Source: Bacteroidaceae bacterium (GTDB lineage: Bacteria; Bacteroidota; Bacteroidia; Bacteroidales; Bacteroidaceae). From it: a DNA stretch of 64,000 nt. Of the stretch, positions 1-64,000 are shown piece by piece; the stretch's first letter is position 1; each line of letters opens with the position of its first letter. The position numbers were made by a program, and so were the translations under genes. Where the stretch lies: positions 1 through 64,000 of the forward strand of contig JAKSLJ010000002.1 of the NCBI GenBank assembly GCA_024401275.1, read 5' to 3'. The notes beneath the pieces were generated by a model, which saw nothing but the letters and a program-made list of their open reading frames with translations, had not been told where the DNA came from and made no database searches.

Positions 1-36
1 TGCAATGCAATGTGGGAGAGTAGGTCGCTGCCCTTC
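1..36 (+). rRNA. rrf: 5S rRNA, 3' end (partial)
   Basis: The opening bases, with GTGGGAGAGTAGGTCGCTGCC-type sequence, match the conserved 3' end of Bacteroidetes 5S rRNA. A strong terminator follows at once. Only the tail is inside the window, so the 16S and 23S genes presumably lie upstream. The exact 3' end is uncertain by a few bases. Confidence 0.7.
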
Positions 37-46
37 TTGAATCAGG

Positions 47-82
47 AACCCTGATGTCCGACACCGGACGTCAGGGTTTTCT
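47..82 (+). terminator. Terminator of the rRNA operon
   Basis: A 12-bp stem (CCCTGATGTCCG at 49-60 with CGGACGTCAGGG at 65-76, one G-U pair) has a 4-nt loop and is followed by a T run. It lies just after the 5S 3' end. Confidence 0.85.
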
Positions 83-98
83 GTTTTAGGACGGTTAT

Positions 99-168
99 GT
101 AGGGCGAGGATTTCCGAGCCGCGATTTAGGTCTTGCGCAGTGAAACGGCTCGGAAATCCTCGCCCTAC
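99..168. repeat. Palindromic repeat family A, copy 1 (70 bp)
   Basis: Perfect 23-bp inverted arms (99-121 and 146-168, beginning GTAGGGCGAGG) enclose a 24-bp centre. Related copies lie at 5001-5071, 43108-43213 (inside a gene) and 48076-48098 (one arm). The centre here and the centre at 43167-43190 are recognisably the same, so the mobile unit is the whole 70 bp and not only the arms. Confidence 0.9.
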
Positions 169-180
169 TAAACCTTACAG

Positions 181-416
181 TCTGCGGAATGTTGCGGAAT
201 GTCGGGATAACATTCCGCAATCGTAAGTTGCTCGTTATCAGTGTCTTGGGTGTGGTTTTGCGGAATGTGGAATGTTTTCGCGTTTTTTTTTCGAAAAAAA
301 ATCAAAAAACATTCCACATTCCGCATTTTTGTCTTATCTTATTGGTTTCCAAAGAGTTGCATTTGCGGAATGTCATCGCGACATTCCGCAACATTCCGCA
401 GACATTCCGCAGATCA
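181..416. repeat. Cluster of GCGGAATGT units in both orientations
   Basis: The 9-mer GCGGAATGT or its complement ACATTCCGC recurs many times here, often as facing pairs that could form hairpins (for example 183-217, 261-326 and 365-412). Short reading frames across it have no recognisable protein sequence. No gene is supported. Confidence 0.75.
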
Positions 417-460
417 GGGACGGGATTCCATGTGGAAACAGCATTGAAAACAGACATGCT

Positions 461-640
461 TGATCCATAGGAAACCGCATCGAAACCTATAGCAAACCGC
501 ATCAAAACCCTTGGGAAATCGAGTCAAAATCCTTTGCGTTTTACTCGTTTTGCAGGGAGTTTTGACTTGTTTTCCTAGGCGTTTTGAGTTGTTTTCCTTG
601 CGTTTTTAATTGTTTCCTAGGGCGTTTTGGATCGTTTCTG
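461..640. repeat. Degenerate inverted array of about 20-nt units
   Basis: The left half carries units like AAACCGCATCGAAACC. The right half carries units like GTTTTGAGTTGTTTTCC, which are roughly their complement. The region is therefore a large imperfect inverted repeat made of diverged tandem units. No gene is seen between it and the promoter at 899. Confidence 0.5.
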
Positions 641-898
641 ATTTTTTATGATATCTTTCTTTTTGACTGGAATTTGGTAATTCAAACAAATTCATGTAGT
701 TGCCAACACCCTACACCAAAGCCGCTTAATATACTGAAGGACAGTAGATTACGTGGGTGTAGGCTAGTGTAGGCAAAAATCATGCCTTCACCCTCGCGAA
801 AGCCCGTAAACACTGGTATTCGCGGCGATTTTGTGTAGGGTGTAGGTTAATCTTGAAAATTCTTATTCATGGGAAATTCGCAAAAATTGTGATACTTA

Positions 899-930
899 TT
901 TGGCGATTAGAATAAAAAATCGTAATTTTG
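899..930 (+). promoter_or_regulatory. Bacteroidetes-type promoter for a candidate ncRNA
   Basis: TTTG at 899-902 and TAATTTTG at 923-930 are separated by 20 nt, which matches the -33/-7 consensus of Bacteroidetes primary sigma factors exactly. No credible open reading frame follows, so the likely product is an RNA. Confidence 0.65.
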
Positions 931-936
931 CACACG

Positions 937-1263
937 ATAATAATCAATAATGGTTGCAATTCATTCTGCGACCTCTTGCCGGCGGGCAAGGAATACATAT
1001 TAAAAAGAAAAGCGTTTATGGACGCTTGTTTTTGGACCTTTGAAATCACCACTTTCAAATTAACCAGTCAAGAACAAGTCGGAAGTAGATGCCATGCTTG
1101 GATTTAATTCCCAGCAGTGTGTGCCGAGGGCTAACTTTGCCCTCAGTGCACACCTTTTGGGTATATTATATCCTATCGTAGGTATCTTTCTGCATGTTTA
1201 CTGGTTAGGGTTGTGGTGATCCTCAAAGGACGAACGGGCAGAAATAAGATACCTACGTTTTTT
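937..1263 (+). ncRNA. Candidate structured RNA of about 325 nt, unclassified
   Basis: The segment begins just after a canonical promoter and ends at a strong terminator. In between are clear hairpins: AAGCGT/ACGCTT near 1011-1026, TTTGAAA/TTTCAAA near 1038-1060, a 12-bp stem at 1119-1153 (GTGTGC plus GAGGGC with GCCCTC plus GCACAC), and the closing stem at 1177-1257. I found no RNase P, tmRNA or SRP core signature. Bacteroidales do carry orphan RNAs with promoter and terminator of this kind, but I cannot assign this one to a family. Confidence 0.45.
1177..1263 (+). terminator. Terminator-like hairpin ending the candidate RNA
   Basis: CGTAGGTATCTT (1177-1188) pairs perfectly with AAGATACCTACG (1246-1257). 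CTGC/GCAG continues the stem inside, and six T residues follow at 1258-1263. The large loop (about 44 nt) is unusual for a plain terminator, so it may also be a functional domain of the RNA. Confidence 0.7.
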
Positions 1264-1539
1264 ATATATACCATTCAATCTAAAAACAAACCGTTTGCCC
1301 ATTGGGTATCAGCAAACATCTTAGTGTAACCAATATGCTACATGGCATAGAAAGACTTCGAGTTCCACTCCAGACATGGAGTAAGGCGTCTGAACGCTCC
1401 GGCAACTATTGCTGGGGTGTGGATATTGATGCCGAAACAAAGGAACTCAAAAAGACAAGAATTTATAAAATCAATGGAAACGATATACTCTAAGCATTAA
1501 TATAATTCATGAATAAATTCGTGGTTAATTAGTGGAAAT

Positions 1540-1700
1540 TCGTGTTTAAAATAAAAGCCTTCGGCGAACGTAAATTATCGTAAATGTAACGAAAATTATC
1601 GTAAATTAATAACAAAATATTAACGTAAATTCACGTCTAATTAACGGTAATTCGCGTTAAAACAATAGCCTTCGGCAAACATGAATTAACCATAAATCAT
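1540..1700. repeat. Two imperfect copies of an AT-rich repeat
   Basis: AATTCGTGTTTAAAATAAAAGCC followed by TTCGGC occurs near 1544-1573 and again, diverged, near 1651-1680. Between the copies are many short units of the type GTAAATTATCG. No gene is seen here. A weak open frame at 1302-1493 lies just upstream and is discussed among rejected items. Confidence 0.5.
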
Positions 1701-1793
1701 CCATAAATTTTATCATAAATTATTTTAGTCAAAAGTATAATTTGGTCGCAGTTCCTATAAACTGTAATTTGACAGAGTGTAAGCCGTCATTCT

Positions 1794-1941
1794 CTACTGC
1801 GCAGATCTGGACAATCTAACACGAATTCTTAGAGACGTTTGATGCATCGCTGTCCTCGTTGTGAACAAAAATTATTAACTCACAGCGTGGATGGCTATTG
1901 CATGAACTCTAAGAAGGCTGTCCAGAGCCTGCGTAGTTTTT
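1794..1941 (+). ncRNA. Long rod-like hairpin RNA upstream of the methyltransferase
   Basis: One 143-nt segment folds end to end. CTAC plus GCAG..CTGGACA (1794-1813) pairs with TGTCCAG..CTGC plus GTAG (1919-1936). TTCTTAGAG (1826-1834) pairs perfectly with CTCTAAGAA (1907-1915). ATGCA (1842-1846) pairs with TGCAT (1899-1903), and a further stem closes a loop near 1865-1878. An asymmetric internal loop of 12 against 3 nt sits one third of the way in, and TTTTT follows the stem. A long rod with an internal bubble recalls 6S RNA, but that is only an analogy. It could also be a leader acting on the methyltransferase, which starts 44 nt later. Confidence 0.4.
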
Positions 1942-1979
1942 GTGTTTAGCCACCACGCTATACTTAACGAAATAGCGTA

Positions 1980-3110
1980 GTGAACATATTTTCTTTCTTT
2001 TCTGGTGCTGGCTTCTTGGATTTAGGCTTTGAACTAGAAGGGCATTTTAATGTTGTTTTTGTGAACGAATTCCATAAGGCATTCAACAATGTTTATCAAT
2101 TTGCTCGTAAAAATATGGGGATTCTGGCTCCAATATATGGACACCACGTAGAAAACATCCTACATTATGTCGATGGAGAGCACAATGAGATGTTGCAGAA
2201 TCTCATTAGGATGGTTGAAGAGTCAAAGGAACATCAGTTGACAGGATTCATCGGAGGTCCTCCATGTCCTGATTTTAGCGTTGCAGGCAGAAATCGTGGA
2301 GCAGAAGGCGAAAATGGACGTCTTTCTGGAACATACTGCGAGTTGATTTGTAAGGCTCATCCTGATTTCTTTTTGTTTGAGAATGTCAAAGGACTATATA
2401 GAACGGCAAGACATAGAGCTTTCTTTGAGCAATTAAAACAGAGATTTCGGGAACATGGGTATTGTATGACAGAGCAGCTAATTAACGCTTTGGAATATGG
2501 AGCTCCACAGGATAGAGATAGAATCATTCTAATTGGATTTAGCTCTGAGATTGTCAGTTCACTTCATCTGTCAGTTGAAGATGGAGAGATACTAGATTTT
2601 CCATGGAATAGCCATAAGCAATACAATTTACAAGAAATAAAAGCTTTGCCATGGCCGGACACAACCCCTTATCAAGAAAATATACAAACTCCTATGCCAG
2701 AAGGCATTATAGAAAATCTAACTGTATTACACTGGTGGCAGAGAAATGATGTACAAAACCATCCCAATGCAAATATGTTCTTTCAACCAAGAGCCGGACT
2801 TTATAGATTCCAAACAAAGGACGAAGGTGACATAGAAAAGAAGTGTTACAAACGCTTACATAGGTGGAGATATTCTCCAACTGCCGCTTATGGTAACAAC
2901 GAAGTGCATATTCATCCTTATCTTCCAAGAAGAATTTCTGCAGCAGAAGCCTTAGCGATTCAGAGTTTACCTCCAGAGTTTATACTTCCGCCAAATCTTA
3001 CACTTACGGATGCTTTCAAAACAATAGGTAATGGCGTTCCATTTGTTGCTGCTAATGGAGTTGCGGCAACAATTTACGATTATATTCATCTGCATAATCC
3101 AGAAATATGA
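1980..3110 (+). CDS. DNA (cytosine-5) methyltransferase of an R-M system
   Basis: This 376-residue protein has the C5-methyltransferase motifs in order: motif I FFSGAGFLDLGF (residues 6-17, AdoMet binding), motif IV GGPPCPDFS (92-100, catalytic Cys96), motif VI ENVKG (134-138), motif VIII QDRDR (177-181) and motif X GNGVP near the C-terminus. The variable stretch of about residues 200-330 is the likely target-recognition domain. It should methylate the host's recognition sites and protect them from the McrBC-like nuclease downstream. The stop overlaps the mcrB-like start by 4 nt, so the two are translationally coupled. The start used is GTG, which places motif I at the usual distance from the N-terminus. 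Base composition is AT-rich compared with most of the window: 37% GC in 2581-2760, counted by hand. Confidence 0.93.
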   Translation: MNIFSFFSGAGFLDLGFELEGHFNVVFVNEFHKAFNNVYQFARKNMGILAPIYGHHVENILHYVDGEHNEMLQNLIRMVEESKEHQLTGFIGGPPCPDFSVAGRNRGAEGENGRLSGTYCELICKAHPDFFLFENVKGLYRTARHRAFFEQLKQRFREHGYCMTEQLINALEYGAPQDRDRIILIGFSSEIVSSLHLSVEDGEILDFPWNSHKQYNLQEIKALPWPDTTPYQENIQTPMPEGIIENLTVLHWWQRNDVQNHPNANMFFQPRAGLYRFQTKDEGDIEKKCYKRLHRWRYSPTAAYGNNEVHIHPYLPRRISAAEALAIQSLPPEFILPPNLTLTDAFKTIGNGVPFVAANGVAATIYDYIHLHNPEI

Positions 3111-4984
3111 AACTTACAATAGAACACCTTTTAGAACTGTTTAATCAGTTACCCAAAAATAAAAATTTCGAGTATGTAAAACCCGGAAAGAGTAAAGCTC
3201 AACTAATCAACGTTGATTTTGACATCCGTCGTGTTGACATGGTTCGTGTAAATGATGATGGATCTACAAATTCGGCATCATTAACAACCGACAATCTTAC
3301 ATCTTTGGTAAATAATATCAAAGAGAATATTCCTTTCCGTGTTGACGATATATTTAGAGGTGGAGGAAATACTCGTTCTACTTACGAGGCTGTACTTGCT
3401 CACACATCAGAATTCTACAAATGTAAAGTTGGAAATAACAAGCATTTAATTTGGTTCCCTACACACAAACATACTATTGGCGAAATAACAGATTACAATT
3501 CTATCCCAAAGAAAGAATTGTTCACGTTATATGTATCTAAGACAAACTCTTCTTCAACAGCAGGTCATTACTTGCGTGATATAGAAAAAGATGTAGTAGT
3601 TGATGCTGTTAAAAAAGCAACCGACAATATTTATAATTGTATTTATGATGTTGACGACATAGAGATTGCAACAAGAATACGCGAATATGTTATGGCAGAT
3701 CCTAGGAACAATGATAGATCTGTAAAGAACTATGGTGGTTATCCTGGTTCTGCGTGTTTGCAATACATCAACTTCCTAAACAATTTATTGAACGGTGTAT
3801 TCACGGAAATGAGTATTTCTCCAATATTTCAGCCAGAACATTCAACAAGCACAAGTGCAGGTAGTTACAAATACCGCCCATACATCACCGCCATCAAGTC
3901 AAAGCCATTTCTCTTGCTTGCCGGTATCTCGGGAACTGGTAAGAGTCGAATTGTTCGTGAACTTGCTCGTGCTTGTTGGGATGTGGATAGTGCAGAATAC
4001 AAGGCGCAGAAGCCGAGGAACTTTGAAATGGTGCAGGTGAAACCTAACTGGCATGACTCTTCTGAGCTTATTGGTTATGTAAGTCGCATTGACGGAGAGA
4101 AGTTTGTTGTAGGACCTTTCCTGAAGTTCATTGCCAAGGCATGGGAAGAGCCAGATGTTCCTTATTTCCTTTGCCTTGACGAAATGAACCTGGCTCCTGT
4201 AGAACAATACTTCGCTGAGTATCTGAGCGTTGTGGAAAGCAGAAAGATGAATGATGACGGAGTCGTTGTTACCGATCCTATCATTGAGTATGAACCAACG
4301 GAGGCTTACTTCTCATTGCTGTCACAACTGGGATATACTGACGAAGAATTCAAGAATGGTAACAAACGATTGACCATTCCGCAGAACCTTATCGTGGTTG
4401 GTACTGTGAACATGGACGAAACGACATTCTCTTTCTCTCGCAAGGTTCTTGACCGCGCAATGACGATAGAGATGAACGAGGTTGACCTTGAGGGCGGCCT
4501 TACAAAACGCCATGAACAGATAGGCAAGTTGGGCAAAGCGGAACTTGTTGGCTCTGCCGTAGAAGGCGTTGATGTCTATGCTGGCAACAAGGATGTTTGC
4601 GACAGGGTTATCGCTTATCTGAAAGTTGTGAACAGCAAGCTCGAAGGCACTCCGTTCAAGATAGCTTATCGCACAAGAAACGAGTTCCTTCTCTATGTGG
4701 TAAACAACCTTCCTTATAATAAGGATGAAGATGGCAATGACCTTGACCAAAGCTTCATCATCGCTCGCGCTCTTGACGAGATAACGAACATGAAGATTCT
4801 GTCTCGTATAGAGGGCGATGAGACAAAGGTTTCGGAGCAATTCCTTAAAGAACTGAGCGATGCCATCAAGGAGCAGCTTGAGATTGTCTGTGGCGAGTAC
4901 GATACGGAGAAGTCAATCTCTGTGGCGAAGTTGAAGGAAATGAAGGGCAAGCTCTCTAGCGGCTACACAAGTTTCTGGAGCTGA
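3107..4984 (+). CDS. McrB-like AAA+ motor subunit (LlaJI/McrBC type)
   Basis: Residues 1 to about 260 form an unrecognised N-terminal region, where McrB proteins carry their DNA-recognition domain. The AAA+ core follows: Walker A GISGTGKS (273-280), Walker B CLDEMN (356-361) and GTVNMDETT (432-440), the McrB-family sensor region. The protein is expected to translocate DNA by NTP hydrolysis and drive the DUF2357 nuclease encoded next. Composition changes inside the gene: 3421-3600 is 32% GC, while 4081-4260 is 46%. The change falls near 3850-3900, just before the Walker A segment, so the N-terminal part appears to have a different origin from the motor. ATGA overlap with the methyltransferase gene supports one operon. 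Confidence 0.9.
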   Translation: MKLTIEHLLELFNQLPKNKNFEYVKPGKSKAQLINVDFDIRRVDMVRVNDDGSTNSASLTTDNLTSLVNNIKENIPFRVDDIFRGGGNTRSTYEAVLAHTSEFYKCKVGNNKHLIWFPTHKHTIGEITDYNSIPKKELFTLYVSKTNSSSTAGHYLRDIEKDVVVDAVKKATDNIYNCIYDVDDIEIATRIREYVMADPRNNDRSVKNYGGYPGSACLQYINFLNNLLNGVFTEMSISPIFQPEHSTSTSAGSYKYRPYITAIKSKPFLLLAGISGTGKSRIVRELARACWDVDSAEYKAQKPRNFEMVQVKPNWHDSSELIGYVSRIDGEKFVVGPFLKFIAKAWEEPDVPYFLCLDEMNLAPVEQYFAEYLSVVESRKMNDDGVVVTDPIIEYEPTEAYFSLLSQLGYTDEEFKNGNKRLTIPQNLIVVGTVNMDETTFSFSRKVLDRAMTIEMNEVDLEGGLTKRHEQIGKLGKAELVGSAVEGVDVYAGNKDVCDRVIAYLKVVNSKLEGTPFKIAYRTRNEFLLYVVNNLPYNKDEDGNDLDQSFIIARALDEITNMKILSRIEGDETKVSEQFLKELSDAIKEQLEIVCGEYDTEKSISVAKLKEMKGKLSSGYTSFWS

Positions 4985-5000
4985 TATCTTGTGATTGTAT

Positions 5001-5071
5001 GTAGGGCGAGGATTTCCGAGCCGTTTCTCACGAACTAGCCCTAATTTGCGGCTCAGAAATCTTCGCCCTAC
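5001..5071. repeat. Palindromic repeat family A, copy 2
   Basis: The left arm at 5001-5023 is identical to copy 1. The right arm at 5049-5071 differs at two positions. The element fills the gap between the McrB-like and McrC-like genes, whose spacing (127 bp) is otherwise unusual for this pair. A transcript through it would form a strong hairpin and could alter the ratio of the two subunits. Confidence 0.88.
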
Positions 5072-5111
5072 AAGTGGACGCAATACAAATGGAACCAATT
5101 GCTGAATACTT

Positions 5112-7286
5112 ATGGAACTACTAAAGATAACACACCAAGACTTTGTGATGTACATCGAATGTGCGAAGTTCGATGGCATCTGGGAGAAGGCTAAGCGTAA
5201 TGTTGGTGAGCAGAACCTCACTTCCACTTACACTTGGTCGGAAGGTGTTGTGTCTGTAGATAGATTGCCTGAAGACGATGAGCCTCAGAGGATAGAAAAG
5301 GGAGAACAAGCGCCTGCCGTATTCTTCGACAATGCTGATTATCCTGTGTGGGTGGAGTTCACAAATCCTAAAGTTACGTCTGCGCAGTTCGGCTTCATGC
5401 TCCAAGCTGACAACGAGCGTTTCAGTTTCCATAAGAGAGGAAGGATACTGAGCGGTTTCCTGAACTATGGAAACGATATTGGCAGAAGCGAGATAAACCT
5501 TGTATATACAGCAGACGGTCAGCAGAAGAAGTTCTCTTTCGGCTATGAGGTGTTGAGCACAAAGCTGAACTATCATGAGCATTGGAAGAAGATAATAGAG
5601 GACATTGAACAGGAATACCGAATGCTGTCGCTCGACTATATGCGCCGCACCTTCCACGGCTTCAATCCTGATACGGACGGAGAACACCCGGATCTCGTGT
5701 GGTGGAGCATATTCCAAGAGGAACAGGAGAAGTTCGTTAAGGCTGTTCGCAGCATCATTGAGCGTCCTCGCCATCGTCTGCATAACATCAGCACCTATCA
5801 AAGAGCCGACAAGTTGCGCAGGATAACAACCGGCATAGAGAATGAACTTGCGGAACATCGCCGCGAGCCAGCACATCTATATCATGTGGAGGAACAGACA
5901 CCAAGCAACGATACCCAAGAGAACCGTTTCCTGAAACATGCTTTGGCTACGATAACCGCAAAGTATGAACTGCTGAAGAATCGTATAGAAACAATTCGCA
6001 ACGCAAGCGAAGAGATGCGAAAGGAAATGAACAGTATGCTTGCCACGATGAAGCATCTTCAGCATAATCCGTTCTTCCGTACTGTCGGTCGCTTCAAGGG
6101 ATTGACGCAAGAGAGCCTTGTCTTGCAGAAGGCGAGCGGCTATAGTCAGGTTTATCGCACATGGAACCTTCTGCGTCGTGCCTATTCGCTGAACGACGGC
6201 ATCTATCGTCTTCAGTCAAAGGACATTGCTACGCTCTATGAAATATGGTGTTTCATAGAGGTGAGCCATATCGTGAAGGAGCAGTTGGGCATTACGGACG
6301 AGGATGTTGACCATCGCAACCGCATGGAAATGAACGGCATGTTCACTTGGGAACTTGGCAAGGGCGAACACTCTCGCATCCTTTTCAAGAAGGACAATGT
6401 GGCTCTCGCTGAACTTGTCTATAACCCAAAGCATACGGAAAGGGAGAACGACAATATCTCAATGGAGAACATCTACGTGCCTACCGTTGCGCAGAAGCCG
6501 GACATCGTGCTGCAGTTGACAAAGGACGATATGCAGAAGGGCATGAAGATGACTTATCTATTCGATGCAAAGTATCGCATTGACGGTCGCGATGCTCGTG
6601 GTGTTGACACGCCACCAGAGGATGCCATCAACCAGATGCACCGTTATCGTGATGCGATCTACTATAAAGACCACTCGTCAGACGAACTGAAGAAAGAGGT
6701 CATTGGCGGTTATATCCTCTTTCCTGGCGATGGCGATACGGCAGATGTGGAGGTTTCCCGCTTTTACAGGACAATAGACGAGGTGAACATCGGTGCTTTT
6801 CCTTTGCGACCAAAGGATGAGCGCAACAGATTCCTTTTGGAGAATTTCATAAGGGAACTGATAGACAACGCTGCTTCCGAGATTCTTTCAGATAGCATTC
6901 CGCAAAAGGGATTGTTCTATAATGAGGGCAATCCGCTGTATTTCGTTGCTGACATTCTCGGTGACAATGACACGGAAGCACTTATGAACGGTACGGCAAC
7001 TTCATTCCATTGCAGCAACAAAGGTCCGAGGGAAGATGTGGACATCAAGCAGATTCGTTACTTCGCACCTATATCCGACAACTGTTTTCACGGCTATTAT
7101 CGTGTGGAGTCGGTTTCCACTCATGAGGTAAAAGGAGACAGATATCCGATAAGATTGGAGTTCAAGTTGTCAAAATACACTCTCCTTGACCGACCTGTAA
7201 AATATGGCATTCATGCTTTGTCTGCAAGAGGTGTGGCGTTTACGAAAGAGAAGTTCATGAAGTATTGCGAAGAACATCCGGCATGA
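5112..7286 (+). CDS. McrC-like DUF2357 protein with PD-(D/E)XK nuclease core
   Basis: The 724-residue product has the features of DUF2357/DUF524 restriction subunits: a long N-terminal region, a helical middle part (YQRADKLRRI, ENRFLKHAL, LLRRAYSLNDG), then a PD-(D/E)XK core with KPDIVL (Asp464) and FDAKYR (Asp485, Lys487), followed by NQMHRYRDAI, typical of this nuclease family. It should cut DNA when recruited by the McrB-like motor. Composition is clearly richer in GC than the methyltransferase (51% in 6001-6180), resembling the C-terminal part of the McrB-like gene. No frameshift or missing catalytic residue is seen, so the system looks intact. Confidence 0.88.
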   Translation: MELLKITHQDFVMYIECAKFDGIWEKAKRNVGEQNLTSTYTWSEGVVSVDRLPEDDEPQRIEKGEQAPAVFFDNADYPVWVEFTNPKVTSAQFGFMLQADNERFSFHKRGRILSGFLNYGNDIGRSEINLVYTADGQQKKFSFGYEVLSTKLNYHEHWKKIIEDIEQEYRMLSLDYMRRTFHGFNPDTDGEHPDLVWWSIFQEEQEKFVKAVRSIIERPRHRLHNISTYQRADKLRRITTGIENELAEHRREPAHLYHVEEQTPSNDTQENRFLKHALATITAKYELLKNRIETIRNASEEMRKEMNSMLATMKHLQHNPFFRTVGRFKGLTQESLVLQKASGYSQVYRTWNLLRRAYSLNDGIYRLQSKDIATLYEIWCFIEVSHIVKEQLGITDEDVDHRNRMEMNGMFTWELGKGEHSRILFKKDNVALAELVYNPKHTERENDNISMENIYVPTVAQKPDIVLQLTKDDMQKGMKMTYLFDAKYRIDGRDARGVDTPPEDAINQMHRYRDAIYYKDHSSDELKKEVIGGYILFPGDGDTADVEVSRFYRTIDEVNIGAFPLRPKDERNRFLLENFIRELIDNAASEILSDSIPQKGLFYNEGNPLYFVADILGDNDTEALMNGTATSFHCSNKGPREDVDIKQIRYFAPISDNCFHGYYRVESVSTHEVKGDRYPIRLEFKLSKYTLLDRPVKYGIHALSARGVAFTKEKFMKYCEEHPA

Positions 7287-7289
7287 TAG

Positions 7290-7370
7290 GCCACAAACCT
7301 TGAGCATGAAATTGACAGTCTCGTCTATGGCCTCCATGGTTTGTTAGACGACGAGATTAGGATTGTGTAA
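7290..7370 (+). pseudogene. Relic: C-terminus of an N6-adenine (type II/IIG-like) methyltransferase
   Basis: Directly after the stop of the McrC-like gene, 26 codons plus TAA read ...EIDSLVYGLHGLLDDEIRIV. This resembles the family ending (I/E)DxLVYxLYGLTxEEIxIVE seen at the C-terminus of many Eco57I-like/type II adenine methyltransferases. It is preceded immediately by TAG and has no start, so it is a leftover fragment. It indicates that another restriction system once occupied this site and was replaced or deleted. Confidence 0.6.
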
Positions 7371-7423
7371 AGCGTAAGGAGGAAAAATGTGAAATAATTG
7401 GCAGTTTGTGAATGAAAATTTTC

Positions 7424-8440
7424 CTACAAACCTTTGTCTCGATTGAGTTTCTTGCCCTTTTGCTTCCAATAATTCATTGTGAAAGTGTAGTTTATGAAGT
7501 TGTGCAAGTCGGTCATTGTCTTTGCGGGCTTTAAGACTACTTCTTTCTTTTCGGCAGAGGGGTCAAGCTTGTCTAGTTCATGAGCTAGTGTGTCAAAGAT
7601 GTTGAACTCTTTTATGCAGCGTTCTTTTAACAGGTGAAGCAGTTCCTTGTTTTTCTCGTATTCGTTGTTTGCGATTGTTTGTTTTACAATCCTTACTGCC
7701 TCGTCTGCATTTGCGATGTCTATTTCCGGGAAATTTGTTTCTGGGAAATAGTCTTTTATGTTGGTGCAGCCGTAGTAAATAGGATAGGTTTCAGCGATGA
7801 GAGCATCTTTGAACTTTTCTGTCCAATAATATTTGCCGCGTGAATTTTCTATTACAATATGATATTTATAAGGAGAAAGAACTTCGAGTTTGTCATCGAA
7901 ATCATTGAAGCCTTCGCCAAAAATGTCCAGTTGATCGCCAAATTGCTCTTTTAGCTTATTGACGAATACGATACGTTCGTAATGTCCTCGTGTAAATGTT
8001 TTGTTGCTTGTTATTACGGAAAGAAGTTTTGTCTTTTGTGGAGTAGGGCGGTTGAGCAGTTCGTTGTAGCCGACATTGGTCTTGAATGGTGGTTGAAGGA
8101 AACTTACACCTACCGTCCAAGGAATTATAGGTGGGGTATATTTTACGTTGTTTCCTGAGATTTCTGGCTGACAGCTTAGTACAAGTCCATATTGCTCGCG
8201 ATATGCTTTCGGGTAGCTTACAACAGAGTATGGCTCATAGAACGCTAGCACCGTGTTCTCTGGTGCAACGTTGAATCTCAGTGGATGCTTATGTGGTTTT
8301 CCTATGACGACTACAAAGTCCGGAGATTCTATTTCCTGGTTTACGTAAAACTTGTACCGACCGTCAGAGCTACGGCCGTCTTCAGTTTTTGATTGGCTTA
8401 GAATGAAATCTCCTAGTCTATAGTATAATGCCACATTCAT
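7424..8440 (-). CDS. Glycosyltransferase family 10 (alpha-fucosyltransferase-like)
   Basis: The 338-residue protein carries the GT10 C-terminal block: SVITSNKTFTRGHYERI, the stretch around LDIFGEGF, KYHIVIENS, then YWTEKFKDALIAETYPIYYG, the nucleotide-sugar binding signature of bacterial alpha-1,3/1,4-fucosyltransferases. It probably adds fucose from GDP-fucose to a surface glycan or LPS O-antigen at the cytoplasmic face. No signal peptide is seen. The gene stands alone, convergent with the restriction operon, with no other glycan genes next to it. The acceptor cannot be inferred. Confidence 0.8.
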   Translation of the reverse strand: MNVALYYRLGDFILSQSKTEDGRSSDGRYKFYVNQEIESPDFVVVIGKPHKHPLRFNVAPENTVLAFYEPYSVVSYPKAYREQYGLVLSCQPEISGNNVKYTPPIIPWTVGVSFLQPPFKTNVGYNELLNRPTPQKTKLLSVITSNKTFTRGHYERIVFVNKLKEQFGDQLDIFGEGFNDFDDKLEVLSPYKYHIVIENSRGKYYWTEKFKDALIAETYPIYYGCTNIKDYFPETNFPEIDIANADEAVRIVKQTIANNEYEKNKELLHLLKERCIKEFNIFDTLAHELDKLDPSAEKKEVVLKPAKTMTDLHNFINYTFTMNYWKQKGKKLNRDKGL

Positions 8441-8515
8441 AATATGTCATGTTTTATTGCATCGTAGATGAGATGACAAAAGTCTCTTTTCTTGTTTGCG
8501 AGTAATTGTATGATA

Positions 8516-8558
8516 AAAAATAAAAGCCTGCAAGAATCGTCTTCGACTTTGCAGGCCT
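8516..8558 (-). terminator. Terminator of rplS
   Basis: GCCTGCAA..TTGCAGGC forms a stem with a loop of about 15 nt at 8526-8557. On the minus strand it is followed by a T-rich run, as expected for an intrinsic terminator downstream of rplS. Confidence 0.75.
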
Positions 8559-8580
8559 TATGTGCATTGATAGTGAGTCT

Positions 8581-8943
8581 TTACTTAGCAACCTTTGGTG
8601 CACGCTTTTCAGCGATGCGAGCCTTCTTACCTGTGAGCTTGCGGAGGTAATAGAGCTTAGCACGGCGTACCTTACCACGCTTGTTTACTTCAATGCTGTC
8701 GATGTTTGGTGATTCGATAGGGAAGATACGCTCTACACCTACTGTACCTGACATCTTGCGAACAGTGAAACGCTTCTTGTCGCCATGACCAGAAATGCGA
8801 ATTACAACACCACGATAGAGCTGGATACGCTCTTTAGAACCTTCGATAATCTTGTATGCCACTGTGATAGTGTCACCAGGACCGAAAGATGGGAACTCTT
8901 TGCCTGTAGCAAATGCTTCTTCAGCAACTTTGATTAAATCCAT
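8581..8943 (-). CDS. rplS: 50S ribosomal protein L19
   Basis: This 120-residue protein matches bacterial L19, with [20 protein letters not shown] near the N-terminus and [17 protein letters not shown] near the C-terminus. L19 sits at the 30S/50S interface. The length is normal for the family. The gene is monocistronic here, with a terminator behind it and a candidate promoter (TAACTTTG on the minus strand at 9034-9041) in front. Confidence 0.97.
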
Positions 8944-9033
8944 TTTATTTTTATGATTTTAGAGTTGAGTGTCCCTTAGCGCAACATAGATAGGCAACAC
9001 TTCTTCCTTCCATCGGTTACGCCAAAAGCGCTG

Positions 9034-9041
9034 CAAAGTTA
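9034..9041 (-). promoter_or_regulatory. Candidate -7 element for rplS
   Basis: On the minus strand the sequence reads TAACTTTG, a match to TAnnTTTG, about 90 nt upstream of rplS. A clear TTTG -33 partner at the usual spacing is not present, so support is moderate. Confidence 0.4.
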
Positions 9042-9143
9042 CGAAAAAGTTAATTGTTGGACATTAAAACTTGTGTGTTTTTTCTTGTGAAATTGATGTA
9101 AATTGTACAAATTGAACTTTTTTGAAAAATAATTGCGAAAATA

Positions 9144-9175
9144 TTTGTGTAGTTTATAAAATAGTCATACCTTTG
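9144..9175 (+). promoter_or_regulatory. Promoter of the tRNA gene
   Basis: TTTG at 9144-9147 and TACCTTTG at 9168-9175 are separated by 20 nt, the canonical Bacteroidetes arrangement, about 32 nt before the mature tRNA 5' end. Confidence 0.75.
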
Positions 9176-9207
9176 CACCCGCTAAACCGAAAGGATGGCA
9201 TGATGAT

Positions 9208-9284
9208 GGCGGGGTAGCTCAGCTGGTTAGAGCGTCGGATTCATAATCCGGAGGTCGCGGGATCGTGACCCGCCCCCGCTACCA
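9208..9284 (+). tRNA. tRNA with CAU anticodon (Met, possibly Ile2)
   Basis: The 77-nt sequence folds as a full cloverleaf: acceptor GGCGGGG with CCCCGCT, D-arm GCTC..GAGC, anticodon loop TTCATAA with CAT at 9242-9244, T-arm GCGGG..CCCGC, and encoded CCA. The first pair is G-U and not the C-A mismatch of initiator tRNA, so it is an elongator Met or an Ile2 (lysidine-modified) tRNA. These two cannot be told apart with confidence by eye. Confidence 0.95.
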
Positions 9285-9288
9285 AAAC

Positions 9289-9332
9289 AACTCCTTAGAT
9301 GTCTTGTAGATAAGATGTTTAAGGAGTTTTTC
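9289..9332 (+). terminator. Terminator of the tRNA gene
   Basis: AACTCCTTA (9289-9297) pairs with TAAGGAGTT (9320-9328), followed by TTTTC. It lies 5 nt after the tRNA CCA end. Confidence 0.8.
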
Positions 9333-9473
9333 TTTGTATATACCTTATGAATAAATTGTTGTTGTTTTTTGTCCTAAAATACTTAAAAATAGATAAAAAA
9401 TAAAGAAAACTATGTGTTTGCTTGCAAGTTTCCTTAATATTTCGTAATTTTGTCGCGAAATATAAAAGCTTTT

Positions 9474-10502
9474 ATGGAATTTACAGCGAAACAAATAGCA
9501 GAACTGATACAAGGACGCGTTGAAGGAAATGAGGACGCTAAAGTATCTGATTTTGCAAAAATAGAAGAAGGTCGCGAAGGATGTATATCTTTCCTTGCTA
9601 ACCCTAAATACCAACATTATATCTACGAAACCAAGTCGAGCGTAGTACTTGTCAACGACGATGCGAAGTTTGATCAGCCAGTTGCTGCTACTCTTATTCG
9701 CGTTCCAAATGCGTATGAGTCAGTTGCTCGTCTGCTCCAAATCTACCAATCATTGCAGCCTAAGAAGACAGGCATTGATACGCTTGCTTTCATTGATCCT
9801 GAAGCTCAGGTTTCGGACGATTGTTATGTAGGTGCTTTTGCGTATATCGGTAAAGGTGCAAAAGTGGGTAAGGGTTGTCTTATTCATCCTCATGCTTGCA
9901 TAGGTGATGGCGTTACAATCGGCGATGGTTGCCAGATTTATCCTAACGTAACTATTTATCATGGTTGCAAGTTGGGCAATAACGTAACAATTCATGCGGG
10001 TTCCGTAATCGGTGCTGACGGTTTCGGTTTTGCTCCAAATACAAATGGCTATGAGAAAATTCCGCAGATTGGAATCGTTGTTATTGAGGACAATGTGGAA
10101 ATTGGAGCGAATACTTGTATCGACCGTTCTACAATGGGACAGACTCTCATCCGCAAGGGCGTAAAACTTGATAATCTCATCCAGGTTGCTCACAATGTGG
10201 AAATCGGCGAGAACACTGTAATGTCTGCACAGGTTGGTGTAGCGGGAAGTGAGAAGATCGGTTCTTGGTGCATGGTAGGAGGCCAGGTGGGCTTCGCTGG
10301 TCATCATACTGTTGGCGACCGCGTGATGATTGGAGCTCAGTCAGGTGTGCTTGGTGACCTTAAAGATGGTGCACAGGTAATGGGACCAGTTGCCATGGAT
10401 TTGAAAGTGTTCATGAAAAGCCAGGCTCTCATGAAGCGTCTTCCAGACATGTACAAGGATATAAATGACTTGAAAAAGAAACTTAATAATTCAGACAAAT
10501 AA
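9474..10502 (+). CDS. lpxD: UDP-3-O-acylglucosamine N-acyltransferase
   Basis: The product adds the second hydroxyacyl chain to UDP-3-O-acyl-glucosamine in lipid A synthesis. The 342-residue protein begins [18 protein letters not shown], the LpxD N-terminal uridine-binding domain, followed by a left-handed beta-helix of hexapeptide repeats (for example [23 protein letters not shown]) and [12 protein letters not shown], which contains the catalytic His region. ATG at 9474 was preferred over a TTG 24 nt upstream because it gives the family's usual N-terminus. The gene is followed closely by lpxC/fabZ and lpxA, so all three probably form one operon. Confidence 0.96.
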
Positions 10503-10512
10503 TACATTGCAA

Positions 10513-11901
10513 ATGAATACAAAACAAAATACCCTTAAAGGCAGTTTCTCTATGTGCGGCAAAGGTCTGCATACTGGCTTGATGCTCACAGTTACATTCA
10601 ATCCTGCTCCAGAGAATACAGGTTATAAGATACAGCGTATAGACCTCGACGGCCAGCCAATTATTGACGCTGTAGCTGAGAATGTAGTTGACACACGCCG
10701 CGGTACAGTTGTCGGCAAGGGAGATATCCGCATTTCAACTATCGAGCACGCTCTCTCTGCACTCTACGCATTGGGCATAGACAACTGTCTGATGCAGGTG
10801 AACGGTCCTGAATTCCCTATCCTTGACGGTTCTGCTGTCATGTATGTTGATAAGATTAAGGAAGTGGGAATCGAGGAACAGGCTGCACCAAAGGACTACT
10901 ATATCATTCGCAAGAAGATAGAAGTAAAGGACGAGGAAACTGGTTCTTGCATTACAATCCTTCCAGACGAGGAGTTCTCTGTTACGGCAATGTGTTCGTT
11001 TGAGAGCAAGTTCATCAATTCTCAGTTTGCAACACTTGAAAATGTGGCAGATTTTGAGCAGGAGATTTCTGCTGCAAGAACATTCGTGTTCCTTCGCGAC
11101 ATTGAGCCTCTCCTCAACGCAAATCTCATCAAGGGAGGCGACATGGACAACGCTATCATCATCTACGAGCGTCAGACATCTCAGGAGAATCTCGACCGTT
11201 TGGCAGACCTCTTGAAGGTGGCACGCATGGACGCTTCAAACCTTGGTTACATCCAGCACAAACCACTTCAGTGGGAGAACGAGTGTACTCGCCACAAGCT
11301 TCTTGACATCATCGGCGACATGGCGCTCATCGGCAAGCCTATCAAGGGTAGAATCGTTGCCACTCGTCCTGGTCACTCTATTAATAATAAGTTCGCGCGC
11401 CTTATGCGCAAGGAGATAAAGAAGCATGATGTTCAGGCTCCTATCTATGACCCTAACGAGGAACCAATCATGGATGTCAATCGTATTCGCGAGCTCCTTC
11501 CACATCGCTATCCAATGCAGCTTGTTGATAAGATTATCGCTGTTGGTCCAACTTCTATTGTCGGTGTGAAGAATATCACTTCGAATGAACCATTCTTTAC
11601 TGGCCATTTCCCTGAGGAACCAGTAATGCCTGGTGTACTTCAGATAGAAGCTATGGCACAGTGTGGTGGTCTTCTCATTCTCAACTCACTTGACGAGCCA
11701 GAGCGTTATTCTACATACTTCATGAAGATTGACGGTGTGAAGTTCCGCCAGAAGGTTGTTCCGGGCGACACACTTCTCTTCCGTGTTGAGCAGCTCAATC
11801 CTATGCGCCATGGTATTTGCTCTATGCGCGGCTACATGTTCGTTGGTGACCATGTTGTATCAGAGGCAACATTTACAGCTCAGATTGTTAAAAACAAATA
11901 A
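10513..11901 (+). CDS. lpxC/fabZ: Bifunctional UDP-3-O-acyl-GlcNAc deacetylase / 3-hydroxyacyl-ACP dehydratase
   Basis: This is the fused enzyme typical of Bacteroidetes. Residues 1 to about 310 are LpxC, the zinc deacetylase of lipid A synthesis, with the zinc-ligand segment STIEHALSAL and the later HKLLDIIGDMALIG. Residues from about 315 are FabZ, with LLPHRYPMQLVDKI and GHFPEEPVMPGVLQIEAMAQ, which dehydrates 3-hydroxyacyl-ACP. Coupling both on one chain links lipid A precursor flow with fatty acid synthesis, because LpxA, LpxD and FabZ compete for 3-hydroxyacyl-ACP. The start is ATG at 10513, 10 nt after the lpxD stop. A TTG two codons upstream is less likely. Confidence 0.96.
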   Translation: MNTKQNTLKGSFSMCGKGLHTGLMLTVTFNPAPENTGYKIQRIDLDGQPIIDAVAENVVDTRRGTVVGKGDIRISTIEHALSALYALGIDNCLMQVNGPEFPILDGSAVMYVDKIKEVGIEEQAAPKDYYIIRKKIEVKDEETGSCITILPDEEFSVTAMCSFESKFINSQFATLENVADFEQEISAARTFVFLRDIEPLLNANLIKGGDMDNAIIIYERQTSQENLDRLADLLKVARMDASNLGYIQHKPLQWENECTRHKLLDIIGDMALIGKPIKGRIVATRPGHSINNKFARLMRKEIKKHDVQAPIYDPNEEPIMDVNRIRELLPHRYPMQLVDKIIAVGPTSIVGVKNITSNEPFFTGHFPEEPVMPGVLQIEAMAQCGGLLILNSLDEPERYSTYFMKIDGVKFRQKVVPGDTLLFRVEQLNPMRHGICSMRGYMFVGDHVVSEATFTAQIVKNK

Positions 11902-11914
11902 GCCAGAAACCCTT

Positions 11915-12685
11915 ATGAACCAGATACATCCTACAGCAATTATCCATCCCGACGCAAAAATAGGCGACAATAACATTATCGGTCCTTTCTGCGTTATTGA
12001 AGAGAATACCGTCATTGGTGACAATAACCTGCTGAAGAATGGCGTAACAATTCAGTATGGCGCTCGTATTGGCAACAATAATGAGTTCTTCCCTGGCGCC
12101 AGTATTTCCACAAAGCCACAGGATCTGAAGTTCAGAGGTGAGGATACAACTTGTGAGATTGGTGACAACAACTCTATTCGCGAGAACGTTACAATATCAC
12201 GAGGAACAGCTTCAAAAGGCACTACGAAGGTCGGCAATGGCAACCTTCTCATGGAGAATATGCACATCGGTCATGACTGCGTTGTCGGCAATGGCTGTAT
12301 CATTGGCAATACTACGAAACTTGCAGGAGAGGTTATAATCGAAGACTTCGCGATTATCTCTGCATGTGTGCTTATTCATCAGTTCTGTAAGGTTGGCGGC
12401 TACGGAATAATTCAGGGAGGCACGCGCTTCTCTGTAGATGTTCCTCCGTTCATTGTTGTCGGTAAGGAGCCTGCTCATTATTGTGGTGTAAACCTTATTG
12501 GTCTTCGTCGCCGCGGATTCTCTAACGAGACAATCACTGCCATTCACGATGCATACCGCACACTTTACGGAGCTCCAACCCTTAATGAAGGTATAGCAAC
12601 TCTTGAAGCTATTGAGAATCGTCCAAAGGAGATTGACATGATCATCAATTTCTGTAAGACTTCAAATCGCGGTGTAATGCGTTAG
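11915..12685 (+). CDS. lpxA: UDP-N-acetylglucosamine acyltransferase
   Basis: LpxA carries out the first committed step of lipid A synthesis, 3-O-acylation of UDP-GlcNAc. The 256-residue protein starts MNQIHPTAIIHPDAKIGDNN and continues with hexapeptide repeats, then the C-terminal helices with GLRRRGFSNETITAIHDAYR, all standard. The open frame extends 53 codons further upstream into lpxC/fabZ, but the ATG at 11915, 13 nt after that stop, gives the conserved N-terminus and normal length. Confidence 0.96.
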   Translation: MNQIHPTAIIHPDAKIGDNNIIGPFCVIEENTVIGDNNLLKNGVTIQYGARIGNNNEFFPGASISTKPQDLKFRGEDTTCEIGDNNSIRENVTISRGTASKGTTKVGNGNLLMENMHIGHDCVVGNGCIIGNTTKLAGEVIIEDFAIISACVLIHQFCKVGGYGIIQGGTRFSVDVPPFIVVGKEPAHYCGVNLIGLRRRGFSNETITAIHDAYRTLYGAPTLNEGIATLEAIENRPKEIDMIINFCKTSNRGVMR

Positions 12686-12766
12686 AAACTACGCAATACA
12701 ACTTGTTTTTAGTAACTGTTAAATAAAGAGCGAGGGTTCCTGAAAAGGGAATCGCTCGCTTTTACC

Positions 12767-14905
12767 ATGAATTATATAACGCAATATTTCCCGCTGCAAG
12801 ATCCCACATGGGTATTCTTCGTCGTTCTTCTGATTATCCTTCTTGCACCGATAATCATGGGTAAGTTGCGTATTCCTCATATCATCGGAATGGTGCTCTT
12901 CGGAGTACTTTTGGGAGAGTATGGACTGAACATCATTGAGCGCGACGACTCGTTCGAGATGTTTGGGAAGATCGGACTTTATTACATCATGTTCCTTGCT
13001 TCGTTGGAGATGGACATGGATGGATTGCGAAAGAATAAGACCAAGATTCCCATCTTTGGCTTGCTGTCTTTTGCCATACCTTTCGTCCTTACCTTCGTAA
13101 CCTTCAGTTATGTGCTTGGCTATTCTACGCTTACATCTTTACTGCTGGGTTGTATCATGTCGTCAAACACGCTTGTCGCTTATCCCATAGTCGGACGCTA
13201 TGGTCTTCAACGCAAGCCAAGTGTTACGCTGAGTGTTGGCGGAACAATGATTTCGCTCCTTATTTCTCTTATAATACTAGCTGTCATCGTTGCCTCACAT
13301 GAAGGTAGCAGTAGCATTAGTTTTTGGACAATCTTTTTCCTGAAATTTGTGGCTTTCTGTGGCGGTATGATATGGCTGATGCCTAAGCTTACGCGTTGGT
13401 TTCTACGCCGTTACAGCGACACTGTGATGCAGTATGTCTTCGTCATGTCTGTCGTAGTCCTTTCTGCAGCACTCTCACAGGCTATTGGAATTGAGGGTGT
13501 CTTCGGAGCTTTCTTCGCAGGACTCATTCTCAACCGCTATATTCCCCATGTTTCTGCTCTGATGAATCGCATTGAGTTTATCGGAAATGCCATATTCATT
13601 CCCTATTTCCTCATCGGAGTAGGCATGCTTATCAATCTAAACTTGCTCTTTGACAAGGAAGGGCTTATCTGGATTGTGCTATGCATGGTGTTCTTTGGAA
13701 CATTCGGTAAAGCCATAGCCTCCTACATCTCTTGTCTTGCATTCAAGCTTCCGCTCTCTTCTGGTCATATGATGTTCGGATTGACATCTGCCCATGCTGC
13801 CGGAGCCATTGCTATGCTCATGGTCGGAATGAGATTGGAGATAGCACCTGGCGAGTTCCTTGTATCAGAAGAATTACTCAATGGTGTAGTCATCATGATA
13901 CTCTTTACCTGTATCATCTCGACTATACTTACAGAAAAGTCAGCGCAGAAGATTGTCCTTCGTGATGCAGAGTTTGCGCCTACGGAAGATGTCCATGACG
14001 ATGAGAAGTTCCTCGTACCAGTGAAGTATCCGGAGTATGCCAACAGTCTTGTTTCACTTGCTCTCCTTATGCGCAATCCTAAGCGCAACCGTGGTATCGT
14101 CGGCCTCAATGTTGTCTATGACGATGAGAATATGCGACGCAATCAAGCTGCGGGTGAGAAACTACTTGAGCAGATTACTAAGCACGCCAGTTCTGCTGAT
14201 GTACTCATGCAGACACAGGTAAGAATAGCCGCCAATATAGCAAACGGCATAAAGCATGCATTCAACGAGTTTCAGGCTTCGGAGATTATCATTGGTCTTC
14301 ATCAGCACAAGGAAATTTCGCCGAAGTTTTGGGGACAGTTCCATCAGAGTCTATTCAATGGTTTGAACCGCCAGATTATTATGGCTCGTCTCCATACTCC
14401 GCTTAATACCATACGCAAGATACATGTTGCCGTGCCTTCTCGTTCGCAGTATGAACCAGGTTTCTATAGATACCTTGATCGACTTTCGCGTTTGGCAGAG
14501 AACTTAGAGTGCGGCGTTAATTTCAATGCCCGAGGTGATACGACAGAACTTATTCGCGAGTATATGAAGGCCATGCATCCTCGCGTGCGCGTACAATATT
14601 TTAATATGGAACACTGGAACGAGATGCCTGCCCTTGCCTCTACCATCAAGGAAGACCATCTCTTCGTCGTCGTTACTGCTCGTAAGGGAACAGTTTCCTA
14701 CAAGAATGCGCAGGAGCGACTTCCTGAGGAACTTACCCAATATTTCAAGGGCAAGAACCTTATCATCATCTTCCCTGACCAGCATGGCGACGCATCTACC
14801 ATGACCTTTGCTGAAGCTACTCATACTGAGGAACTTTCAGCTTATGATAATATTAGAATCTTCATAAATAAGATATTCCGAAAAAGAGCTCAACCAATAA
14901 CGTAA
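12767..14905 (+). CDS. CPA2-family cation:proton antiporter
   Basis: The first 400 or so residues contain about 12 hydrophobic segments with the KefB/NapA-type pattern ([56 protein letters not shown]). The last 290 residues are soluble and resemble a universal-stress-protein-like tail, as in many Bacteroidetes sodium/proton antiporters. It probably exchanges Na+ or K+ for H+ at the inner membrane. It follows lpxA after a short gap that contains a GCGAG..CTCGC hairpin, so it may be transcribed separately. The ion preference cannot be read from the sequence. Confidence 0.85.
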
Positions 14906-14918
14906 AAAATATAAGAAA

Positions 14919-15824
14919 ATGGCAAATATACATGTAAATATTGGAGCCCTCTCGTTGCGTAATCCTGTAATGACGGCTTCTGGTACCTTCGGTTACGGCA
15001 TAGAGTATGCCGATTTCATGGACCTCGCCAGTATCGGCGGCGTTATCGTCAAAGGCACTACGCTACAGCCTCGTGAGGGTAACGACTATCCTCGCATGGC
15101 TGAAACACCAATGGGTATGCTCAACTGTGTTGGGCTCCAGAACAAAGGTGTTGACTATTTTTGCGAGCACATCTATCCGCAAATCAAGGACATTGACACT
15201 AACATGATTGTCAATGTCAGTGGAAACGCACCTGATAATTATGCCGAATGTGCGGCTCGCATAAACGAGTTGGAGAATATTCCTGCTATAGAACTCAATA
15301 TTTCTTGTCCAAATGTGAAGCAGGGTGGCATGGCATTTGGCACATCTGTTGAAGGAGCATCGGCTGTAGTAAAGGCCGTTCGCGAGGTTTACAAGAAGAC
15401 TCTCATAGTGAAACTCTCACCAAATGTAACTGACATCGTGTCAATTGCAAAAGCTGTTGAAGCTGAAGGTGCCGATGCTGTTTCGCTCATTAACACGCTG
15501 ATGGGTACGAAGATAGATATCGAGAAGCGCAAGATTATGCTATCTATCGGAACTGGCGGCCTTAGTGGTCCTTGCGTGAAGCCTGTTGCTGTTCGCATGG
15601 TGCATCAGGTAAGCAACGCGGTCAATATTCCTGTTGTAGGTCTTGGCGGAATCTCTTCTACAGAAGACGCTATAGAGTTCCTTATGGCAGGTGCTACAGC
15701 CATTGAGATTGGTACTGCAAACTTCCTGGACCCAGCAATCTCCGAGAAGGTTGCCTTAGGAATAAACGACTGGCTTGACCGCCATGGTGTGAAAGACATC
15801 CACGAGATTATAGGTGTAGTATAG
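14919..15824 (+). CDS. pyrD: Dihydroorotate dehydrogenase, class 1B catalytic subunit
   Basis: The 301-residue TIM-barrel protein has [15 protein letters not shown], the FMN/orotate segment, NISCPN with the class 1 catalytic Cys, and [20 protein letters not shown], the phosphate-binding end. It oxidises dihydroorotate to orotate in pyrimidine synthesis. Class 1B enzymes normally work with an electron-transfer subunit, PyrK. No pyrK is adjacent here, so it is presumably elsewhere. The gene starts 13 nt after the antiporter stop, so the two may be cotranscribed. pyrF lies at 45.8 kb, not linked. Confidence 0.95.
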
Positions 15825-15851
15825 AATTCTTATCTGTAATCTTTAAAGACA

Positions 15852-15888
15852 AAATCTCCTGTATTCATTACGAGTACAGGAGATTTTT
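15852..15888. terminator. Bidirectional terminator between pyrD and the arabinofuranosidase gene
   Basis: AAATCTCCTGTA pairs perfectly with TACAGGAGATTT around an 11-nt loop. A-rich and T-rich flanks on both sides suit the two convergent genes. Confidence 0.88.
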
Positions 15889-15914
15889 ATGTTATTATAT
15901 TTGTCTGTTAAGGC

Positions 15915-17915
15915 TTATAGCTTAGCAGTAATCATCACGAAGCTGTAAGGAGCAACCTTGAGAGTCTGCTTCTTCTTGAGCTTGATCTGTTCCTTCTTAG
16001 GAGCGATAGGCTGCTTGTCGTAATCGTTCTCGTCGTTTGGCTGACCAGCGAGAGTAGTCATCTCTGCGTTTGGCTTGATGCTGAAGCGAGAAAGGTTGAG
16101 AGTTGCAGTCTTCTCGTTTGCTGTAGCGTTGGCAATCTTGATGTAGAGAGTGCGAGTCTTAGTGTTGAGAACAACTGACTGCTCCTGAAGCATACCTTCG
16201 CCTTCAGACTTGTCCTGATCTGCGATTGTCACGCAGTCACCATAGTAGTACTGACCTGCTGACTGACCGAACATCTGCTGAACATAGTAAGAGCAAGTGA
16301 GGAATGGACGCTCGTTATCATAGTAGATGAGGTCTGGATTCCAGTTTGTTGCGTTCTTGCGAGCGAAGAGAGGTGCGTAAGAAGTCATGTCAACAACATC
16401 ACCGTTGCGCTCAACATGGATGAGGTAGAGAGCTTCTGCAAGAGCGTCGATGAGCTTCTTGTCCTTTGAAGCATACTCACCGAGGTAAACCTTTGTCTTG
16501 CGGTCGCGTGGGTAGTTGTCATACTGACGCTTCTCCAAGAAGTACTTGTTTGGCTCGTAGTAGTGCTCGTCGAGGATAGGCATGCCGAGTTCATCAGCAA
16601 GCTTCCAACCAGCCTCGTAGTCAGGGTTATCCTTGTGAGAACCAGGACCAGCTGTACCTACGATAACGATCTCTGGGTACTTCTTTGTAATACGCTCGTA
16701 CATGTACTTGAAGCGCTCTTCGAACTCAGGAGAGATCTTCTCCTCGTTACCGATGCCGAGATACTTCAATCCGAATGGCTCTGGGTGACCAGCATCTGCA
16801 CGAACCTTACCCCACTTTGATGTAGCAGGACCGTTAGCCCATTCGATGAGGTCGAGAGCTTCCTGTGTCCACATCTCCATGTCCTTCATGTCGCAAACAT
16901 CCTGAGCCTGAGTAGGCCACATGTTCCAACCACCGTTAGTACCCTGGCAACTTACACCACAAGGAAGGATTGGCACTGGAGCCATACCCATATCCTCACA
17001 AAGCTGGAAGTACTCGTAGTAACCGATAGTCATTGACTGGTGGTAACCCCAAGTGTTCTTCTGACCGCGGCGAGTTTCCTTTGGACCTACAGTTTCCTTC
17101 CAACGGTAAGTGTTCCAGAAACCATCGCCACCACCGTGAACAACGCAACCGCCAGGGAAACGCATGAACTGTGGCTTAAGGTCTGCAAGAGCTTCAGCAA
17201 GGTCGCGACGGATGCCGTGTCCCTTGTAAGTATCTTGTGGCATGAGAGCGATCATATCAACATCGATAGTACCGTCGCTTACGAGAAGAATCATGAGCGC
17301 TGCGTTCTTGCAGTCAGCGTTAGGAGTGAGAGTGACACTCTGCTTTGCCCATGAAGAACTGTTTACATCAAGAGTTGCTTCTGCGAGGAGCTGCTTTGGA
17401 TCTTGTCCCCAAGCACCTGGTTCTACGAGAGCTACGCGCACCTTAACAGCCTTGTCAACCTTGCGAGAGAAGAAAGAGAAGTCGTACTTTGCACCAGCCT
17501 TTACTGAGATGCCGTCGAAACCATCATTCTGGATACCGTAGCCAACCCATCCATTGTAGTCGTGGAACTGGCGTGTACGCTCAGCTGTGATGCGCATGTA
17601 GTTAGGGTTGTTGGGGTGGATAGGCTCCTGCTGCTTAGCCTCGAGCTTGCCGAGAGCGTGGCCAGGGCGAACCATCTTCCATGCTGTAGAAGGTCCCCAA
17701 CCGTCCTTCTCGTTAGGGTTGAATTCGAAAGAACCGTTCTGGATGAGGTCAGCGTTGAGACCGCCGTCGGCAGAACTACTGATGTCCTCAAAGAAAATAC
17801 CGATGAGGTGGTCGCTGATAGCCTTGCCACCAGCAGGTGCCTTCATTGGCTTCTGTGCCTGCACATTTACGCAAGCAGCAAGGAGCAATGCTCCTGCAGA
17901 GAGAAATTTGTTCAT
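15915..17915 (-). CDS. GH51 alpha-L-arabinofuranosidase, exported
   Basis: A signal peptide (MNKFLSAGALLLAACVNVQAQ) precedes a carbohydrate-binding-like N-terminal region with DLIQNGSFEFNP, then the GH51 catalytic barrel. The acid/base glutamate lies in YLGIGNEE (Glu391) and the nucleophile in VYLGEYAS (Glu480). QFMRFPGGCVVHG is the usual sugar-binding strand. The enzyme releases arabinose from arabinan or arabinoxylan, probably in the periplasm. The 666-residue length is typical for Bacteroidetes members. No susC/susD or other polysaccharide-utilisation genes are next to it, so it stands outside a recognisable PUL here. Confidence 0.93.
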   Translation of the reverse strand: MNKFLSAGALLLAACVNVQAQKPMKAPAGGKAISDHLIGIFFEDISSSADGGLNADLIQNGSFEFNPNEKDGWGPSTAWKMVRPGHALGKLEAKQQEPIHPNNPNYMRITAERTRQFHDYNGWVGYGIQNDGFDGISVKAGAKYDFSFFSRKVDKAVKVRVALVEPGAWGQDPKQLLAEATLDVNSSSWAKQSVTLTPNADCKNAALMILLVSDGTIDVDMIALMPQDTYKGHGIRRDLAEALADLKPQFMRFPGGCVVHGGGDGFWNTYRWKETVGPKETRRGQKNTWGYHQSMTIGYYEYFQLCEDMGMAPVPILPCGVSCQGTNGGWNMWPTQAQDVCDMKDMEMWTQEALDLIEWANGPATSKWGKVRADAGHPEPFGLKYLGIGNEEKISPEFEERFKYMYERITKKYPEIVIVGTAGPGSHKDNPDYEAGWKLADELGMPILDEHYYEPNKYFLEKRQYDNYPRDRKTKVYLGEYASKDKKLIDALAEALYLIHVERNGDVVDMTSYAPLFARKNATNWNPDLIYYDNERPFLTCSYYVQQMFGQSAGQYYYGDCVTIADQDKSEGEGMLQEQSVVLNTKTRTLYIKIANATANEKTATLNLSRFSIKPNAEMTTLAGQPNDENDYDKQPIAPKKEQIKLKKKQTLKVAPYSFVMITAKL

Positions 17916-18119
17916 GTAGATTAAGTATATAAAGTTAATGTTTCTTCTGGTAGATGTTTTTTTATTGTGACAAAATAAGCCTTGAATCCATGACTTATGT
18001 CATAAGGGCATTTGTATGCTTGTGCAATTTACGAAGAATCCTTGACATATCAGTTATCTTAACTATATTTCTTAACATAATGTATAATTGCTGTTGATTT
18101 ATCTTAAGGGAATTTGCCT

Positions 18120-18250
18120 TTGATAATCCTTAGGATAACACATTGTTTCCTAAATGATTGCTCATCATAAGCCTAAGGATTGCGGATCATAAGCCTAAGG
18201 ATTACGAGTCGTTTCCCTAAGGATTATGAGTCGTTTCCCTAAGGGAAATT
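18120..18250. repeat. Tandem CCTAAGGATTACGAGTCGTT-type repeat
   Basis: The 408-bp gap before clpB contains several copies of a unit of about 22 bp built on GGATTACGAGTCGTTTCCCT. The last two are nearly identical and end in CCCTAAGGGAAATTTT, itself palindromic. The complement of the same arrangement (two units plus the CCCTAAGGG end) occurs at 44905-44965. No gene is present in the gap. Confidence 0.75.
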
Positions 18251-18280
18251 TTGTGAAGCTCCAAGACTGGCTTACTAAAT

Positions 18281-18317
18281 GCAAACAGCTATGTTTTGAG
18301 TTTGGCACGCTGTTTGC
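18281..18317 (+). promoter_or_regulatory. Hairpin just upstream of clpB
   Basis: GCAAACAGC (18281-18289) pairs perfectly with GCTGTTTGC (18309-18317), 6 nt before the first ATG of clpB. Its position at the translation start of a heat-shock gene makes a role in expression possible. It is not the CIRCE operator sequence. Confidence 0.35.
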
Positions 18318-18323
18318 TATAAT

Positions 18324-20741
18324 ATGAACAAACATAATATATTTATAAAATCTCAAGAAAATTCAGAAGATAACTTCAATGAATCTCATTTGGAGATGCA
18401 ATTGAAACAAAAAACGAAAGGAGAAGAAAAAATGACTAATCAGAATTACAACAATCAGACAAAGCAAGGTGCTCAGCAGAACAAGTTTGAGAACCTTGAG
18501 AAGTACAGCCGCAATCTGGTGAGTGCTGCGCGTGGTGGTAAGCTCGACCCAGTGATAGGTCGCGACGATGAGATTCGCCGAATACTGCAGATTCTCTCGC
18601 GCCGTACGAAAAACAATCCAATTCTCATCGGTGAACCTGGAACTGGTAAGACTGCCATCGTAGAGGGCTTGGCAGAACGCATTGTGCGTGGCGATGTGCC
18701 CGAGAACCTGAAGGATAAATTGGTTTATTCGCTCGACATGGGTGCTCTCGTTGCGGGTGCAATGTATAAGGGTGAGTTTGAAGACCGACTGAAGAAGGTG
18801 GTCAACGAAGTGGTGGAAAGCAACGGACAGATAATCCTCTTCATAGACGAAATCCACACGCTTGTGGGTGCAGGAAAAGGGGAGGGCGCAATGGACGCTG
18901 CCAATATACTGAAACCAGCCTTGGCACGCGGTGAACTGCGCTCTATCGGTGCTACGACGCTCGACGAATATCAGAAGTATTTCGAGAAGGACAAGGCTTT
19001 GGAACGCCGTTTCCAGACAATCATCGTAGATGAACCGGACGAGCAAGCTGCTATAAGCATACTCCGTGGCTTGAAAGAGAAGTATGAAGGTCACCACAAG
19101 GTGCGCATCAAGGACGAGGCGTGCATTGCTGCCGTGAAACTTTCTACGCGCTACATTTCCGAGCGATTCCTTCCGGACAAGGCTATCGACCTCATTGATG
19201 AGGCGGCTGCAAAACTGCGTATGGAACGCGACTCTGTTCCGGAAGAAATAGACGAACTGGTGCGCAAGATTCAGCAGCTTGAGATAGAGCGTGAGGCTAT
19301 CCGTCGCGAGAACGACAGCCAGAAAGAGAAGCAACTCACGGAAGACATTAACAAGCTGAAGGTCAAGGAGTACGAGCTGCGTAGCCAGTGGGAAGCTGAG
19401 CGCGAAGTTGCTAATCGCATACAGCAGAACAAGGAGCAGATAGAGAAACTGAAACTGGAGGCTCAACAAGCAGAACGCGACGGCAACTATGCCCGCGTGG
19501 CAGAGATTCGCTACGGCATCTTGCAGAAGTTGGAGGAAGACATTGAGAAAATGCAGAATGCAGAAGCTAATAAAATGCAGAATGCAGAATGCAGAATGCA
19601 GAATGATTCCCCAACCGATAATAATGCGCAGCCTAATTCTGCATTCTGCATTCAGAATTCTGCATTAAATGAAGTGCAGCCAAATTCTGCATTACCTCAG
19701 AAGATGGTTCGCGACGAGGTAACTGCTGACGACATAGCGGAGGTTGTTTCCAGATGGACAGGCATTCCTGTAAGCCGAATGATGCAGAGCGAGCGCGAGA
19801 AACTGCTTCACATTGAGGAGGAACTACATCAGCGCGTGATAGGTCAGCAGGAGGCAATAGACGCTGTAGCAAATGCCATACGTCGCTCTCGTGCTGGTCT
19901 TCAGGACGCAAGACGACCGATAGCTTCCTTCCTCTTCCTCGGTAGCACAGGCGTGGGCAAGACGGAACTTGCAAAGGCTCTGGCTGAGTATCTCTTCAAC
20001 GACGAAACGATGATGACGCGAATAGACATGAGCGAGTATCAGGAGAAGCATACGGTAAGCCGACTCATAGGTGCGCCTCCAGGATACGTTGGCTACGACG
20101 AGGGCGGTCAGCTGACGGAGGCTGTTCGTAGAAAGCCTTACTCTGTGGTGCTCTTCGACGAGATAGAAAAGGCGCATCCTGACGTGTTCAACACTCTGCT
20201 TCAGGTGCTCGACGACGGTCGTCTGACGGACAACAAGGGTCGTACGGTGAACTTCAAGAACACGATAATCATCATGACCTCAAACCTTGGCAGTCAGTTG
20301 ATAAACGAGTATTATGAGGAAATGTCCAAGAAACTGGAAATGAGCGACTTTGCAAGGGAAGAACGCAAGAATACTCTGAAGGAAGAAATCCTTACTCTCT
20401 TGAAGCAGAACGTGCGTCCGGAATTCCTGAACCGAATAGACGAGACGGTTCTCTTTGATCAGCTGAATAAGGAGGAGGTACGTCAGGTAGTGGAACTCCA
20501 GATAACTCAGCTCTACAGAATGCTGAAGGAACAGGACATAGAACTCCGCGTAACCCCAGAGGCTATTGACTTCCTCGCAGAAAAGGGCTACGACCCAGAG
20601 TTCGGCGCACGACCTGTAAAGCGCGCCATACAGCACCATCTGCTCAACCAACTCAGCAAGGACATCCTCGCCGGCAATGTGAGTACACGTGAACCGATAA
20701 TGGTGAAGGTGGATGAGGATAAGCTCGTGTTCAGTAGATAA
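18324..20741 (+). CDS. clpB: ClpB disaggregase lacking the N-terminal domain, with repeat insertion
   Basis: ClpB is a hexameric AAA+ unfoldase that rescues aggregated proteins with DnaK. Here NBD1 starts at about residue 60 ([21 protein letters not shown]) with Walker A GEPGTGKT (103-110). A long coiled-coil M-domain (about 290-405) marks ClpB rather than ClpC or ClpA. NBD2 has GSTGVGKT and [20 protein letters not shown]. The usual 140-residue substrate-binding N-domain is missing. The start reads [12 protein letters not shown], reminiscent of the first residues of full-length Bacteroidales ClpB, as if the rest had been deleted. An alternative ATG at 18432 has a good AAAGGAG in front. Residues of about 409-457 (KMQNAE..QNSALP) are a translated palindromic repeat between M-domain and NBD2. 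Confidence 0.92.
19546..19704. repeat. ATGCAGAAT-family inverted repeat inside clpB
   Basis: Direct units ATGCAGAATGCAGAAT on the left face AATTCTGCATTCTGCATT on the right across a spacer of about 30 bp. A second copy lies between genes at 31849-31929. The insertion keeps the clpB frame open and adds about 45 residues at the linker joining the M-domain to NBD2. Confidence 0.9.
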
Positions 20742-20760
20742 GATGGGTAGTTAATAAGAA

Positions 20761-20795
20761 AATTGCACAAAGGGGTCTGACCCTTTTGTGCAATT
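20761..20795. repeat. Palindromic repeat family C, copy 1
   Basis: AATTGCACAAAGGGG and its near-complement form a 35-bp palindrome centred on TCTGA, 20 bp after the clpB stop and just before the convergent MBOAT stop. The T-rich flank makes it a plausible bidirectional terminator. Other copies are at 37311-37348, 44031-44057 and 59439-59476. Confidence 0.9.
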
Positions 20796-20800
20796 TTTAT

Positions 20801-22675
20801 TTAGAACTGGAAGTAGATGAATGGTTGCATGTCTGCTGCCGTAAACTGCCATACGATGAAAATCACTACTATTGAGAACAGAGCCATTACAGGCAGTGGG
20901 AGTGATGCAAATGCAAAACGGTAGCGTGACTTGGATTTTGCCGGAATCCAGTGGATGGCCATTCCGGCTATGAAGAGTAGGAATACTTTATCGTAGGCGG
21001 ATATGATAGGCATGATGTTTGCATTCCAAGCAGAACCCATCTGAGTGACCATTTGTGTAGCCGTATTCCATGCGACCTCATTGGCAATGGCTGGGTCGAG
21101 ATTACTGCCGGAGCGGAAGAAAAGGCGAGTGAAGCTGATGAACACAAAGGTGAAGAGCACTGCCCATACATGAGCTGCGTAGTTGCCGAACTTTGATTCG
21201 CAGCCGCACGACGTCCAGATGAGTTGTATGGTTGTGGCAATGTCCACGGCAACCACGAAGAACAGGAGGATAATTGTGAGAGGGCTGTTGAAATAGTAAT
21301 GGGCAACTGCCAATAAGATTGTCAGCATCCATATAAAGGCGAAACGCGTCTTCGCACTAAAGTCTCTCCAGAACTTGAATACAATCATGCCTGCTCCGTT
21401 CATACCTCCCCAGATAAGGAAGTTCATGCTTGCTCCGTGCCACAGACCTCCAAGAAGCATTGTGATGATGCTGTTCATGTTTGCATAGATAGGCTTATGG
21501 CGATCAGGATGTGTCTTTGCAAACCATATTGTCACCACGACAATGAGGGCGATGCCAATGGCGATAATCCAACTGCCGCTGAGCACAATGGTAAAGGCAG
21601 AGATGATGGTGAGGAAAAGTCCTGTGGCGGGAGTAATGCCACGGTTGCCGCCCAGAGGAATATAGAGGTAGTTTTGCAGCCAGCGTGAGAGGGAAATGTG
21701 CCAACGCTTCCAGAAGTTACTGCAGTTTGGCGCTTTGTATGGAGAGTTGAAGTTGGCTGGTAGATGGAATCCCATGAGAAGTGACAAGCCGATGGCAATA
21801 TCCGTATAGCCTGAGAAGTCTGCATATACCTGAAGGCTATAGACAAAGAGTGCCATGAGGTTCTCAAAGCCAGTGAAGAGTAGCGGATTGTCGAATACTC
21901 GGTCGATAAAATTCGTAGCAAGATAGTCGGAAAGGATAATCTTCTTGGCAAGGCCGTTGAGTATCCAGAATACGGCAAGGCCGAACATGCGGCGCGAGAT
22001 GAAATACTTCTTGTAGAGCTGCGGAATGAAGTCGCTCGCCTTGATGATAGGGCCGGCAACAAGCTGCGGGAAGAAGCTTACGTAGAAGCCGAAGTTCAGA
22101 ATGTTTGTTACAGGCTTAACCCTGCCCTTGAATACATCCACGGTATAAGAGATAACCTGGAAAGTATAGAAGGAAATACCTACAGGAAGAATGATTCTGT
22201 CAACGGAGAATACCGGCGAACCGACAAGGTCGTTTCCTGCGATGGCTGCCCAGTTACTTACCTGAAAATCAGTTCCAACGCATTGGTTGATGAGGTCGGT
22301 GAGGAAATAGGCGTATTTGAAATAACAGAGTATGCCGAGGTCAACGAACACGCTAAGCGTAAGCCAGCACTTCTTTGCCCTCTTGCTGTCAGTATTATAA
22401 ATGCGCTGAGCAATAAAGAAGTCGCTTATCGTTATGAGTATAAGGAGTCCTACGAACCATCCGCTTGTCTTGTAGTAGAAAAGAAGCGACACGAAGAACA
22501 GGTACGCATTGCGAAGCAGCGTGCGATTGCGGAACAAGGCAAAGACACAGAATACAATAGCAAAGAACGCCCAGAAATGAAACTGAGTGAAGAGCAAAGG
22601 GCTGTTTTCGTTGAACGAGAAAACAGACAGTATGTAGTTGAATAATAGTTCAGGTAATGTTTCCAGTAATTCCAT
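20801..22675 (-). CDS. MBOAT-family O-acyltransferase (AlgI/PatA-like)
   Basis: The 624-residue polytopic membrane protein has the MBOAT signatures: SFYTFQVISYTVDVFKG, FWKRWHISLSRWLQNYLYIP, and GGLWHGASMNFLIWGGMNG with the catalytic His. Members of this branch move an acetyl group across the inner membrane for O-acetylation of a polysaccharide or peptidoglycan. The C-terminal portion of about 100 residues with extra membrane segments is longer than in AlgI. Two SGNH-domain genes precede it in the same operon (spacings of 2 and 4 bp), matching the AlgI-AlgJ/AlgX or PatA-PatB partnership. The acetylated polymer is unknown. Confidence 0.9.
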   Translation of the reverse strand: MELLETLPELLFNYILSVFSFNENSPLLFTQFHFWAFFAIVFCVFALFRNRTLLRNAYLFFVSLLFYYKTSGWFVGLLILITISDFFIAQRIYNTDSKRAKKCWLTLSVFVDLGILCYFKYAYFLTDLINQCVGTDFQVSNWAAIAGNDLVGSPVFSVDRIILPVGISFYTFQVISYTVDVFKGRVKPVTNILNFGFYVSFFPQLVAGPIIKASDFIPQLYKKYFISRRMFGLAVFWILNGLAKKIILSDYLATNFIDRVFDNPLLFTGFENLMALFVYSLQVYADFSGYTDIAIGLSLLMGFHLPANFNSPYKAPNCSNFWKRWHISLSRWLQNYLYIPLGGNRGITPATGLFLTIISAFTIVLSGSWIIAIGIALIVVVTIWFAKTHPDRHKPIYANMNSIITMLLGGLWHGASMNFLIWGGMNGAGMIVFKFWRDFSAKTRFAFIWMLTILLAVAHYYFNSPLTIILLFFVVAVDIATTIQLIWTSCGCESKFGNYAAHVWAVLFTFVFISFTRLFFRSGSNLDPAIANEVAWNTATQMVTQMGSAWNANIMPIISAYDKVFLLFIAGMAIHWIPAKSKSRYRFAFASLPLPVMALFSIVVIFIVWQFTAADMQPFIYFQF

Positions 22676-22677
22676 TT

Positions 22678-23973
22678 CTATGGTATTTGTTTTTCTATTT
22701 CATTATTTATAGCATTGAAAAGCATATCGCCAAGAAGGTTGTAACCAGGGCGGAGGAAATGCACATGGTCAGAATTCATAAGTCCTGCGCGAACCCATTT
22801 GTTTGACGATCCTTTGCCTCCCATTATTCCATATACATCAAAGACTGCTCCCTGAGTTTCTTCTGCAAGTTCGATGAATGCCTTGCGTACACTTTCCGTG
22901 TTAGGGTTAATGTATTTGCCCGACGAGCTCAGGTTAAGGAAGCAGTCGTTGTTTGTGATGAAGATGAAGCAACAGTTGGGATTGGCTTCCTTGAACTCGG
23001 CAAGGAGCTTTCTGTAGCCTTCTTTGAACACTTCCGGCTTGAATCCCAATGAAGAAGCGTCGTTGATTCCGATGGCAAAGATGGCGAGTTCTGGGGTGTG
23101 TAGTTTCAGTTCCTCTGTGAAAAGATTACAGTTCAACCATTTCGGAACGGATGCTCCGTTTACACCACAAGCAGTGTATGTGACTCCCGGCTTGTCGCTT
23201 TCAGGAATAATGCCACGAAGAGTAAAACTGCCGCCTTGGGAAATTCCCTTGAAGATTATTGTGCATTCGGTTGCCGGATAAGGTATTCTACAAGAATAAG
23301 ACGAGAATGAAGGATCTATCTCTGTCGTATATTCCACTCCGTTGCATATTACCACAGGAATGATGTTAAACGATGTTGATGAGCCAAGGATTGTAATCTT
23401 GTTGAAATCATATTGCACGCTGTCTCTACCCGTATTCAATTGTAGTGAAACCGCTGCCGTAGGATCTGAAGTTCTTATGGCAGCTCCCATGATTCCGAGT
23501 GGGATGTTTTCCTTGTTGCTGATGTTTCTTGCTCCATCCCATTTGCCCGTAGTCTTAAGCCTGTAGGTTGATGGGGCGTTTGTGTTGAGTGTGGCAAAGG
23601 GAAACAGGCATCCTCTTGAGCCAGTGGCAGGAGCAAAGTTTTTTGAGAAATTAGTGCGAACCCTATTGCTGAAGATGTCTGCCTGAACATGCGAACCTCC
23701 GATGTGTATCATGTTAATCTTTACGTCTGCTCCGTCCTTTATGTCGGCGAGTTTCCACAGGAGAGTCATGAAGTCATCTGAAATGCCGGCAGGAAAGGAA
23801 AGTGAGTCTGCATCATAGTTTATGAAACTGAACTTCTGTGGCACCTGTTCCATCAATAAAGAGTCAGGAATGAAGTCTTCTTCCTCAAACTCTATTTCTT
23901 GAGCCGACGCATGGATTGCGTAAATCATTGTCAGCAAGAGGCAAATTATAGTCTTGATATTTAATCTCTGCAT
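22678..23973 (-). CDS. SGNH/GDSL-fold protein, exported (acetyltransferase partner)
   Basis: A signal peptide (through HASAQ) leads into a 431-residue protein with SGNH blocks in a variant form: MIHIGGSHVQAD (block I, nucleophile Ser), CGVNGASVPKW (block II-like), AIGINDAS (block III) and SDHVHFLRPGY (block V, Asp-x-x-His). It lies 2 bp upstream of the MBOAT gene. In such operons the SGNH protein hands the acetyl group to the extracytoplasmic glycan. Esterase activity is the alternative. Confidence 0.78.
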   Translation of the reverse strand: MQRLNIKTIICLLLTMIYAIHASAQEIEFEEEDFIPDSLLMEQVPQKFSFINYDADSLSFPAGISDDFMTLLWKLADIKDGADVKINMIHIGGSHVQADIFSNRVRTNFSKNFAPATGSRGCLFPFATLNTNAPSTYRLKTTGKWDGARNISNKENIPLGIMGAAIRTSDPTAAVSLQLNTGRDSVQYDFNKITILGSSTSFNIIPVVICNGVEYTTEIDPSFSSYSCRIPYPATECTIIFKGISQGGSFTLRGIIPESDKPGVTYTACGVNGASVPKWLNCNLFTEELKLHTPELAIFAIGINDASSLGFKPEVFKEGYRKLLAEFKEANPNCCFIFITNNDCFLNLSSSGKYINPNTESVRKAFIELAEETQGAVFDVYGIMGGKGSSNKWVRAGLMNSDHVHFLRPGYNLLGDMLFNAINNEIEKQIP

Positions 23974-23977
23974 TGGT

Positions 23978-25408
23978 TTATTTTTGTTTTTTCAACTCTT
24001 TCTCTACCGACTTCTTTGCCTTTTGTCTGTGAGATTGTATGAAGTTTAGTGTGTTGTAAAGCAATTCTGCAGCCTTTTGAGCACCCTTTTGAGAGAAGTG
24101 GAGATAGTCGCCGCCGGCAAGTCCTGTCTCAACCCATTTCACCATGCTTCCTTCGCCTCCCATGGATGCGTACAAATCCCAAAAGGCAACTTTGCTTTCA
24201 ATGGCAGCCGAGCGAAGAGAATCTACGACCTGTGGAAGACATTCGTAAGTGTGAGGGACACCACCTTTCTTTGTCGCCATGTCCGATGGACCGATAAAGA
24301 GAATGCGTGAGTTTGGAGAGATACGCTTGAAAAGAGCGATGGTGTTCTTTATTTGGTTTTTGAAGACAGAAATCTTCTTGTCGCTTCCAAGATAAGGAAC
24401 TGCATTACCTCCATACTGCAAGATGATCAATCCGACATTGAAAATGTCGTAATAAGCCTTAAGGTCAGCTTCACGGATGTTTCCGAAGTTCGTGCCTGAG
24501 CATCCGCGCATAGGAACATTGTCCACCATGACGCCTTTTCCGCCATCGGCAGAGATTCCATAGATGAATCCCTTTCCGCTTATGTTTATTGTGGCAGATT
24601 CGGCTGTCTTCCTGAACTTAGCCGTAAGGATCTTGAACGCATCGCTATTCGATGTGTTTGTCATTTTTATGGTGCTGTCAGCTGCATGGCAAACGGCAGT
24701 GACGTCACCTTTTGCCATAACGGTAATCGTGGTGAATTTTCCTGCATGTGACGGTGCCTTGTCTGAACTGAGTTTACGGCAGGTGAAAGTGGCGTTTCCG
24801 TTGATAATGGCAGAACGTGCCATAGGACCGTAGTTTCCTTCTCTTGAGCGTAGTGAAGGGTCGCCATAGGATAACTGCTGCTGAAGGGTAGGGGAGATGG
24901 TTTGGTTTATCGTTGTGGTTGCCACTGTTTGCACAGCCGGCATGAAGCCAACACCTGAGCCGCCGAAGTCCGTTTGCCATTGCTCGCGGAGGAAAGAACT
25001 TATGCGGTCCATCTCTATCTGTGAGTCGCCATAATGCATTACTCTTACGCTGGTGTCTTTTGCTGTCTGAAGAGCATCGAAGAATGGGTCCAGATAGTTA
25101 TCGGAAGGCATGTACACTCGTGCTGGATCATTTGTCATGAAATCTACATAGGCAGAATCGTTCTGGATAGCCTTTTCGCGAAGAGCCAACAATTCTTCTG
25201 GAGACAATTCTTTTGCCTTTGGTTCAGACTCGTTTGTGGATTGGGATTTACTCTCTTCTGTATCAGTCGCAAGAACCTCGGAAAGTGAGGGGAATGTTAT
25301 GGTAGTGCTATTCAGCAGAAGAACACCCTCTGAAGGGAAGAAAACGCTGATGCATCCTAATCCTAATAGGACGGAAGCCATAAATAGCAACATTTTGCCA
25401 ATATTCAT
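23978..25408 (-). CDS. SGNH/GDSL-fold protein, membrane-anchored or exported
   Basis: The N-terminus has one hydrophobic segment (MLLFMASVLLGLGCISVFF) followed by a low-complexity linker rich in Glu and Ser. The catalytic part has VMHYGDSQIEMDRI (block I), GCSGTNFGN (block II), QYGGNAVPY (block III) and GGDYLHFSQKGA (block V). It is the first gene of the three-gene operon with a second SGNH protein and the MBOAT transporter. Two different SGNH proteins with one MBOAT suggest either sequential transfer or two acceptors. This is inferred from context. Confidence 0.78.
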   Translation of the reverse strand: MNIGKMLLFMASVLLGLGCISVFFPSEGVLLLNSTTITFPSLSEVLATDTEESKSQSTNESEPKAKELSPEELLALREKAIQNDSAYVDFMTNDPARVYMPSDNYLDPFFDALQTAKDTSVRVMHYGDSQIEMDRISSFLREQWQTDFGGSGVGFMPAVQTVATTTINQTISPTLQQQLSYGDPSLRSREGNYGPMARSAIINGNATFTCRKLSSDKAPSHAGKFTTITVMAKGDVTAVCHAADSTIKMTNTSNSDAFKILTAKFRKTAESATINISGKGFIYGISADGGKGVMVDNVPMRGCSGTNFGNIREADLKAYYDIFNVGLIILQYGGNAVPYLGSDKKISVFKNQIKNTIALFKRISPNSRILFIGPSDMATKKGGVPHTYECLPQVVDSLRSAAIESKVAFWDLYASMGGEGSMVKWVETGLAGGDYLHFSQKGAQKAAELLYNTLNFIQSHRQKAKKSVEKELKKQK

Positions 25409-25560
25409 ATAAAAATATTATTATTGTTTTTATTTTTATTGAGAAGTCGTATAGAGCAGACTTAGTGCATAAATCTTGGCAAAATTACAAAAATAATTAG
25501 TCAAAAGCAGTCAGATTCCTTACTATCTGCAAAGCAGACGGATTTTTCTTGATTCTTTTC

Positions 25561-25616
25561 TAAACAAAAAACTGCTGAAACGGAAAATGCAACATAGATA
25601 ATCCGTTTCAGCAGCT
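25561..25616 (-). terminator. Terminator of the serC-serA-DUF1015 operon
   Basis: CTGCTGAAACGG (25572-25583) pairs perfectly with CCGTTTCAGCAG (25603-25614). On the minus strand a run of T residues follows. It lies about 25 bp past the DUF1015 stop. Confidence 0.88.
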
Positions 25617-25638
25617 ATATTTTATATGATATTCTTTC

Positions 25639-26913
25639 TTATGAAAGCTTATGAATACAGAGACCAGAGCGGAGTTTTGGCTCGAACCATGTTGCCTTTG
25701 GAGGCATGATCTTACCGCTGTCTGCGATGTTCATGATCTGATCCATAGAAACTGGGTAGAGTGCGAGTGCGGCACGCATTTCACCAGAATCTACGCGACG
25801 CTTGAGTTCCTTGAGGCCACGGAGACCGCCAACGAAGTCGATGCGCTGTGAAGAACGGAGGTCGCCAATCTCAAGCACTTCGTCAAGGATGAGGCGTGAA
25901 GAGATGTCAACATCGAGAACGCCGATAGGATCTGTGTTGTCGTAAGTATCATCGTGAGCCTTGAGTGAATACCAGTTGCCGTCGAGGTAGAGAGAGAACT
26001 CGTGGAGCTCCTGTGGCTTGTACTCGTCTGAGCCTTTGAGTTCGATGTCGAAGTTAACTGCGAGCTTAGCAAGGAATTCCTGTGAAGAAAGTCCGTTGAG
26101 GTCCTTCACTACGCGGTTGTAGTCGAGAATAGTGAGCTGTGAAGCCTGGAAGCAAACTGCCATGAAGTAGTTGTACTCTTCTTCGCCAGTGTGGTTTGGA
26201 TTAGCTGCCTTCTTCTCGCCGCCAATAAGACCTGCAGCAGCAGAACGGTGGTGACCGTCAGCGATATACATTGCAGGCATCTTGTTGAACTCTGCTGTGA
26301 TGGCAGCGATGTCAGCGTCGTCAGAGATCACCCAGAACTTATGACCGAAGCCGTCGATAGGTGCTACGAAATCGTATTCTGGTTCTGTAGCTGCGTACTT
26401 CTTGATGAGAGCATCGAGAATAGCGTTGTCTGGATAAGCGAAGAATACAGGCTCGATGTTAGCGTCGTTCACGCGAACATGCTTCATGCGGTCTTCTTCC
26501 TTGTCGCGACGAGTGAGCTCGTGCTTCTTGATCTTGCCAGTAGCATAATCCTCGCAGTAAGCGCCGATTACAAGACCATACTGTGTCTTGTCAGCAACGC
26601 CGTTGCCGAGAGGTTCATCCTTGAAGATTGTCTGAGCGTAGAGATAGTAGTTCTCCTTCTCGTCCTGAACGAGCCAGCCGTTGTCCTGGAACTTCTTGAA
26701 GTTCTCAGCAGCCTTCTCATAGACATGAGGATCATACTCAGAAGTGCCTACAGGGAAATCAATCTCAGGTTTGATGATATGGTAGAGGCTCTTCTCGTTG
26801 TCGCCAGCTTCTGCGCGAGCTTCCTCTGAATCGAGCACATCGTATGGACGAGATTCAACTTCCTCTACGAGTTCTTTTGGAGGGCGTACACCCTTGAATG
26901 GTTTTACTATCAT
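25639..26913 (-). CDS. DUF1015 family protein, serine-operon associated
   Basis: The 424-residue protein carries the DUF1015 hallmarks MIVKPFKGVRPP at the start, RPYDVLDSEEARAEA, and YIADGHHRSAAA in the middle. In Bacteroidetes this gene is commonly next to serC and serA, as here. Its biochemical role is not established to my knowledge; a link to serine or its metabolites is suggested only by context. The start is ATG at 26913. A longer frame reaching 26997 reads through a GC-rich palindrome (SPSHKKGRGLGG) and is not believed. Confidence 0.9.
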   Translation of the reverse strand: MIVKPFKGVRPPKELVEEVESRPYDVLDSEEARAEAGDNEKSLYHIIKPEIDFPVGTSEYDPHVYEKAAENFKKFQDNGWLVQDEKENYYLYAQTIFKDEPLGNGVADKTQYGLVIGAYCEDYATGKIKKHELTRRDKEEDRMKHVRVNDANIEPVFFAYPDNAILDALIKKYAATEPEYDFVAPIDGFGHKFWVISDDADIAAITAEFNKMPAMYIADGHHRSAAAGLIGGEKKAANPNHTGEEEYNYFMAVCFQASQLTILDYNRVVKDLNGLSSQEFLAKLAVNFDIELKGSDEYKPQELHEFSLYLDGNWYSLKAHDDTYDNTDPIGVLDVDISSRLILDEVLEIGDLRSSQRIDFVGGLRGLKELKRRVDSGEMRAALALYPVSMDQIMNIADSGKIMPPKATWFEPKLRSGLCIHKLS

Positions 26914-26920
26914 AATATAA

Positions 26921-27580
26921 GCCTCTCCCCCCAGCCCCCTCCCCTTTTTATGGGAGGGGGAGGTGATATATGTTTTAGTGGGGGAGTCAAATATCACTAT
27001 ATATTATTATCTTCTATTTCTTTAAATTTTTTGGCTAAAATCGATAGCGTGTTTTGGGTATCGAATAAAACCTCTTCGTTTGTAAAACGAATAACTTGCA
27101 GATTATTCTTGTTCAGCCACATCGTTCGACTTTCGTCGTATTCTTTCTGTTCTTTAGTGGAATGATATCCACCATCTATTTCAATAACGAGTTTGTGACG
27201 CAAAGAAACGAAATCTACAATGAAGTCCCCTATAATATGTTGTCGCCTGAATTTGATTTTCGGAAATTCTTTCCTGATGATATCCCACATTGCGCTTTCT
27301 GCTTCTGTCGGATTTTGCCTATTGTGTTTTGCAAGTTCTTTTAATCTCAGGTACCATGCTTTGTCTGCCGTATGGAAATCCGGAGAATAGGCATAGCCGT
27401 CAAAGTTAAAGTCATCGGAAAACTTTATCATAAAGAAAAAACACTGACCACAAAACTAATAATCCTTTATAATGGAAGGAATATGACTTATGGAGAGTGG
27501 TGTGTTTTTATAAATGATATGACTACAAAACATATTATCCCCCTCCCATTAGAAGGGGAGGGGGTAAGGGGGAGAGGCCT
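26921..27580. mobile_element. 660-bp cassette: DUF559 nuclease gene with inverted ends
   Basis: Two copies of a sequence of about 40 bp beginning GCCTCTCCCCC stand in opposite orientation at 26921-26963 and 27539-27580. Each is itself palindromic (CCCCCTCCC against GGGAGGGGG). Between them is one gene, a DUF559 endonuclease. The unit fits exactly between the serA stop and the DUF1015 start, genes that are usually adjacent. No target-site duplication is obvious, because the GC-rich arms abut the genes directly. Confidence 0.6.
26997..27431 (-). CDS. DUF559 endonuclease-fold protein (Vsr-like)
   Basis: The 144-residue product has the DUF559 core: NPTEAESAMWDIIRKE, FRRQHIIGDFIVDFVS, LVIEIDGGYH and QVIRFTNEEVL, a PD-(D/E)XK-related fold like very-short-patch repair endonuclease. 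The N-terminal 45 residues are less typical. Its substrate is not known. It is the only gene in a cassette bounded by palindromic inverted ends, so it may either act on such repeats or be carried by them. Confidence 0.82.
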   Translation of the reverse strand: MIKFSDDFNFDGYAYSPDFHTADKAWYLRLKELAKHNRQNPTEAESAMWDIIRKEFPKIKFRRQHIIGDFIVDFVSLRHKLVIEIDGGYHSTKEQKEYDESRTMWLNKNNLQVIRFTNEEVLFDTQNTLSILAKKFKEIEDNNI

Positions 27581-28496
27581 ACTTGTTCACCTGGAACTTA
27601 GTGCAACCGTCCTTGAAGAATGCGTTGATCTGCTTAGCAGCAGCGATACCAGCGTTGATGTTAGCCTCTGCTGTCTGAGCACCCATCTTCTTAGGAGTTG
27701 AGAAATAACGGCCTTCGAACTGCTTGAACTCTGCGTCAGCGTCTGGCATGATGTCTGTAACGAACTTGAGGTCTGTACGCTCAGCGAGGAGCTTGATAAG
27801 ACCAGCCTCGTCGATAACTTCCTTACGAGCTGTGTTCACGAGGATACCGCCCTTCTTCATCTTGCCTACGAGGTCGTAGTTGATAGACTGCTTAGTCTCA
27901 GGAGTTGCAGGGATGTGGAGAGAAACAACATCACAAACCTCGAAGAGTTCTTCCTGGTTCTTTGTAGCGTGAACGCCAGCAGCCTCGATAACGTCTGCTG
28001 GGCAGAATGCGTCGTAAGCATAAACGTCCATGCCGAAGCCCTTAGCGATACGAGCTACGTTGCGACCAACGTTACCGAATGCGAGGATACCGAGCTTCTT
28101 GCCCATGAGCTCTGTGCCTGCCTTGCCGTTGTAGAAGTTACGAACAGCAGAAACGAGCATACCGAAAACGAGCTCAGCAACAGCGTTTGCGTTCTGACCT
28201 GGAGTATTCTCTGCAACAACACCATGAGCAGTAGCTGCCTCAAGGTCGATGTTATCGTAGCCAGCACCGGCACGAACAACAATCTTAAGCTGCTTGGCAG
28301 CGTCGAGAACTTCAGCAGTAACCTTGTCTGAACGGATGATGAGAGCGTCAGCGTCAGCAACTGCGTCGAGAAGCTGCTGCTTCTCTGTATATTTTTCGAG
28401 GAGGGCGAGTTCGTTGCCTGCTCCTTCTACTTCAGCTTTGATGCCTTCAACAGCAGCAGCTGCGAATGGCTTTTCTGTAGCAACAAGTACTTTCAT
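27579..28496 (-). CDS. serA: D-3-phosphoglycerate dehydrogenase (short form)
   Basis: The enzyme oxidises 3-phosphoglycerate in the first step of serine synthesis. The 305-residue protein has the 2-hydroxyacid dehydrogenase layout: RAGAGYDNIDLEAA, the NAD-binding GILAFGNVGRNVARIA, and the catalytic His region with GAQTAEAN near the end. There is no C-terminal ACT domain, so serine feedback through ACT is not expected. The start is ATG at 28496 (MKVLVATEKPF). A frame extending 38 codons upstream is rejected. serC lies upstream, with a repeat-filled gap of 320 bp. Confidence 0.92.
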   Translation of the reverse strand: MKVLVATEKPFAAAAVEGIKAEVEGAGNELALLEKYTEKQQLLDAVADADALIIRSDKVTAEVLDAAKQLKIVVRAGAGYDNIDLEAATAHGVVAENTPGQNANAVAELVFGMLVSAVRNFYNGKAGTELMGKKLGILAFGNVGRNVARIAKGFGMDVYAYDAFCPADVIEAAGVHATKNQEELFEVCDVVSLHIPATPETKQSINYDLVGKMKKGGILVNTARKEVIDEAGLIKLLAERTDLKFVTDIMPDADAEFKQFEGRYFSTPKKMGAQTAEANINAGIAAAKQINAFFKDGCTKFQVNK

Positions 28497-28617
28497 TTTT
28501 GGTCTTTTTGTATTAATGACATAGGTTTGTTCGCCTTCTAATTGTTGATTCTCACCTTCGTAGTCAACTTTTGCAGAAGGTCGCTTGTTAAGAAAAACGA
28601 ATTGTCCCATATAGCCT

Positions 28618-28803
28618 AACCAAGCCTTCCCAAAGGGAAGGATGTTTAATACCTTTTGCGAGTAATAATTATCTCGCTGGTATTATCCTTATTCTTTTAG
28701 AAGGCTTGGATATGATTGTTTATAATATCTTTTTTTTGTCACTCCCCCCCAACGCTTAAAGTATTGAACATCCCTCCCTTTGGGAGGGCTTGGGTGGGCT
28801 TTT
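28618..28803. repeat. Family D palindromes flanking the serC-serA gap
   Basis: AACCAAGCCTTCCCAAAGGG..GGATGTTTAA at 28618-28653 and its inverted relative (GAACATCCCTCCCTTTGGGAGGGCTTGGG) at about 28765-28800 face each other. The 110 bp between them hold no gene. Related copies lie at 43980-44013, 44267-44304, 45576-45612, 45743-45776 and 48003-48147. The poly-T at 28730 and strong stems could lower serA expression relative to serC. Confidence 0.85.
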
Positions 28804-28816
28804 GGGTGGGCTCTTT

Positions 28817-29884
28817 TTAATGCTGTGCCTCAAATTCCTTCATGCAAGCTACGAGAGCCTCACAACCTTCGATAGACATTGCGTTGTAGCAAGATGCGCG
28901 GAAACCACCAACATCGCGGTGACCCTTAACACCAACCATGCCCTTAGAAGTAGCGAATGCCATGAACTCATCCTGGAGATCCTGGTACTCTGGCTTGAGA
29001 ACGAATGTGATGTTCATGAGTGAGCGAGCATCTTCCTCTGCTGTACCTACGAAGAGCTTGTTGCGGTCGATTTCGCCGTAAACGATCTTTGCGCGCTCCT
29101 GAGCAAGCTTGTCCATAGCCTCAACACCACCGTGAGCCTTGATGTAGCGGAGGTTCATGAGTGCAGAGTAGATAGGCACTACAGGAGGAGTGTTGAACAT
29201 AGAACCCTTCTTTACGTGAGTGCGGTAGTCGAGCATTGTAGGAATCTGGCGAGAAACCTTGCCGAGAGCGTCTTCCTTAACGATTACGAAAGTAACACCT
29301 GCCATAGAGAGGTTCTTCTGAGCACCACCGTAGATCATAGCGTATTTAGAAACATCTACTGGACGAGAGAGGATGTCTGAAGACATATCTGCGATCAATG
29401 GAATAGGAGAATCGATATCCTTGCGAATCTCTGTACCATAGATAGTGTTGTTAGATGTGATGTGGAAGTAGTCAGCATCTGTAGGGATAACGTAATCCTT
29501 TGGAATATATGTGAAGTTCTTGTCCTTAGAGCTTGCAACTTCTACAACCTCACCGAAAAGCTTAGCTTCCTTCATTGCCTTAGTTGCCCAAACACCAGTG
29601 TTGAGGTACGCAGCCTTCTTCTCGAGGAAGTTGAATGGAATCATACAGAATTCAAGCGATGCACCACCACCGAGGAACAAAACTTTGTAACCTTCTGGAA
29701 TGTCGAGGAGCTCCTTCATGAGAGCTTCAGCCTCGTCAACTACTGGCTGGAAGTTCTTTGCACGGTGTGAAATCTCCATGAGTGAAAGTCCTGAATTGTC
29801 GAAATCAAGACAAGCAGCAGCTGTCTGTTCAATAACTTCACGTGGGAGAATTGATGGACCAGCGTTAAAATTGTACTTCTTCAT
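28817..29884 (-). CDS. serC: Phosphoserine aminotransferase
   Basis: SerC converts 3-phosphohydroxypyruvate to phosphoserine with glutamate. The 355-residue protein begins [17 protein letters not shown], the family N-terminus, has [17 protein letters not shown] and the PLP lysine in [13 protein letters not shown], and ends with [16 protein letters not shown]. The length is normal. It is the first gene of the serine group and has a canonical promoter on the minus strand at 29981-30012. Confidence 0.96.
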
Positions 29885-29980
29885 GATTGTTTAATTATGT
29901 TTTAGTTTTTGGTTTTTGTGATTTGTCTAGTTTGAGTCGAAAATTGTGTCTTCGAGAGCTAATGTCCGAAAAAGACGCTG

Positions 29981-30012
29981 CAAAGGTATGCATTTTATGC
30001 TGTTTGCGCAAA
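29981..30012 (-). promoter_or_regulatory. Promoter of serC
   Basis: On the minus strand, TTTG (30012-30009) and TACCTTTG (29988-29981) are spaced by 20 nt, matching the Bacteroidetes consensus. The leader is about 90 nt. The rest of the 391-bp gap up to 30275 is AT-rich and holds only the divergent MORN-gene promoter. Confidence 0.75.
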
Positions 30013-30220
30013 CAATATTTACAAAATGTCACTCCGTCTTGACTTTTTACAATCAAAATGTATGATAAATGCGCTGTTTTGCTGACAAAATGATAAAAAG
30101 TTGTATGAAAGTTATGTTTCTTTGAATGAAATTATTTTGGCAAAAACAGTGTCATTATTCAAATGAAATTGCAAAAAACTGCGGTAATAATGTGAAAAAA
30201 AACAAAAACTTTTCAAAATA

Positions 30221-30252
30221 TTTGCGACTATCATAAAAAAAGCGTAACTTTG
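30221..30252 (+). promoter_or_regulatory. Promoter of the MORN-repeat gene
   Basis: TTTG at 30221-30224 and TAACTTTG at 30245-30252 with 20 nt between them. The start codon is only about 17 nt after the expected transcription start, so the leader is very short. Confidence 0.7.
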
Positions 30253-30275
30253 GCAAAGAAAAAACGCATAAAACT

Positions 30276-31337
30276 GTGAAGAAGTACACATTTTCTATAA
30301 TATTTATAGCTCTTTTTGCGCTGCAGGTTTCGGCGCAGAAGATTACAATTGGAACTTGCGAAACCGAAGACGGAGGCGAGTATTCCGGCGAACTTTTCAA
30401 AGGAAAGCCTAATGGCAAAGGAACTACCGTCTATCCTAACGGAGACGTTTATGAAGGCTCCTACGAAAGAGGCAAGCGTGAGGGATATGGCGTCTATACT
30501 TTCGCTGACGGCGAGAAGTATGAAGGACAGTGGGTGCAAGGCCATCAACATGGTCAGGGCACATACCATTTCTCAAACGGTAATCGCTATCTTGGTCTTT
30601 GGTACAAGGATATTCAGCAAGGTCATGGCACCATGATTTACTATAATGGCGATAAATATGACGGCGACTGGCAGGGCGACAAGCGTCACGGTTTGGGAAA
30701 ATATACCTACCAGAACGGTGCGTTCTATGATGGACAATGGAAAAACGACATCAAGAATGGTCAGGGCGTCTTCTATTGGGCTGACGGTACAACATACAAA
30801 GGCTCTTGGGCTAACGGACAGCGTTCAGGACAAGGAGTAAACCAGTATTCCGACGGCGATGTCTATACAGGCTTGTGGCTTAACGATGTGCCTCATGGAA
30901 AAGGCATCTATCGCTTCAGTAATGGCGATACTTACGAAGGCGAATACTACCAAGGTCGCCGCACTGGCGATGGCATCTATCGTTATGTCAACGGCGATAC
31001 TTACAACGGTCATTTCTCCAATGGCGATAAGGACGGTTACGGCGAAATGCACTTCCGTAATGGTGATGTCTATGTAGGCTATTGGAAGGAAGACCTCCAG
31101 AACGGTCGTGGTAAGTTTACTACTAAAGACGGCAGCGTACTTGAAGGTCACTATTTGAACGGAATTCCTAACGGTGAGTTCGAGGTGAAGGAAGCCAATG
31201 GAGCGAAGTCTCGTGGACAGTACAAGGACGGAAAGCGCCAAGGAAAGTTTGTTGAGATAGACGAGCAGGGCGTAAGAACCGAGAGAATGTACAATAACGG
31301 TGAGCTCATTGAGGATGATGCTGCTTCTGGCATGTAG
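30276..31337 (+). CDS. Exported MORN-repeat protein
   Basis: After a signal peptide (MKKYTFSIIFIALFALQVSAQ) the 353-residue protein is almost wholly MORN repeats of about 23 residues with the pattern YxGxWxxGxxxGxG (for example DGEKYEGQWVQGHQHGQG); I count about a dozen. MORN arrays form long beta-hairpin scaffolds. In bacteria their partner is usually unknown, and none is suggested by the neighbours. The start is a GTG, because no ATG lies between it and the promoter in this frame. Confidence 0.9.
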   Translation: MKKYTFSIIFIALFALQVSAQKITIGTCETEDGGEYSGELFKGKPNGKGTTVYPNGDVYEGSYERGKREGYGVYTFADGEKYEGQWVQGHQHGQGTYHFSNGNRYLGLWYKDIQQGHGTMIYYNGDKYDGDWQGDKRHGLGKYTYQNGAFYDGQWKNDIKNGQGVFYWADGTTYKGSWANGQRSGQGVNQYSDGDVYTGLWLNDVPHGKGIYRFSNGDTYEGEYYQGRRTGDGIYRYVNGDTYNGHFSNGDKDGYGEMHFRNGDVYVGYWKEDLQNGRGKFTTKDGSVLEGHYLNGIPNGEFEVKEANGAKSRGQYKDGKRQGKFVEIDEQGVRTERMYNNGELIEDDAASGM

Positions 31338-31402
31338 CTTCAGGCATTGCTCACATGATGTTTTTTTTGACATTAATATATTATATATAGGAAAGTATAA
31401 CT

Positions 31403-31843
31403 ATGATTATTGACACTATCGATCAGCTTGCTTACTATGCAAGCGTGAATCCTCTTTTTGCGGATGTTGTTGAGTATATCAAGAACAACGACCTTTGCAA
31501 AATGGAGGAAGGAAAATACGAAATCAAGGGCGCTGACCTTTTCGTAAACATAACTACTGCAAAGGCTAAGACTAAGGAAGAGGCTGTACTTGAGACTCAT
31601 CGCAAGATGATTGACATCCAGATTCCTCTCTCTGCGGAAGAAACTTACGGCTACACCCCGCTCTGCGACCTTCCAGACCTTGAGTACAATGAGGCAAAGG
31701 ACATCATCAAATATGAAGGTCTTGCTCAGACATACGTAACTTGCAAGCCAGGTCAGATGGCTATCTTCTTCCCTCAGGACGGTCATGCTCCTTGCATCTC
31801 AACAGAACCTGTAAAGAAAGCTATTTTCAAGATAAAAGTTTAA
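31403..31843 (+). CDS. YhcH/YjgK/YiaL (DUF386) family protein
   Basis: This 146-residue cupin-like protein shows the family pattern: the central EAVLETHRKMIDIQIPLSAEE with the metal-binding His/Asp segment and, near the end, MAIFFPQDGHAPCIS. E. coli relatives (YiaL, YhcH, EbgC) are associated with sugar metabolism, and an anomerase-like role on sialic acids or other sugars has been proposed. The 65-bp gap after the MORN gene contains only AT-rich sequence. Confidence 0.9.
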   Translation: MIIDTIDQLAYYASVNPLFADVVEYIKNNDLCKMEEGKYEIKGADLFVNITTAKAKTKEEAVLETHRKMIDIQIPLSAEETYGYTPLCDLPDLEYNEAKDIIKYEGLAQTYVTCKPGQMAIFFPQDGHAPCISTEPVKKAIFKIKV

Positions 31844-31848
31844 TGGAA

Positions 31849-31929
31849 ATGCAGAATTCAGAATGCAGAATTCAGAATTTTGCCGCGCGGTAGTTAATTC
31901 TGCATTCTGCATCCTGCATTCTGAATTAA
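31849..31929. repeat. ATGCAGAAT-family inverted repeat, intergenic copy
   Basis: GCAGAATTCAGAATGCAGAATTC on the left faces AATTCTGCATTCTGCATCC on the right across a GC-rich spacer (GCCGCGCGG). It is the same family as the in-frame insertion in clpB. It ends about 10 bp before glgB. Confidence 0.9.
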
Positions 31930-31939
31930 ATAAATTACT

Positions 31940-33964
31940 ATGGTGGCTAAAAAAACAAAAAAACACATTAAGATCGTACAGAACGATCCATATCTCGAAC
32001 CGTTTGAAGATACCATTCAGGGACGTCATGACCATGCCGTTTGGATGGAGTATAACCTCACACAGAATGGCAAGCGCAGTCTTTCTGATTTTGCCAATGG
32101 TCATCAATATTTCGGACTTCATCGCACAGAGAAAGGCTGGGTGTTCCGCGAGTGGGCTCCTAATGCTACGGAAATGTATCTCGTTGGCGACTTCAACGAT
32201 TGGCAGCCAACAGACAAGTACAAAGCAAAGCGCATTCAAGGCACTGGCAACTGGGAGTTGAAGCTTGGTGTTCGTGCTTTGAAGCATGGTCAGCTCTACA
32301 AGATTCTCATTCGTTGGGAAGGTGGCGAAGGCTTGCGCATTCCTGCTTGGTGTCGCCGTGTTGTTCAGGACGAGAACACAAAGCTCTTCTCTGCCCAGGT
32401 GTGGAATCCAGAGCCATACGTTTGGAAGAAAAAGACTTTCAAGCCAAATACCAATCCGCTCCTTATCTACGAATGCCATATCGGTATGGGACAGGACGCA
32501 GAGAAGGTCGGAACATACGCTGAGTTCCGCGACAAGGTTCTCCCACGCGTCATAAAGGATGGCTACAACTGCATCCAGGTTATGGCTATTCAGGAGCATC
32601 CTTACTATGGAAGCTTCGGTTATCACGTTAGCAACTTCTTCGCAGCTTCAAGCCGTTTCGGTACTCCTGAAAACCTCAAGTCGCTTATCGATACAGCTCA
32701 TCAGAATGGCATCGCCGTAATCATGGACCTTGTTCATTCTCACGCTGTGAAGAACGAACTTGAAGGCCTTGGCAACTTCGCCGGCGATCCTGACCAGTAT
32801 TTCTGCAAGGGCGATCGCCGTGAGCATAACCAGTGGGACAGCCTTTGCTTTGACTATGGCAAGAACGAGGTGCTTCACTTCCTTCTCTCCAACTGTAAGT
32901 ACTGGCTTGACGAATTCCACTTCGATGGTTTCCGCTTCGATGGCGTAACGTCAATGCTCTATTATAATCATGGTCTTGGCGTAGATTTCTGCGGTTATGC
33001 AGATTACTTCCACGGAGGTCAGGACGAGGATGCCATCTACTATCTCATGCTTGCCAACAAGCTTATCCACGAGGTGAACAAGAATGCCATCACTATCGCA
33101 GAGGAAATGTCTGGTATGCCTGGTCTTGCTGCCAAGTTTGCTGATGGCGGTCTTGGCTTTGATTATCGTCTTGCCATGGGTATTCCTGACTACTGGATTA
33201 AGATGATCAAGGAAAAGAGCGACGAAGACTGGGGTGTATTCGACATCTTCTGGAAGATGACTGACCGTCGTGCTGACGAGAAGACTATTTCTTACGCTGA
33301 GTCTCACGACCAGGCACTCGTTGGCGACAAGACAATCATCTTCCGTCTTGTTGACTCCGATATGTATTGGCACTTCAAGAAGGGCGACGAGAACGAGATG
33401 GCTCGTCGTGGTATCGCTCTCCATAAGATGATTCGCCTCGTTACGGCTTCTACCATCAACGGCGGTTATCTGAACTTCATGGGTAATGAGTTCGGACATC
33501 CAGAGTGGATAGACTTCCCTCGCGAGGGCAACGGCTGGAGCCATCAGTATGCACGTCGTCAGTGGAATCTCGTTGACAACAAGGAACTCTGCTACCACTG
33601 GCTTGGCGACTTCGATCAGAAGATGCTTGAGGTACTGAAGATGCAGAAGAATATCCAGAAGACTCCTGTTCAGGAAATCTGGCATAACGATGGCGATCAG
33701 GTCATAGCCTACACTCGTGGCGACCTTCTCTTCGTCTTCAACTTCTCGCCAACGCAGTCATTCTCCGACTATGGTTTCCTCGTGCAGAAAGGCTCTTATA
33801 AGGTAGTGCTCAATTCCGATTCAAAAGACTTCGGCGGCTTCGGCTTTGCTGACGATAGCATAGAGCATTTTACTAATTTCGACCCAATGTACGAAGAAGA
33901 CGGCAAGGAATGGCTTAAGCTTTACATCCCTGCTCGTTCAGCTGTTGTGCTTAAAAAGCAATAA
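31940..33964 (+). CDS. glgB: 1,4-alpha-glucan branching enzyme
   Basis: The enzyme makes alpha-1,6 branches in glycogen. The 674-residue protein has a CBM48-type N-terminal domain (FREWAPNATEMYLVGDFNDW), then the GH13 barrel: VIMDLVHSHAVKN, FDGFRFDGVTSMLY with the nucleophile Asp, TIAEEMSGMPG with the acid/base Glu, and YAESHDQALVGDKT. It resembles the eukaryote-like GH13_8 branching enzymes used in Bacteroidetes. It lies downstream of a repeat and ends at a bidirectional terminator. No other glycogen genes are adjacent. Confidence 0.94.
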   Translation: MVAKKTKKHIKIVQNDPYLEPFEDTIQGRHDHAVWMEYNLTQNGKRSLSDFANGHQYFGLHRTEKGWVFREWAPNATEMYLVGDFNDWQPTDKYKAKRIQGTGNWELKLGVRALKHGQLYKILIRWEGGEGLRIPAWCRRVVQDENTKLFSAQVWNPEPYVWKKKTFKPNTNPLLIYECHIGMGQDAEKVGTYAEFRDKVLPRVIKDGYNCIQVMAIQEHPYYGSFGYHVSNFFAASSRFGTPENLKSLIDTAHQNGIAVIMDLVHSHAVKNELEGLGNFAGDPDQYFCKGDRREHNQWDSLCFDYGKNEVLHFLLSNCKYWLDEFHFDGFRFDGVTSMLYYNHGLGVDFCGYADYFHGGQDEDAIYYLMLANKLIHEVNKNAITIAEEMSGMPGLAAKFADGGLGFDYRLAMGIPDYWIKMIKEKSDEDWGVFDIFWKMTDRRADEKTISYAESHDQALVGDKTIIFRLVDSDMYWHFKKGDENEMARRGIALHKMIRLVTASTINGGYLNFMGNEFGHPEWIDFPREGNGWSHQYARRQWNLVDNKELCYHWLGDFDQKMLEVLKMQKNIQKTPVQEIWHNDGDQVIAYTRGDLLFVFNFSPTQSFSDYGFLVQKGSYKVVLNSDSKDFGGFGFADDSIEHFTNFDPMYEEDGKEWLKLYIPARSAVVLKKQ

Positions 33965-33991
33965 GATATTCAATGAACTATAAGAAACAAG

Positions 33992-34024
33992 AAAGTCCTC
34001 CCAATCAAAGGAGGACTTTTTCTT
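33992..34024. terminator. Bidirectional terminator between glgB and the cyclophilin gene
   Basis: AAAGTCCTCC pairs with GGAGGACTTT around an 8-nt loop, with T residues on the glgB side and A residues on the other. Confidence 0.88.
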
Positions 34025-34044
34025 TTTATTGATGTCTGATATTT

Positions 34045-34776
34045 CTACATCACGCTGACCGTCATTGTGATGTCTTCTACAGGTCTGTCGCCGCGTAGTG
34101 TCTGTGTGGATTGTATCTTTTCCACTACGTCAAGACCTTCTGTAACCTCGCCGAAGACAGTATATTGTCCGTCAAGATGAGGTGTGCCACCGACAGTAGA
34201 GTAGATCTGCTTCTGCTCTTCGCTGAGACCACCTTCCTTCTTTGCCAGTTCCTTAGCCTTTGCCACGAGCTCATCCTGAAGTGCGAGAAGACCTTCGCGG
34301 TCACGATTGCGACGCAGGTCCATTATTTTGCTCTTGTTCTCAGCTGCCAGTCGGCTGAAGATGTTCTGCTGAGCCATCATCTCCATCTGCTTGCTGAGAT
34401 CTCCCATCTGACCTTCATTATAGACGTCGCCCCAAACGATGTAGAACTGACTGCCACTTGAACGACGCTCAGGGTTCACTTCGTCGCCTGTGCGAGCTGC
34501 TGCAAGTGCACCACGCTTATGGTAGAGCGTTGGCTTTATCTCCGCTTCTATGGTGTAGTCAGGACCACCAGTGCCGTACTGTGCATTAGGCTGCGGATTC
34601 TTAGAGTCAGGATCGCCGCCCTGAACCATGAAGTTCTTTATAACACGATGGAAGATAGTTCCGTCATAGTAGCCTTCCTTTGCAAGCTTCAGGAAGTTGT
34701 CGCGATGGAGAGGAGTCTCGTCGTAGAGCTTCACTACGATGTCGCCAAGAGAAGTTGAAATCTTTACGTTTGCCAT
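34045..34776 (-). CDS. Cyclophilin-type peptidyl-prolyl isomerase, cytoplasmic
   Basis: The protein starts directly with MANVKISTSLGDIVVKLYDE and has no signal peptide. The cyclophilin signatures are GTIFHRVIKNFMVQGGDP, GSQFYIVWG and GQYTVFGEVTEGLDVV. An insertion of about 75 residues, rich in Met, Glu and Lys and probably helical, separates the second and third blocks (about residues 120-190). Such inserts occur in Bacteroidetes members. It speeds proline isomerisation during folding. Confidence 0.93.
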   Translation of the reverse strand: MANVKISTSLGDIVVKLYDETPLHRDNFLKLAKEGYYDGTIFHRVIKNFMVQGGDPDSKNPQPNAQYGTGGPDYTIEAEIKPTLYHKRGALAAARTGDEVNPERRSSGSQFYIVWGDVYNEGQMGDLSKQMEMMAQQNIFSRLAAENKSKIMDLRRNRDREGLLALQDELVAKAKELAKKEGGLSEEQKQIYSTVGGTPHLDGQYTVFGEVTEGLDVVEKIQSTQTLRGDRPVEDITMTVSVM

Positions 34777-34877
34777 TATTTTAATTGTTTTACAAGTGCA
34801 AAGATAATACTTTTTATGCTAATTAGCCGCAAATATTGGGAAAGTTTGACTATTTTTTGTCAAATATCATAAACAAA

Positions 34878-34909
34878 TTTGCGCGTGTTATAAATAATGT
34901 GTATATTTG
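34878..34909 (+). promoter_or_regulatory. Promoter of the lipoprotein gene at 34986
   Basis: TTTG at 34878-34881 and TATATTTG at 34902-34909 with 20 nt between them. A leader of about 70 nt with tandem TTAACC-like units follows. Confidence 0.78.
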
Positions 34910-34985
34910 CAACCGAAATATTAACCTTAATATTAACCCTAACATTCTAGCAATAACCAATCTTTAACCCCTAAAACTAATAATT

Positions 34986-35684
34986 ATGAAAAAGCAACTT
35001 TTATCGATTCTCTTCATCGCAGGTGCAATGATCATGGCATCTTGCGGAGGTGGCAACAAGGCAGAAAATGGCGAAGCTCCTGCGGCTGGTGAAGCTGTGG
35101 CAGAGGCTGAAGAGTTTACTGGCGACACTTACTCAAAGGAGGCTGTAGAATTCTTCATCAAGAACTTCAAGCTCGGCTTCTCTGACATCGAGCCAGGCTA
35201 CGAATACGACGATTCTGACAATAAGAACTTCATGGGTTCTGCTCGCGACGTCATCGCAAACTTCCCAACAAAGGACGGTAAGGAGTTTACTGACGACATG
35301 TTCAAGGCTGCTGTTGCCAAGGTTTACGCTGCTACCAAGAAGGCTGCCGACGACGGCAAGTGCATCTACGGTTTCGAGAACAAGAGCAAGACTGACGAGG
35401 CTATGGCTGAGATTTCTGTTGAGGAATGTCAGAAGGGCAAGGACAGCTTTGGCATGCACATCAACGATGCCTCATGGGTATATAAGGTGAACGGTCAGCT
35501 TCAGATCATCTACATGGGTACCATCAGCGGCACTGAGGGCTGCTATGTTCGCGTAGCAGAGGCACTTCAGAAGAGCATGGACGAAACTCTCGAGGATGTC
35601 GAGAAGGTTGTCGAGGACATTGAGAACGATCCTGAGAAGAAGGCTCAGGTAGAAAAAGCTCTCAAGGATGCCGGCGTGAATTAA
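34986..35684 (+). CDS. Lipoprotein of unknown function
   Basis: The 232-residue product has a lipoprotein signal (AMIMASC, Cys at residue 20) followed by Gly, then an acidic, Ala- and Glu-rich linker. The body is acidic and mostly helical in appearance, with a coiled-coil-like tail (DVEKVVEDIENDPEKKAQVEKAL). I do not recognise a family. Codon use is strongly biased toward the pattern of highly expressed genes here (AAG, GAG, CTC, AAC), and the promoter is canonical, so it may be abundant at the cell envelope. Confidence 0.85.
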   Translation: MKKQLLSILFIAGAMIMASCGGGNKAENGEAPAAGEAVAEAEEFTGDTYSKEAVEFFIKNFKLGFSDIEPGYEYDDSDNKNFMGSARDVIANFPTKDGKEFTDDMFKAAVAKVYAATKKAADDGKCIYGFENKSKTDEAMAEISVEECQKGKDSFGMHINDASWVYKVNGQLQIIYMGTISGTEGCYVRVAEALQKSMDETLEDVEKVVEDIENDPEKKAQVEKALKDAGVN

Positions 35685-35714
35685 GTCGGAAGCAAACCAA
35701 ATCTGAACCTATCT

Positions 35715-35782
35715 AGCACTTTCTTTTTCTTCTCGCCATCAACTTTTCACCGAATCGTTTGGCAGATAAAAAAGAAAGTGCT
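35715..35782. repeat. Inverted repeat upstream of the RAYT gene
   Basis: AGCACTTTCTTTTT (35715-35728) and AAAAAGAAAGTGCT (ending at 35782) are perfect complements across about 40 bp. The pair may serve as terminator for the upstream lipoprotein gene or as a left-end structure of the transposase locus. Confidence 0.7.
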
Positions 35783-35798
35783 AACTTTTTCGACATGA

Positions 35799-37049
35799 AT
35801 GGCATCTGTAACGCATCCATATAGACCTCGCAATCCTGGACACAACTACTATGAGCCTGGCATCTATCTCATCACGCTTGTGGTAACGGAACGCGAGCCA
35901 AGGCTCGGCCGTCTCAACGACAACATCTCCGAACCCGGCGTCCTCCACACACCTACAGGCGACATTGTTCATGAGGAATGGGAAAAAACAGCCACCATAC
36001 AGACCTCCAAAGGCCGTCAAATAGAGACGCTTTGTCAGGTCTGCATGCCCGACCATTGGCATGGAGTCATCCATGTCAAGGAGCGCATGGATAAAAGCCT
36101 TGGCTATGTTATCCAATGCTTCAAGTCCGCCTGTACCGCCCGCTGGCGCCGCGAAGTCACGCATTACGTAGAGCAGACGAGCTCTTTTCCCCCTCCAAAC
36201 GCTACCAAAGGCGCTGCTCCAGGCGCAACCAAAGGTGCAACTACAAGTGAACCAAGCTTGGTTCGCCGCCTTCAGCATTGGAGCCAAAACCAGCGCCGCG
36301 CCTATTATGCCACCCGTCCCCTCATAGAGCGCCCTCTCTTCGATGACGACTACGACGACACCATCTGCTTCCCTTATGCCATAGATCCCGCCGAACATGA
36401 GCGCCATAAGGCGGCCATGATAAACTACGTCCATGACAACCCTCGCCGCGCCATGTTCCGCCGCCTCTATCCGCAGTTCATGCAAAGACAGCTGCATGTC
36501 ATTATCGACGGTACCGACTACGCAGCCTTCGGCAATCTCTTCCTGCTCCGTTGGGCAAAGAAGGTGCAGGTGTTCTGCCACAGGAAGGCACGCTACGGTA
36601 TGCTTACGGAACAAGAGCGCACAGCTGCCGGCTACAACCAAGGACAATACTCCCCAGACTTCATCTCCACCGTCCCTTACGAAAAGACCGAAGCCTTCCG
36701 CAACGAGGCACGCCAATGGAAGCGCATGGTCATGGAAGGAGCAACGGTCATCGTCACCCCTGGCATTTCCGAGGGCGAGAAGCAGATAAAGAACCGCTGC
36801 ATAGAGAAAGGCTATCCGCTGATCCATTTGCAGAAAGAGCCCATCGGTCGCTATTGGAAGCCCGAGCAATCTCGCTTCGAAGCCTGCGTGCAAGGCAGAC
36901 TACTCATCCTCTCCCCGTGGCATCCCGAGGATATGGGCGATGTAAAAGGCGTACCAAGCACCACCGACTATTCCATCTTCCACAACCTCAACACCCTCGC
37001 CGCCCACATCTGCCTGTTTGATGGAGAGGCAAGGATTGTGAGGAGATAA
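35799..37049 (+). CDS. REP-associated (Y1/IS200-like) HUH transposase with Rossmann-like C-terminal half
   Basis: Residues 1 to about 225 form a Y1_Tnp domain of the RAYT type: N-terminal NPGHNYYEPGIYLITLVV, the HUH motif CMPDHWHGVIHV (His86, His88), and YVHDNPRRAMF (Tyr210) near the end, matching the YxxxNPxxA element common in RAYTs. Residues of about 240-416 are not part of that domain. They include EGATVIVTPGISEGEKQI, GYPLIHLQ and GRLLILSPW, a pattern resembling a SLOG/DprA-like Rossmann fold. Enzymes of this class cut single-stranded DNA at palindromes. The gene is intact, has higher GC than its neighbours, and is alone between two hairpins. A long antisense frame across it is an artefact of that composition. 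Confidence 0.85.
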   Translation: MASVTHPYRPRNPGHNYYEPGIYLITLVVTEREPRLGRLNDNISEPGVLHTPTGDIVHEEWEKTATIQTSKGRQIETLCQVCMPDHWHGVIHVKERMDKSLGYVIQCFKSACTARWRREVTHYVEQTSSFPPPNATKGAAPGATKGATTSEPSLVRRLQHWSQNQRRAYYATRPLIERPLFDDDYDDTICFPYAIDPAEHERHKAAMINYVHDNPRRAMFRRLYPQFMQRQLHVIIDGTDYAAFGNLFLLRWAKKVQVFCHRKARYGMLTEQERTAAGYNQGQYSPDFISTVPYEKTEAFRNEARQWKRMVMEGATVIVTPGISEGEKQIKNRCIEKGYPLIHLQKEPIGRYWKPEQSRFEACVQGRLLILSPWHPEDMGDVKGVPSTTDYSIFHNLNTLAAHICLFDGEARIVRR

Positions 37050-37105
37050 AAGAAAACAAGTCAAAAAGAAAACAACCCCAAAACGAAATAAGCCCAAAAC
37101 AAAAT

Positions 37106-37145
37106 AAGCCGCGATTCTCTAAAACGAGAGTCGCGGCTTTTGTTT
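37106..37145. terminator. Terminator shared by the RAYT and smalltalk genes
   Basis: AAGCCGCGATTCTC pairs with GAGAGTCGCGGCTT (one G-U) around a 6-nt loop. T and A runs on the two sides suit both converging transcripts. Confidence 0.85.
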
Positions 37146-37157
37146 TGCTACTGCTAC

Positions 37158-37262
37158 TTACATCGAAGCTACAGCGGCAGAAGCTGTCAGAGCGCCCATG
37201 AGGGCTGAGAGAAGTCCGATGAGGAACTTTGTCCAATCGAACTGGAATTCATTTGTTTTCAT
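37158..37262 (-). CDS. Smalltalk protein (34 residues)
   Basis: The minus strand encodes MKTNEFQFDWTKFLIGLLSA... ending in AVASM, a 34-residue single-helix membrane protein. It matches the family annotated as 'smalltalk protein' in Bacteroidales, which is typically found beside an M15 or amidase-type cell-wall hydrolase and an HU-like protein, as here. The function is unknown; a holin-like role has no direct evidence. Confidence 0.85.
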   Translation of the reverse strand: MKTNEFQFDWTKFLIGLLSALMGALTASAAVASM

Positions 37263-37310
37263 ACTCTTTCCTTTCTTTTTTATATGTTAGACATTTCGGG
37301 AATTCGGATA

Positions 37311-37348
37311 AATTTGCACAAAGGGGTCAGACCCCTATGTGCAAATTT
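37311..37348. repeat. Palindromic repeat family C, copy 2
   Basis: AATTTGCACAAAGGGG and its near-complement, centred on TCAGA, lie between the M15 gene and the smalltalk gene, about 260 bp from the RAYT stop. Being the closest family member to the transposase, it is the best candidate for its recognition palindrome. Confidence 0.9.
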
Positions 37349-37350
37349 TG

Positions 37351-37773
37351 TTACAAATGCAGCACCTGCTTCCTTGGCTTATCGGAGAAGCTGACGTGAA
37401 TCCAGGAGTAGTTCTTCTCGTCTATAAGCTGGTCGTAGGGGAGGTTTAGCTGGCGGATGAGGTCGAAGAGACGGCGGTTCTCCTGACAGATGCTGCCGTT
37501 TGAAGGCTGCGAGCCTTTGATGTCTGCCGCCTGACCGCGCATGTGCTGGCTGTTCTTTGCTCCGCCGATCGCCTTGTTGAGTTCTGAGGAACGGTAGCCA
37601 CTGGTTACGATGATTGGTTTTCCGTAAGCTTCGCGAAGCGGTTGGAGGATGCGCTTACATAGCTGTGTGAGATTACCGAGAACACTTACAGTAGGCGTGT
37701 TCTCAATGCCGAGGCGAGAAGCCGTCGCTGAGCGAAGGAGCTCCTCAAGGGTGAAGTTTCGTGTGATGTTCAT
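37351..37773 (-). CDS. M15-family (Peptidase_M15_3) cell-wall peptidase
   Basis: The 140-residue product has VTSGYRSSELNKAIGG, SQHMRGQAADIKG (zinc-binding His and Asp) and SWIHVSF (third zinc ligand), as in phage endolysin-like D,D-carboxypeptidases. No signal peptide is seen, as is usual for endolysins released by a holin or for prophage remnants. It should cut peptidoglycan stem peptides. It is followed by a family C palindrome and the smalltalk gene. Confidence 0.88.
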   Translation of the reverse strand: MNITRNFTLEELLRSATASRLGIENTPTVSVLGNLTQLCKRILQPLREAYGKPIIVTSGYRSSELNKAIGGAKNSQHMRGQAADIKGSQPSNGSICQENRRLFDLIRQLNLPYDQLIDEKNYSWIHVSFSDKPRKQVLHL

Positions 37774-37951
37774 ACTCTCTATCGTTTAGTTATTATAATG
37801 GTTAAACTACGTCTCTTTTTCTGTGTGCAAAGTTACGAAAATTTCCTCAAATACGCAAGGAAAAAGGCAACTATTTTCGGATGAATTTCGGTTAATGTTA
37901 ACGTACACAGCTGCGAATTATCTCCAATGATTAAAACTTTTCAAGGAAATA

Positions 37952-37983
37952 TTTGGCTATTTAAAATTTAAATTGTACCTTTG
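37952..37983 (+). promoter_or_regulatory. Promoter of the FISUMP lipoprotein operon
   Basis: TTTG at 37952-37955 and TACCTTTG at 37976-37983, 20 nt apart. The first start codon is about 270 nt downstream, so the transcript has a long leader. Confidence 0.78.
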
Positions 37984-38040
37984 CCCCGTCATTCGTTAGT
38001 TTGACACAATCTTATCGGTAATAAACAGAAGCGTTATGTC

Positions 38041-38207
38041 TTCATCTTGCTATTGTAAAGCGTAGGAAACTTTGAACAATTAGCATTCAAGATTAGGCAT
38101 GATGGTTCTCCACGTTGTATATGCGTGGGGTACTATCTCCATATCTTATGCTAAGGGCTCTTCCTACCGCCTACAATAGAAGCTGTGGTGCATAGTTGCT
38201 CCACGCT
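38041..38207 (+). ncRNA. Folded 5' leader upstream of the FISUMP lipoprotein
   Basis: Nested stems are visible. CTATTGTA (38050-38057) pairs with TACAATAG (38172-38179). GCGTAGGAA (38060-38068) pairs with TTCCTAcCGC (38161-38170). TTAGCAT plus AAGAT (38080-38093) pairs with ATCTT plus ATGCTAA (38143-38154). CTCCACG (38108-38114) pairs with CGTGGGG (38124-38130). A separate hairpin, AGC.GTGG (38181-38188) with CCACGCT (38201-38207), follows. It could be a riboswitch-like leader, a thermosensor, or a processed small RNA. It matches no riboswitch core I know. Confidence 0.55.
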
Positions 38208-38262
38208 ATCTGTATATAATAATGTATAAAAGCCGAGAGGAGCAGTAGGCACAAACGGTATT

Positions 38263-39249
38263 GTGAAAAGGTATTTATTCTTGCTGTTAGCCATTGGGCT
38301 CACCGCAATTTCTTGTAATCGTGATTCTGACAAAGATTCCGATTCGGGGGCAAATGATCTCATTTCCGAATATGTCGGAAAATGGTATTATTATTCTGGT
38401 TCTTCCACAACAATTGCTAAGGGTACTGAACTAACTATCAGTTCTTCTGGAGTTCTTACATGGAAAACTCCTGACGGTGATATTTTTAACGGAACAATCA
38501 AAGCATTAGGAGATGATTGGTGTGATGTTACATACAATGGTAAGACATATAGACAATCAGAAGTATACACATACAATAATAGGACATGCTTAGCGTTCAA
38601 TGTTAATGGTAACACTTCTTTATCCATTAAAGATTTCCCATTTGATGGTGTATATACAAAAGAATATGTTGCGGGCGTTTCAACACCAAAAGCTGTTGAC
38701 CTAGGATTATCTGTAAAATGGGCTGACAAAAATCTCGGTGCAAGTAAAGCTGAAGACTATGGTGATTATTATGCATGGGGAGAAACAGCTACAAAGAGTC
38801 TTTACACTGAAGAAACTAGCCTTTTCATGGGGTTTTACAAAGCAACTCTTACTAGCATGGGAGTACTGGATAGTCGCGGCAATTTAACTTATAAGTATGA
38901 TGTGGCAACACAGAAACTTGGTACTAATTGGAGAATGCCTACTCGCCTTGAAATTCAAGAGTTATTACAAGGATGTACACTAACATGGACAATCCAAAAT
39001 GGTGTTGCAGGTATGAAAATGGTTAGTACGAAGAATGGAAACTCCATATTCCTTCCTGCATCAGGTGCTATTAATATAGATGGTCTTAATCCTACTGCTG
39101 GAGAAGTTGGTTATTATTGGACTTCATCAGAATGTGGAGGAAAAGATAAGGCGTATGATCTATATGTTGATAAAAATTGTTATCGTTACCTTTCTGATGA
39201 CATGAGATATAGAAGATGTGGATTAACTATTAGAGCTGTAACTAAATAA
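38263..39249 (+). CDS. Lipoprotein with a FISUMP domain
   Basis: The 328-residue protein has a lipoprotein signal (LTAISC, Cys at 18), a first domain of about 110 residues with beta-rich composition (lipocalin-like in feel, unassigned), and then a Fib_succ_major/FISUMP domain: AVDLGLSVKWADKNLGAS, YYAWGE, NWRMPTRLEIQELL, YYWTSSE and RRCGLTIRAV. Such domains occur on cell-surface proteins of Bacteroidetes and Fibrobacter, and their ligand is unknown. The gene is AT-rich relative to its neighbours. The start is GTG at 38263. The folded leader in front suggests post-transcriptional control. Confidence 0.85.
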   Translation: MKRYLFLLLAIGLTAISCNRDSDKDSDSGANDLISEYVGKWYYYSGSSTTIAKGTELTISSSGVLTWKTPDGDIFNGTIKALGDDWCDVTYNGKTYRQSEVYTYNNRTCLAFNVNGNTSLSIKDFPFDGVYTKEYVAGVSTPKAVDLGLSVKWADKNLGASKAEDYGDYYAWGETATKSLYTEETSLFMGFYKATLTSMGVLDSRGNLTYKYDVATQKLGTNWRMPTRLEIQELLQGCTLTWTIQNGVAGMKMVSTKNGNSIFLPASGAINIDGLNPTAGEVGYYWTSSECGGKDKAYDLYVDKNCYRYLSDDMRYRRCGLTIRAVTK

Positions 39250-39272
39250 TTAATTAATATTTTAATCAAAAA

Positions 39273-39878
39273 ATGAAAACGTTTAAATTAATTGGATTGA
39301 CCATTGTAATGGTATTTTTTGCAATGGGTCTCTACTCATGCGGAAGTGACGATGAGACAGACTCACCGACTCCAACTACTCCAGCAACTCCAACCTTCAA
39401 GCATAGCGTGTATGGAGAATATGGAGGTACTCGGTATTTTATGTACCCTTGCTTTGATTGGGGATGTTCAAAAAGTAAGGTTAAGGATTTCATGAAAGGC
39501 TACAGTGTTAGCAAAGAAGAAACAGATCAAATTATCTATGGAGGAAAATACAGGGAAACAATAACTGCGTACATTTTTGAAAACGGCATACTCAAAGGTG
39601 CAGGAATCAGTATCAGTTCAAAAATGATTACAGTAGAAACGATTGTCAGCTTATTGCAGAAAGATTATACATATGTAGGGGAAGAAGATGATGCGTTTTA
39701 TCTTATAAGCAAGGACGAAAAAAGCGCTCTAGTAATGACTGTATCAAAGAGTGCTGATATACAATTGGTTTGGGTAAAAATCACTAGTTCTTCCAAGGCA
39801 AAAACGTCAAGAAGCAATGAAGGTCTGCAGATTGATATTCAAAAAGCAAATGAAATAAAAGCTGAACTTTTCAATTAA
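39273..39878 (+). CDS. Lipoprotein of unknown function
   Basis: The lipoprotein signal ends at SC (residues 22-23), followed by an acidic and Thr/Pro-rich linker (SPTPTTPATPT) and a body of about 155 residues. I do not recognise the fold. Features include a Cys pair within YPCFDWGC. The gene lies 23 bp after the FISUMP gene and before a shared terminator, so the two probably form an operon and may act together at the outer membrane. Confidence 0.82.
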   Translation: MKTFKLIGLTIVMVFFAMGLYSCGSDDETDSPTPTTPATPTFKHSVYGEYGGTRYFMYPCFDWGCSKSKVKDFMKGYSVSKEETDQIIYGGKYRETITAYIFENGILKGAGISISSKMITVETIVSLLQKDYTYVGEEDDAFYLISKDEKSALVMTVSKSADIQLVWVKITSSSKAKTSRSNEGLQIDIQKANEIKAELFN

Positions 39879-39954
39879 TCCAAATAGGCAAAAGATGAGT
39901 CTATATGCACCTATGACTTATATTCAGTAGCCTACAAACGAAGCAAACCACACC

Positions 39955-39992
39955 AGTCGCGACACTCATATTTGAGAGTTGCGACTTTTTTT
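39955..39992 (+). terminator. Terminator of the two-lipoprotein operon
   Basis: AGTCGCGACACTC pairs imperfectly with GAGAGTTGCGACT, followed by seven T residues. The rest of the 349-bp gap to 40227 is AT-rich with the next promoter near its end. Confidence 0.85.
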
Positions 39993-40166
39993 ATATAAGT
40001 ATCCCTTATAAAATTCTCCCATTGCCGACACAGTTAAGCATCCACCAAATATACAAGAAAACAAACAAGAGAATAAACAAGAGGAAAAATTTACTTTGAT
40101 ATTTTTGCAATAAAATTACCACAAGTAAAGATTTGGTACAAAGGCAAAAGAAATTCGGGGTTTTCT

Positions 40167-40196
40167 TTTGTGGTTCCAATATTTTTCGTAACTTTG
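40167..40196 (+). promoter_or_regulatory. Promoter of the gene at 40228
   Basis: TTTG at 40167-40170 and TAACTTTG at 40189-40196 with 18 nt between them, slightly short of the usual spacing. The -7 element lies 32 nt before the ATG. Confidence 0.6.
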
Positions 40197-40227
40197 CAGC
40201 AAAATAAACATAATGTAAATACAATAT

Positions 40228-40614
40228 ATGGCAATAACTACTATTAAGGCAAGCAAGTATCTGGTAAAGCTGAAGGCTACAATTCAGAAGACTGGCAAGC
40301 TTGGATTTACTGAGACAACCGCAAAGGAGCTGAAGATTAGCAGCGAGGGCGGTGTGTTTCTCGGCGAAGACGAGAAAGGAAATCTCTACATGAAATATGT
40401 GGAAACATGGGAAGAGGACAGCTTCAAAGTCCTCAAGTCTAAGGATTACTTCTCTCTGAACACTACGCAGTTCTTCGAGGAAAAGAAGTTCGACTTCAAG
40501 AACATCACCTATATCTTCGACCTCTATTGGAGCGAGGAAGAGGAAGGCTGGCTCATCATGAAGCCTCGTAAGATTGAGAAGAAGAAGAAGGACGCTTCGG
40601 GCGCGGAGGAATAA
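40228..40614 (+). CDS. Conserved small cytoplasmic protein, unknown
   Basis: The 128-residue product starts MAITTIKASKYLVKLKATIQ, has no signal or membrane segment, and ends in a strongly charged tail (KPRKIEKKKKDASGAEE). The middle part alternates aromatic and acidic residues (EDSFKVLKSKDYFSLNTTQFF). I associate this type of protein with Bacteroidales genomes but not with a function. Codon use is optimised (AAG, CTC), suggesting good expression. Confidence 0.75.
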   Translation: MAITTIKASKYLVKLKATIQKTGKLGFTETTAKELKISSEGGVFLGEDEKGNLYMKYVETWEEDSFKVLKSKDYFSLNTTQFFEEKKFDFKNITYIFDLYWSEEEEGWLIMKPRKIEKKKKDASGAEE

Positions 40615-40739
40615 GGCAATAATAGATTTGTAATTAACCTATTTCGTTAGGATAACTATCATCAGGGAGTATACGTTTTTTGTACAGAACTCTCAAACCT
40701 ATAAAAAAAAATAAGACATACAATTATTGAGATGAGTAT

Positions 40740-41324
40740 ATGTCTATATTTGAGATTGAAGACGATAAGACATATAAACATGCAGAAAATGCAATAAGCC
40801 TTGCGTTCGATGCCGTAGGTTTAGTTGACCCTAGAAAAAGGGATCAACTACTGTCTGTCGTATTTTCAAACTTAAAATTAGACATGGAGACACAGGCTGC
40901 TATACTTCATTTAATAAATGGCGATGTAAGCGCTATAGAAATAAACATGCTGGCATATAATAACAAAAAATCAGAACATGAAGAACATAAGCGCAAATTG
41001 GCCATTCCAGCAGAAAAACTTAAAGAAATAATAACTACAATCTATAACGAGAATTTAATCAACCACAAAACTACTTGGATGTATATCATTTATTGGTTAG
41101 CTATTAATTGTGAAGGTTGGACGGGAGGATTGTCAACGCAAGTTGCACGTCTTAAAGACTTGTTAGAAGGAATAGTGAATATTTCCATAAGTACCAAGAA
41201 AACATTTAATCCCAAAGAACTTAAAGAAGTCATAAACAACCCGGAAGGAAAACTTGGCAAGTTTCATTATGCAACAATAAAACGATTAGAGGAGCTTTGT
41301 GTTAAATATGCAAAAGTATCGTAA
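40740..41324 (+). CDS. Hypothetical protein
   Basis: This 194-residue, mainly helical, AT-rich gene has no recognisable family. Notable stretches are HEEHKRKLAIPAEKLKEII and a possible hydrophobic helix around TTWMYIIYWLAINCEGW. It ends before a perfect palindromic terminator. The base composition resembles the FISUMP pair and the restriction methyltransferase more than the housekeeping genes, so it may be a recent arrival. Confidence 0.65.
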   Translation: MSIFEIEDDKTYKHAENAISLAFDAVGLVDPRKRDQLLSVVFSNLKLDMETQAAILHLINGDVSAIEINMLAYNNKKSEHEEHKRKLAIPAEKLKEIITTIYNENLINHKTTWMYIIYWLAINCEGWTGGLSTQVARLKDLLEGIVNISISTKKTFNPKELKEVINNPEGKLGKFHYATIKRLEELCVKYAKVS

Positions 41325-41337
41325 TAAGCAAATACTT

Positions 41338-41361
41338 TGGGCGACATATGTCGCCCATTTT
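41338..41361 (+). terminator. Terminator after the hypothetical gene
   Basis: GGGCGACATATGTCGCCC is a perfect 18-bp palindrome followed by ATTTTTG. Confidence 0.85.
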
Positions 41362-41459
41362 TGTATATAAAGAAGTATGGGGAATGTGGTGGAGATGTAG
41401 GGGGTATATGAAACAAGTAGAGGATAACTGGGGGGAAGTAGAGTTTACAATGCTATAGC

Positions 41460-41490
41460 TTGGCAATTGCTTCATAAAGATTTACCTTTG
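41460..41490 (+). promoter_or_regulatory. Candidate promoter of the helicase-like gene
   Basis: TACCTTTG at 41483-41490 is a good -7 element. The -33 box is weak (TTGG at 41460-41463, 19 nt away). Confidence 0.5.
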
Positions 41491-41602
41491 CAACGTCATT
41501 TGAAGCATGAGAAGCTTAGGAAAGTCCGAAGCAGTCCAGCCATGTGGATGATGACGCAAGTCGCACCCGCTTGCTGGACACGGGTGAGCGCATATTTTTA
41601 CT

Positions 41603-42754
41603 ATGGAAGATATTATTCTTTCCACTGGAGAATCTCCTAAGGAGAAACTCCAAAAGCATTTGCAGCTAACGTCTCTTGACGAGGCTATGGCAGAAGCAAA
41701 TCGCAAACTTGCCGAGGGCAACGGAAGTATTGACGCTGACATGGAAGCTAAGCTGTTGGCATGTGAGATTGACATGAAGGCTAAGTATCCTGACAACATC
41801 TTCCTGTTCAGTGTTGACGGCGCACCTGTTATCACTATGGCTGATATCCATACCATCGGTGCCAAGCAGAAGGGCGGCAAGACATCGCTTGTGGCAATTC
41901 TCATGGCTGCAATACTCTGTGGCGAATGGAACCGCGTGAAGTGTCTTATGAAAGACATGTGTATGCTCTACATAGACACGGAGATGAAGAAGGTTGATAC
42001 TCAGGAACTCGGTGTAAAGGCTGCTACGATGGCTGAGGTGGAAGCGACATCAATCTCCGACCGCCTCCATCTTGTCAACTTCCGTCCGCTGACTCCCAAG
42101 GAGATGGAAGACGGAATCCGCTATTTCATCAACAAGTACAAGCCACAACTGGTTGTCATTGACGGTATCGTTGACCTTTGCACAAACTTCAATGATGTTG
42201 AGGCGAGCCAAAACCTTGTACTTAACTTTCTCATGAAGACGGCTGAGGAAAAGCAATGTGCCATCATCAACATCCTTCACACCAACAAGACTGACGGCTA
42301 CACTGAGCTTCGTGGTCACCTCGGTGCCTATTTTGAGCAAAAAGGTGCCACTGTCATCAAATGTGAGAAGGACGATGACACTAACATCGTGACAGTAAAG
42401 TTCCCAACCCATCGCTATGCTCCAGTGCCAGAGTTCCACTTCACATTTGACGAAGATGGTGTTCCTGTTTGTGCCGACGAGCTTCATCAGCAGATTGAGC
42501 AGCATAAGGCGCAGTCAAAGCAAGATCAGAAGGAAGCCGAGAGAAAGGCTGTGTTCGAAGAGCGCAAGCAGATAGTTCTGGACATCCTTAATGTCAACGG
42601 TGGCAAGATGGAACGAAAGGCTTTGGTAGAAGCTGTCATGCAGCGTATAGGCAAGAAGGAATCAACGGTCAAGAATATCCTCAAGGAAATGAAGGAGGGC
42701 TCAACGCCGTCAATATCGGAAGTTGACTCTGTGATAACTGCGTTAGTGTTCTAA
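41603..42754 (+). CDS. RecA/RepA-like AAA ATPase (replicative helicase-like)
   Basis: The central domain has GAKQKGGKTSLVAILMAA (Walker A with GGKTS), MLYIDTEMKK, and PQLVVIDGIVDL (Walker B), followed by NILHTNK, which is the layout of RepA/DnaB-like RecA-fold ATPases of plasmids and integrated elements. The C-terminal 80 residues are a charged coiled coil plus a small winged-helix-like part (GKMERKALVEAVMQRIGKKESTVKNILKEM). It is followed by a zinc-finger Toprim-like protein, so the pair probably forms a helicase-primase module of an integrated element. No integrase or relaxase is nearby. Confidence 0.82.
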   Translation: MEDIILSTGESPKEKLQKHLQLTSLDEAMAEANRKLAEGNGSIDADMEAKLLACEIDMKAKYPDNIFLFSVDGAPVITMADIHTIGAKQKGGKTSLVAILMAAILCGEWNRVKCLMKDMCMLYIDTEMKKVDTQELGVKAATMAEVEATSISDRLHLVNFRPLTPKEMEDGIRYFINKYKPQLVVIDGIVDLCTNFNDVEASQNLVLNFLMKTAEEKQCAIINILHTNKTDGYTELRGHLGAYFEQKGATVIKCEKDDDTNIVTVKFPTHRYAPVPEFHFTFDEDGVPVCADELHQQIEQHKAQSKQDQKEAERKAVFEERKQIVLDILNVNGGKMERKALVEAVMQRIGKKESTVKNILKEMKEGSTPSISEVDSVITALVF

Positions 42755-42757
42755 TTT

Positions 42758-42834
42758 GAATGATTACAAGACAGTCAGTCAATTCCCCTCTATAAGGGAT
42801 AATTGACTGACTGTCCAAGTAATCTTAGTCATTC
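42758..42834. repeat. Large palindrome between helicase and primase genes
   Basis: GACAGTCAGTCAATT (42770-42784) pairs perfectly with AATTGACTGACTGTC (42801-42815). Outside it GAATGATTAC (42758-42767) pairs with GTAATC and TCATTC (42819-42834), and inside it CCCT pairs with AGGG. The resulting stem is unusually long. It may be a replication origin for the module, an operator, or a transcription attenuator. Confidence 0.8.
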
Positions 42835-42861
42835 ACTTTTATTCATTACAGAAATAGAACT

Positions 42862-43902
42862 ATGAATATACAATCAGTCCCCCATCGCTTCATTCTTCCA
42901 AAGAAAGGCGTGAAGCACACATGTCCTTATTGTGGTAGCAGAAAATCTTTCAGACGATATGTTGATGCTACCACAGGTCTTGAACTCTCTGACAACTGCG
43001 GTATCTGCGACCACAAGAACCGATGTGGCGCAAACTATCCACCTCGTGAACTCTTCCGCGATCATCCAGAGCTGCGCCCCGACGACATGAGCCGCGATTA
43101 TCCGAATGTAGGGCGAGGATTTCCGAGCCGCGATTATCCGCAAGTAGGGCGAGGATTTCCGAGCCGCGATTCAGGTTTTATTCGCGCAAACGGCTCACAA
43201 ATGTTCGCCCTACAAAGCAACGAGTACCATCAGACCGAGTTCTTCCCTTTTGAATGGGCTGAGAAGGCGACAAGCCGTGAGAGCACTTTCAGCCGATGGT
43301 TCATGCAGCTTCCTTACGCCGAAGAGACAAAGCGGAAGGTGCTGGCGGAGTATTATGTAGGCGGAACGGAGAAGGATATTGTTGTCCGTGGCGTGAACTA
43401 TGGTCCGGCAGCAATCTTCTGGATGATAGACGAGCAGGAGCGGGTGCATGACGCTAAGCTGATTGCATACAAAGGCGACGGACATCGGGCAGAAGGTTGG
43501 GGCAACTCCATTCGCTCAATCTGCGAGAAGACGAAGAAAGGTCCGCAACTGGAGCAGACGGAAAAAGTGCTGTTCGGCTTGCATCTCATAAACCGCTATC
43601 CCGACAAGGTTGTTTGCATAGTCGAGAGCGAGAAGTCGGCACTCATCTGCGCTTGCCATTATCCGGATTATGTCTGGCTTGCTACAGGCGGTTGCGGCAA
43701 CCTTCAGCCGCAGAAGCTCCAGCCGCTTATGAACCGCACCATTGTGGTTTATCCTGACAGCGGAGAATACCATAAGTGGAGCGAGCGAATGAAGGAAAGC
43801 GGCCACAGGCAATATACCATAGTAAACCTGCTTGAGCGCTACGATCCGAATACGGATATAGCCGATGTTATTCTCGGAGAGGCAAAGCCCCCAAAAGCCT
43901 AA
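42862..43902 (+). CDS. DUF6371-like zinc-finger/Toprim primase-related protein
   Basis: The N-terminus carries a zinc ribbon HTCPYCGSRKSFRRYVD with a second Cys pair (DNCGICDHKNRC). The C-terminal half has KVVCIVESEKSALICA, ATGGCGNL and TIVVYPDSGEYHKW, resembling a Toprim domain as in plasmid and phage primases. A helicase-like ATPase gene precedes it. Residues of about 83-115 (VGRGFPSRD twice) are translated family A palindrome sequence inserted in frame between the zinc-binding and central parts. Downstream the frame ends in another truncated repeat (EAKPPKA). Confidence 0.78.
   Translation: MNIQSVPHRFILPKKGVKHTCPYCGSRKSFRRYVDATTGLELSDNCGICDHKNRCGANYPPRELFRDHPELRPDDMSRDYPNVGRGFPSRDYPQVGRGFPSRDSGFIRANGSQMFALQSNEYHQTEFFPFEWAEKATSRESTFSRWFMQLPYAEETKRKVLAEYYVGGTEKDIVVRGVNYGPAAIFWMIDEQERVHDAKLIAYKGDGHRAEGWGNSIRSICEKTKKGPQLEQTEKVLFGLHLINRYPDKVVCIVESEKSALICACHYPDYVWLATGGCGNLQPQKLQPLMNRTIVVYPDSGEYHKWSERMKESGHRQYTIVNLLERYDPNTDIADVILGEAKPPKA
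43108..43213. repeat. Family A palindrome inserted in frame in the primase-like gene
   Basis: Two direct copies of the left arm (43108-43130 and 43144-43166) and one diverged right arm (43191-43213) surround the typical centre. The direct arms encode VGRGFPSRD twice, with no stop introduced. Confidence 0.92.
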
Positions 43903-44057
43903 CCAAGCCTTGACCTACGGTCTAGCCTGCTTCCGTTCGGCAAAATGAAGCCTGCTTCATTCTGCTCTCACTTACTCGCAGCCTTGACCAAAGGGAAGGA
44001 TGTTAATATGGATTGAAGGTGGCAAAAAGTGCACAAAGGGGGCTGACCCCTTTGTGT
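43901..44057. repeat. Composite of family D fragments and family C copy 3
   Basis: AACCAAGCCTTGACC at 43901 and GCCTTGACCAAAGGGAAGGATGTTAA at 43981-44006 are family D pieces. GCACAAAGGGGGCTGACCCC and TTTGTGT at 44031-44057 are a family C palindrome. There is no gene in 43903-44301. Confidence 0.8.
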
Positions 44058-44078
44058 AAAATTTCCCAAAATCGCCGC

Positions 44079-44195
44079 ATTGGAAACGACACCCCATGGT
44101 GTCGTTAAACCGCCGCAAAGAAAATTTCGCCAAGCAAATACAGCCGAACAAAATCCGCGCATTAACGACGTTATGAGGCGTCGTTTCCAAAAAGC
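44079..44195. repeat. BIME-like pair of inverted palindromes
   Basis: TTGGAAACGACACC..GTCGTTAA near 44079-44109 and the complement of a close relative near 44161-44195 face each other. Each is itself palindromic (AACGACACC with GGTGTCGTT; AACGACG with CGTCGTT). Two REP-like units in opposite orientation around a spacer is the layout called BIME in enterobacteria. Confidence 0.8.
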
Positions 44196-44209
44196 CACAA
44201 AACAAACAA

Positions 44210-44250
44210 AAAGAATCCCATGCCAATTTCTGACATGGGAATCTTCTGTT
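44210..44250 (-). terminator. Terminator of the HU-like gene
   Basis: TCCCATG pairs with CATGGGA. The minus-strand side is followed by TTTTTGTTTGTTTT. Confidence 0.7.
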
Positions 44251-44266
44251 TGTACTCACAAGCCTA

Positions 44267-44304
44267 TTAAACATCCTTCCCTTTGGGAAGGCTTGGTTAG
44301 GCTA
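44267..44304. repeat. Family D palindrome at the end of the HU-like gene
   Basis: ATTAAACATCCTTCCCTTTGGGAAGGCTTGGTTAGGCT is present, and its end supplies the bases of the HU-like stop codon. The inverse of the same sequence sits at the start of rsmG (45576-45612). Confidence 0.9.
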
Positions 44305-44703
44305 CTCAATCGAGTACTTCTCCTGCTCCTTCATCTTCACAGCCTGAGCGATCTGAGTGCTTGAGAGGCGACCGGTAGAACGCACCTTCATCTGGAGGCT
44401 GCGGATCTTGTCTGGCGTTGCCTCGTTGGCTGTGTCGGATGGCTTACAGTGGCAGCTGAGGTAGAAAATCGCGAGGTCATCGAGCTTCACCTTCTTGCCA
44501 TTAAGCAACTGCTCCTTGACGCAAGAAATTAGCGCCTTGAGAACGCCGTAGATTTGTGCCTCAGAGAAACCGCAGTTGTGCTCTGCCATGTGTTGTGCCA
44601 TGTCGGCGAGGTCGAGGGTGTCGTTCGCCTTTACTCGGATGAACCACTTACCGTTTGCACCTTCTAGGGTGCTTTTTGACTGATACTTCTGATAATTAAG
44701 CAT
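44302..44703 (-). CDS. HU-like DNA-binding protein (Bacteroidales HU-HIG type)
   Basis: The 133-residue protein begins MLNYQKYQSKSTLEGANGKWFIRVKA and has VKEQLLNGKKVKLDDLAIFYLS, typical of the divergent HU-like proteins that are numerous in Bacteroides and Prevotella and often accompany smalltalk/amidase genes. It probably binds DNA as a dimer. The C-terminal tail (QIAQAVKMKEQEKYSIE) is charged. Confidence 0.85.
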   Translation of the reverse strand: MLNYQKYQSKSTLEGANGKWFIRVKANDTLDLADMAQHMAEHNCGFSEAQIYGVLKALISCVKEQLLNGKKVKLDDLAIFYLSCHCKPSDTANEATPDKIRSLQMKVRSTGRLSSTQIAQAVKMKEQEKYSIE

Positions 44704-44904
44704 CTTTTTCTCCTTTCTTTTTTAAACCCTGGTTCTTGTTTCCGTTTTTTGAGAACCAAAGGAAATTAAACATTCGGTTGTGTGAAATAAGAGAAACGTT
44801 CAGTCTCTGCAGCGGCGTGCGTAACTCTCTCATTTTCACGGTACAAAGTTACGAAAATTTATTGAAATACGCAAGTTTTTTAGCATTTTTTTTTCATGTA
44901 AAAC

Positions 44905-44965
44905 AAAGAAATTTCCCTAAGGGAAACATGTCGTAATACTTAGGGAAATATATCGTAATCCTTTG
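44905..44965. repeat. CCTAAGG-type repeat, second copy
   Basis: The complement of this segment reads as two GGATTACGA..TTTCCCTAAG units followed by CCCTTAGGGAAATTT, the arrangement found upstream of clpB. The rest of 44704-44967 has a T-rich stretch and nothing else recognisable. Confidence 0.7.
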
Positions 44966-44967
44966 GT

Positions 44968-45627
44968 TTATACCGGACAATAGATAAGAAACTTTTCCTT
45001 GAACCATTCTTCGTCTGGGAAGAATGAGGTGAGTTCAGTCTTCTCAACGATGTTGCGGAAAGGCTTCAACTCCTCGTCAAGATTACCGCCCTTGAGCACG
45101 ATGACACCATTAGGGTAGGCGTTCTTCTGCTCCTTCTTGTCGATGTTCTTGCGAACAATCTTCATGAGGTCTGGCATCGGCATAACGGCGCGAGAGACGA
45201 CAAACTCGTACTTGCCCTTTTCTTCCTCGCCACGACGCTGAACGGCAGTGACATTCTTCAGTCCGCAAGCTGCGATAACCTCGTTGCAGACGCGAATCTT
45301 CTTGCCCGTTCCGTCAATGAGCGTAAACTGACATTCTGGGAACATGATGGCCAAAGGAATGCCAGGGAAACCGCCGCCTGTGCCGAAGTCAAGAATCTTC
45401 GTGCCCGGACGGAAGGTAATGGCTTTCGCTATGGCAAGAGAATGCAGCACATGATGGAGGTAAAGATTGTCAATATCCTTGCGGGAAATGACGTTTATCT
45501 TTGCGTTCCAGTCACGATAAAGCGAATCAAGCAGCGCAAATTGCTCGCGCTGCTTTTCTGTGATATTTGGGAAGAGCCTAACCAAGCCTTCCCAAAGGGA
45601 AGGATGTTTAATAGTTGTATCGTTCAT
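44968..45627 (-). CDS. rsmG: 16S rRNA (guanine-527-N7)-methyltransferase
   Basis: The AdoMet-binding segment is ILDFGTGGGFPGIPLAIMF, and DNLYLHHVLHSLAIAKAI precedes it, typical of RsmG/GidB. It methylates G527 of 16S rRNA. The 219-residue length is near normal, but the N-terminus MNDTTIKHPSLWEGLVRLF is not: IKHPSLWEGLVRL is the translation of a family D palindrome, and the conserved part begins at FPNITEKQ. The repeat has thus become the first 19 codons, including the region just after the start. Confidence 0.94.
   Translation of the reverse strand: MNDTTIKHPSLWEGLVRLFPNITEKQREQFALLDSLYRDWNAKINVISRKDIDNLYLHHVLHSLAIAKAITFRPGTKILDFGTGGGFPGIPLAIMFPECQFTLIDGTGKKIRVCNEVIAACGLKNVTAVQRRGEEEKGKYEFVVSRAVMPMPDLMKIVRKNIDKKEQKNAYPNGVIVLKGGNLDEELKPFRNIVEKTELTSFFPDEEWFKEKFLIYCPV
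45576..45612. repeat. Family D palindrome forming the 5' end of rsmG
   Basis: It reads AGCCTAACCAAGCCTTCCC..GGGAAGGATGTTTAAT, the inverse of 44267-44304. It lies inside the rsmG coding frame, 15 bp after the start codon. Confidence 0.92.
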
Positions 45628-45742
45628 AAGAACCTAACCCTGTTTTCCTAAGGGGAGGATGTTTTGTGTGTTTGTTAGTTGACAATATTTATGTTTCTAA
45701 ATCGGTTGCAATTATTTAACACCGAATAACAAAAGTAATAAA

Positions 45743-45776
45743 CAACCCTCCCTTGGGGAGGGCTTGGGTGGGCTTC
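45743..45776. repeat. Family D palindrome after pyrF
   Basis: AACCCTCCCTTGGGGAGGGCTTGGGTGGGCTTC ends immediately before the pyrF stop codon (minus-strand gene) and may act as its terminator. Confidence 0.8.
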
Positions 45777-45777
45777 T

Positions 45778-46587
45778 TTACATGATTGCTGCCATCTGCT
45801 CTGCAACCTTCTTAGCTGCTTCGCCAGCCTTTTCAGCGAAGTCCTCGCCGTTAGAAGCGTAGATGATGCCGCGTGAAGAGTTTACGAGGAGACCGCAGTC
45901 TTCAATCCAACCGTACTTGCAAACTTCCTCGAGCGAACCGCCCTGAGCGCCAACGCCAGGAACGAGGAGGAATGAGTTAGGAGCAACGGCACGGATGTCC
46001 TTGAACATCTCGCCACGAGTAGCACCGACAACATACATCATGTTCTCGTCGTTGCCCCACTGCTGTGAGCGCTTGATAACCTTCTCGAAGAGGCGCTCGC
46101 CATCCTTGTCTTCTGTAAGCTGGAAGTCGAAAGACCCCTTGTTTGAAGTGAGTGCAAGAAGGATTACCCAGTGGCCTTCGCTGATGAAAGGAGTTACTGA
46201 ATCTTCGCCCATGTAAGGTGCGATTGTGAGGGCGTCAACATTATACTCCTCGAAAAATGTCTTAGCGTACATCTTTGAAGTGTTGCCGATGTCACCACGC
46301 TTTGCGTCAGCGATGATGAAGTGGTTTGGATAGTTCTCCTGAAGATACTTCACTGTCTTCTCGAAAGCCATAAGTCCCTTCACGCCGTAAGCTTCATAGA
46401 AAGCGAGGTTTGGCTTGTACGAAACGCAGTACTGTGCAGTAGCGTCGATGATAGCTTTGTTGAAGGCAAAGATTGGATCTTCCTCCTGAAGCAAATGCTG
46501 AGGAATCTTGTTGAGGTCTACATCGAGACCTACGCAAAGGAATGATTTCTTTGCAAATATCTGAGATACGAGTTCTTTTCTAGTCAT
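45778..46587 (-). CDS. pyrF: Orotidine 5'-phosphate decarboxylase (group 2)
   Basis: The enzyme makes UMP from OMP. The 269-residue protein has [24 protein letters not shown] and the catalytic segment [16 protein letters not shown], with [10 protein letters not shown] near the C-terminus. This is the longer 'group 2' form common in Bacteroidetes and mycobacteria. It is the last gene of a run with a small membrane protein and prfA. Confidence 0.95.
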
Positions 46588-46589
46588 TG

Positions 46590-46826
46590 TTATCTGTTTT
46601 TAATTCTTTTTATAATGTTCCAAGCCGCTGCAAGCGCTATCTCCGTAACGATAATGAGAGCAAACAAAATAAGGCTATCTTTCCAAAAGGAGTCATAACT
46701 AAACCACTCTACATGGATATAATTAGCCACAAAGAAGGTAATCAATATAATGAAAAACTCCTCACGTTTTGCCTTGTTGGTGAATGTTGTCCTCCAATCG
46801 TTCTTTACATCATTCCAAAATCCCAT
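46590..46826 (-). CDS. Small membrane protein, unknown
   Basis: The 78-residue product has two hydrophobic segments ([16 protein letters not shown] and [19 protein letters not shown]) joined by a short loop, and an amphipathic N-terminus ([23 protein letters not shown]). It sits 2 bp upstream of pyrF on the same strand and probably belongs to the same transcript. The function is unknown. Confidence 0.65.
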
Positions 46827-46884
46827 AGTCTTATTTTCTTTGGTAATGAGTCTATTTTATATTGCAATAAGAGATGTTTTACAC

Positions 46885-47988
46885 TTACAGTTCTGCTTCT
46901 TTCATTCTTTCGGTGTTCTCGGCAACTGTGAGGGCGTCGATCATATCCTGGATATTGCCACCGAGGAAACCTTGCAAGTCATGGGTTGTGAAGCCGATGC
47001 GGTGGTCTGTTACGCGACCTTGAGGGAAGTTGTATGTGCGGATTTTTGCTGAGCGGTCGCCGGAAGAAACGAGACTCTTACGACGGCTTGCAATATCGTC
47101 AACATACTTCTGATGTTCCTTATCATATATATATGTACGCAAGCGAGCGAGGGCACGTTCCTTGTTCTTAGGCTGGTCGCGGGTTTCAGTACACTCGATG
47201 AGAATCTCTTCCACCTCGCCAGTGTTAGGGTTCTTCCACATATAACGCGCACGAACACCAGACTCAACCTTGTTGACATTCTGGCCGCCGGCACCAGAAG
47301 AACGGAAAGTATCCCACTTGATTTCACCTTCGTTGATGTTTACTTCGAAAGGATCAGCCTCTGGAAGTACGGCAACAGTGGCAGCAGATGTCTGCATACG
47401 ACCGTTAGATTCCGTTACAGGCACACGCTGAACGCGGTGAACACCTGATTCATACTTCAGTACGCCATAGACATTTTCGCCTGAAACGGCAAAGTCTATC
47501 TCCTTGAATCCGCCGACAGCACCTTCGGAAACATCGGTTACAGAGAGGTTCCAACCCTTGGATTCGCAGAACGCCTTGTACATTTTGAAGATGTCGCCAG
47601 CAAAAAGACAAGCTTCATCGCCACCAGTTCCAGCACGGATTTCCATCTGAACATTCTTTGCGTCCTCTGGGTCCTTTGGAACGAGGGCAATCTTTATCTC
47701 TTCTTCAAGCTGTGGCTGAAGTTCTTCGTTTGCAGCAAGTTCTTCGCGAGCCATTTCCTTCATGTCAGGGTCCGACTCGTTCATGATGATATCCTTTGCT
47801 TCTGCGATGCCATTGAGACACGCCACATACTTTGCGCGAAGCTTCATTATGTCTTCAAGATCCTTGTATTCGCGAGTAAGCTTCACATAACGCTGCTGAT
47901 CGGAAATGACCGAAGGGTCAGTGATGAGCGTGGAAACTTCCTCGTAGCGGCTTTCAAGGCCGTCAAGTTTTTGTAGTAGTGAGTTCAT
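46885..47988 (-). CDS. prfA: Peptide chain release factor 1
   Basis: RF1 ends translation at UAA and UAG. The 367-residue protein has the GGQ motif in SSGAGGQNVNKVES, which reaches the peptidyl-transferase centre, and VHRVQRVPVTESNGRMQTSAA in domain 2. The length is normal. It precedes the small membrane protein and pyrF on the same strand. Confidence 0.96.
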   Translation of the reverse strand: MNSLLQKLDGLESRYEEVSTLITDPSVISDQQRYVKLTREYKDLEDIMKLRAKYVACLNGIAEAKDIIMNESDPDMKEMAREELAANEELQPQLEEEIKIALVPKDPEDAKNVQMEIRAGTGGDEACLFAGDIFKMYKAFCESKGWNLSVTDVSEGAVGGFKEIDFAVSGENVYGVLKYESGVHRVQRVPVTESNGRMQTSAATVAVLPEADPFEVNINEGEIKWDTFRSSGAGGQNVNKVESGVRARYMWKNPNTGEVEEILIECTETRDQPKNKERALARLRTYIYDKEHQKYVDDIASRRKSLVSSGDRSAKIRTYNFPQGRVTDHRIGFTTHDLQGFLGGNIQDMIDALTVAENTERMKEAEL

Positions 47989-47999
47989 ATTTCGCCCCC

Positions 48000-48147
48000 C
48001 TCTAACTCCCCCACAAGGGGAGGACCTTAAATTAGTTTTGCCAATAGGGGGAAAGGTCTGTGTTTGAATAAGTAACGGCTCGGAAATCCTCGCCCTACAA
48101 AGGTAATTCGTCTAAGCCCTCCCTTGTGGGGAGGGTTTGGGTGGGGT
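48000..48147. repeat. Repeat composite: two family D palindromes around one family A arm
   Basis: CTCCCCCACAAGGGGAGGAC near 48005-48025 and CCCTCCCTTGTGGGGAGGG near 48116-48135 face each other. Between them, 48076-48098 is a family A right arm (CGGCTCGGAAATCC...). The stretch fills the gap between prfA and purM and ends at the purM stop. Confidence 0.85.
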
Positions 48148-49317
48148 CTAGTATTCAAAAACTCCGTTCTCGGAAGTGATAGTGAGGTGCTTGTGATCAC
48201 TTTCCTCTATGCGACCGATGATCTGAGCGTCGATGTTGAAAGACTTGCTGATCTCGATAACCTGCTCAGCCTTTTCTGCAGGAAGATAAACCTCAAGACG
48301 ATGGCCCATGTTGAACACCTTGTACATTTCCTTCCAGTCAGTCTTGCTCTGCTCCTGAATAGTGCGGAAGAGTGGTGGGATAGGGAAGAGGTTGTCCTTG
48401 ATGACGTGGCAGTTGTCGCCAACGAAATGGAGAACCTTTGTCTGTGCACCGCCAGAGCAATGTACCATACCGTGGATGTCAGAACGCATAGCGTCAAGAA
48501 GCTTCTTCACTACAGGAGCGTAAGTACGAGTAGCAGAAAGCACGAGCTTGCCAGCGTCGAGTGGTGAACCTTCAACAGCGTCAGTAAGCTTCAAACCACC
48601 AGAATAAACGAGATCTTCTGGTACATCGCCGTCGAAACTTTCAGGATATTTCTCTGCAAGATACTTTGAGAATACATCGTGACGAGCAGAAGTAAGACCA
48701 TTGCTGCCCATACCGCCGTTGTATTCCTTCTCGTAAGTAGCCTGACCGTAAGAAGCAAGACCTACGATAACATCGCCCGGCTGGATGTTTGCATTGTCAA
48801 CAACATCGCTGCGCTTCATACGACAAGTGACTGTAGAGTCAACGATGATGGTGCGAACGAGGTCGCCAACATCAGCTGTCTCACCGCCAGTGGCATAAAC
48901 GCCAACGCCCATCTCACGAAGTTCTGCGAGGAGTTCGTCGGTACCGTTGATGATGGCAGAGATAACTTCTCCTGGCACCTTGAGCTTGTTGCGTCCGATA
49001 GTGCTTGACACGAGGATATTGTCGGTAGCACCAACGCAGAGGAGGTCATCAATGTTCATGATGAGAGCATCCTGTGCGATGCCTTTCCAAACGGAAAGAT
49101 CGCCAGTCTCTTTCCAGTAAAGGTAAGCGAGTGACGACTTAGTGCCTGCACCGTCAGCGTGCATGATGTTGCAATACTCAGGATCTCCGCCAAGAATATC
49201 AGGGATAATCTTGCAGAAAGCCTTTGGATAAAGACCTTTGTCGATGTTCTTGATAGCGTTGTGAACATCTTCTTTCGCAGCCGATACGCCGCGAAGCATG
49301 TATCTATTTGTACTCAT
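48148..49317 (-). CDS. purM: Phosphoribosylformylglycinamidine cyclo-ligase (AIR synthase)
   Basis: PurM closes the imidazole ring of AIR in purine synthesis. The 389-residue protein has HADGAGTKSSLAYLYW, MNIDDLLCVGA, YATGGETADVGDLVRT and NMGHRLEVYLPAEKAE, the standard PurM blocks. It is longer than the E. coli enzyme (about 345), as in other Bacteroidetes. It lies downstream of aroE on the same strand, separated by a family B hairpin. Confidence 0.94.
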   Translation of the reverse strand: MSTNRYMLRGVSAAKEDVHNAIKNIDKGLYPKAFCKIIPDILGGDPEYCNIMHADGAGTKSSLAYLYWKETGDLSVWKGIAQDALIMNIDDLLCVGATDNILVSSTIGRNKLKVPGEVISAIINGTDELLAELREMGVGVYATGGETADVGDLVRTIIVDSTVTCRMKRSDVVDNANIQPGDVIVGLASYGQATYEKEYNGGMGSNGLTSARHDVFSKYLAEKYPESFDGDVPEDLVYSGGLKLTDAVEGSPLDAGKLVLSATRTYAPVVKKLLDAMRSDIHGMVHCSGGAQTKVLHFVGDNCHVIKDNLFPIPPLFRTIQEQSKTDWKEMYKVFNMGHRLEVYLPAEKAEQVIEISKSFNIDAQIIGRIEESDHKHLTITSENGVFEY

Positions 49318-49332
49318 TTTCGATATTTTGGA

Positions 49333-49362
49333 CCGAAGCGGACGCTTCGGGAACTGTGGCTA
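49333..49362. repeat. Family B hairpin between aroE and purM
   Basis: CCGAAGCGGACGCTTCGG (8-bp stem, GA centre) is followed by GAACTGTGGCTA. The final CTA is the complement of the aroE stop codon, so the element overlaps the end of aroE. Confidence 0.9.
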
Positions 49363-50109
49363 TTTGCGGATGCCGTTCCAGAACTCCCAGCTTGCGAAGG
49401 CTTGGAGAAGAAGCATTTCGAGACCGTTCTTTGTCTTTGCACCATACTTTGCTCCGTTCTTCATGAAGAGTGTCTGGTCTGGATTGTAGATGAGATCGTA
49501 GAGAATGTTGTGGTTGTCCATAGCCTCGTAAGGAAGGTTTGGACATTCGTCAATGTGAGGATACATACCGCAAGGTGTGCAATTTACGATGACATTGTAT
49601 TCCTTGATGACCTCGGGAGTTATTGATTCGTATTGGATTGTGCCTGGACGCTGATAGCGGCTAACATAGACAGGTTCGATGCCTAGCTGTTGCAATCCGT
49701 AGAAGATAGCCTTTGAAGCACCGCCTGTACCAAGTACGAGAGCCTTTTTGTGATATGGCATGAGCATTGGTTTGATGCTCTCTGTGAAGCCGATGACATC
49801 ACTATTGTAGCCTGTTAAGACGGTTTTGTTTCCCGTGCTTTCAACCTTGATGACGTTTACGGCGCCGATAGCACGAGCTTCAGGGCTAATGTGGTCAAGA
49901 AATTGCATGACCTTCTCCTTGTATGGAATTGTTACATTGAGTCCTTTCAGTTCTGGATTCATGGCGAGGATTTCAAGAAAATTGTCGATTGACGAAATCT
50001 CGAAATTGATGTACTCAGCATCAATGTTCTCATTCTCAAACTTTTCGTTGAAGTAACCTATCGAGAATGAATGTCCTAAAGGATAACCGATTAGTCCGTA
50101 TTTGTCCAT
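49360..50109 (-). CDS. aroE: Shikimate dehydrogenase
   Basis: The 249-residue protein starts MDKYGLIGYPLGHSFS, the substrate-binding N-terminus, has GLNVTIPYKEKV with the catalytic Lys, the NADP loop ALVLGTGGASKAIFYGL, and IVNCTPCGMYP. It reduces dehydroshikimate in aromatic amino acid synthesis. It lies between ubiE and purM on the same strand. Confidence 0.94.
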   Translation of the reverse strand: MDKYGLIGYPLGHSFSIGYFNEKFENENIDAEYINFEISSIDNFLEILAMNPELKGLNVTIPYKEKVMQFLDHISPEARAIGAVNVIKVESTGNKTVLTGYNSDVIGFTESIKPMLMPYHKKALVLGTGGASKAIFYGLQQLGIEPVYVSRYQRPGTIQYESITPEVIKEYNVIVNCTPCGMYPHIDECPNLPYEAMDNHNILYDLIYNPDQTLFMKNGAKYGAKTKNGLEMLLLQAFASWEFWNGIRK

Positions 50110-50122
50110 AATGTTTATTTTT

Positions 50123-50227
50123 AGGCCGGCGTTAAGCCGGGAGGGGGGGCTCTATTTGAGACCGGCGGGAAAGTGCCGGGAACTGTGGCTATGAAACCGA
50201 AAGCGAAACTTTCGGGAACGTTGGCGG
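50123..50227. repeat. Three family B hairpins between ubiE and aroE
   Basis: CCGGC..GCCGG (50126-50140), CCGGC..GCCGG followed by GAACTGTGGCTAT (50162-50192), and CCGAAAG..CTTTCGG followed by GAACGTTGGCG (50197-50226). Stems differ but the tail after the second and third is the same as elsewhere. Confidence 0.85.
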
Positions 50228-50230
50228 GCT

Positions 50231-51004
50231 TTATTTCTCTATGAGGTAAAGCGTGCAGATGCCGAATGTCAGACGTTTGAAAGAGACTTTTGAAAAGCCT
50301 GCTTTCTTGACAATCTCAGTCATCATTTCACCTTGTGGGAATGCCTCTATTGAATGAACGAGATAGTCGTAGGAATTTTTGTCATTGGCAATCATTCGTC
50401 CTATCAGAGGAAGAAACGTGTGCGAATAGATTCTGAAGAGTTGCTTCATTGGAAATACTATTGGTTCGGATAGTTCCAATATGGCAAACACTCCGTTTGG
50501 CCTCAATACGCGACGAATCTCCAAAAGGGCAGCATCCAGGTTCTCAAAATTTCTTATGCCGAATGACGTTGTGATGATGTCGAAACTTTCATCTGCAAAA
50601 GTCATCTTTGTGGCATCTTCCTTACTGAAAGAGATAACCTTGTCCAGCTTTTCTTTCGCAACCTTTTCCCTTCCAACAGCCATCATTCCTTCCGAAATAT
50701 CAACGCCAATGACCGACTTTGGATTCAGTCTCTTTGCTTCAAGAATTGCAAGATCGCCTGTGCCGGTTGCGATGTCAAGAATATCTGCGCCTTTTTGCTG
50801 TCTGTTAATAGGAATTTCTGTAAGCTTTTGCGCAAAAGGATGGATGCTTCTTATCAGTTTATTTCGCCAATATCGGTCAATGCCTAACGACATGAAATGG
50901 TTAATCTTATCGTATGTTTTGGCTATACTGTCAAACATACGTGATACTTGTTTACCCTTATTTTCGTTGCCTCCGAATGGCAGAACCTTTTCTTGCTGAT
51001 ACAT
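50231..51004 (-). CDS. ubiE: Demethylmenaquinone methyltransferase (UbiE/MenG)
   Basis: The enzyme carries out the final C-methylation of menaquinone. The 257-residue protein has VSRMFDSIAKTYDKINHFMSLGIDRYWR, the family signature at the N-terminus, the AdoMet loop DILDIATGTGDLAI, and LRPNGVFAILELSEP. Only the menaquinone substrate is expected in Bacteroidales. The start is ATG at 51004, with MYQQEKVLPF as N-terminus. The coding stop abuts the family B repeat. Confidence 0.94.
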   Translation of the reverse strand: MYQQEKVLPFGGNENKGKQVSRMFDSIAKTYDKINHFMSLGIDRYWRNKLIRSIHPFAQKLTEIPINRQQKGADILDIATGTGDLAILEAKRLNPKSVIGVDISEGMMAVGREKVAKEKLDKVISFSKEDATKMTFADESFDIITTSFGIRNFENLDAALLEIRRVLRPNGVFAILELSEPIVFPMKQLFRIYSHTFLPLIGRMIANDKNSYDYLVHSIEAFPQGEMMTEIVKKAGFSKVSFKRLTFGICTLYLIEK

Positions 51005-51174
51005 TATCCTTCTTTTATGTCACGAAAATTTGGTTGCAAATTTACAAAAGTTTTTCTTTTTTTTGTACAAATGAGGCTTTTTTTTGCGTTTTGCTCCTTA
51101 ATGATATGCTTTATGATAATGAGCAGACGCTGTGGCAAGTATAAAAAGCTGGGATTTATGTCTTATTTAGCCTA

Positions 51175-52449
51175 TCAGACATTATAGAACTCCGTAAAAG
51201 CCTTTATGCAATAGAGATGATCCTGCACGCTTCCAGTTTCACGAACAGAGTGCATAGACCAGATTGGATTGCCCATATCTACGCCACGAAGAGGAATCTG
51301 AGATGTGAGAATATTGCCAAGAGTGCTGCCACCAGCAACGTCGCTGTGGTTTACGAAGGTCTGACAAGGAACGCCCGCCTTTTCGCAGATAGAGCGGAAA
51401 ACAGCAGCAGAATCGGCGTCGGAAGCATACTTTTGCGATGCATTGAACTTGATGACTGGACCTCCGTGCATGACAGGATGGTTTGTCGGGTCATATTTCT
51501 CTGCGTAGTTAGGATGAAGGGCGTGAGCGTTGTCTGCCGAAATCATGAATGAATGTTCTATGGCACGATAGAAATTTTCGCCGCTGCCTGCTATGCGTTT
51601 CAGCATATTGCGAAGAACGGGCGAATGAGCACCTTGCTTTGTGCCGCTGCCGGTTTCCTCGTTGTCGAAGATTGCCATTACCTGCGTTTCGTCTGAAATC
51701 TCTGATGCAAGAAGGGCTGAGAGGGCGGCATGAACCATTGAGAGATCGTCAAGACGACCAGAAGAAATTAAATCCTGATGATAGCCGACAAGGCAAGCAG
51801 GAGTGGTGTCGTAGAGATAGAGATCGAAGTCGAGAATGTCTTTCTGCTCGACGCTTAGCTCTTCGCAGATAATGTTTATGAGAAGATTCTCGCCTTCAAG
51901 ACGATTGTTTACAGCGCCTATGATTGGCAGCATGTCTTTCTGCTTGCTGAGCTTCACGCCATCGTTCACTTGGCGATTAAAGTGAATGGCGAGGTTTGGG
52001 ATTGTCAGCAATGGAGTTTTTATGTGAAGAAGCTTTGTCTCTGGTTTCAGGATGTTTTCGCTGCGAAGAATGACACGACCTGCGATTGAGAGAGGACGGT
52101 CGAACCAAGTAGAGAGAATTGGTCCGCCATAGACTTCGGTATTGAGCTTTACCATTCCTCCCTCGCATAGCATTTCGCTATTAGGTTTTATGCGAAAAGT
52201 TGGTGAGTCGCAATGGGCGCAGATAAGTTTGAAACCAGCTTCTTCCACTGGCTTTTTTCCAACGCGAAAAGCATAGACAGAGGAGTCGTTCTTGGTGATG
52301 AAAAAACAGTCGCCTGCTTTCATCTTTGGCCATTTCTCACCGGCATCAAGAGTCTTGAAACCAGCGGATTCAAGGATTTTTACTATTGTTTTTGCGGCCA
52401 GGAAGTTAACTGGCGAAGCGTCAAGGAAGTTCAGAAGATTCTGTATCAT
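51175..52449 (-). CDS. M18 family aminopeptidase
   Basis: The 424-residue protein shows the aspartyl-aminopeptidase pattern: FKLICAHCDSPTFRIKPN (zinc His and Asp), SSGRLDDLSMVHAALSAL (bridging Asp), MAIFDNEETGSGTKQGAHSP (Glu pair), and the C-terminal NPIWSMHSVRETGSVQDH. It is a cytoplasmic dizinc peptidase that removes N-terminal acidic residues from peptides. It stands alone, and the gap after its start holds CGCCGAAATCGGCG repeats. Confidence 0.93.
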   Translation of the reverse strand: MIQNLLNFLDASPVNFLAAKTIVKILESAGFKTLDAGEKWPKMKAGDCFFITKNDSSVYAFRVGKKPVEEAGFKLICAHCDSPTFRIKPNSEMLCEGGMVKLNTEVYGGPILSTWFDRPLSIAGRVILRSENILKPETKLLHIKTPLLTIPNLAIHFNRQVNDGVKLSKQKDMLPIIGAVNNRLEGENLLINIICEELSVEQKDILDFDLYLYDTTPACLVGYHQDLISSGRLDDLSMVHAALSALLASEISDETQVMAIFDNEETGSGTKQGAHSPVLRNMLKRIAGSGENFYRAIEHSFMISADNAHALHPNYAEKYDPTNHPVMHGGPVIKFNASQKYASDADSAAVFRSICEKAGVPCQTFVNHSDVAGGSTLGNILTSQIPLRGVDMGNPIWSMHSVRETGSVQDHLYCIKAFTEFYNV

Positions 52450-52467
52450 GATGGTTTTGGTTATGAT

Positions 52468-52579
52468 CGCCGAACTCGGCGGTTGATTTTGAAGGAATTG
52501 ATTGCCGAAATCGGCTTTTTTTGCGGAGGAACGCCGAAATCGGCGGTGAGTTTGGAGAGGTGGTACGCCGAAATCGGCG
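52468..52579. repeat. Four CGCCGAAATCGGCG palindromes
   Basis: Copies lie at 52468-52482, 52504-52515, 52532-52545 and 52566-52579, with a fifth at 53452-53463 on the other side of the K+ channel gene. They fill the gap between the M18 start and the channel stop. Confidence 0.88.
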
Positions 52580-52589
52580 TTTTTAATAT

Positions 52590-53429
52590 TTAGCTATTTT
52601 CTTTTGGGAGGAGTTTGGAACCGCAAGCGTCGCAGAATTTTGCGTGTTCCAAGTGCTTTGTCTTGCCGCATGAAGGGCAGACGTATTTTTTACGCTTAGC
52701 ACGTTCCTTAACCATTTCTGCACTTACGATACCTGTTGGGATGGCAACAATAGTGTAACCTATGAGCATCATCATGGAAAGCAGGGTTTTTCCAAGACCA
52801 GTTGTCGGAGTCGTGTCGCCATAACCAACGGTTGTCATGGTTACGATGCTACAGTAGATTCCGTCAAGTGCTGTGTTTATCGTAGAATCGCTACCGCTTT
52901 CCACAACCCAAAGAATACATCCCATGCAGATGTTCAGTATGAAGACAAAGAAGAAAAACACGAGGATTTTGTTCATACTTTTCTGCAAAGAGATAAGCAA
53001 TTCGTGACCTTCTTCCAGGAAGTTAAGCATGCGGAAAACGCGGAAGACGCGGATGATGCGAAGCGTTCTCAAGCCAACATTGTAGCCGAACGGGATGATA
53101 CTGAGAAGGTCGATTATTCCGAAGAAGCTAAGTGCGTATTCCTTTGGGTTAGGATGGCTATAGATTCGCAGAATGTATTCGCAGATGAAGAACACTTGCA
53201 GAAGCATTTCCAAACCGATGAAACCATAGTGGATCCAATCGTGACCGTTGACGTAATTCTGTACAATGCTGTCAAAGACAATAAGGAGAACGCTTACAGA
53301 GATGAGTACAAGCAGAATGACGTCAAAGCGTTTGCCAGCAGGAGTGTCCGTTCCGAAGATTATCTGATAGATTTTGTCCTTCAGTTGTTGGTTGCCTTTT
53401 AGTTCTTGAATTTTGCTTTTTATAGACAT
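52590..53429 (-). CDS. Voltage-gated-type potassium channel
   Basis: Six hydrophobic segments are visible. S4 has the spaced arginines VGLRTLRIIRVFRVFRML, and the pore has SIVTMTTVGYGDTTP, the K+ selectivity filter. The C-terminus adds a small zinc ribbon (YVCPSCGKTKHLEHAKFCDACGSKLL), an uncommon extra that may sense or fix the tetramer. The protein conducts K+ across the inner membrane. Confidence 0.92.
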   Translation of the reverse strand: MSIKSKIQELKGNQQLKDKIYQIIFGTDTPAGKRFDVILLVLISVSVLLIVFDSIVQNYVNGHDWIHYGFIGLEMLLQVFFICEYILRIYSHPNPKEYALSFFGIIDLLSIIPFGYNVGLRTLRIIRVFRVFRMLNFLEEGHELLISLQKSMNKILVFFFFVFILNICMGCILWVVESGSDSTINTALDGIYCSIVTMTTVGYGDTTPTTGLGKTLLSMMMLIGYTIVAIPTGIVSAEMVKERAKRKKYVCPSCGKTKHLEHAKFCDACGSKLLPKENS

Positions 53430-53480
53430 GATAGGGGGTATTCATTTTTATGCCGAAATCGGCGGTTGTGTTTTTGTTTC

Positions 53481-56198
53481 TTATTCCTGACAAAGTTCCA
53501 CAAATGGACAGTATTGGCAAGTTTTTAGGTCGGAGGCTATACTGAATGTTCGCTTGTTAAGCATGTTGTGAAGCACATTATGAAGTTGCTCTTCGTAATC
53601 TTGCTTTACAGAACTTATGTCTTGGAGAGGTTCTTTGTTGAGAGTGATGATCGGGTTATACTCAGCGTCCTTGCTGCCTACATCCTTGTTTCTGATATAG
53701 TATAGAGCAGGAGCAACAGGCAGATGTTCTGGATTATAATTAGAATTGTCAGATATAGCTATTGAGTAAAGAGACGTCTGACGGTAGTAGCCAGCACCCT
53801 CTTTACTATTGTCGAACATGTCTTCTACTTCAAGAAATTTCGGTTCGTCCTTAGTATGATCAGTTCCTGTCTTGTAGTCAACGACGCGGAGAATCTGTTT
53901 GCCTTGTCCGTCAGTTACCTTGTCAAGACGGTCAACGGCACCTCCGATACGAATGTTTACATCGCCTTCTGGAGTTTCGACTGTGTAGTTCTTATAGTAT
54001 CTGTTTTCAAGGGAGACGATAGAGAACGGAGTGCTTTTAATGTCGTTCTTCAACATTCGTTTCATGTACTCCTTGACAATACTTTTCAAAAGTTCTTCCA
54101 TGCCGTTGCTCTCCATGCTGACATTTTCGCCATAAAGTTCTTTCTTCGTCTTTTCGAGAGCTGCGTTGATGTGCGGAACGAGCAGAGCGTCTTTCTTGAC
54201 ATACTCCTCGAGCATGGAAGATGTTATGGTGTTTGTGCCAAACTTACGGTACAAATCTTCTGCTGCATTATGGAAGAATGTTCCGAAAGCAGCTGCGTCC
54301 ATTGTCTCTTCTTCGTCTTTTTCTTCACGAAGTTTGCGGTAATACTGGTAGTAGAACTTCTTTTCGCAACTCATATAGACATTTATTGCAGAAGGCGAGA
54401 TGCCGCCTTTCTTGCGTTCTTCTATGTATTGGAGAAGTTCTTCTTCCGTAGATTCACACGGCTGCGGACGCTTTGTGTGAGTTACGAAATCCGTTTGCAG
54501 AGAGATTTGCTTTATCTGTTTTGGATTGTTTACAATCAGATTAAGCAAGAAGCGACTCATTTCTCCTGGAGAAGTGTCGCTGCCACTTGCGTTATATACG
54601 AGCGTAACATCCTTACAACGCTTCAACAAACGATAGAAATAATATGCAAAGATATTTGTTCTGTCGTCGGATGTGCTGAGCTCAAAGGCGCGCTTGATAG
54701 AGTAGGGGATGACGGAGTTTTCGCTTCCTCCCTTTGGAAGAACGCCTTCGTTGCAAGAGAGCATTATGATGTGGTCGAAGTCGAGATTTCGCGTCTCAAG
54801 CATGCCCATTATCTGAATGCCTTTTGCTGGTTCGCCATGGAACGGAATGGTGGCAGTAAGTATGATTTCCTTGTAGAGACGAACAAGGGTGAGAGCGTCA
54901 ATGTCAAGATAGTTCTGCTCGTGAAGTGTCTTCAGGCGAGTGATAATGTTATAGGTGCGGAAAGTTGCTTCCTGAAGGAGCTGAGAATTGTGGCTTTCAG
55001 GAAGTTTCTTTATAGAAGAAGCGATAGCGGAAATTGCGCTTTCCAAAGCGGAAAGGATGGCGGAAACGGAGCGGGGGATAGCTGCCGAAGCGGACGCTTC
55101 GGGAACAATGGCAGCTTTTGGGGGGACGGCGGCATGCTTGTGAAGCGGATGACCTTCAAGGTTTCTGAGGTAAGAAAGTCGGTAGCGTTGTCCGTCTTTT
55201 GTCAAGCCTTCGGTGTAGAGCTCAAGGAGAGTAGCGATGTAAGATGCGGGCTGTGTTTCTGCAAGTGGAAAACCAGCTGTAATATTCACTGGGCCAACAC
55301 CTTCTGGAAGGCTATAAGTGGCAGAAGGAAGCATGTGCTCGTCGCAAAGAACGATAGCTGTTCTGCGACCGCCGTCTATGCGCTTGTTTTCCTGAAGCCA
55401 TTTCTCTATGAAGCGAGTTTGAAGATTGTCGGTAAGAGCTTGAGCAATAGTTATTTGCGCCTCTTTGTTTACTGTGAGGATGCTTGCTTCATCGTCTTTT
55501 ATTGAGAGCTTATCAGCAAGAGTAAGGAAGAGTTTCTCTTCGCAGCGAAGGCGTTTGTTGAAACCAATTGCGTAGTACTTTTCAAACTTGAAATCTTCGT
55601 ATTTTACCTTCTCTACAACATCGCGATAGAGCATTCCTTCGTAAGCAATTCCGAGAGAATACAGTTTCTCCTTGAAGTCGCTGTAGATGTCGTAGAGATT
55701 ATTCCAAAGAGAAACGAATTTCTGCTTCAATTTCGACTCCTTATCTTTCGTAAAAGAGTTGAAGTAATGCATCAGAAGCTTCTGCTGTTCCTCTGTGAGA
55801 TGAGCTATTGAATCCATCTCATGGAGGTTGCTTATGTTTGTAAAGAGCTGCTTGGCGTCTGCGAGAGATTTGTCTGCATTATCAAAGTCGGCAAGGAGGA
55901 TCTCGCCCCAAGCATAGAACTTGTCAAGCGATTGGTTCTCGTGAGTTATCTTGCAGTAGCTTTTATGCAGAAGGCTTACCAATTGAATGTGGTCGGCAAG
56001 CAGAAGCTTTGACTGCTGCTGGAAGAATTCCGAGATGGAGTAATACTTCGGAGCGAAGACAGCTTCTCCACCGGCTGCCTCAAGAAGGTAGTCGTTCATC
56101 CAAAGCGAAGCACGCTTGTTTGGAAAAACCATAGCAATCTTGGCAAGGTTCTTGCCGTGAGAGCTTATGAGGTTATATGCTATTTCTTTTAGGAACAT
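53481..56198 (-). CDS. addB: AddB-like helicase/nuclease subunit of a recombination-repair complex
   Basis: The 905-residue protein begins FLKEIAYNLISSHGKNLAKIAMVFPNKRASLWM, the inactivated-helicase start of AddB-like proteins. It ends with a RecB-type nuclease: PSAINVYMSCEKKFYYQYYRKLRE, GGAVDRLDK, LRVVDYKTG, and the iron-sulphur Cys cluster CQYCPFVELC. With the AddA-like protein encoded 11 bp upstream it should process double-strand ends for RecA loading. Residues of about 366-375 (IVPEASASA) are a translated family B hairpin within a low-complexity, Ala/Ser-rich stretch of about 40 residues not expected in the family. Confidence 0.88.
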   Translation of the reverse strand: MFLKEIAYNLISSHGKNLAKIAMVFPNKRASLWMNDYLLEAAGGEAVFAPKYYSISEFFQQQSKLLLADHIQLVSLLHKSYCKITHENQSLDKFYAWGEILLADFDNADKSLADAKQLFTNISNLHEMDSIAHLTEEQQKLLMHYFNSFTKDKESKLKQKFVSLWNNLYDIYSDFKEKLYSLGIAYEGMLYRDVVEKVKYEDFKFEKYYAIGFNKRLRCEEKLFLTLADKLSIKDDEASILTVNKEAQITIAQALTDNLQTRFIEKWLQENKRIDGGRRTAIVLCDEHMLPSATYSLPEGVGPVNITAGFPLAETQPASYIATLLELYTEGLTKDGQRYRLSYLRNLEGHPLHKHAAVPPKAAIVPEASASAAIPRSVSAILSALESAISAIASSIKKLPESHNSQLLQEATFRTYNIITRLKTLHEQNYLDIDALTLVRLYKEIILTATIPFHGEPAKGIQIMGMLETRNLDFDHIIMLSCNEGVLPKGGSENSVIPYSIKRAFELSTSDDRTNIFAYYFYRLLKRCKDVTLVYNASGSDTSPGEMSRFLLNLIVNNPKQIKQISLQTDFVTHTKRPQPCESTEEELLQYIEERKKGGISPSAINVYMSCEKKFYYQYYRKLREEKDEEETMDAAAFGTFFHNAAEDLYRKFGTNTITSSMLEEYVKKDALLVPHINAALEKTKKELYGENVSMESNGMEELLKSIVKEYMKRMLKNDIKSTPFSIVSLENRYYKNYTVETPEGDVNIRIGGAVDRLDKVTDGQGKQILRVVDYKTGTDHTKDEPKFLEVEDMFDNSKEGAGYYRQTSLYSIAISDNSNYNPEHLPVAPALYYIRNKDVGSKDAEYNPIITLNKEPLQDISSVKQDYEEQLHNVLHNMLNKRTFSIASDLKTCQYCPFVELCQE
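55085..55112. repeat. Family B hairpin inserted in frame in addB
   Basis: CCGAAGCGGACGCTTCGG followed by GAACAATGGC is the same core as at 49333. On the coding strand it reads as part of AAIVPEASASAAIPR. Confidence 0.92.
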
Positions 56199-56209
56199 TT
56201 TTCTTCTTC

Positions 56210-59200
56210 TTAGATTTCTTCTATCTTGTCTGTATAAACATACCAGAGGAAGGCTTTAACATTTGGCATACCTATCTGCTGGAGAAGCTCTTTGTATTCG
56301 GTAATCTGCTTTTCGTAACTTTCGTGCGGCTTTCCGAACTTGTAGTCAATAACGATTGTTTCCTTACCGTTGGTAATCACTCTGTCAGGTCTTTTTGGAC
56401 CTTCGTTTGTCAGTATGGAACATTCGTTGAAGACCTGCCACTCTTTAGAGAACCAATGCTTGGCTTGTTCGTTACCTTCTATTCTCTTGCGAATGAGCGC
56501 AGATTGTTTGCTGTTTTCTATAACGCCTTCAAATTCAAGTTTCTGCAATACGCCGTCAACATCGTCAACCGTATTTATTTGCGAAAGAACATTATGAAGC
56601 AGCAAACCTGTAGAAATGAAGCTGTTATCGTCTTCGTCTTCTTCTTCGCTGGTAGAAAAGATGAAGTCCTTGCTTCGGTTACTTTGCACAAATTCAACTG
56701 CTAATTGACTGTTGTGCAAACTTAGGCTGACAGGCTCAACAGGCATCTCAAAGACGTTTTCTGGAGTATCTTCGTTAGACTCTTTTGGGGCATTTTTCTT
56801 TTCTTTTATTGCAAACGAACCGAAGTGCTTGGTATAGCCGAAGAAATCTTTTTCGTCTTCTGTCTCAAACTCAATTGTCTGATAAGAGAATGCGTCTTTG
56901 TCAAAGTTGTCAAGGCATTCTTCTACGAGTACTGAAATATGACCTGTACCATATTTATCGGCTGGAGTATTGGAAATTGCTTCGTCCAGCTTTCGGCTTG
57001 TCTGACCATAGAAATAAAGATTCTTTCCAGCACGCGTGAAGGCTACATAGATTAGATTTAGATTATCTATTGTGTTATTGATTATCTCTTGTTCATAATC
57101 TTCTGCGAAAATCGTGTTAGCAAGTTCCTTGTTAGTATGGATAAGAGTAAACGGCAGCTGGTTGAAAGGCGGAGTATTTAGTTCAACCCAGATTTTGTTC
57201 TTCTTTGTGTTAGACGGCCATCCGCCGTCAGCTACGATGACATTGTCAAACTCAAGACCTTTACTTTTGTGGATAGTCATCATCTGAATGCCGTCGGTTG
57301 ACTCTGTTTCGATAGCTTTCTCAGAGATTGTTTCGTCCCAATACCTTAGGAAATTTCGAATGGTAGAAGTATTCTTGCTTGCAAAGTCCTTGAGATAGTC
57401 GAAGAAGGCGGAAATAAATGCGCTGTCGCCCTTGAATGAAATGATATTGAAGGCGCGGAAAATATCTTCAACAACGTCGAGCAAAGGCTTCTTTGCGTCT
57501 ATCTTTTCAATGAGAATCTTGCATTCTTCAGCCGACTTCCCAGAGTACTTTTCAATTGTGGCAAGAAGAATCTTGTCTTCCGGATTAAGTAGAAGTCTAA
57601 GCGCACATATTATGGCGCAAACAGCTGTAGAAGAGCCAAGTATGAAACTCTCCATGCTGACAACTTTTATCTCAGGATAGTTGTCCATAAACTCCTTTGC
57701 CAATTCAGTTAGAATCATATTCCCTCTGCCGAGAATGGCAATATCCTTGGCTTCAACTCCGCGAGAGATAAGCTCTTCAACTTTCTGACAGATCATGCTG
57801 TGGCGTTGCTTATAAGCCTTCTCCGAAAGCATGTGAAATTCCACTTCGCCCTTTTCTTCTGTTATGCCTGGCTTAACATTCTGATGAACGTCGCTATAAG
57901 CTTTCTGCACATTGCAGATGTTCATAGCCTGGTCGAAGAAAGCGTTGTTGAAGTTTATGATGTTCGCTTCCGAGCGGAAGTTTGTGTCAAGGTTTTCTAT
58001 CTTCGTGTCAGATTCATTATTGAATTCCTGCTTGATATTGTCAAGAAGTTTCCAGTCGCCATCTCTCCAACGGTAAATGCTCTGCTTGACATCGCCGACA
58101 ATCATGGAGCCGACTGTTCCGCGAGCTTCCTCTGAGTTATAGTGGCTCATGGTTTCTTGAAGCAGATTCTTGAAGTTATGCCATTGGAGAGTGCTTGTGT
58201 CCTGGAATTCATCTATCATAAGATGGCGCACCTGAGTACCGATTTTCTCAAAGATAAACGGCGAATCGCTCGTGCCAATCATGTCGGCAAGGAGCTGGTT
58301 TGTGCTTGAGAGAAGGAAGCGGTTTGCCTTTTTGTTGCTTGCGTCAACAACTTCCTCAATAGTTCCGAGAAGTTCCAGGTTGTTAAGGTTTATGCGAATC
58401 GCTTTGCTTGAATTAATTATTAATGCAAGTTTGTCGTGGAGGGCCAAATAATCGCGAAGAGCAGGAAGAAGAACTTCCGCAATCTTCTGCGTTCCATATT
58501 TTTTATTATCGGCTGCTTTCTGCCAATTGTTCTCGTCTTCAGCATATTTTCTTACCTTGGAAGGAATGGAAACAACATCGCCGTTTTCTATGTATTGATA
58601 CATTTTCCCCAAACCACTTCTGTTGCTGTCTGAGAACTTGCTGATGTCAAAACCTTGCGCTTCAATAACGTTTTTCAGTTTTTGTGCAGCAGAAACTATG
58701 TTTTCTGTTGATGTCTTGACAAGATTGTCAAGCATCAGCTTATATTCCTTGAAGACGTTATTGCTCTGCGATTCTTCAAAAAGTGCTTTGTATTCCTTGG
58801 AATGGCTCTGGTAGAAATCTGAGAAAATGTTCCTTCCGAAATCCTTAAGTCCGTTGATGACGTTCCAAGTCTTTCCCTCCCTCATGTTCTCCTCGGCAAA
58901 ATCCTTGATGCGTTTGAAGATGTAGTCAGTTGGTTCAAGGTTGTCGATCAGTTCGTCCACAGCCTTGTTCTTCACTTGCTCACCGTTAAGTTCAACGTGC
59001 ATATTTGATACGATGTCGAGCTCTCGCGTCATGTTTCGTAGCACGCGCTGGAAGAATGAATCTATGGTTTCTATACGGAAATGGCCGTAGTCGTTGAGTA
59101 TCAATCCCAAGGCTACAGCAGCATTCTTTCGCACATCACATTCCTTCATGCCCATCTCTTTCGTGATGCGTTCCATATATCCTTTAGAAGACGCCAAACC

Positions 59201-59392
59201 CTCTCGCAACCCATAAAGTTGCGAAAGGATTCTTATTTTCATTTCCTGTGTAGCTTTCTTGGTGAAAGTTACGGCAAGTATGCTTTTGTATTCATCGGGC
59301 CTTAGCATTAGCAGTTTGATGTACTCAACCACCAGTCGGAAGGTTTTTCCTGCTCCTGCTGAAGCACGATAGACAGTTAATGGTGCGGGCAT
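56210..59392 (-). CDS. addA: AddA-like UvrD-family helicase/nuclease
   Basis: The 1060-residue protein starts with Walker A TVYRASAGAGKTFRLVVEYI and AVTFTKKATQEMKIRIL. It has the UvrD motif II region (MIDEFQDTSTLQW), GDVKQSIYRWRDGD, MTIHKSKGLEFDNVIVAD and LIYVAFTRA, and ends with a RecB nuclease core, RPDRVITNGKETIVIDYKFG and QITEYKELL. It is the motor of the AddAB (RecBCD-like) complex. Its stop lies 11 bp before the addB start, so the two are cotranscribed. Confidence 0.93.
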   Translation of the reverse strand: MPAPLTVYRASAGAGKTFRLVVEYIKLLMLRPDEYKSILAVTFTKKATQEMKIRILSQLYGLREGLASSKGYMERITKEMGMKECDVRKNAAVALGLILNDYGHFRIETIDSFFQRVLRNMTRELDIVSNMHVELNGEQVKNKAVDELIDNLEPTDYIFKRIKDFAEENMREGKTWNVINGLKDFGRNIFSDFYQSHSKEYKALFEESQSNNVFKEYKLMLDNLVKTSTENIVSAAQKLKNVIEAQGFDISKFSDSNRSGLGKMYQYIENGDVVSIPSKVRKYAEDENNWQKAADNKKYGTQKIAEVLLPALRDYLALHDKLALIINSSKAIRINLNNLELLGTIEEVVDASNKKANRFLLSSTNQLLADMIGTSDSPFIFEKIGTQVRHLMIDEFQDTSTLQWHNFKNLLQETMSHYNSEEARGTVGSMIVGDVKQSIYRWRDGDWKLLDNIKQEFNNESDTKIENLDTNFRSEANIINFNNAFFDQAMNICNVQKAYSDVHQNVKPGITEEKGEVEFHMLSEKAYKQRHSMICQKVEELISRGVEAKDIAILGRGNMILTELAKEFMDNYPEIKVVSMESFILGSSTAVCAIICALRLLLNPEDKILLATIEKYSGKSAEECKILIEKIDAKKPLLDVVEDIFRAFNIISFKGDSAFISAFFDYLKDFASKNTSTIRNFLRYWDETISEKAIETESTDGIQMMTIHKSKGLEFDNVIVADGGWPSNTKKNKIWVELNTPPFNQLPFTLIHTNKELANTIFAEDYEQEIINNTIDNLNLIYVAFTRAGKNLYFYGQTSRKLDEAISNTPADKYGTGHISVLVEECLDNFDKDAFSYQTIEFETEDEKDFFGYTKHFGSFAIKEKKNAPKESNEDTPENVFEMPVEPVSLSLHNSQLAVEFVQSNRSKDFIFSTSEEEDEDDNSFISTGLLLHNVLSQINTVDDVDGVLQKLEFEGVIENSKQSALIRKRIEGNEQAKHWFSKEWQVFNECSILTNEGPKRPDRVITNGKETIVIDYKFGKPHESYEKQITEYKELLQQIGMPNVKAFLWYVYTDKIEEI

Positions 59393-59394
59393 TA

Positions 59395-59480
59395 GATTGA
59401 TTTACTAATTTACTGATTTTTAATTTACAATTTGCACAAATTTGCACAAAAGGGTCAGACCCCTTTGTGCAATTTTGCGA
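59395..59480. repeat. Family C palindrome copy 4 with ATTTAC repeats
   Basis: Short TTTACTAATTTACTG units lead into TTTGCACAAATTTGCACAAA and a family C palindrome (59439-59476). The element lies directly after the stop of the FadL-like gene (minus strand) and before addA, and may terminate the former. Confidence 0.85.
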
Positions 59481-59481
59481 G

Positions 59482-61020
59482 TTAGAATCTGTACGTAAGT
59501 GTACAGAGTGCCTGGTGGCGCTTGTTGTTTACATCAACGCTACATGCAGGTGTGTTGCCGTTGATGTTGCAGTAAGGAGCAAACTCACCCTTCTTGTCAG
59601 AATACTGATAAGCGAGATCGAGCGAGAATTCTGGGCTAATGTTGAAGCCAAGACCTGCTGTGAAGCGGTTTGTAGCCTTCCAATTTGTGTAGTCAGTTGT
59701 TGAAGAGTAGTATGTTCCAGGGCTGTCGAGAGTGATGTCCTTGTATGCATCTTCCTTGTACATCGGAGAAACATAGTTGTAACCCAAACGAACTGCCACT
59801 TCAGGAACTACGCGCACTTCTGCACCAACCTTGAATGTAGAAACACCCTTGAGCGAACGTTCTGTATGGTCGCACATGTTGCGGTCGTTATAAGCGCTTT
59901 CATAGTAGTTGTAACGTCCTCCTTCAGCTTCCTTAATTTCGCTTTTGAGAGAAGAGTAGTCAACATAGTTGAACGAAGCTCCAATGGCAAGGAATCTACC
60001 AAAGGTAGTACCTGCGCTTAAGCCGAACTTCCAAGGTGTGCTGATTTCGTATTCATAAACCTCTCCGGTACTTAGAACTTTCTTGTTTGAACCGTAATCT
60101 GTATTGTTGTAGATAGCGGTATTGTTCCTTGTGCGAAGATCGTACCATGTAGGAGTTTCAACAGAGAGACCGATACGGAATGGGCTTGCTTCGATAGGAC
60201 GGAAGATGATACCACCCTTTAGACTTGCTCCAACACCACTAATATGGCGGCTATCTTCAAGTTCTACATTTCCGATAGTTTCACCTCCGTTGAGGAGATT
60301 CTCCCTAAAAAGAGAATTGTTCTGGTAGTGAACGTCAGAGATTGTTATACCGAAACCATAGTAAATGCGATCATGAGAATTGCATGAAAGGATAATGTCG
60401 TAGTTGCCAATATAGCCCTTGCGTTCTCTGCCGAGATAATAGCCGCTTGCACTATAGCATCCGAGATCACCACTATTGTCGTTTGTATGCATGAGAGTGT
60501 TCTCGTAGAGATAGTCCACCTGAGTGTAAGCATCATCACCTAAGTAGCTATGATACTTCTCGTATGTAGTTGTGTTCTGTGAGCCGTAGTAGGTCTTTCC
60601 GTCGTACTGGTAAGGAAGAGTAGCGCCTGTAAGATTGAGAATTTGGTTGAAGTTGGTCGACTTGCGGTAGCCGAAGCCGAGGTTAAGTTGAGAATCATAA
60701 TCTCTGATCATAGGCAGAACAACACCTATCTGGTCGAAGTTTACGTTACCCTTGGAGTCGCCAGAAATGTTTCCGCCGTTTGGCTGCTGAGAATAGCCGA
60801 ATGTGGCTGATACGCTTCCGCTACGGCTAAGTCCGAGAGCTGCAGGGTTTTCGCCTGCTGCAGAGATGTCAGCTCCGAGAGCTTCCATTGCTCCACCCAT
60901 GCCCACGTACTTTGCTGTACCGTTAAGGTCTTGAGTAGCGATTTCTGCGTCCTGGTATGTTTCCTGTGCCATTGCTCCCATGGAAGAGAGCAGAAGGGCT
61001 GCTGTCATTATCTTTTTCAT
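59482..61020 (-). CDS. FadL/OMPP1-family outer membrane protein
   Basis: A signal peptide (MKKIMTAALLLSSMGAMAQ) is followed by GTAKYVGMGGAMEALGADISAAGENPAALG, the hatch-like N-terminal segment of FadL-type porins, then about 14 amphipathic strands with aromatic girdles (NWKATNRFTAGLGFNISPEFSLDLAYQYSD) and a terminal Phe (LTYRF), the outer-membrane assembly signal. It probably allows entry of a hydrophobic compound. The substrate is unknown. Confidence 0.9.
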   Translation of the reverse strand: MKKIMTAALLLSSMGAMAQETYQDAEIATQDLNGTAKYVGMGGAMEALGADISAAGENPAALGLSRSGSVSATFGYSQQPNGGNISGDSKGNVNFDQIGVVLPMIRDYDSQLNLGFGYRKSTNFNQILNLTGATLPYQYDGKTYYGSQNTTTYEKYHSYLGDDAYTQVDYLYENTLMHTNDNSGDLGCYSASGYYLGRERKGYIGNYDIILSCNSHDRIYYGFGITISDVHYQNNSLFRENLLNGGETIGNVELEDSRHISGVGASLKGGIIFRPIEASPFRIGLSVETPTWYDLRTRNNTAIYNNTDYGSNKKVLSTGEVYEYEISTPWKFGLSAGTTFGRFLAIGASFNYVDYSSLKSEIKEAEGGRYNYYESAYNDRNMCDHTERSLKGVSTFKVGAEVRVVPEVAVRLGYNYVSPMYKEDAYKDITLDSPGTYYSSTTDYTNWKATNRFTAGLGFNISPEFSLDLAYQYSDKKGEFAPYCNINGNTPACSVDVNNKRHQALCTLTYRF

Positions 61021-61106
61021 AGTTGTATATTTGTTGTGAGTTTTCGTATTATTGCATTAATCCATCCCTTACAAGGGAGAACTGTATGACATTCAAACAG
61101 AGGAAT

Positions 61107-62078
61107 TTAGTGTCTTCCGCCTGTACTTCTTACGGAGCCGCCTGAATGACCACCACCTCCGCCAGAGAAGCCGCCGCCTCCGCCGCCAGAGAAGCTGCCA
61201 GAACTTCTGCTAGGTGTGTATGAAGGGGTGTTGTTTACTTGTGGGCTTGTTGACACTCTTGGCACGTTGTAGTTGCTGTTAGAGCGAGAGCCGTTGTTCC
61301 AGCCGCGGGTGTTGCCTGATGTGCGGATGCCGCTTGAAGTTCCGGTTGGTCTGTTGTTCCAAGAGCCGTGGTTTCTTGAGCCTGTACGACTGATGTACGT
61401 AATGCCTCCATGATGGGCGCCTCCGCCGTGTGGGTAGTAGCCTCCAGGATAGAATGTGTCGTAATACCAAGGCCTGTAGCTGCCGTACCATCCTGTGTAG
61501 CCGTAGAACCAAGGGTCGTAATATCCGTAGTTCCAAATGTAGTGTGAAGAGTATGGATAGAAGCCGTGGTGGAAGCCGTAGCGATAGCCGTAACCGTAGT
61601 ACCAAGGATCATACCAATAATCGTACCAAGGGTCGAACCAAGTGTTGTAATACCAAGGACGATAGATGCCGAATGTGAGCGCGTCGTCAAGTTCCTTGAA
61701 GCGTTCCATCATGCGAGTGAACTTGTAGTTTTCCTTTACATTATAAAGACTGTCGCCATTCTCTTCCCATACGAAGCGGTCGTCGCTTGTGTTAAGAGAA
61801 TCAAACACGAGTGAGTCGCCTGGCTGGTAACCGTAGTGGCGGTTGTAGAGGTCAACATCATCGTGGTAGATCATTCTGTAAACGCGAGCCATAGCTTCCT
61901 CGTAAGCACGCTGTTCAGCTAAAGCTTCTGCCTGCTTTCGTGCTTCCTTCTCCGCCTTCTTCTGAGCCTTTTCTTCAGCAGAAAGTTTCTTTGGAGTGAA
62001 GTACATATCGTCCTGTGCCATCATGTTTGTGATGTTGGTTGTAAGGATGACGAGCAATGAAAGGATCAGTTTTTTCAT
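61107..62078 (-). CDS. Exported Tyr/Trp/Gly-rich low-complexity protein
   Basis: After a signal peptide (to MMAQ), a charged coiled-coil segment (EEKAQKKAEKEARKQAEALAEQ) leads to a part of about 75 residues extraordinarily rich in Tyr, Trp and Pro (WYYNTWFDPWYDYWYDPWYY), then Ser/Asn/Gly-rich sequence and a tail GGGGGGFSGGGGGHSGG. I recognise no catalytic domain. Related Tyr-rich exported proteins occur in Prevotella and Bacteroides. The composition suggests an adhesive or phase-separating surface protein, but this is inference. Confidence 0.8.
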   Translation of the reverse strand: MKKLILSLLVILTTNITNMMAQDDMYFTPKKLSAEEKAQKKAEKEARKQAEALAEQRAYEEAMARVYRMIYHDDVDLYNRHYGYQPGDSLVFDSLNTSDDRFVWEENGDSLYNVKENYKFTRMMERFKELDDALTFGIYRPWYYNTWFDPWYDYWYDPWYYGYGYRYGFHHGFYPYSSHYIWNYGYYDPWFYGYTGWYGSYRPWYYDTFYPGGYYPHGGGAHHGGITYISRTGSRNHGSWNNRPTGTSSGIRTSGNTRGWNNGSRSNSNYNVPRVSTSPQVNNTPSYTPSRSSGSFSGGGGGGFSGGGGGHSGGSVRSTGGRH

Positions 62079-62227
62079 AATGATATGCTATTTGGTGTTT
62101 TCTTATTTTAAGTTGCTGGTAGTAAAAGCGTGTATAAAGTAGCTTTTTCTGCTGCAAAGTTAAAAGTTCTGTTTTTGTTTATGTGAGGAAAATCCCCACT
62201 TTTGCAAAGGAAAAACCCTATTTATGC

Positions 62228-63433
62228 TTAATCCATACGATTTTTGTAGTCTTCATAGTCGAATTCCCGCAATATTTCCAGGCTTCCGTCTCTATGTTTC
62301 ATCGCTATTGCTGGGTGAGAAATGCCGTTGAACATGTGGGTCTTCACAGTTGTGTAGTGAATCATGTCCTCGAAGATTATATCTTCGCCTATCTGGAGAT
62401 CGTGGTCAAACAGCCATGAGCCGATAAAGTCACCGGAGAGGCAACTGTTGCCGCCTAGGCGGTAGCGGAAGGATTGGACGCCCGACGATGAATCGTCGGG
62501 AACGGTGGTTGCTTTTTCTGCGACAGGAGCTTCTTCTTCTTCTTTGTTTATCGCTTTTGCGCCACGGACAGCCGGTTGGTATGGCATTTCTAGGCAGTCG
62601 GGCATGTGGCAGGCGAAGCTTACGTTCAGTATGGCTGTTCGGATGCCGTGGTTCTCCACGATGTCTATGACCTTTGAAACTAACGGACCTGTCTGCCATG
62701 CGAAGGCGGAGCCTGGTTCAAGGATTATATGAAGGTTAGGATAACGCTCATGAAGTCCGTTGAGAACGCGAATAAGATGCTCTGTGTCGTAGTCCTTTCT
62801 AGTCATTAGATGACCGCCGCCGAGATTTAGCCATTCGAGCTGTGGCAGCCATTTGCCGAACTTCTCTTCAAGATGGGCAAGGGTGCGCTCAAGTGTATAG
62901 GAGTCGTCCTCGCAATGGCAATGGCAATGGAAGCCACGTAAGTTAATTGATAATGGAGAATTGATAATTGATAATTCCAATTGATCTGCCGTCACGCCGA
63001 AGCGCGAACCTGGTGCGCAAGGGTTGTAGAGGGCTGTCTCTATCTCCGAATATTCGGGATTTACTCGTATGCCGCAGCTTATCTCGTGATCCGCTTTCAA
63101 GGTTTCAGGACAGAAACGCTCAAACTGCGAGAAAGAGTTGAATGTGATGTGGCTTGAGCAGCGCATGAATTCCGGGAAGTTTTCCTCTGTATAAGCCGGT
63201 GAATAGCTGTGTGCATAGCTGCCGAACTCCTCGTAGGCAAGGCGTGCCTCGTTTGGCGAGCTTGCCGTAGTATGGCTGATGTACTCGCGGAAGATTGGGA
63301 ATGTCTTCCAGAGCGCAAAGGCTTTGAAGGCAAGGATTATCTCAACGTTGGCGCGAGTGGCAACATCTTTTATCAAGGTGAGGTTCTTGCGTAGAAGGTC
63401 TTCCTCGATTATGTAGCAAGGATTAGGAGACAT
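62228..63433 (-). CDS. nspC: Carboxynorspermidine/carboxyspermidine decarboxylase
   Basis: The enzyme performs the last step of the alternative spermidine pathway (carboxyspermidine to spermidine). The 401-residue PLP enzyme (alanine-racemase fold) has the PLP lysine in ILAFKAFALW, GFHCHCHCEDD, WLNLGGGHLMTRKDYD and YRLGGNSCLSGDFIGSW. Two stretches are foreign: LSIINSPLSI (about residues 152-162) is a translated AATTGATAATT repeat, and TTVPDDSSSGVQS (about 310-322) is a translated family B hairpin. The protein is about 20-30 residues longer than usual for that reason. The amidase of the same pathway lies upstream. Confidence 0.93.
   Translation of the reverse strand: MSPNPCYIIEEDLLRKNLTLIKDVATRANVEIILAFKAFALWKTFPIFREYISHTTASSPNEARLAYEEFGSYAHSYSPAYTEENFPEFMRCSSHITFNSFSQFERFCPETLKADHEISCGIRVNPEYSEIETALYNPCAPGSRFGVTADQLELSIINSPLSINLRGFHCHCHCEDDSYTLERTLAHLEEKFGKWLPQLEWLNLGGGHLMTRKDYDTEHLIRVLNGLHERYPNLHIILEPGSAFAWQTGPLVSKVIDIVENHGIRTAILNVSFACHMPDCLEMPYQPAVRGAKAINKEEEEAPVAEKATTVPDDSSSGVQSFRYRLGGNSCLSGDFIGSWLFDHDLQIGEDIIFEDMIHYTTVKTHMFNGISHPAIAMKHRDGSLEILREFDYEDYKNRMD
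62481..62510. repeat. Family B hairpin inserted in frame in nspC
   Basis: CCCGACGATGAATCGTCGGG (9-bp stem, GA centre) is followed by AACGGTGGTT. The stem sequence is quite different from the copies in addB and before purM, yet fully complementary, and the tail is conserved. Confidence 0.9.
62943..62985. repeat. AATTGATAATT repeat inside nspC
   Basis: TTAATTGATAATGGAGAATTGATAATTGATAATTCCAATTGAT runs in frame through nspC just before the conserved GFHCHCHCEDD. Such AATTGATAATT arrays are frequent between genes in Bacteroidetes but unusual inside an enzyme. Confidence 0.85.
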
Positions 63434-63480
63434 ATACGAATTTACGGATTTACAATTTACGGATTTGTGGATTTACAATT
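63434..63480. repeat. ATTTACGG repeats between nspC and the amidase gene
   Basis: The 47-bp gap consists of near-tandem units ACGGATTTACAATTT. The units at 59395 are of the same type. Confidence 0.7.
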
Positions 63481-64000
63481 TTAGTCGATAAATCTGTTTG
63501 CGAGTGCGCCAAACTCTTCTATGCGACGGTCGCGAAGGAAAGGCCACCAGCGGCGGACGTTCTCCGAGCGCTTCATGTCAACGTCTATCACAACCACTTC
63601 CTCGTCAGTACCGGCGTCGTAGAGCATTTCGCCCTGTGGTCCTGCCACGAAGGAATGTCCCCAGAACTGTATGCCGTTTGTCTGACCGGAAGGGTCTTCC
63701 TCATGTCCGCAGCGGTTTACGGCTATTACAGGCAATCCGTTTGCTACAGCATGACCGCGCTGTACTGTCTGCCATGCTGTGAGCTGTCGCTGCTTCTCGT
63801 CGTCGGTGTCAGAGCTTTCCCAGCCGATGGCGGTAGGGTAGATGAGAAGTTCTGCGCCTTGCAGAGCCATCAGTCGTGCTCCTTCCGGATACCATTGGTC
63901 CCAGCAAACCTGTACGCCAAGTACGCCAACGGAAGTCTTTATTGGATGGAAACCGAGGTCGCCAGGTGTGAAGTAGAACTTCTCGTAGTAAGCAGGGTCA
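63481..64000 (-). CDS. aguB: N-carbamoylputrescine amidase, partial (5' end beyond the window)
   Basis: The visible 172 codons encode the C-terminal part of a nitrilase-family amidase: FYFTPGDLGF, VGVLGVQVCWDQWYPEGARL with the catalytic Cys, ELLIYPTAIGW, and NRCGHEE. CWDQWYPE and FTPGDLGF are typical of N-carbamoylputrescine amidohydrolase, which makes putrescine, the precursor used upstream of nspC. The reading frame is open to the right edge, so the start lies outside. The nspC gene follows after 47 bp, a polyamine operon. Confidence 0.9.
   Translation of the reverse strand, partial: DPAYYEKFYFTPGDLGFHPIKTSVGVLGVQVCWDQWYPEGARLMALQGAELLIYPTAIGWESSDTDDEKQRQLTAWQTVQRGHAVANGLPVIAVNRCGHEEDPSGQTNGIQFWGHSFVAGPQGEMLYDAGTDEEVVVIDVDMKRSENVRRWWPFLRDRRIEEFGALANRFID

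Follow-up and report, generated by a model that had tools for sequence, protein, structure and literature searches.

A number of Bacteroidales, many of animal-gut origin, carry a family of short palindromic units that we read as non-autonomous and proliferating, spread as DNA and with stems kept paired by template switching, a reading to which we assign a probability of about 0.6. On the mRNA strand, the unit consists of AGCCACnGTTCCC, a hairpin of 18 or 19 nt that begins at the last two Cs of this segment, and a closing GC or TC. With an 18-nt hairpin the core is 30 nt long (GCCACnGTTCCC, the rest of the hairpin and GC), and within a gene the unit occupies 10 codons. The constant flank, GGGAACnGTGGC(T), measures 12 nt and contains GTGG. 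A literature search, which left most subscription journals outside its reach, returned no title or abstract on this palindrome family, and an earlier account is possible.

The window, a 64,000-nt stretch of the 3.2-Mb Bacteroidales source genome (G000), contains five copies (Table 1). An earlier note had listed their places, with complementary stems, three GA centres and a shared GGGAACnnTGG tail, and all of this was confirmed on the + strand: there are four different stems in the five copies, a GA centre in 3/5 and the tail in 5/5, while a pattern scan of the minus strand of the window for GGGAACnnTGG gave no match. A covariance model run on the window recovered the five copies at E values of 1e-11 to 3e-5, the next match lying at 0.17; three of the five (49332, 50161 and 55084) belonged to its training set. 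Unit 1 is placed between the aroE-like and AIRS-like genes, the TAG stop of the former being the end of the unit, and is common to the close relative G546, where another unit lies immediately upstream of it. Units 2 and 3 stand in tandem with differing stems, in a stretch that also holds another palindrome (50126-50140). Unit 4 is translated in frame as AAIVPEASASA, and a related unit occupies this position in G546; unit 5 reads ATTVPDDSSSG and is missing from all seven decarboxylase homologues found in nine other genomes of the genus.

Table 1. Palindromic units of the window and the genes around them.
Feature	Position	Strand	Description
Unit 1	49332..49362	+ (GGGAAC strand; mRNA = reverse complement)	stem CCGAAGCG/CGCTTCGG
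Unit 2	50161..50191	+	stem CCGGC/GCCGG; ubiE-aroE junction; absent from G546
Unit 3	50196..50227	+	stem CCGAAAG/CTTTCGG, 19-nt hairpin; absent from G546
112-nt stretch	50121..50232	.	holds units 2 and 3; missing from the orthologous G546 junction; ends alignment-dependent
Unit 4	55084..55114	+	stem as in unit 1; inside the PDDEXK nuclease gene
Unit 5	62481..62511	+	stem CCCGACGAT/ATCGTCGGG; inside the PLP decarboxylase gene
AIR synthase related domains gene (AIRS-like)	48148..49317	-	downstream of unit 1
Shikimate dehydrogenase-like gene (aroE-like)	49360..50109	-	between unit 1 and units 2/3
UbiE methyltransferase gene	50231..51004	-	upstream of units 2/3
PD-(D/E)XK nuclease gene	53481..56198	-	carries unit 4
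Orn/DAP/Arg decarboxylase-like gene	62228..63433	-	carries unit 5

The genomes compared are draft MAGs, in which copy counts are lower bounds, 150 candidates having been scored per genome. Model R1 matches at least 95 sites in G000 (E<0.01), at least 96 in G546 and at least 91 in a red-deer Prevotella MAG, together with 19 in G541 and 15 in G143. Only copies with stems of 5 bp or more had been admitted to the training of R1, so counts and covariation based on it lean towards hairpins; the check is a set of 36 sites chosen by their tail without structural selection, a tail count over loci mostly picked by the model being a partial one. A wider survey, which scored 18 candidates per genome and recovered 25 of the matches of G000 itself, says no more than that units are not dense in any of the other genomes sampled. 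Once 12 of 109 matches at E<=1 had been excluded in G000, and one of 96 (C25:6852) in G546, 34/97 and 52/95 copies, respectively, lay inside called genes, most in one frame, and 63/97 copies in G000 lay between genes. Despite a phage-like contig (G538:C71) that carries many copies, all 14 matches on one strand, phages do not look like a general carrier: a viral origin was rejected after two IMG/VR pattern scans had returned one contig and then none, and a 31-nt query had no plasmid match, while its three phage matches, all weak, belonged to unrelated hosts.

The units are lineage-specific, proliferating palindromic inserts, since some orthologous junctions hold units in only one of these relatives and the insert is missing from genus homologues of two genes. 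At three orthologous junctions G000 has a pair of units where G546 has none, one gene is 27 nt longer in G546 through an in-frame unit, and single units, 35 and 37 nt long, occur in one of the two genomes and not in the other. Gain or loss between the two relatives concerns whole units, often tandem repeats of 33-39 nt with differing stems; L209/L332 and L224:3765, where the orthologues have diverged too far for a judgement, were excluded from scoring. For each of the two genes, the insert is missing from 7/7 aligned genus homologues (for PriA, seven of nine aligned, two that matched in pieces being left out), and insert positions are loop-like in two aligned proteins. Comparison of filled with empty sites gave no clean readable target-site duplication and no parent transposon.

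The pairing of the stems is both genuine and varied. The sequence CGGGAACNNTGGC was found 36 times in the whole G000 genome against six times for the reversed control. All 36 sites were examined, and 33 form at least six of seven Watson-Crick pairs (best of four registers) with 15 different 7-nt arms. In one fixed register, Watson-Crick cells number 120/180 against a mean of 91.5 (sd 5.1, maximum 109) in 2000 shuffles that dealt the 3′ arms among the copies, and cells changed on both sides number 26 against 11.3 (maximum 20). Pairing at 6 of 6 positions, again the best of four registers, occurs at 0.2% of random positions and at 3.7% of GGG sites without AAC. These control counts, like those of mismatches, took loci L061-L078, L141-L170 and L172-L296 and left out L031-L060 and several others; mismatched pairs are rare and symmetric, with 16 G-T, 13 A-C and 17 others among 960 cells. 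Several stem types recur identically among the 36 tail-chosen sites, so part of the stem variety reflects the copying of sources that had already diverged, and the earlier statement that ordinary copying cannot yield compensated changes was too strong. As a point against the template-switching reading, compensated pairs between different insertion sites could stem from a few old diverged sources. Neighbouring tandem units share their 5′ arm in only 5/42 cases.

Orthologous sites, at which G000 and G546 can be compared directly, suggest how stems remain paired. Two hairpins are the same in both genomes save that the 2-nt loop is exactly inverted; another differs by a compensated G-C/A-T pair. 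Over 3,616 aligned sites with 100 mismatches, only five adjacent mismatch pairs occur, and two of them are these central-dinucleotide inversions, which hit two of the three units there; around one flip the two sequences agree without a mismatch over 321 nt to one side and over the full 116 nt compared to the other side. Replication template switching has two described signatures (PMC8604942, PMC8794818), spacer inversion and arm homogenisation, and both are seen here at orthologous inverted repeats, in small numbers and with one-sided changes elsewhere. Stems thus probably stay matched partly through replication template switching. The earlier note's second option, that the second arm is written from the first, draws some direct support from the two inversions and the compensated pair, while the one-sided, unrepaired changes at other orthologous stems (L191/L240, L224/L256 and L219/L249) count against it and imply that arm homogenisation is not fast.

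Under the favoured reading, copies would spread as DNA through an enzyme that requires a hairpin, free in sequence, beside the constant flank, and selection on the protein would purge intragenic insertions in the wrong frame or orientation. Drifting stems would tend to remain palindromic because template switching rewrites either arm from its partner; the same process would occasionally invert the loop. The intragenic copies show a corresponding bias. Among scored mRNA-sense copies away from called starts and with a readable GTTCCC-like motif (unreadable in 3/26 copies in G000 and 4/46 in G546), one common frame (Ala-Thr-Val-Pro...) is used in 23/23 in G000 and 42/42 in G546. Copies at most 30 codons from a called start, counted separately, are in this frame in 1/3 and 2/3 cases, two more such G000 copies being unscored, and in G547 the common frame holds in only 22/26 mRNA-sense copies within called genes. 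Between co-directional genes, 59/60 copies in G000 and 36/36 in G546 are mRNA-sense; orientation is weaker elsewhere (5/6 at co-directional junctions in G547, 4/9 in G538:C71, and 0/4 copies in G129 by our gene calls). Orientation by replication strand was considered and rejected: on contigs C11, C16 and C20 both strands hold intergenic copies, and every one runs opposite to the neighbouring genes (except C20:33612, whose two neighbours differ in direction), so transcription fits better in G000. This strict intergenic orientation is not explained by the favoured reading without a further assumption.

It is doubtful that the units are true REPs moved by a RAYT (Y1) transposase. The units share with tagged REPs a one-sided constant flank beside a hairpin, a size of 20-40 bp, high copy number and subfamilies with complementary stem changes, and GTGG, which the flank contains, has been reported for one species as a variant GTAG tag (PMC3733652). 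Y1_Tnp was searched in G000 and 16 other genomes: matches occur in G000 and 8/10 other carriers against 1/6 genus genomes nearly free of units, an association confounded with kinship, and the Y1 gene of L079 has a decayed unit some 500 nt away. Against this, an exact GTAG or CGTC tag is lacking, the RAYT-like gene of L080 is flanked by other palindromes, and the unit model finds no match at 27 of the 28 Y1 loci scanned, the exception, L318, having a Y1 match below the family cut-off. G541 and G143, moreover, have units and no Y1 match, though drafts may miss genes. The transposase matching the tail that the earlier note had envisaged was not identified among the Y1 transposases of these 17 genomes.

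A more speculative variant of mobility, of low probability, can be imagined, in which an enzyme would read the fold and the constant 12-nt flank, whatever the letters of the stem, and would add units head-to-tail next to existing ones, in the sense of transcription, perhaps via RNA or a single strand exposed by transcription, arm rewriting allowing the stem to evolve with mobility kept.

It is improbable that the hairpins are cis-acting RNA elements, selected in mRNA for processing, stability or the coupling of operon genes. The near-complete mRNA sense between co-directional genes and the strong covariation would suit such a role, but the wobble tolerance expected of RNA is not seen, G-U being without excess over A-C; the same junction has units in one relative and not in the other; and called genes contain many copies, mostly in a single frame. 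Rfam, applied to the window at gathering scores, reported only a tRNA. Selection for an RNA hairpin, one of the two explanations in the earlier note, is therefore unsupported, given the pair counts and the gain or loss of units between relatives. It is very improbable that a constant peptide (an ATVPEASASG-like linker) was selected and spread for protein function with the palindrome as a by-product: the single reading frame and the loop-like positions speak for it, but most G000 copies lie between genes, inverse copies encode a different, EADASGTVA-like peptide, and the loop flips are left unexplained. Chance similarity among unrelated hairpins, for which short length alone speaks, is refuted by the tail and hairpin counts.

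Hundreds of dispersed hairpins with constant flanks allow compensated changes and loop flips to be counted across related species, and thereby open a long-standing question to testing: whether selection carries paired stems through intermediates, or template switching changes them in a single mutational step. The family also serves as a warning that covariation by itself does not prove a functional RNA, and it adds Bacteroidales to the bacteria whose housekeeping proteins bear in-frame palindromic inserts.

The ends of IS200/IS605 elements and other MITEs are short, non-autonomous repeats able to fold, as are the units described here, for which a firm relation to a Y1 gene and a clear target duplication were not found at the sites compared. 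Quasipalindrome mutation by template switching likewise homogenises the arms of short inverted repeats and inverts the spacer that separates them; in the described cases the repeats are unrelated to one another, whereas here it would act on a dispersed family and aid its stem variety, and the yeast spacer inversions had arms above 9 bp, compared with 9 bp here (PMC8604942, PMC8794818). Rickettsia palindromic elements are in-frame palindromic inserts in unrelated genes (PMC10969869, PMC3733652) and are described as about 150 bp long; in-frame insertion inside genes is shared, while the units of about 30 nt, their tandem arrays and their Bacteroidales hosts differ, on a comparison by description only. 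GTAG- and CGTC-tagged REPs, as described by Di Nocera et al. 2013 (PMC3733652), are hairpins of 20-40 bp in which one end bears a constant unpaired motif; they include heterodimers and subfamilies whose stems differ by complementary changes, often lie between co-directional genes and in some cases inside genes, and in their CGTC form are reported from Bacteroidetes with no dedicated transposase. The units match them in these traits of structure and position, with a short hairpin, a one-sided constant unpaired motif and many copies. They differ in a flank, GGGAACnGTGGC(T), that fits neither tag, in a head-to-tail arrangement where many tagged REPs are oppositely oriented (PMC3733652), in near-complete alignment with transcription in two genomes, in the large share inside called genes, mostly in one frame, and, relative to GTAG REPs, in the absence of model matches beside the Y1/RAYT gene at 27 of the 28 loci scanned. 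By these descriptions, the units appear as a family resembling both tagged REPs and the coding palindromes of Rickettsia.

The five hairpin copies that the earlier note had placed on the + strand of the window lie where it put them, with four different stems, all fully paired, and a constant GGGAACnnTGG. The genome-wide pattern search and covariation test that it called for bear it out: in the 3.2 Mb genome (G000, 71 contigs, the window being the start of contig C12), CGGGAACNNTGGC matches 36 times, against 6 with the pattern reversed, and in a fixed register both the pairing and the two-sided changes across these 36 sites exceed those of all 2000 shuffles. At least six of seven pairs form in 33 of the sites, taken in whichever of four registers pairs best, without selection for structure, and these 33 carry 15 different 5′ arms. 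This tally is an independent check on a covariance model which, being trained on copies whose stems had 5 bp or more, leans to hairpins, and which gives at least 95 matches in G000 at E<0.01 (best 150 of 933 candidates scored). Within the window, copies are clustered, the five significant matches all falling in the last 15 kb.

Coordinates of the units and of neighbouring or related features
Feature	Sequence	Position	Strand	Remark
Stretch without significant model match	window	1-49331		first 49 kb
Unit 1	window	49332	+	
Further palindrome, CCGGCGTTAAGCCGG	window	50126-50140		beside units 2 and 3
Unit 2	window	50161	+	tandem with unit 3, ubiE-aroE junction
Unit 3	window	50196	+	
Unit 4	window	55084	+	
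Unit 5	window	62481	+	in decarboxylase gene
Decayed copy	L079	about 2429-2454		peptide VPVPEASASG, inside 315-aa ORF
RAYT-like Y1 gene	L080	1340-2060		flanked by different palindrome (TGTAGGGCGAGGATTTCCGAGCCG...)

On the mRNA strand, (A)GCCACnGTTCCC is followed by a hairpin of 18 or 19 nt, which uses the final two Cs of GTTCCC in its outer C-C/G-G pairs, and then by GC or TC; information drops on either side of this core, which measures 30 nt when the hairpin has 18. Tandem units run head to tail, mostly at a spacing of 33-39 nt, and the 5′ arm is common to both neighbours in only 5 of 42 adjacent pairs (two genomes). An alternative flank, GCCCCnGTGCCC, is seen among the G000 copies. In a Prevotella from red deer (G547, loci L257-L276), GGGCACnGTGGC flanks 16 of 35 matches, seven of which have the identical stem GAAGCTGACGCTTC, and these copies are a separate subfamily.

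Exact matches number 34 in G000 versus none or one in each of nine genus relatives. In an order-wide sample, with the best 18 candidates per genome scored, 29 of 393 genomes have a match and G000 alone more than two; as this search recovered 25 in G000, it rules out other dense genomes in the sample, not single copies. The red-deer Prevotella has at least 91 model matches. A pattern scan of named genomes returned 18 stretches, 17 of them in Bacteroidales MAGs whose titles name, in part, horse faeces, red deer and goat abomasum; the remaining one, in Streptomyces, was put down to chance. In alignments, the unit is an insert, lengthening a variable loop of the window decarboxylase (missing from 7/7 homologues) and of PriA (missing from the 7 homologues aligned, of 9 found).

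In G000 and a close relative, G546, orientation follows transcription. With genes called by codon score and 97 G000 copies placed relative to them, 59 of 60 copies between co-directional genes are in mRNA sense, with 3 more at other junctions; G546 has 36/36, and 7 more lie at junctions of another or unclear type. Intragenic copies are 31 in mRNA sense and 3 inverse in G000, 49 and 3 in G546, and away from called starts all scored copies (23/23 and 42/42, respectively) are read in the Val-Pro frame, encoding peptides of the types ATVPEASASG, ATVPDGFPSG and ATTVPDDSSSG. In G000 the carriers include genes for PriA, an M16 peptidase, an alpha-2-macroglobulin and an outer-membrane protein; one in G546 codes for a tetrapyrrole methylase/CbiC fusion. 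A 23.7 kb contig of G546 (C62; L175, L277) bears about ten units, some inverse, and resembles a cluster of cobalamin genes, with Pfam run on two of the encoded proteins. Where gene calls are less sure, codon statistics being taken from G000, the rule is weaker in the Prevotella (5/6 co-directional junctions in mRNA sense; common frame in 22 of 26 mRNA-sense intragenic copies), and a further carrier, G129, has 0/4 copies in mRNA sense. The alignment could arise from selection against the opposite direction or from the mode of insertion. On a phage-like contig of a Paludibacteraceae MAG (G538:C71), 14 model matches keep to one strand even where called genes point the opposite way, which disfavours a simple transcription rule there. 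The element on this contig (L172-L174) is richer, with tandem AGCCACCGTTCCC 13-mers plus the hairpin, to which a second one, of GGCTCAGCC core and varying outer stem, is often added; the contig also encodes a TnpB-like transposase.

As to how stems stay paired, template switching between inverted repeats is known to homogenise arms and invert spacers (PMC8604942, PMC8794818). Two orthologous hairpins of G000 and G546, which lie 390 nt from each other on a single contig, differ solely at the central two bases (GA versus TC, AA versus TT), an exact loop inversion in each case; the 100 mismatches in 3,616 aligned sites include only five adjacent pairs, two of which are these inversions, one of them flanked by 321 identical nt on one side and by all 116 nt compared on the other. 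At another locus, one pair of an orthologous hairpin is G-C in one of the species and A-T in its relative. From these three events template switching is inferred to act here, and we take it as the most probable origin of the compensated changes, although the yeast spacer inversions described involve arms above 9 bp and the arms here have 9 bp. Against fast arm repair, eight of the orthologous hairpins are the same in both genomes, one more differs at its outermost base, and several others carry changes in the loop or on one side. Of 176 tail sites, 160 form hairpins with 4/6 pairs or more; their 960 cells comprise 914 Watson-Crick, 16 G-T and 13 A-C, intermediates thus being rare and without RNA-strand bias.

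G546, whose kinship to G000 was gauged solely from the 68-99% identity of shared pieces, lacks both units at three junctions where G000 has two; lone extra units between repeated AGCCACnGTTCCC occur in one genome or the other, and one G546 gene is 27 nt longer through an in-frame unit; each of these differences may be a gain or a loss. The further palindrome beside units 2 and 3 falls within a 112-nt stretch missing from G546. Unit gain beside existing units, together with the flexible stem, suggests recognition of the constant flank plus the fold. The transposase search called for earlier covered Y1 transposases, the sole enzyme family tested as mobiliser; these match in G000 and 8/10 other carriers versus 1/6 genus genomes nearly unit-free, but 27 of 28 Y1 loci lack a unit model match. 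Mobilisation by a RAYT (Y1) enzyme, to which this association, confounded with kinship, and a decayed copy some 500 nt away from a different Y1 gene lend something, nevertheless seems improbable, as two carriers have no Y1 match and the RAYT-like gene of G000 is accompanied by palindromes of its own, with which it apparently constitutes a separate REP system. The Y1 association raised this explanation slightly and lowered from 0.62 to 0.60 our probability for proliferating palindromic inserts whose stems are kept matched by template switching.

No account of the family was found in the literature searched, a scope outside which most subscription journals lie, and we file it as a variant, not previously described in that literature, of a known kind of palindromic repeat. 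In kind, it stands closest to tagged REPs and Rickettsia palindromic elements: tagged REP subfamilies share complementary stem changes with these units (PMC3733652), and the Rickettsia elements, compared by description only, likewise occur in frame within genes. From both, the present units are set apart by their flank, size, single frame, orientation rule and loop flips.
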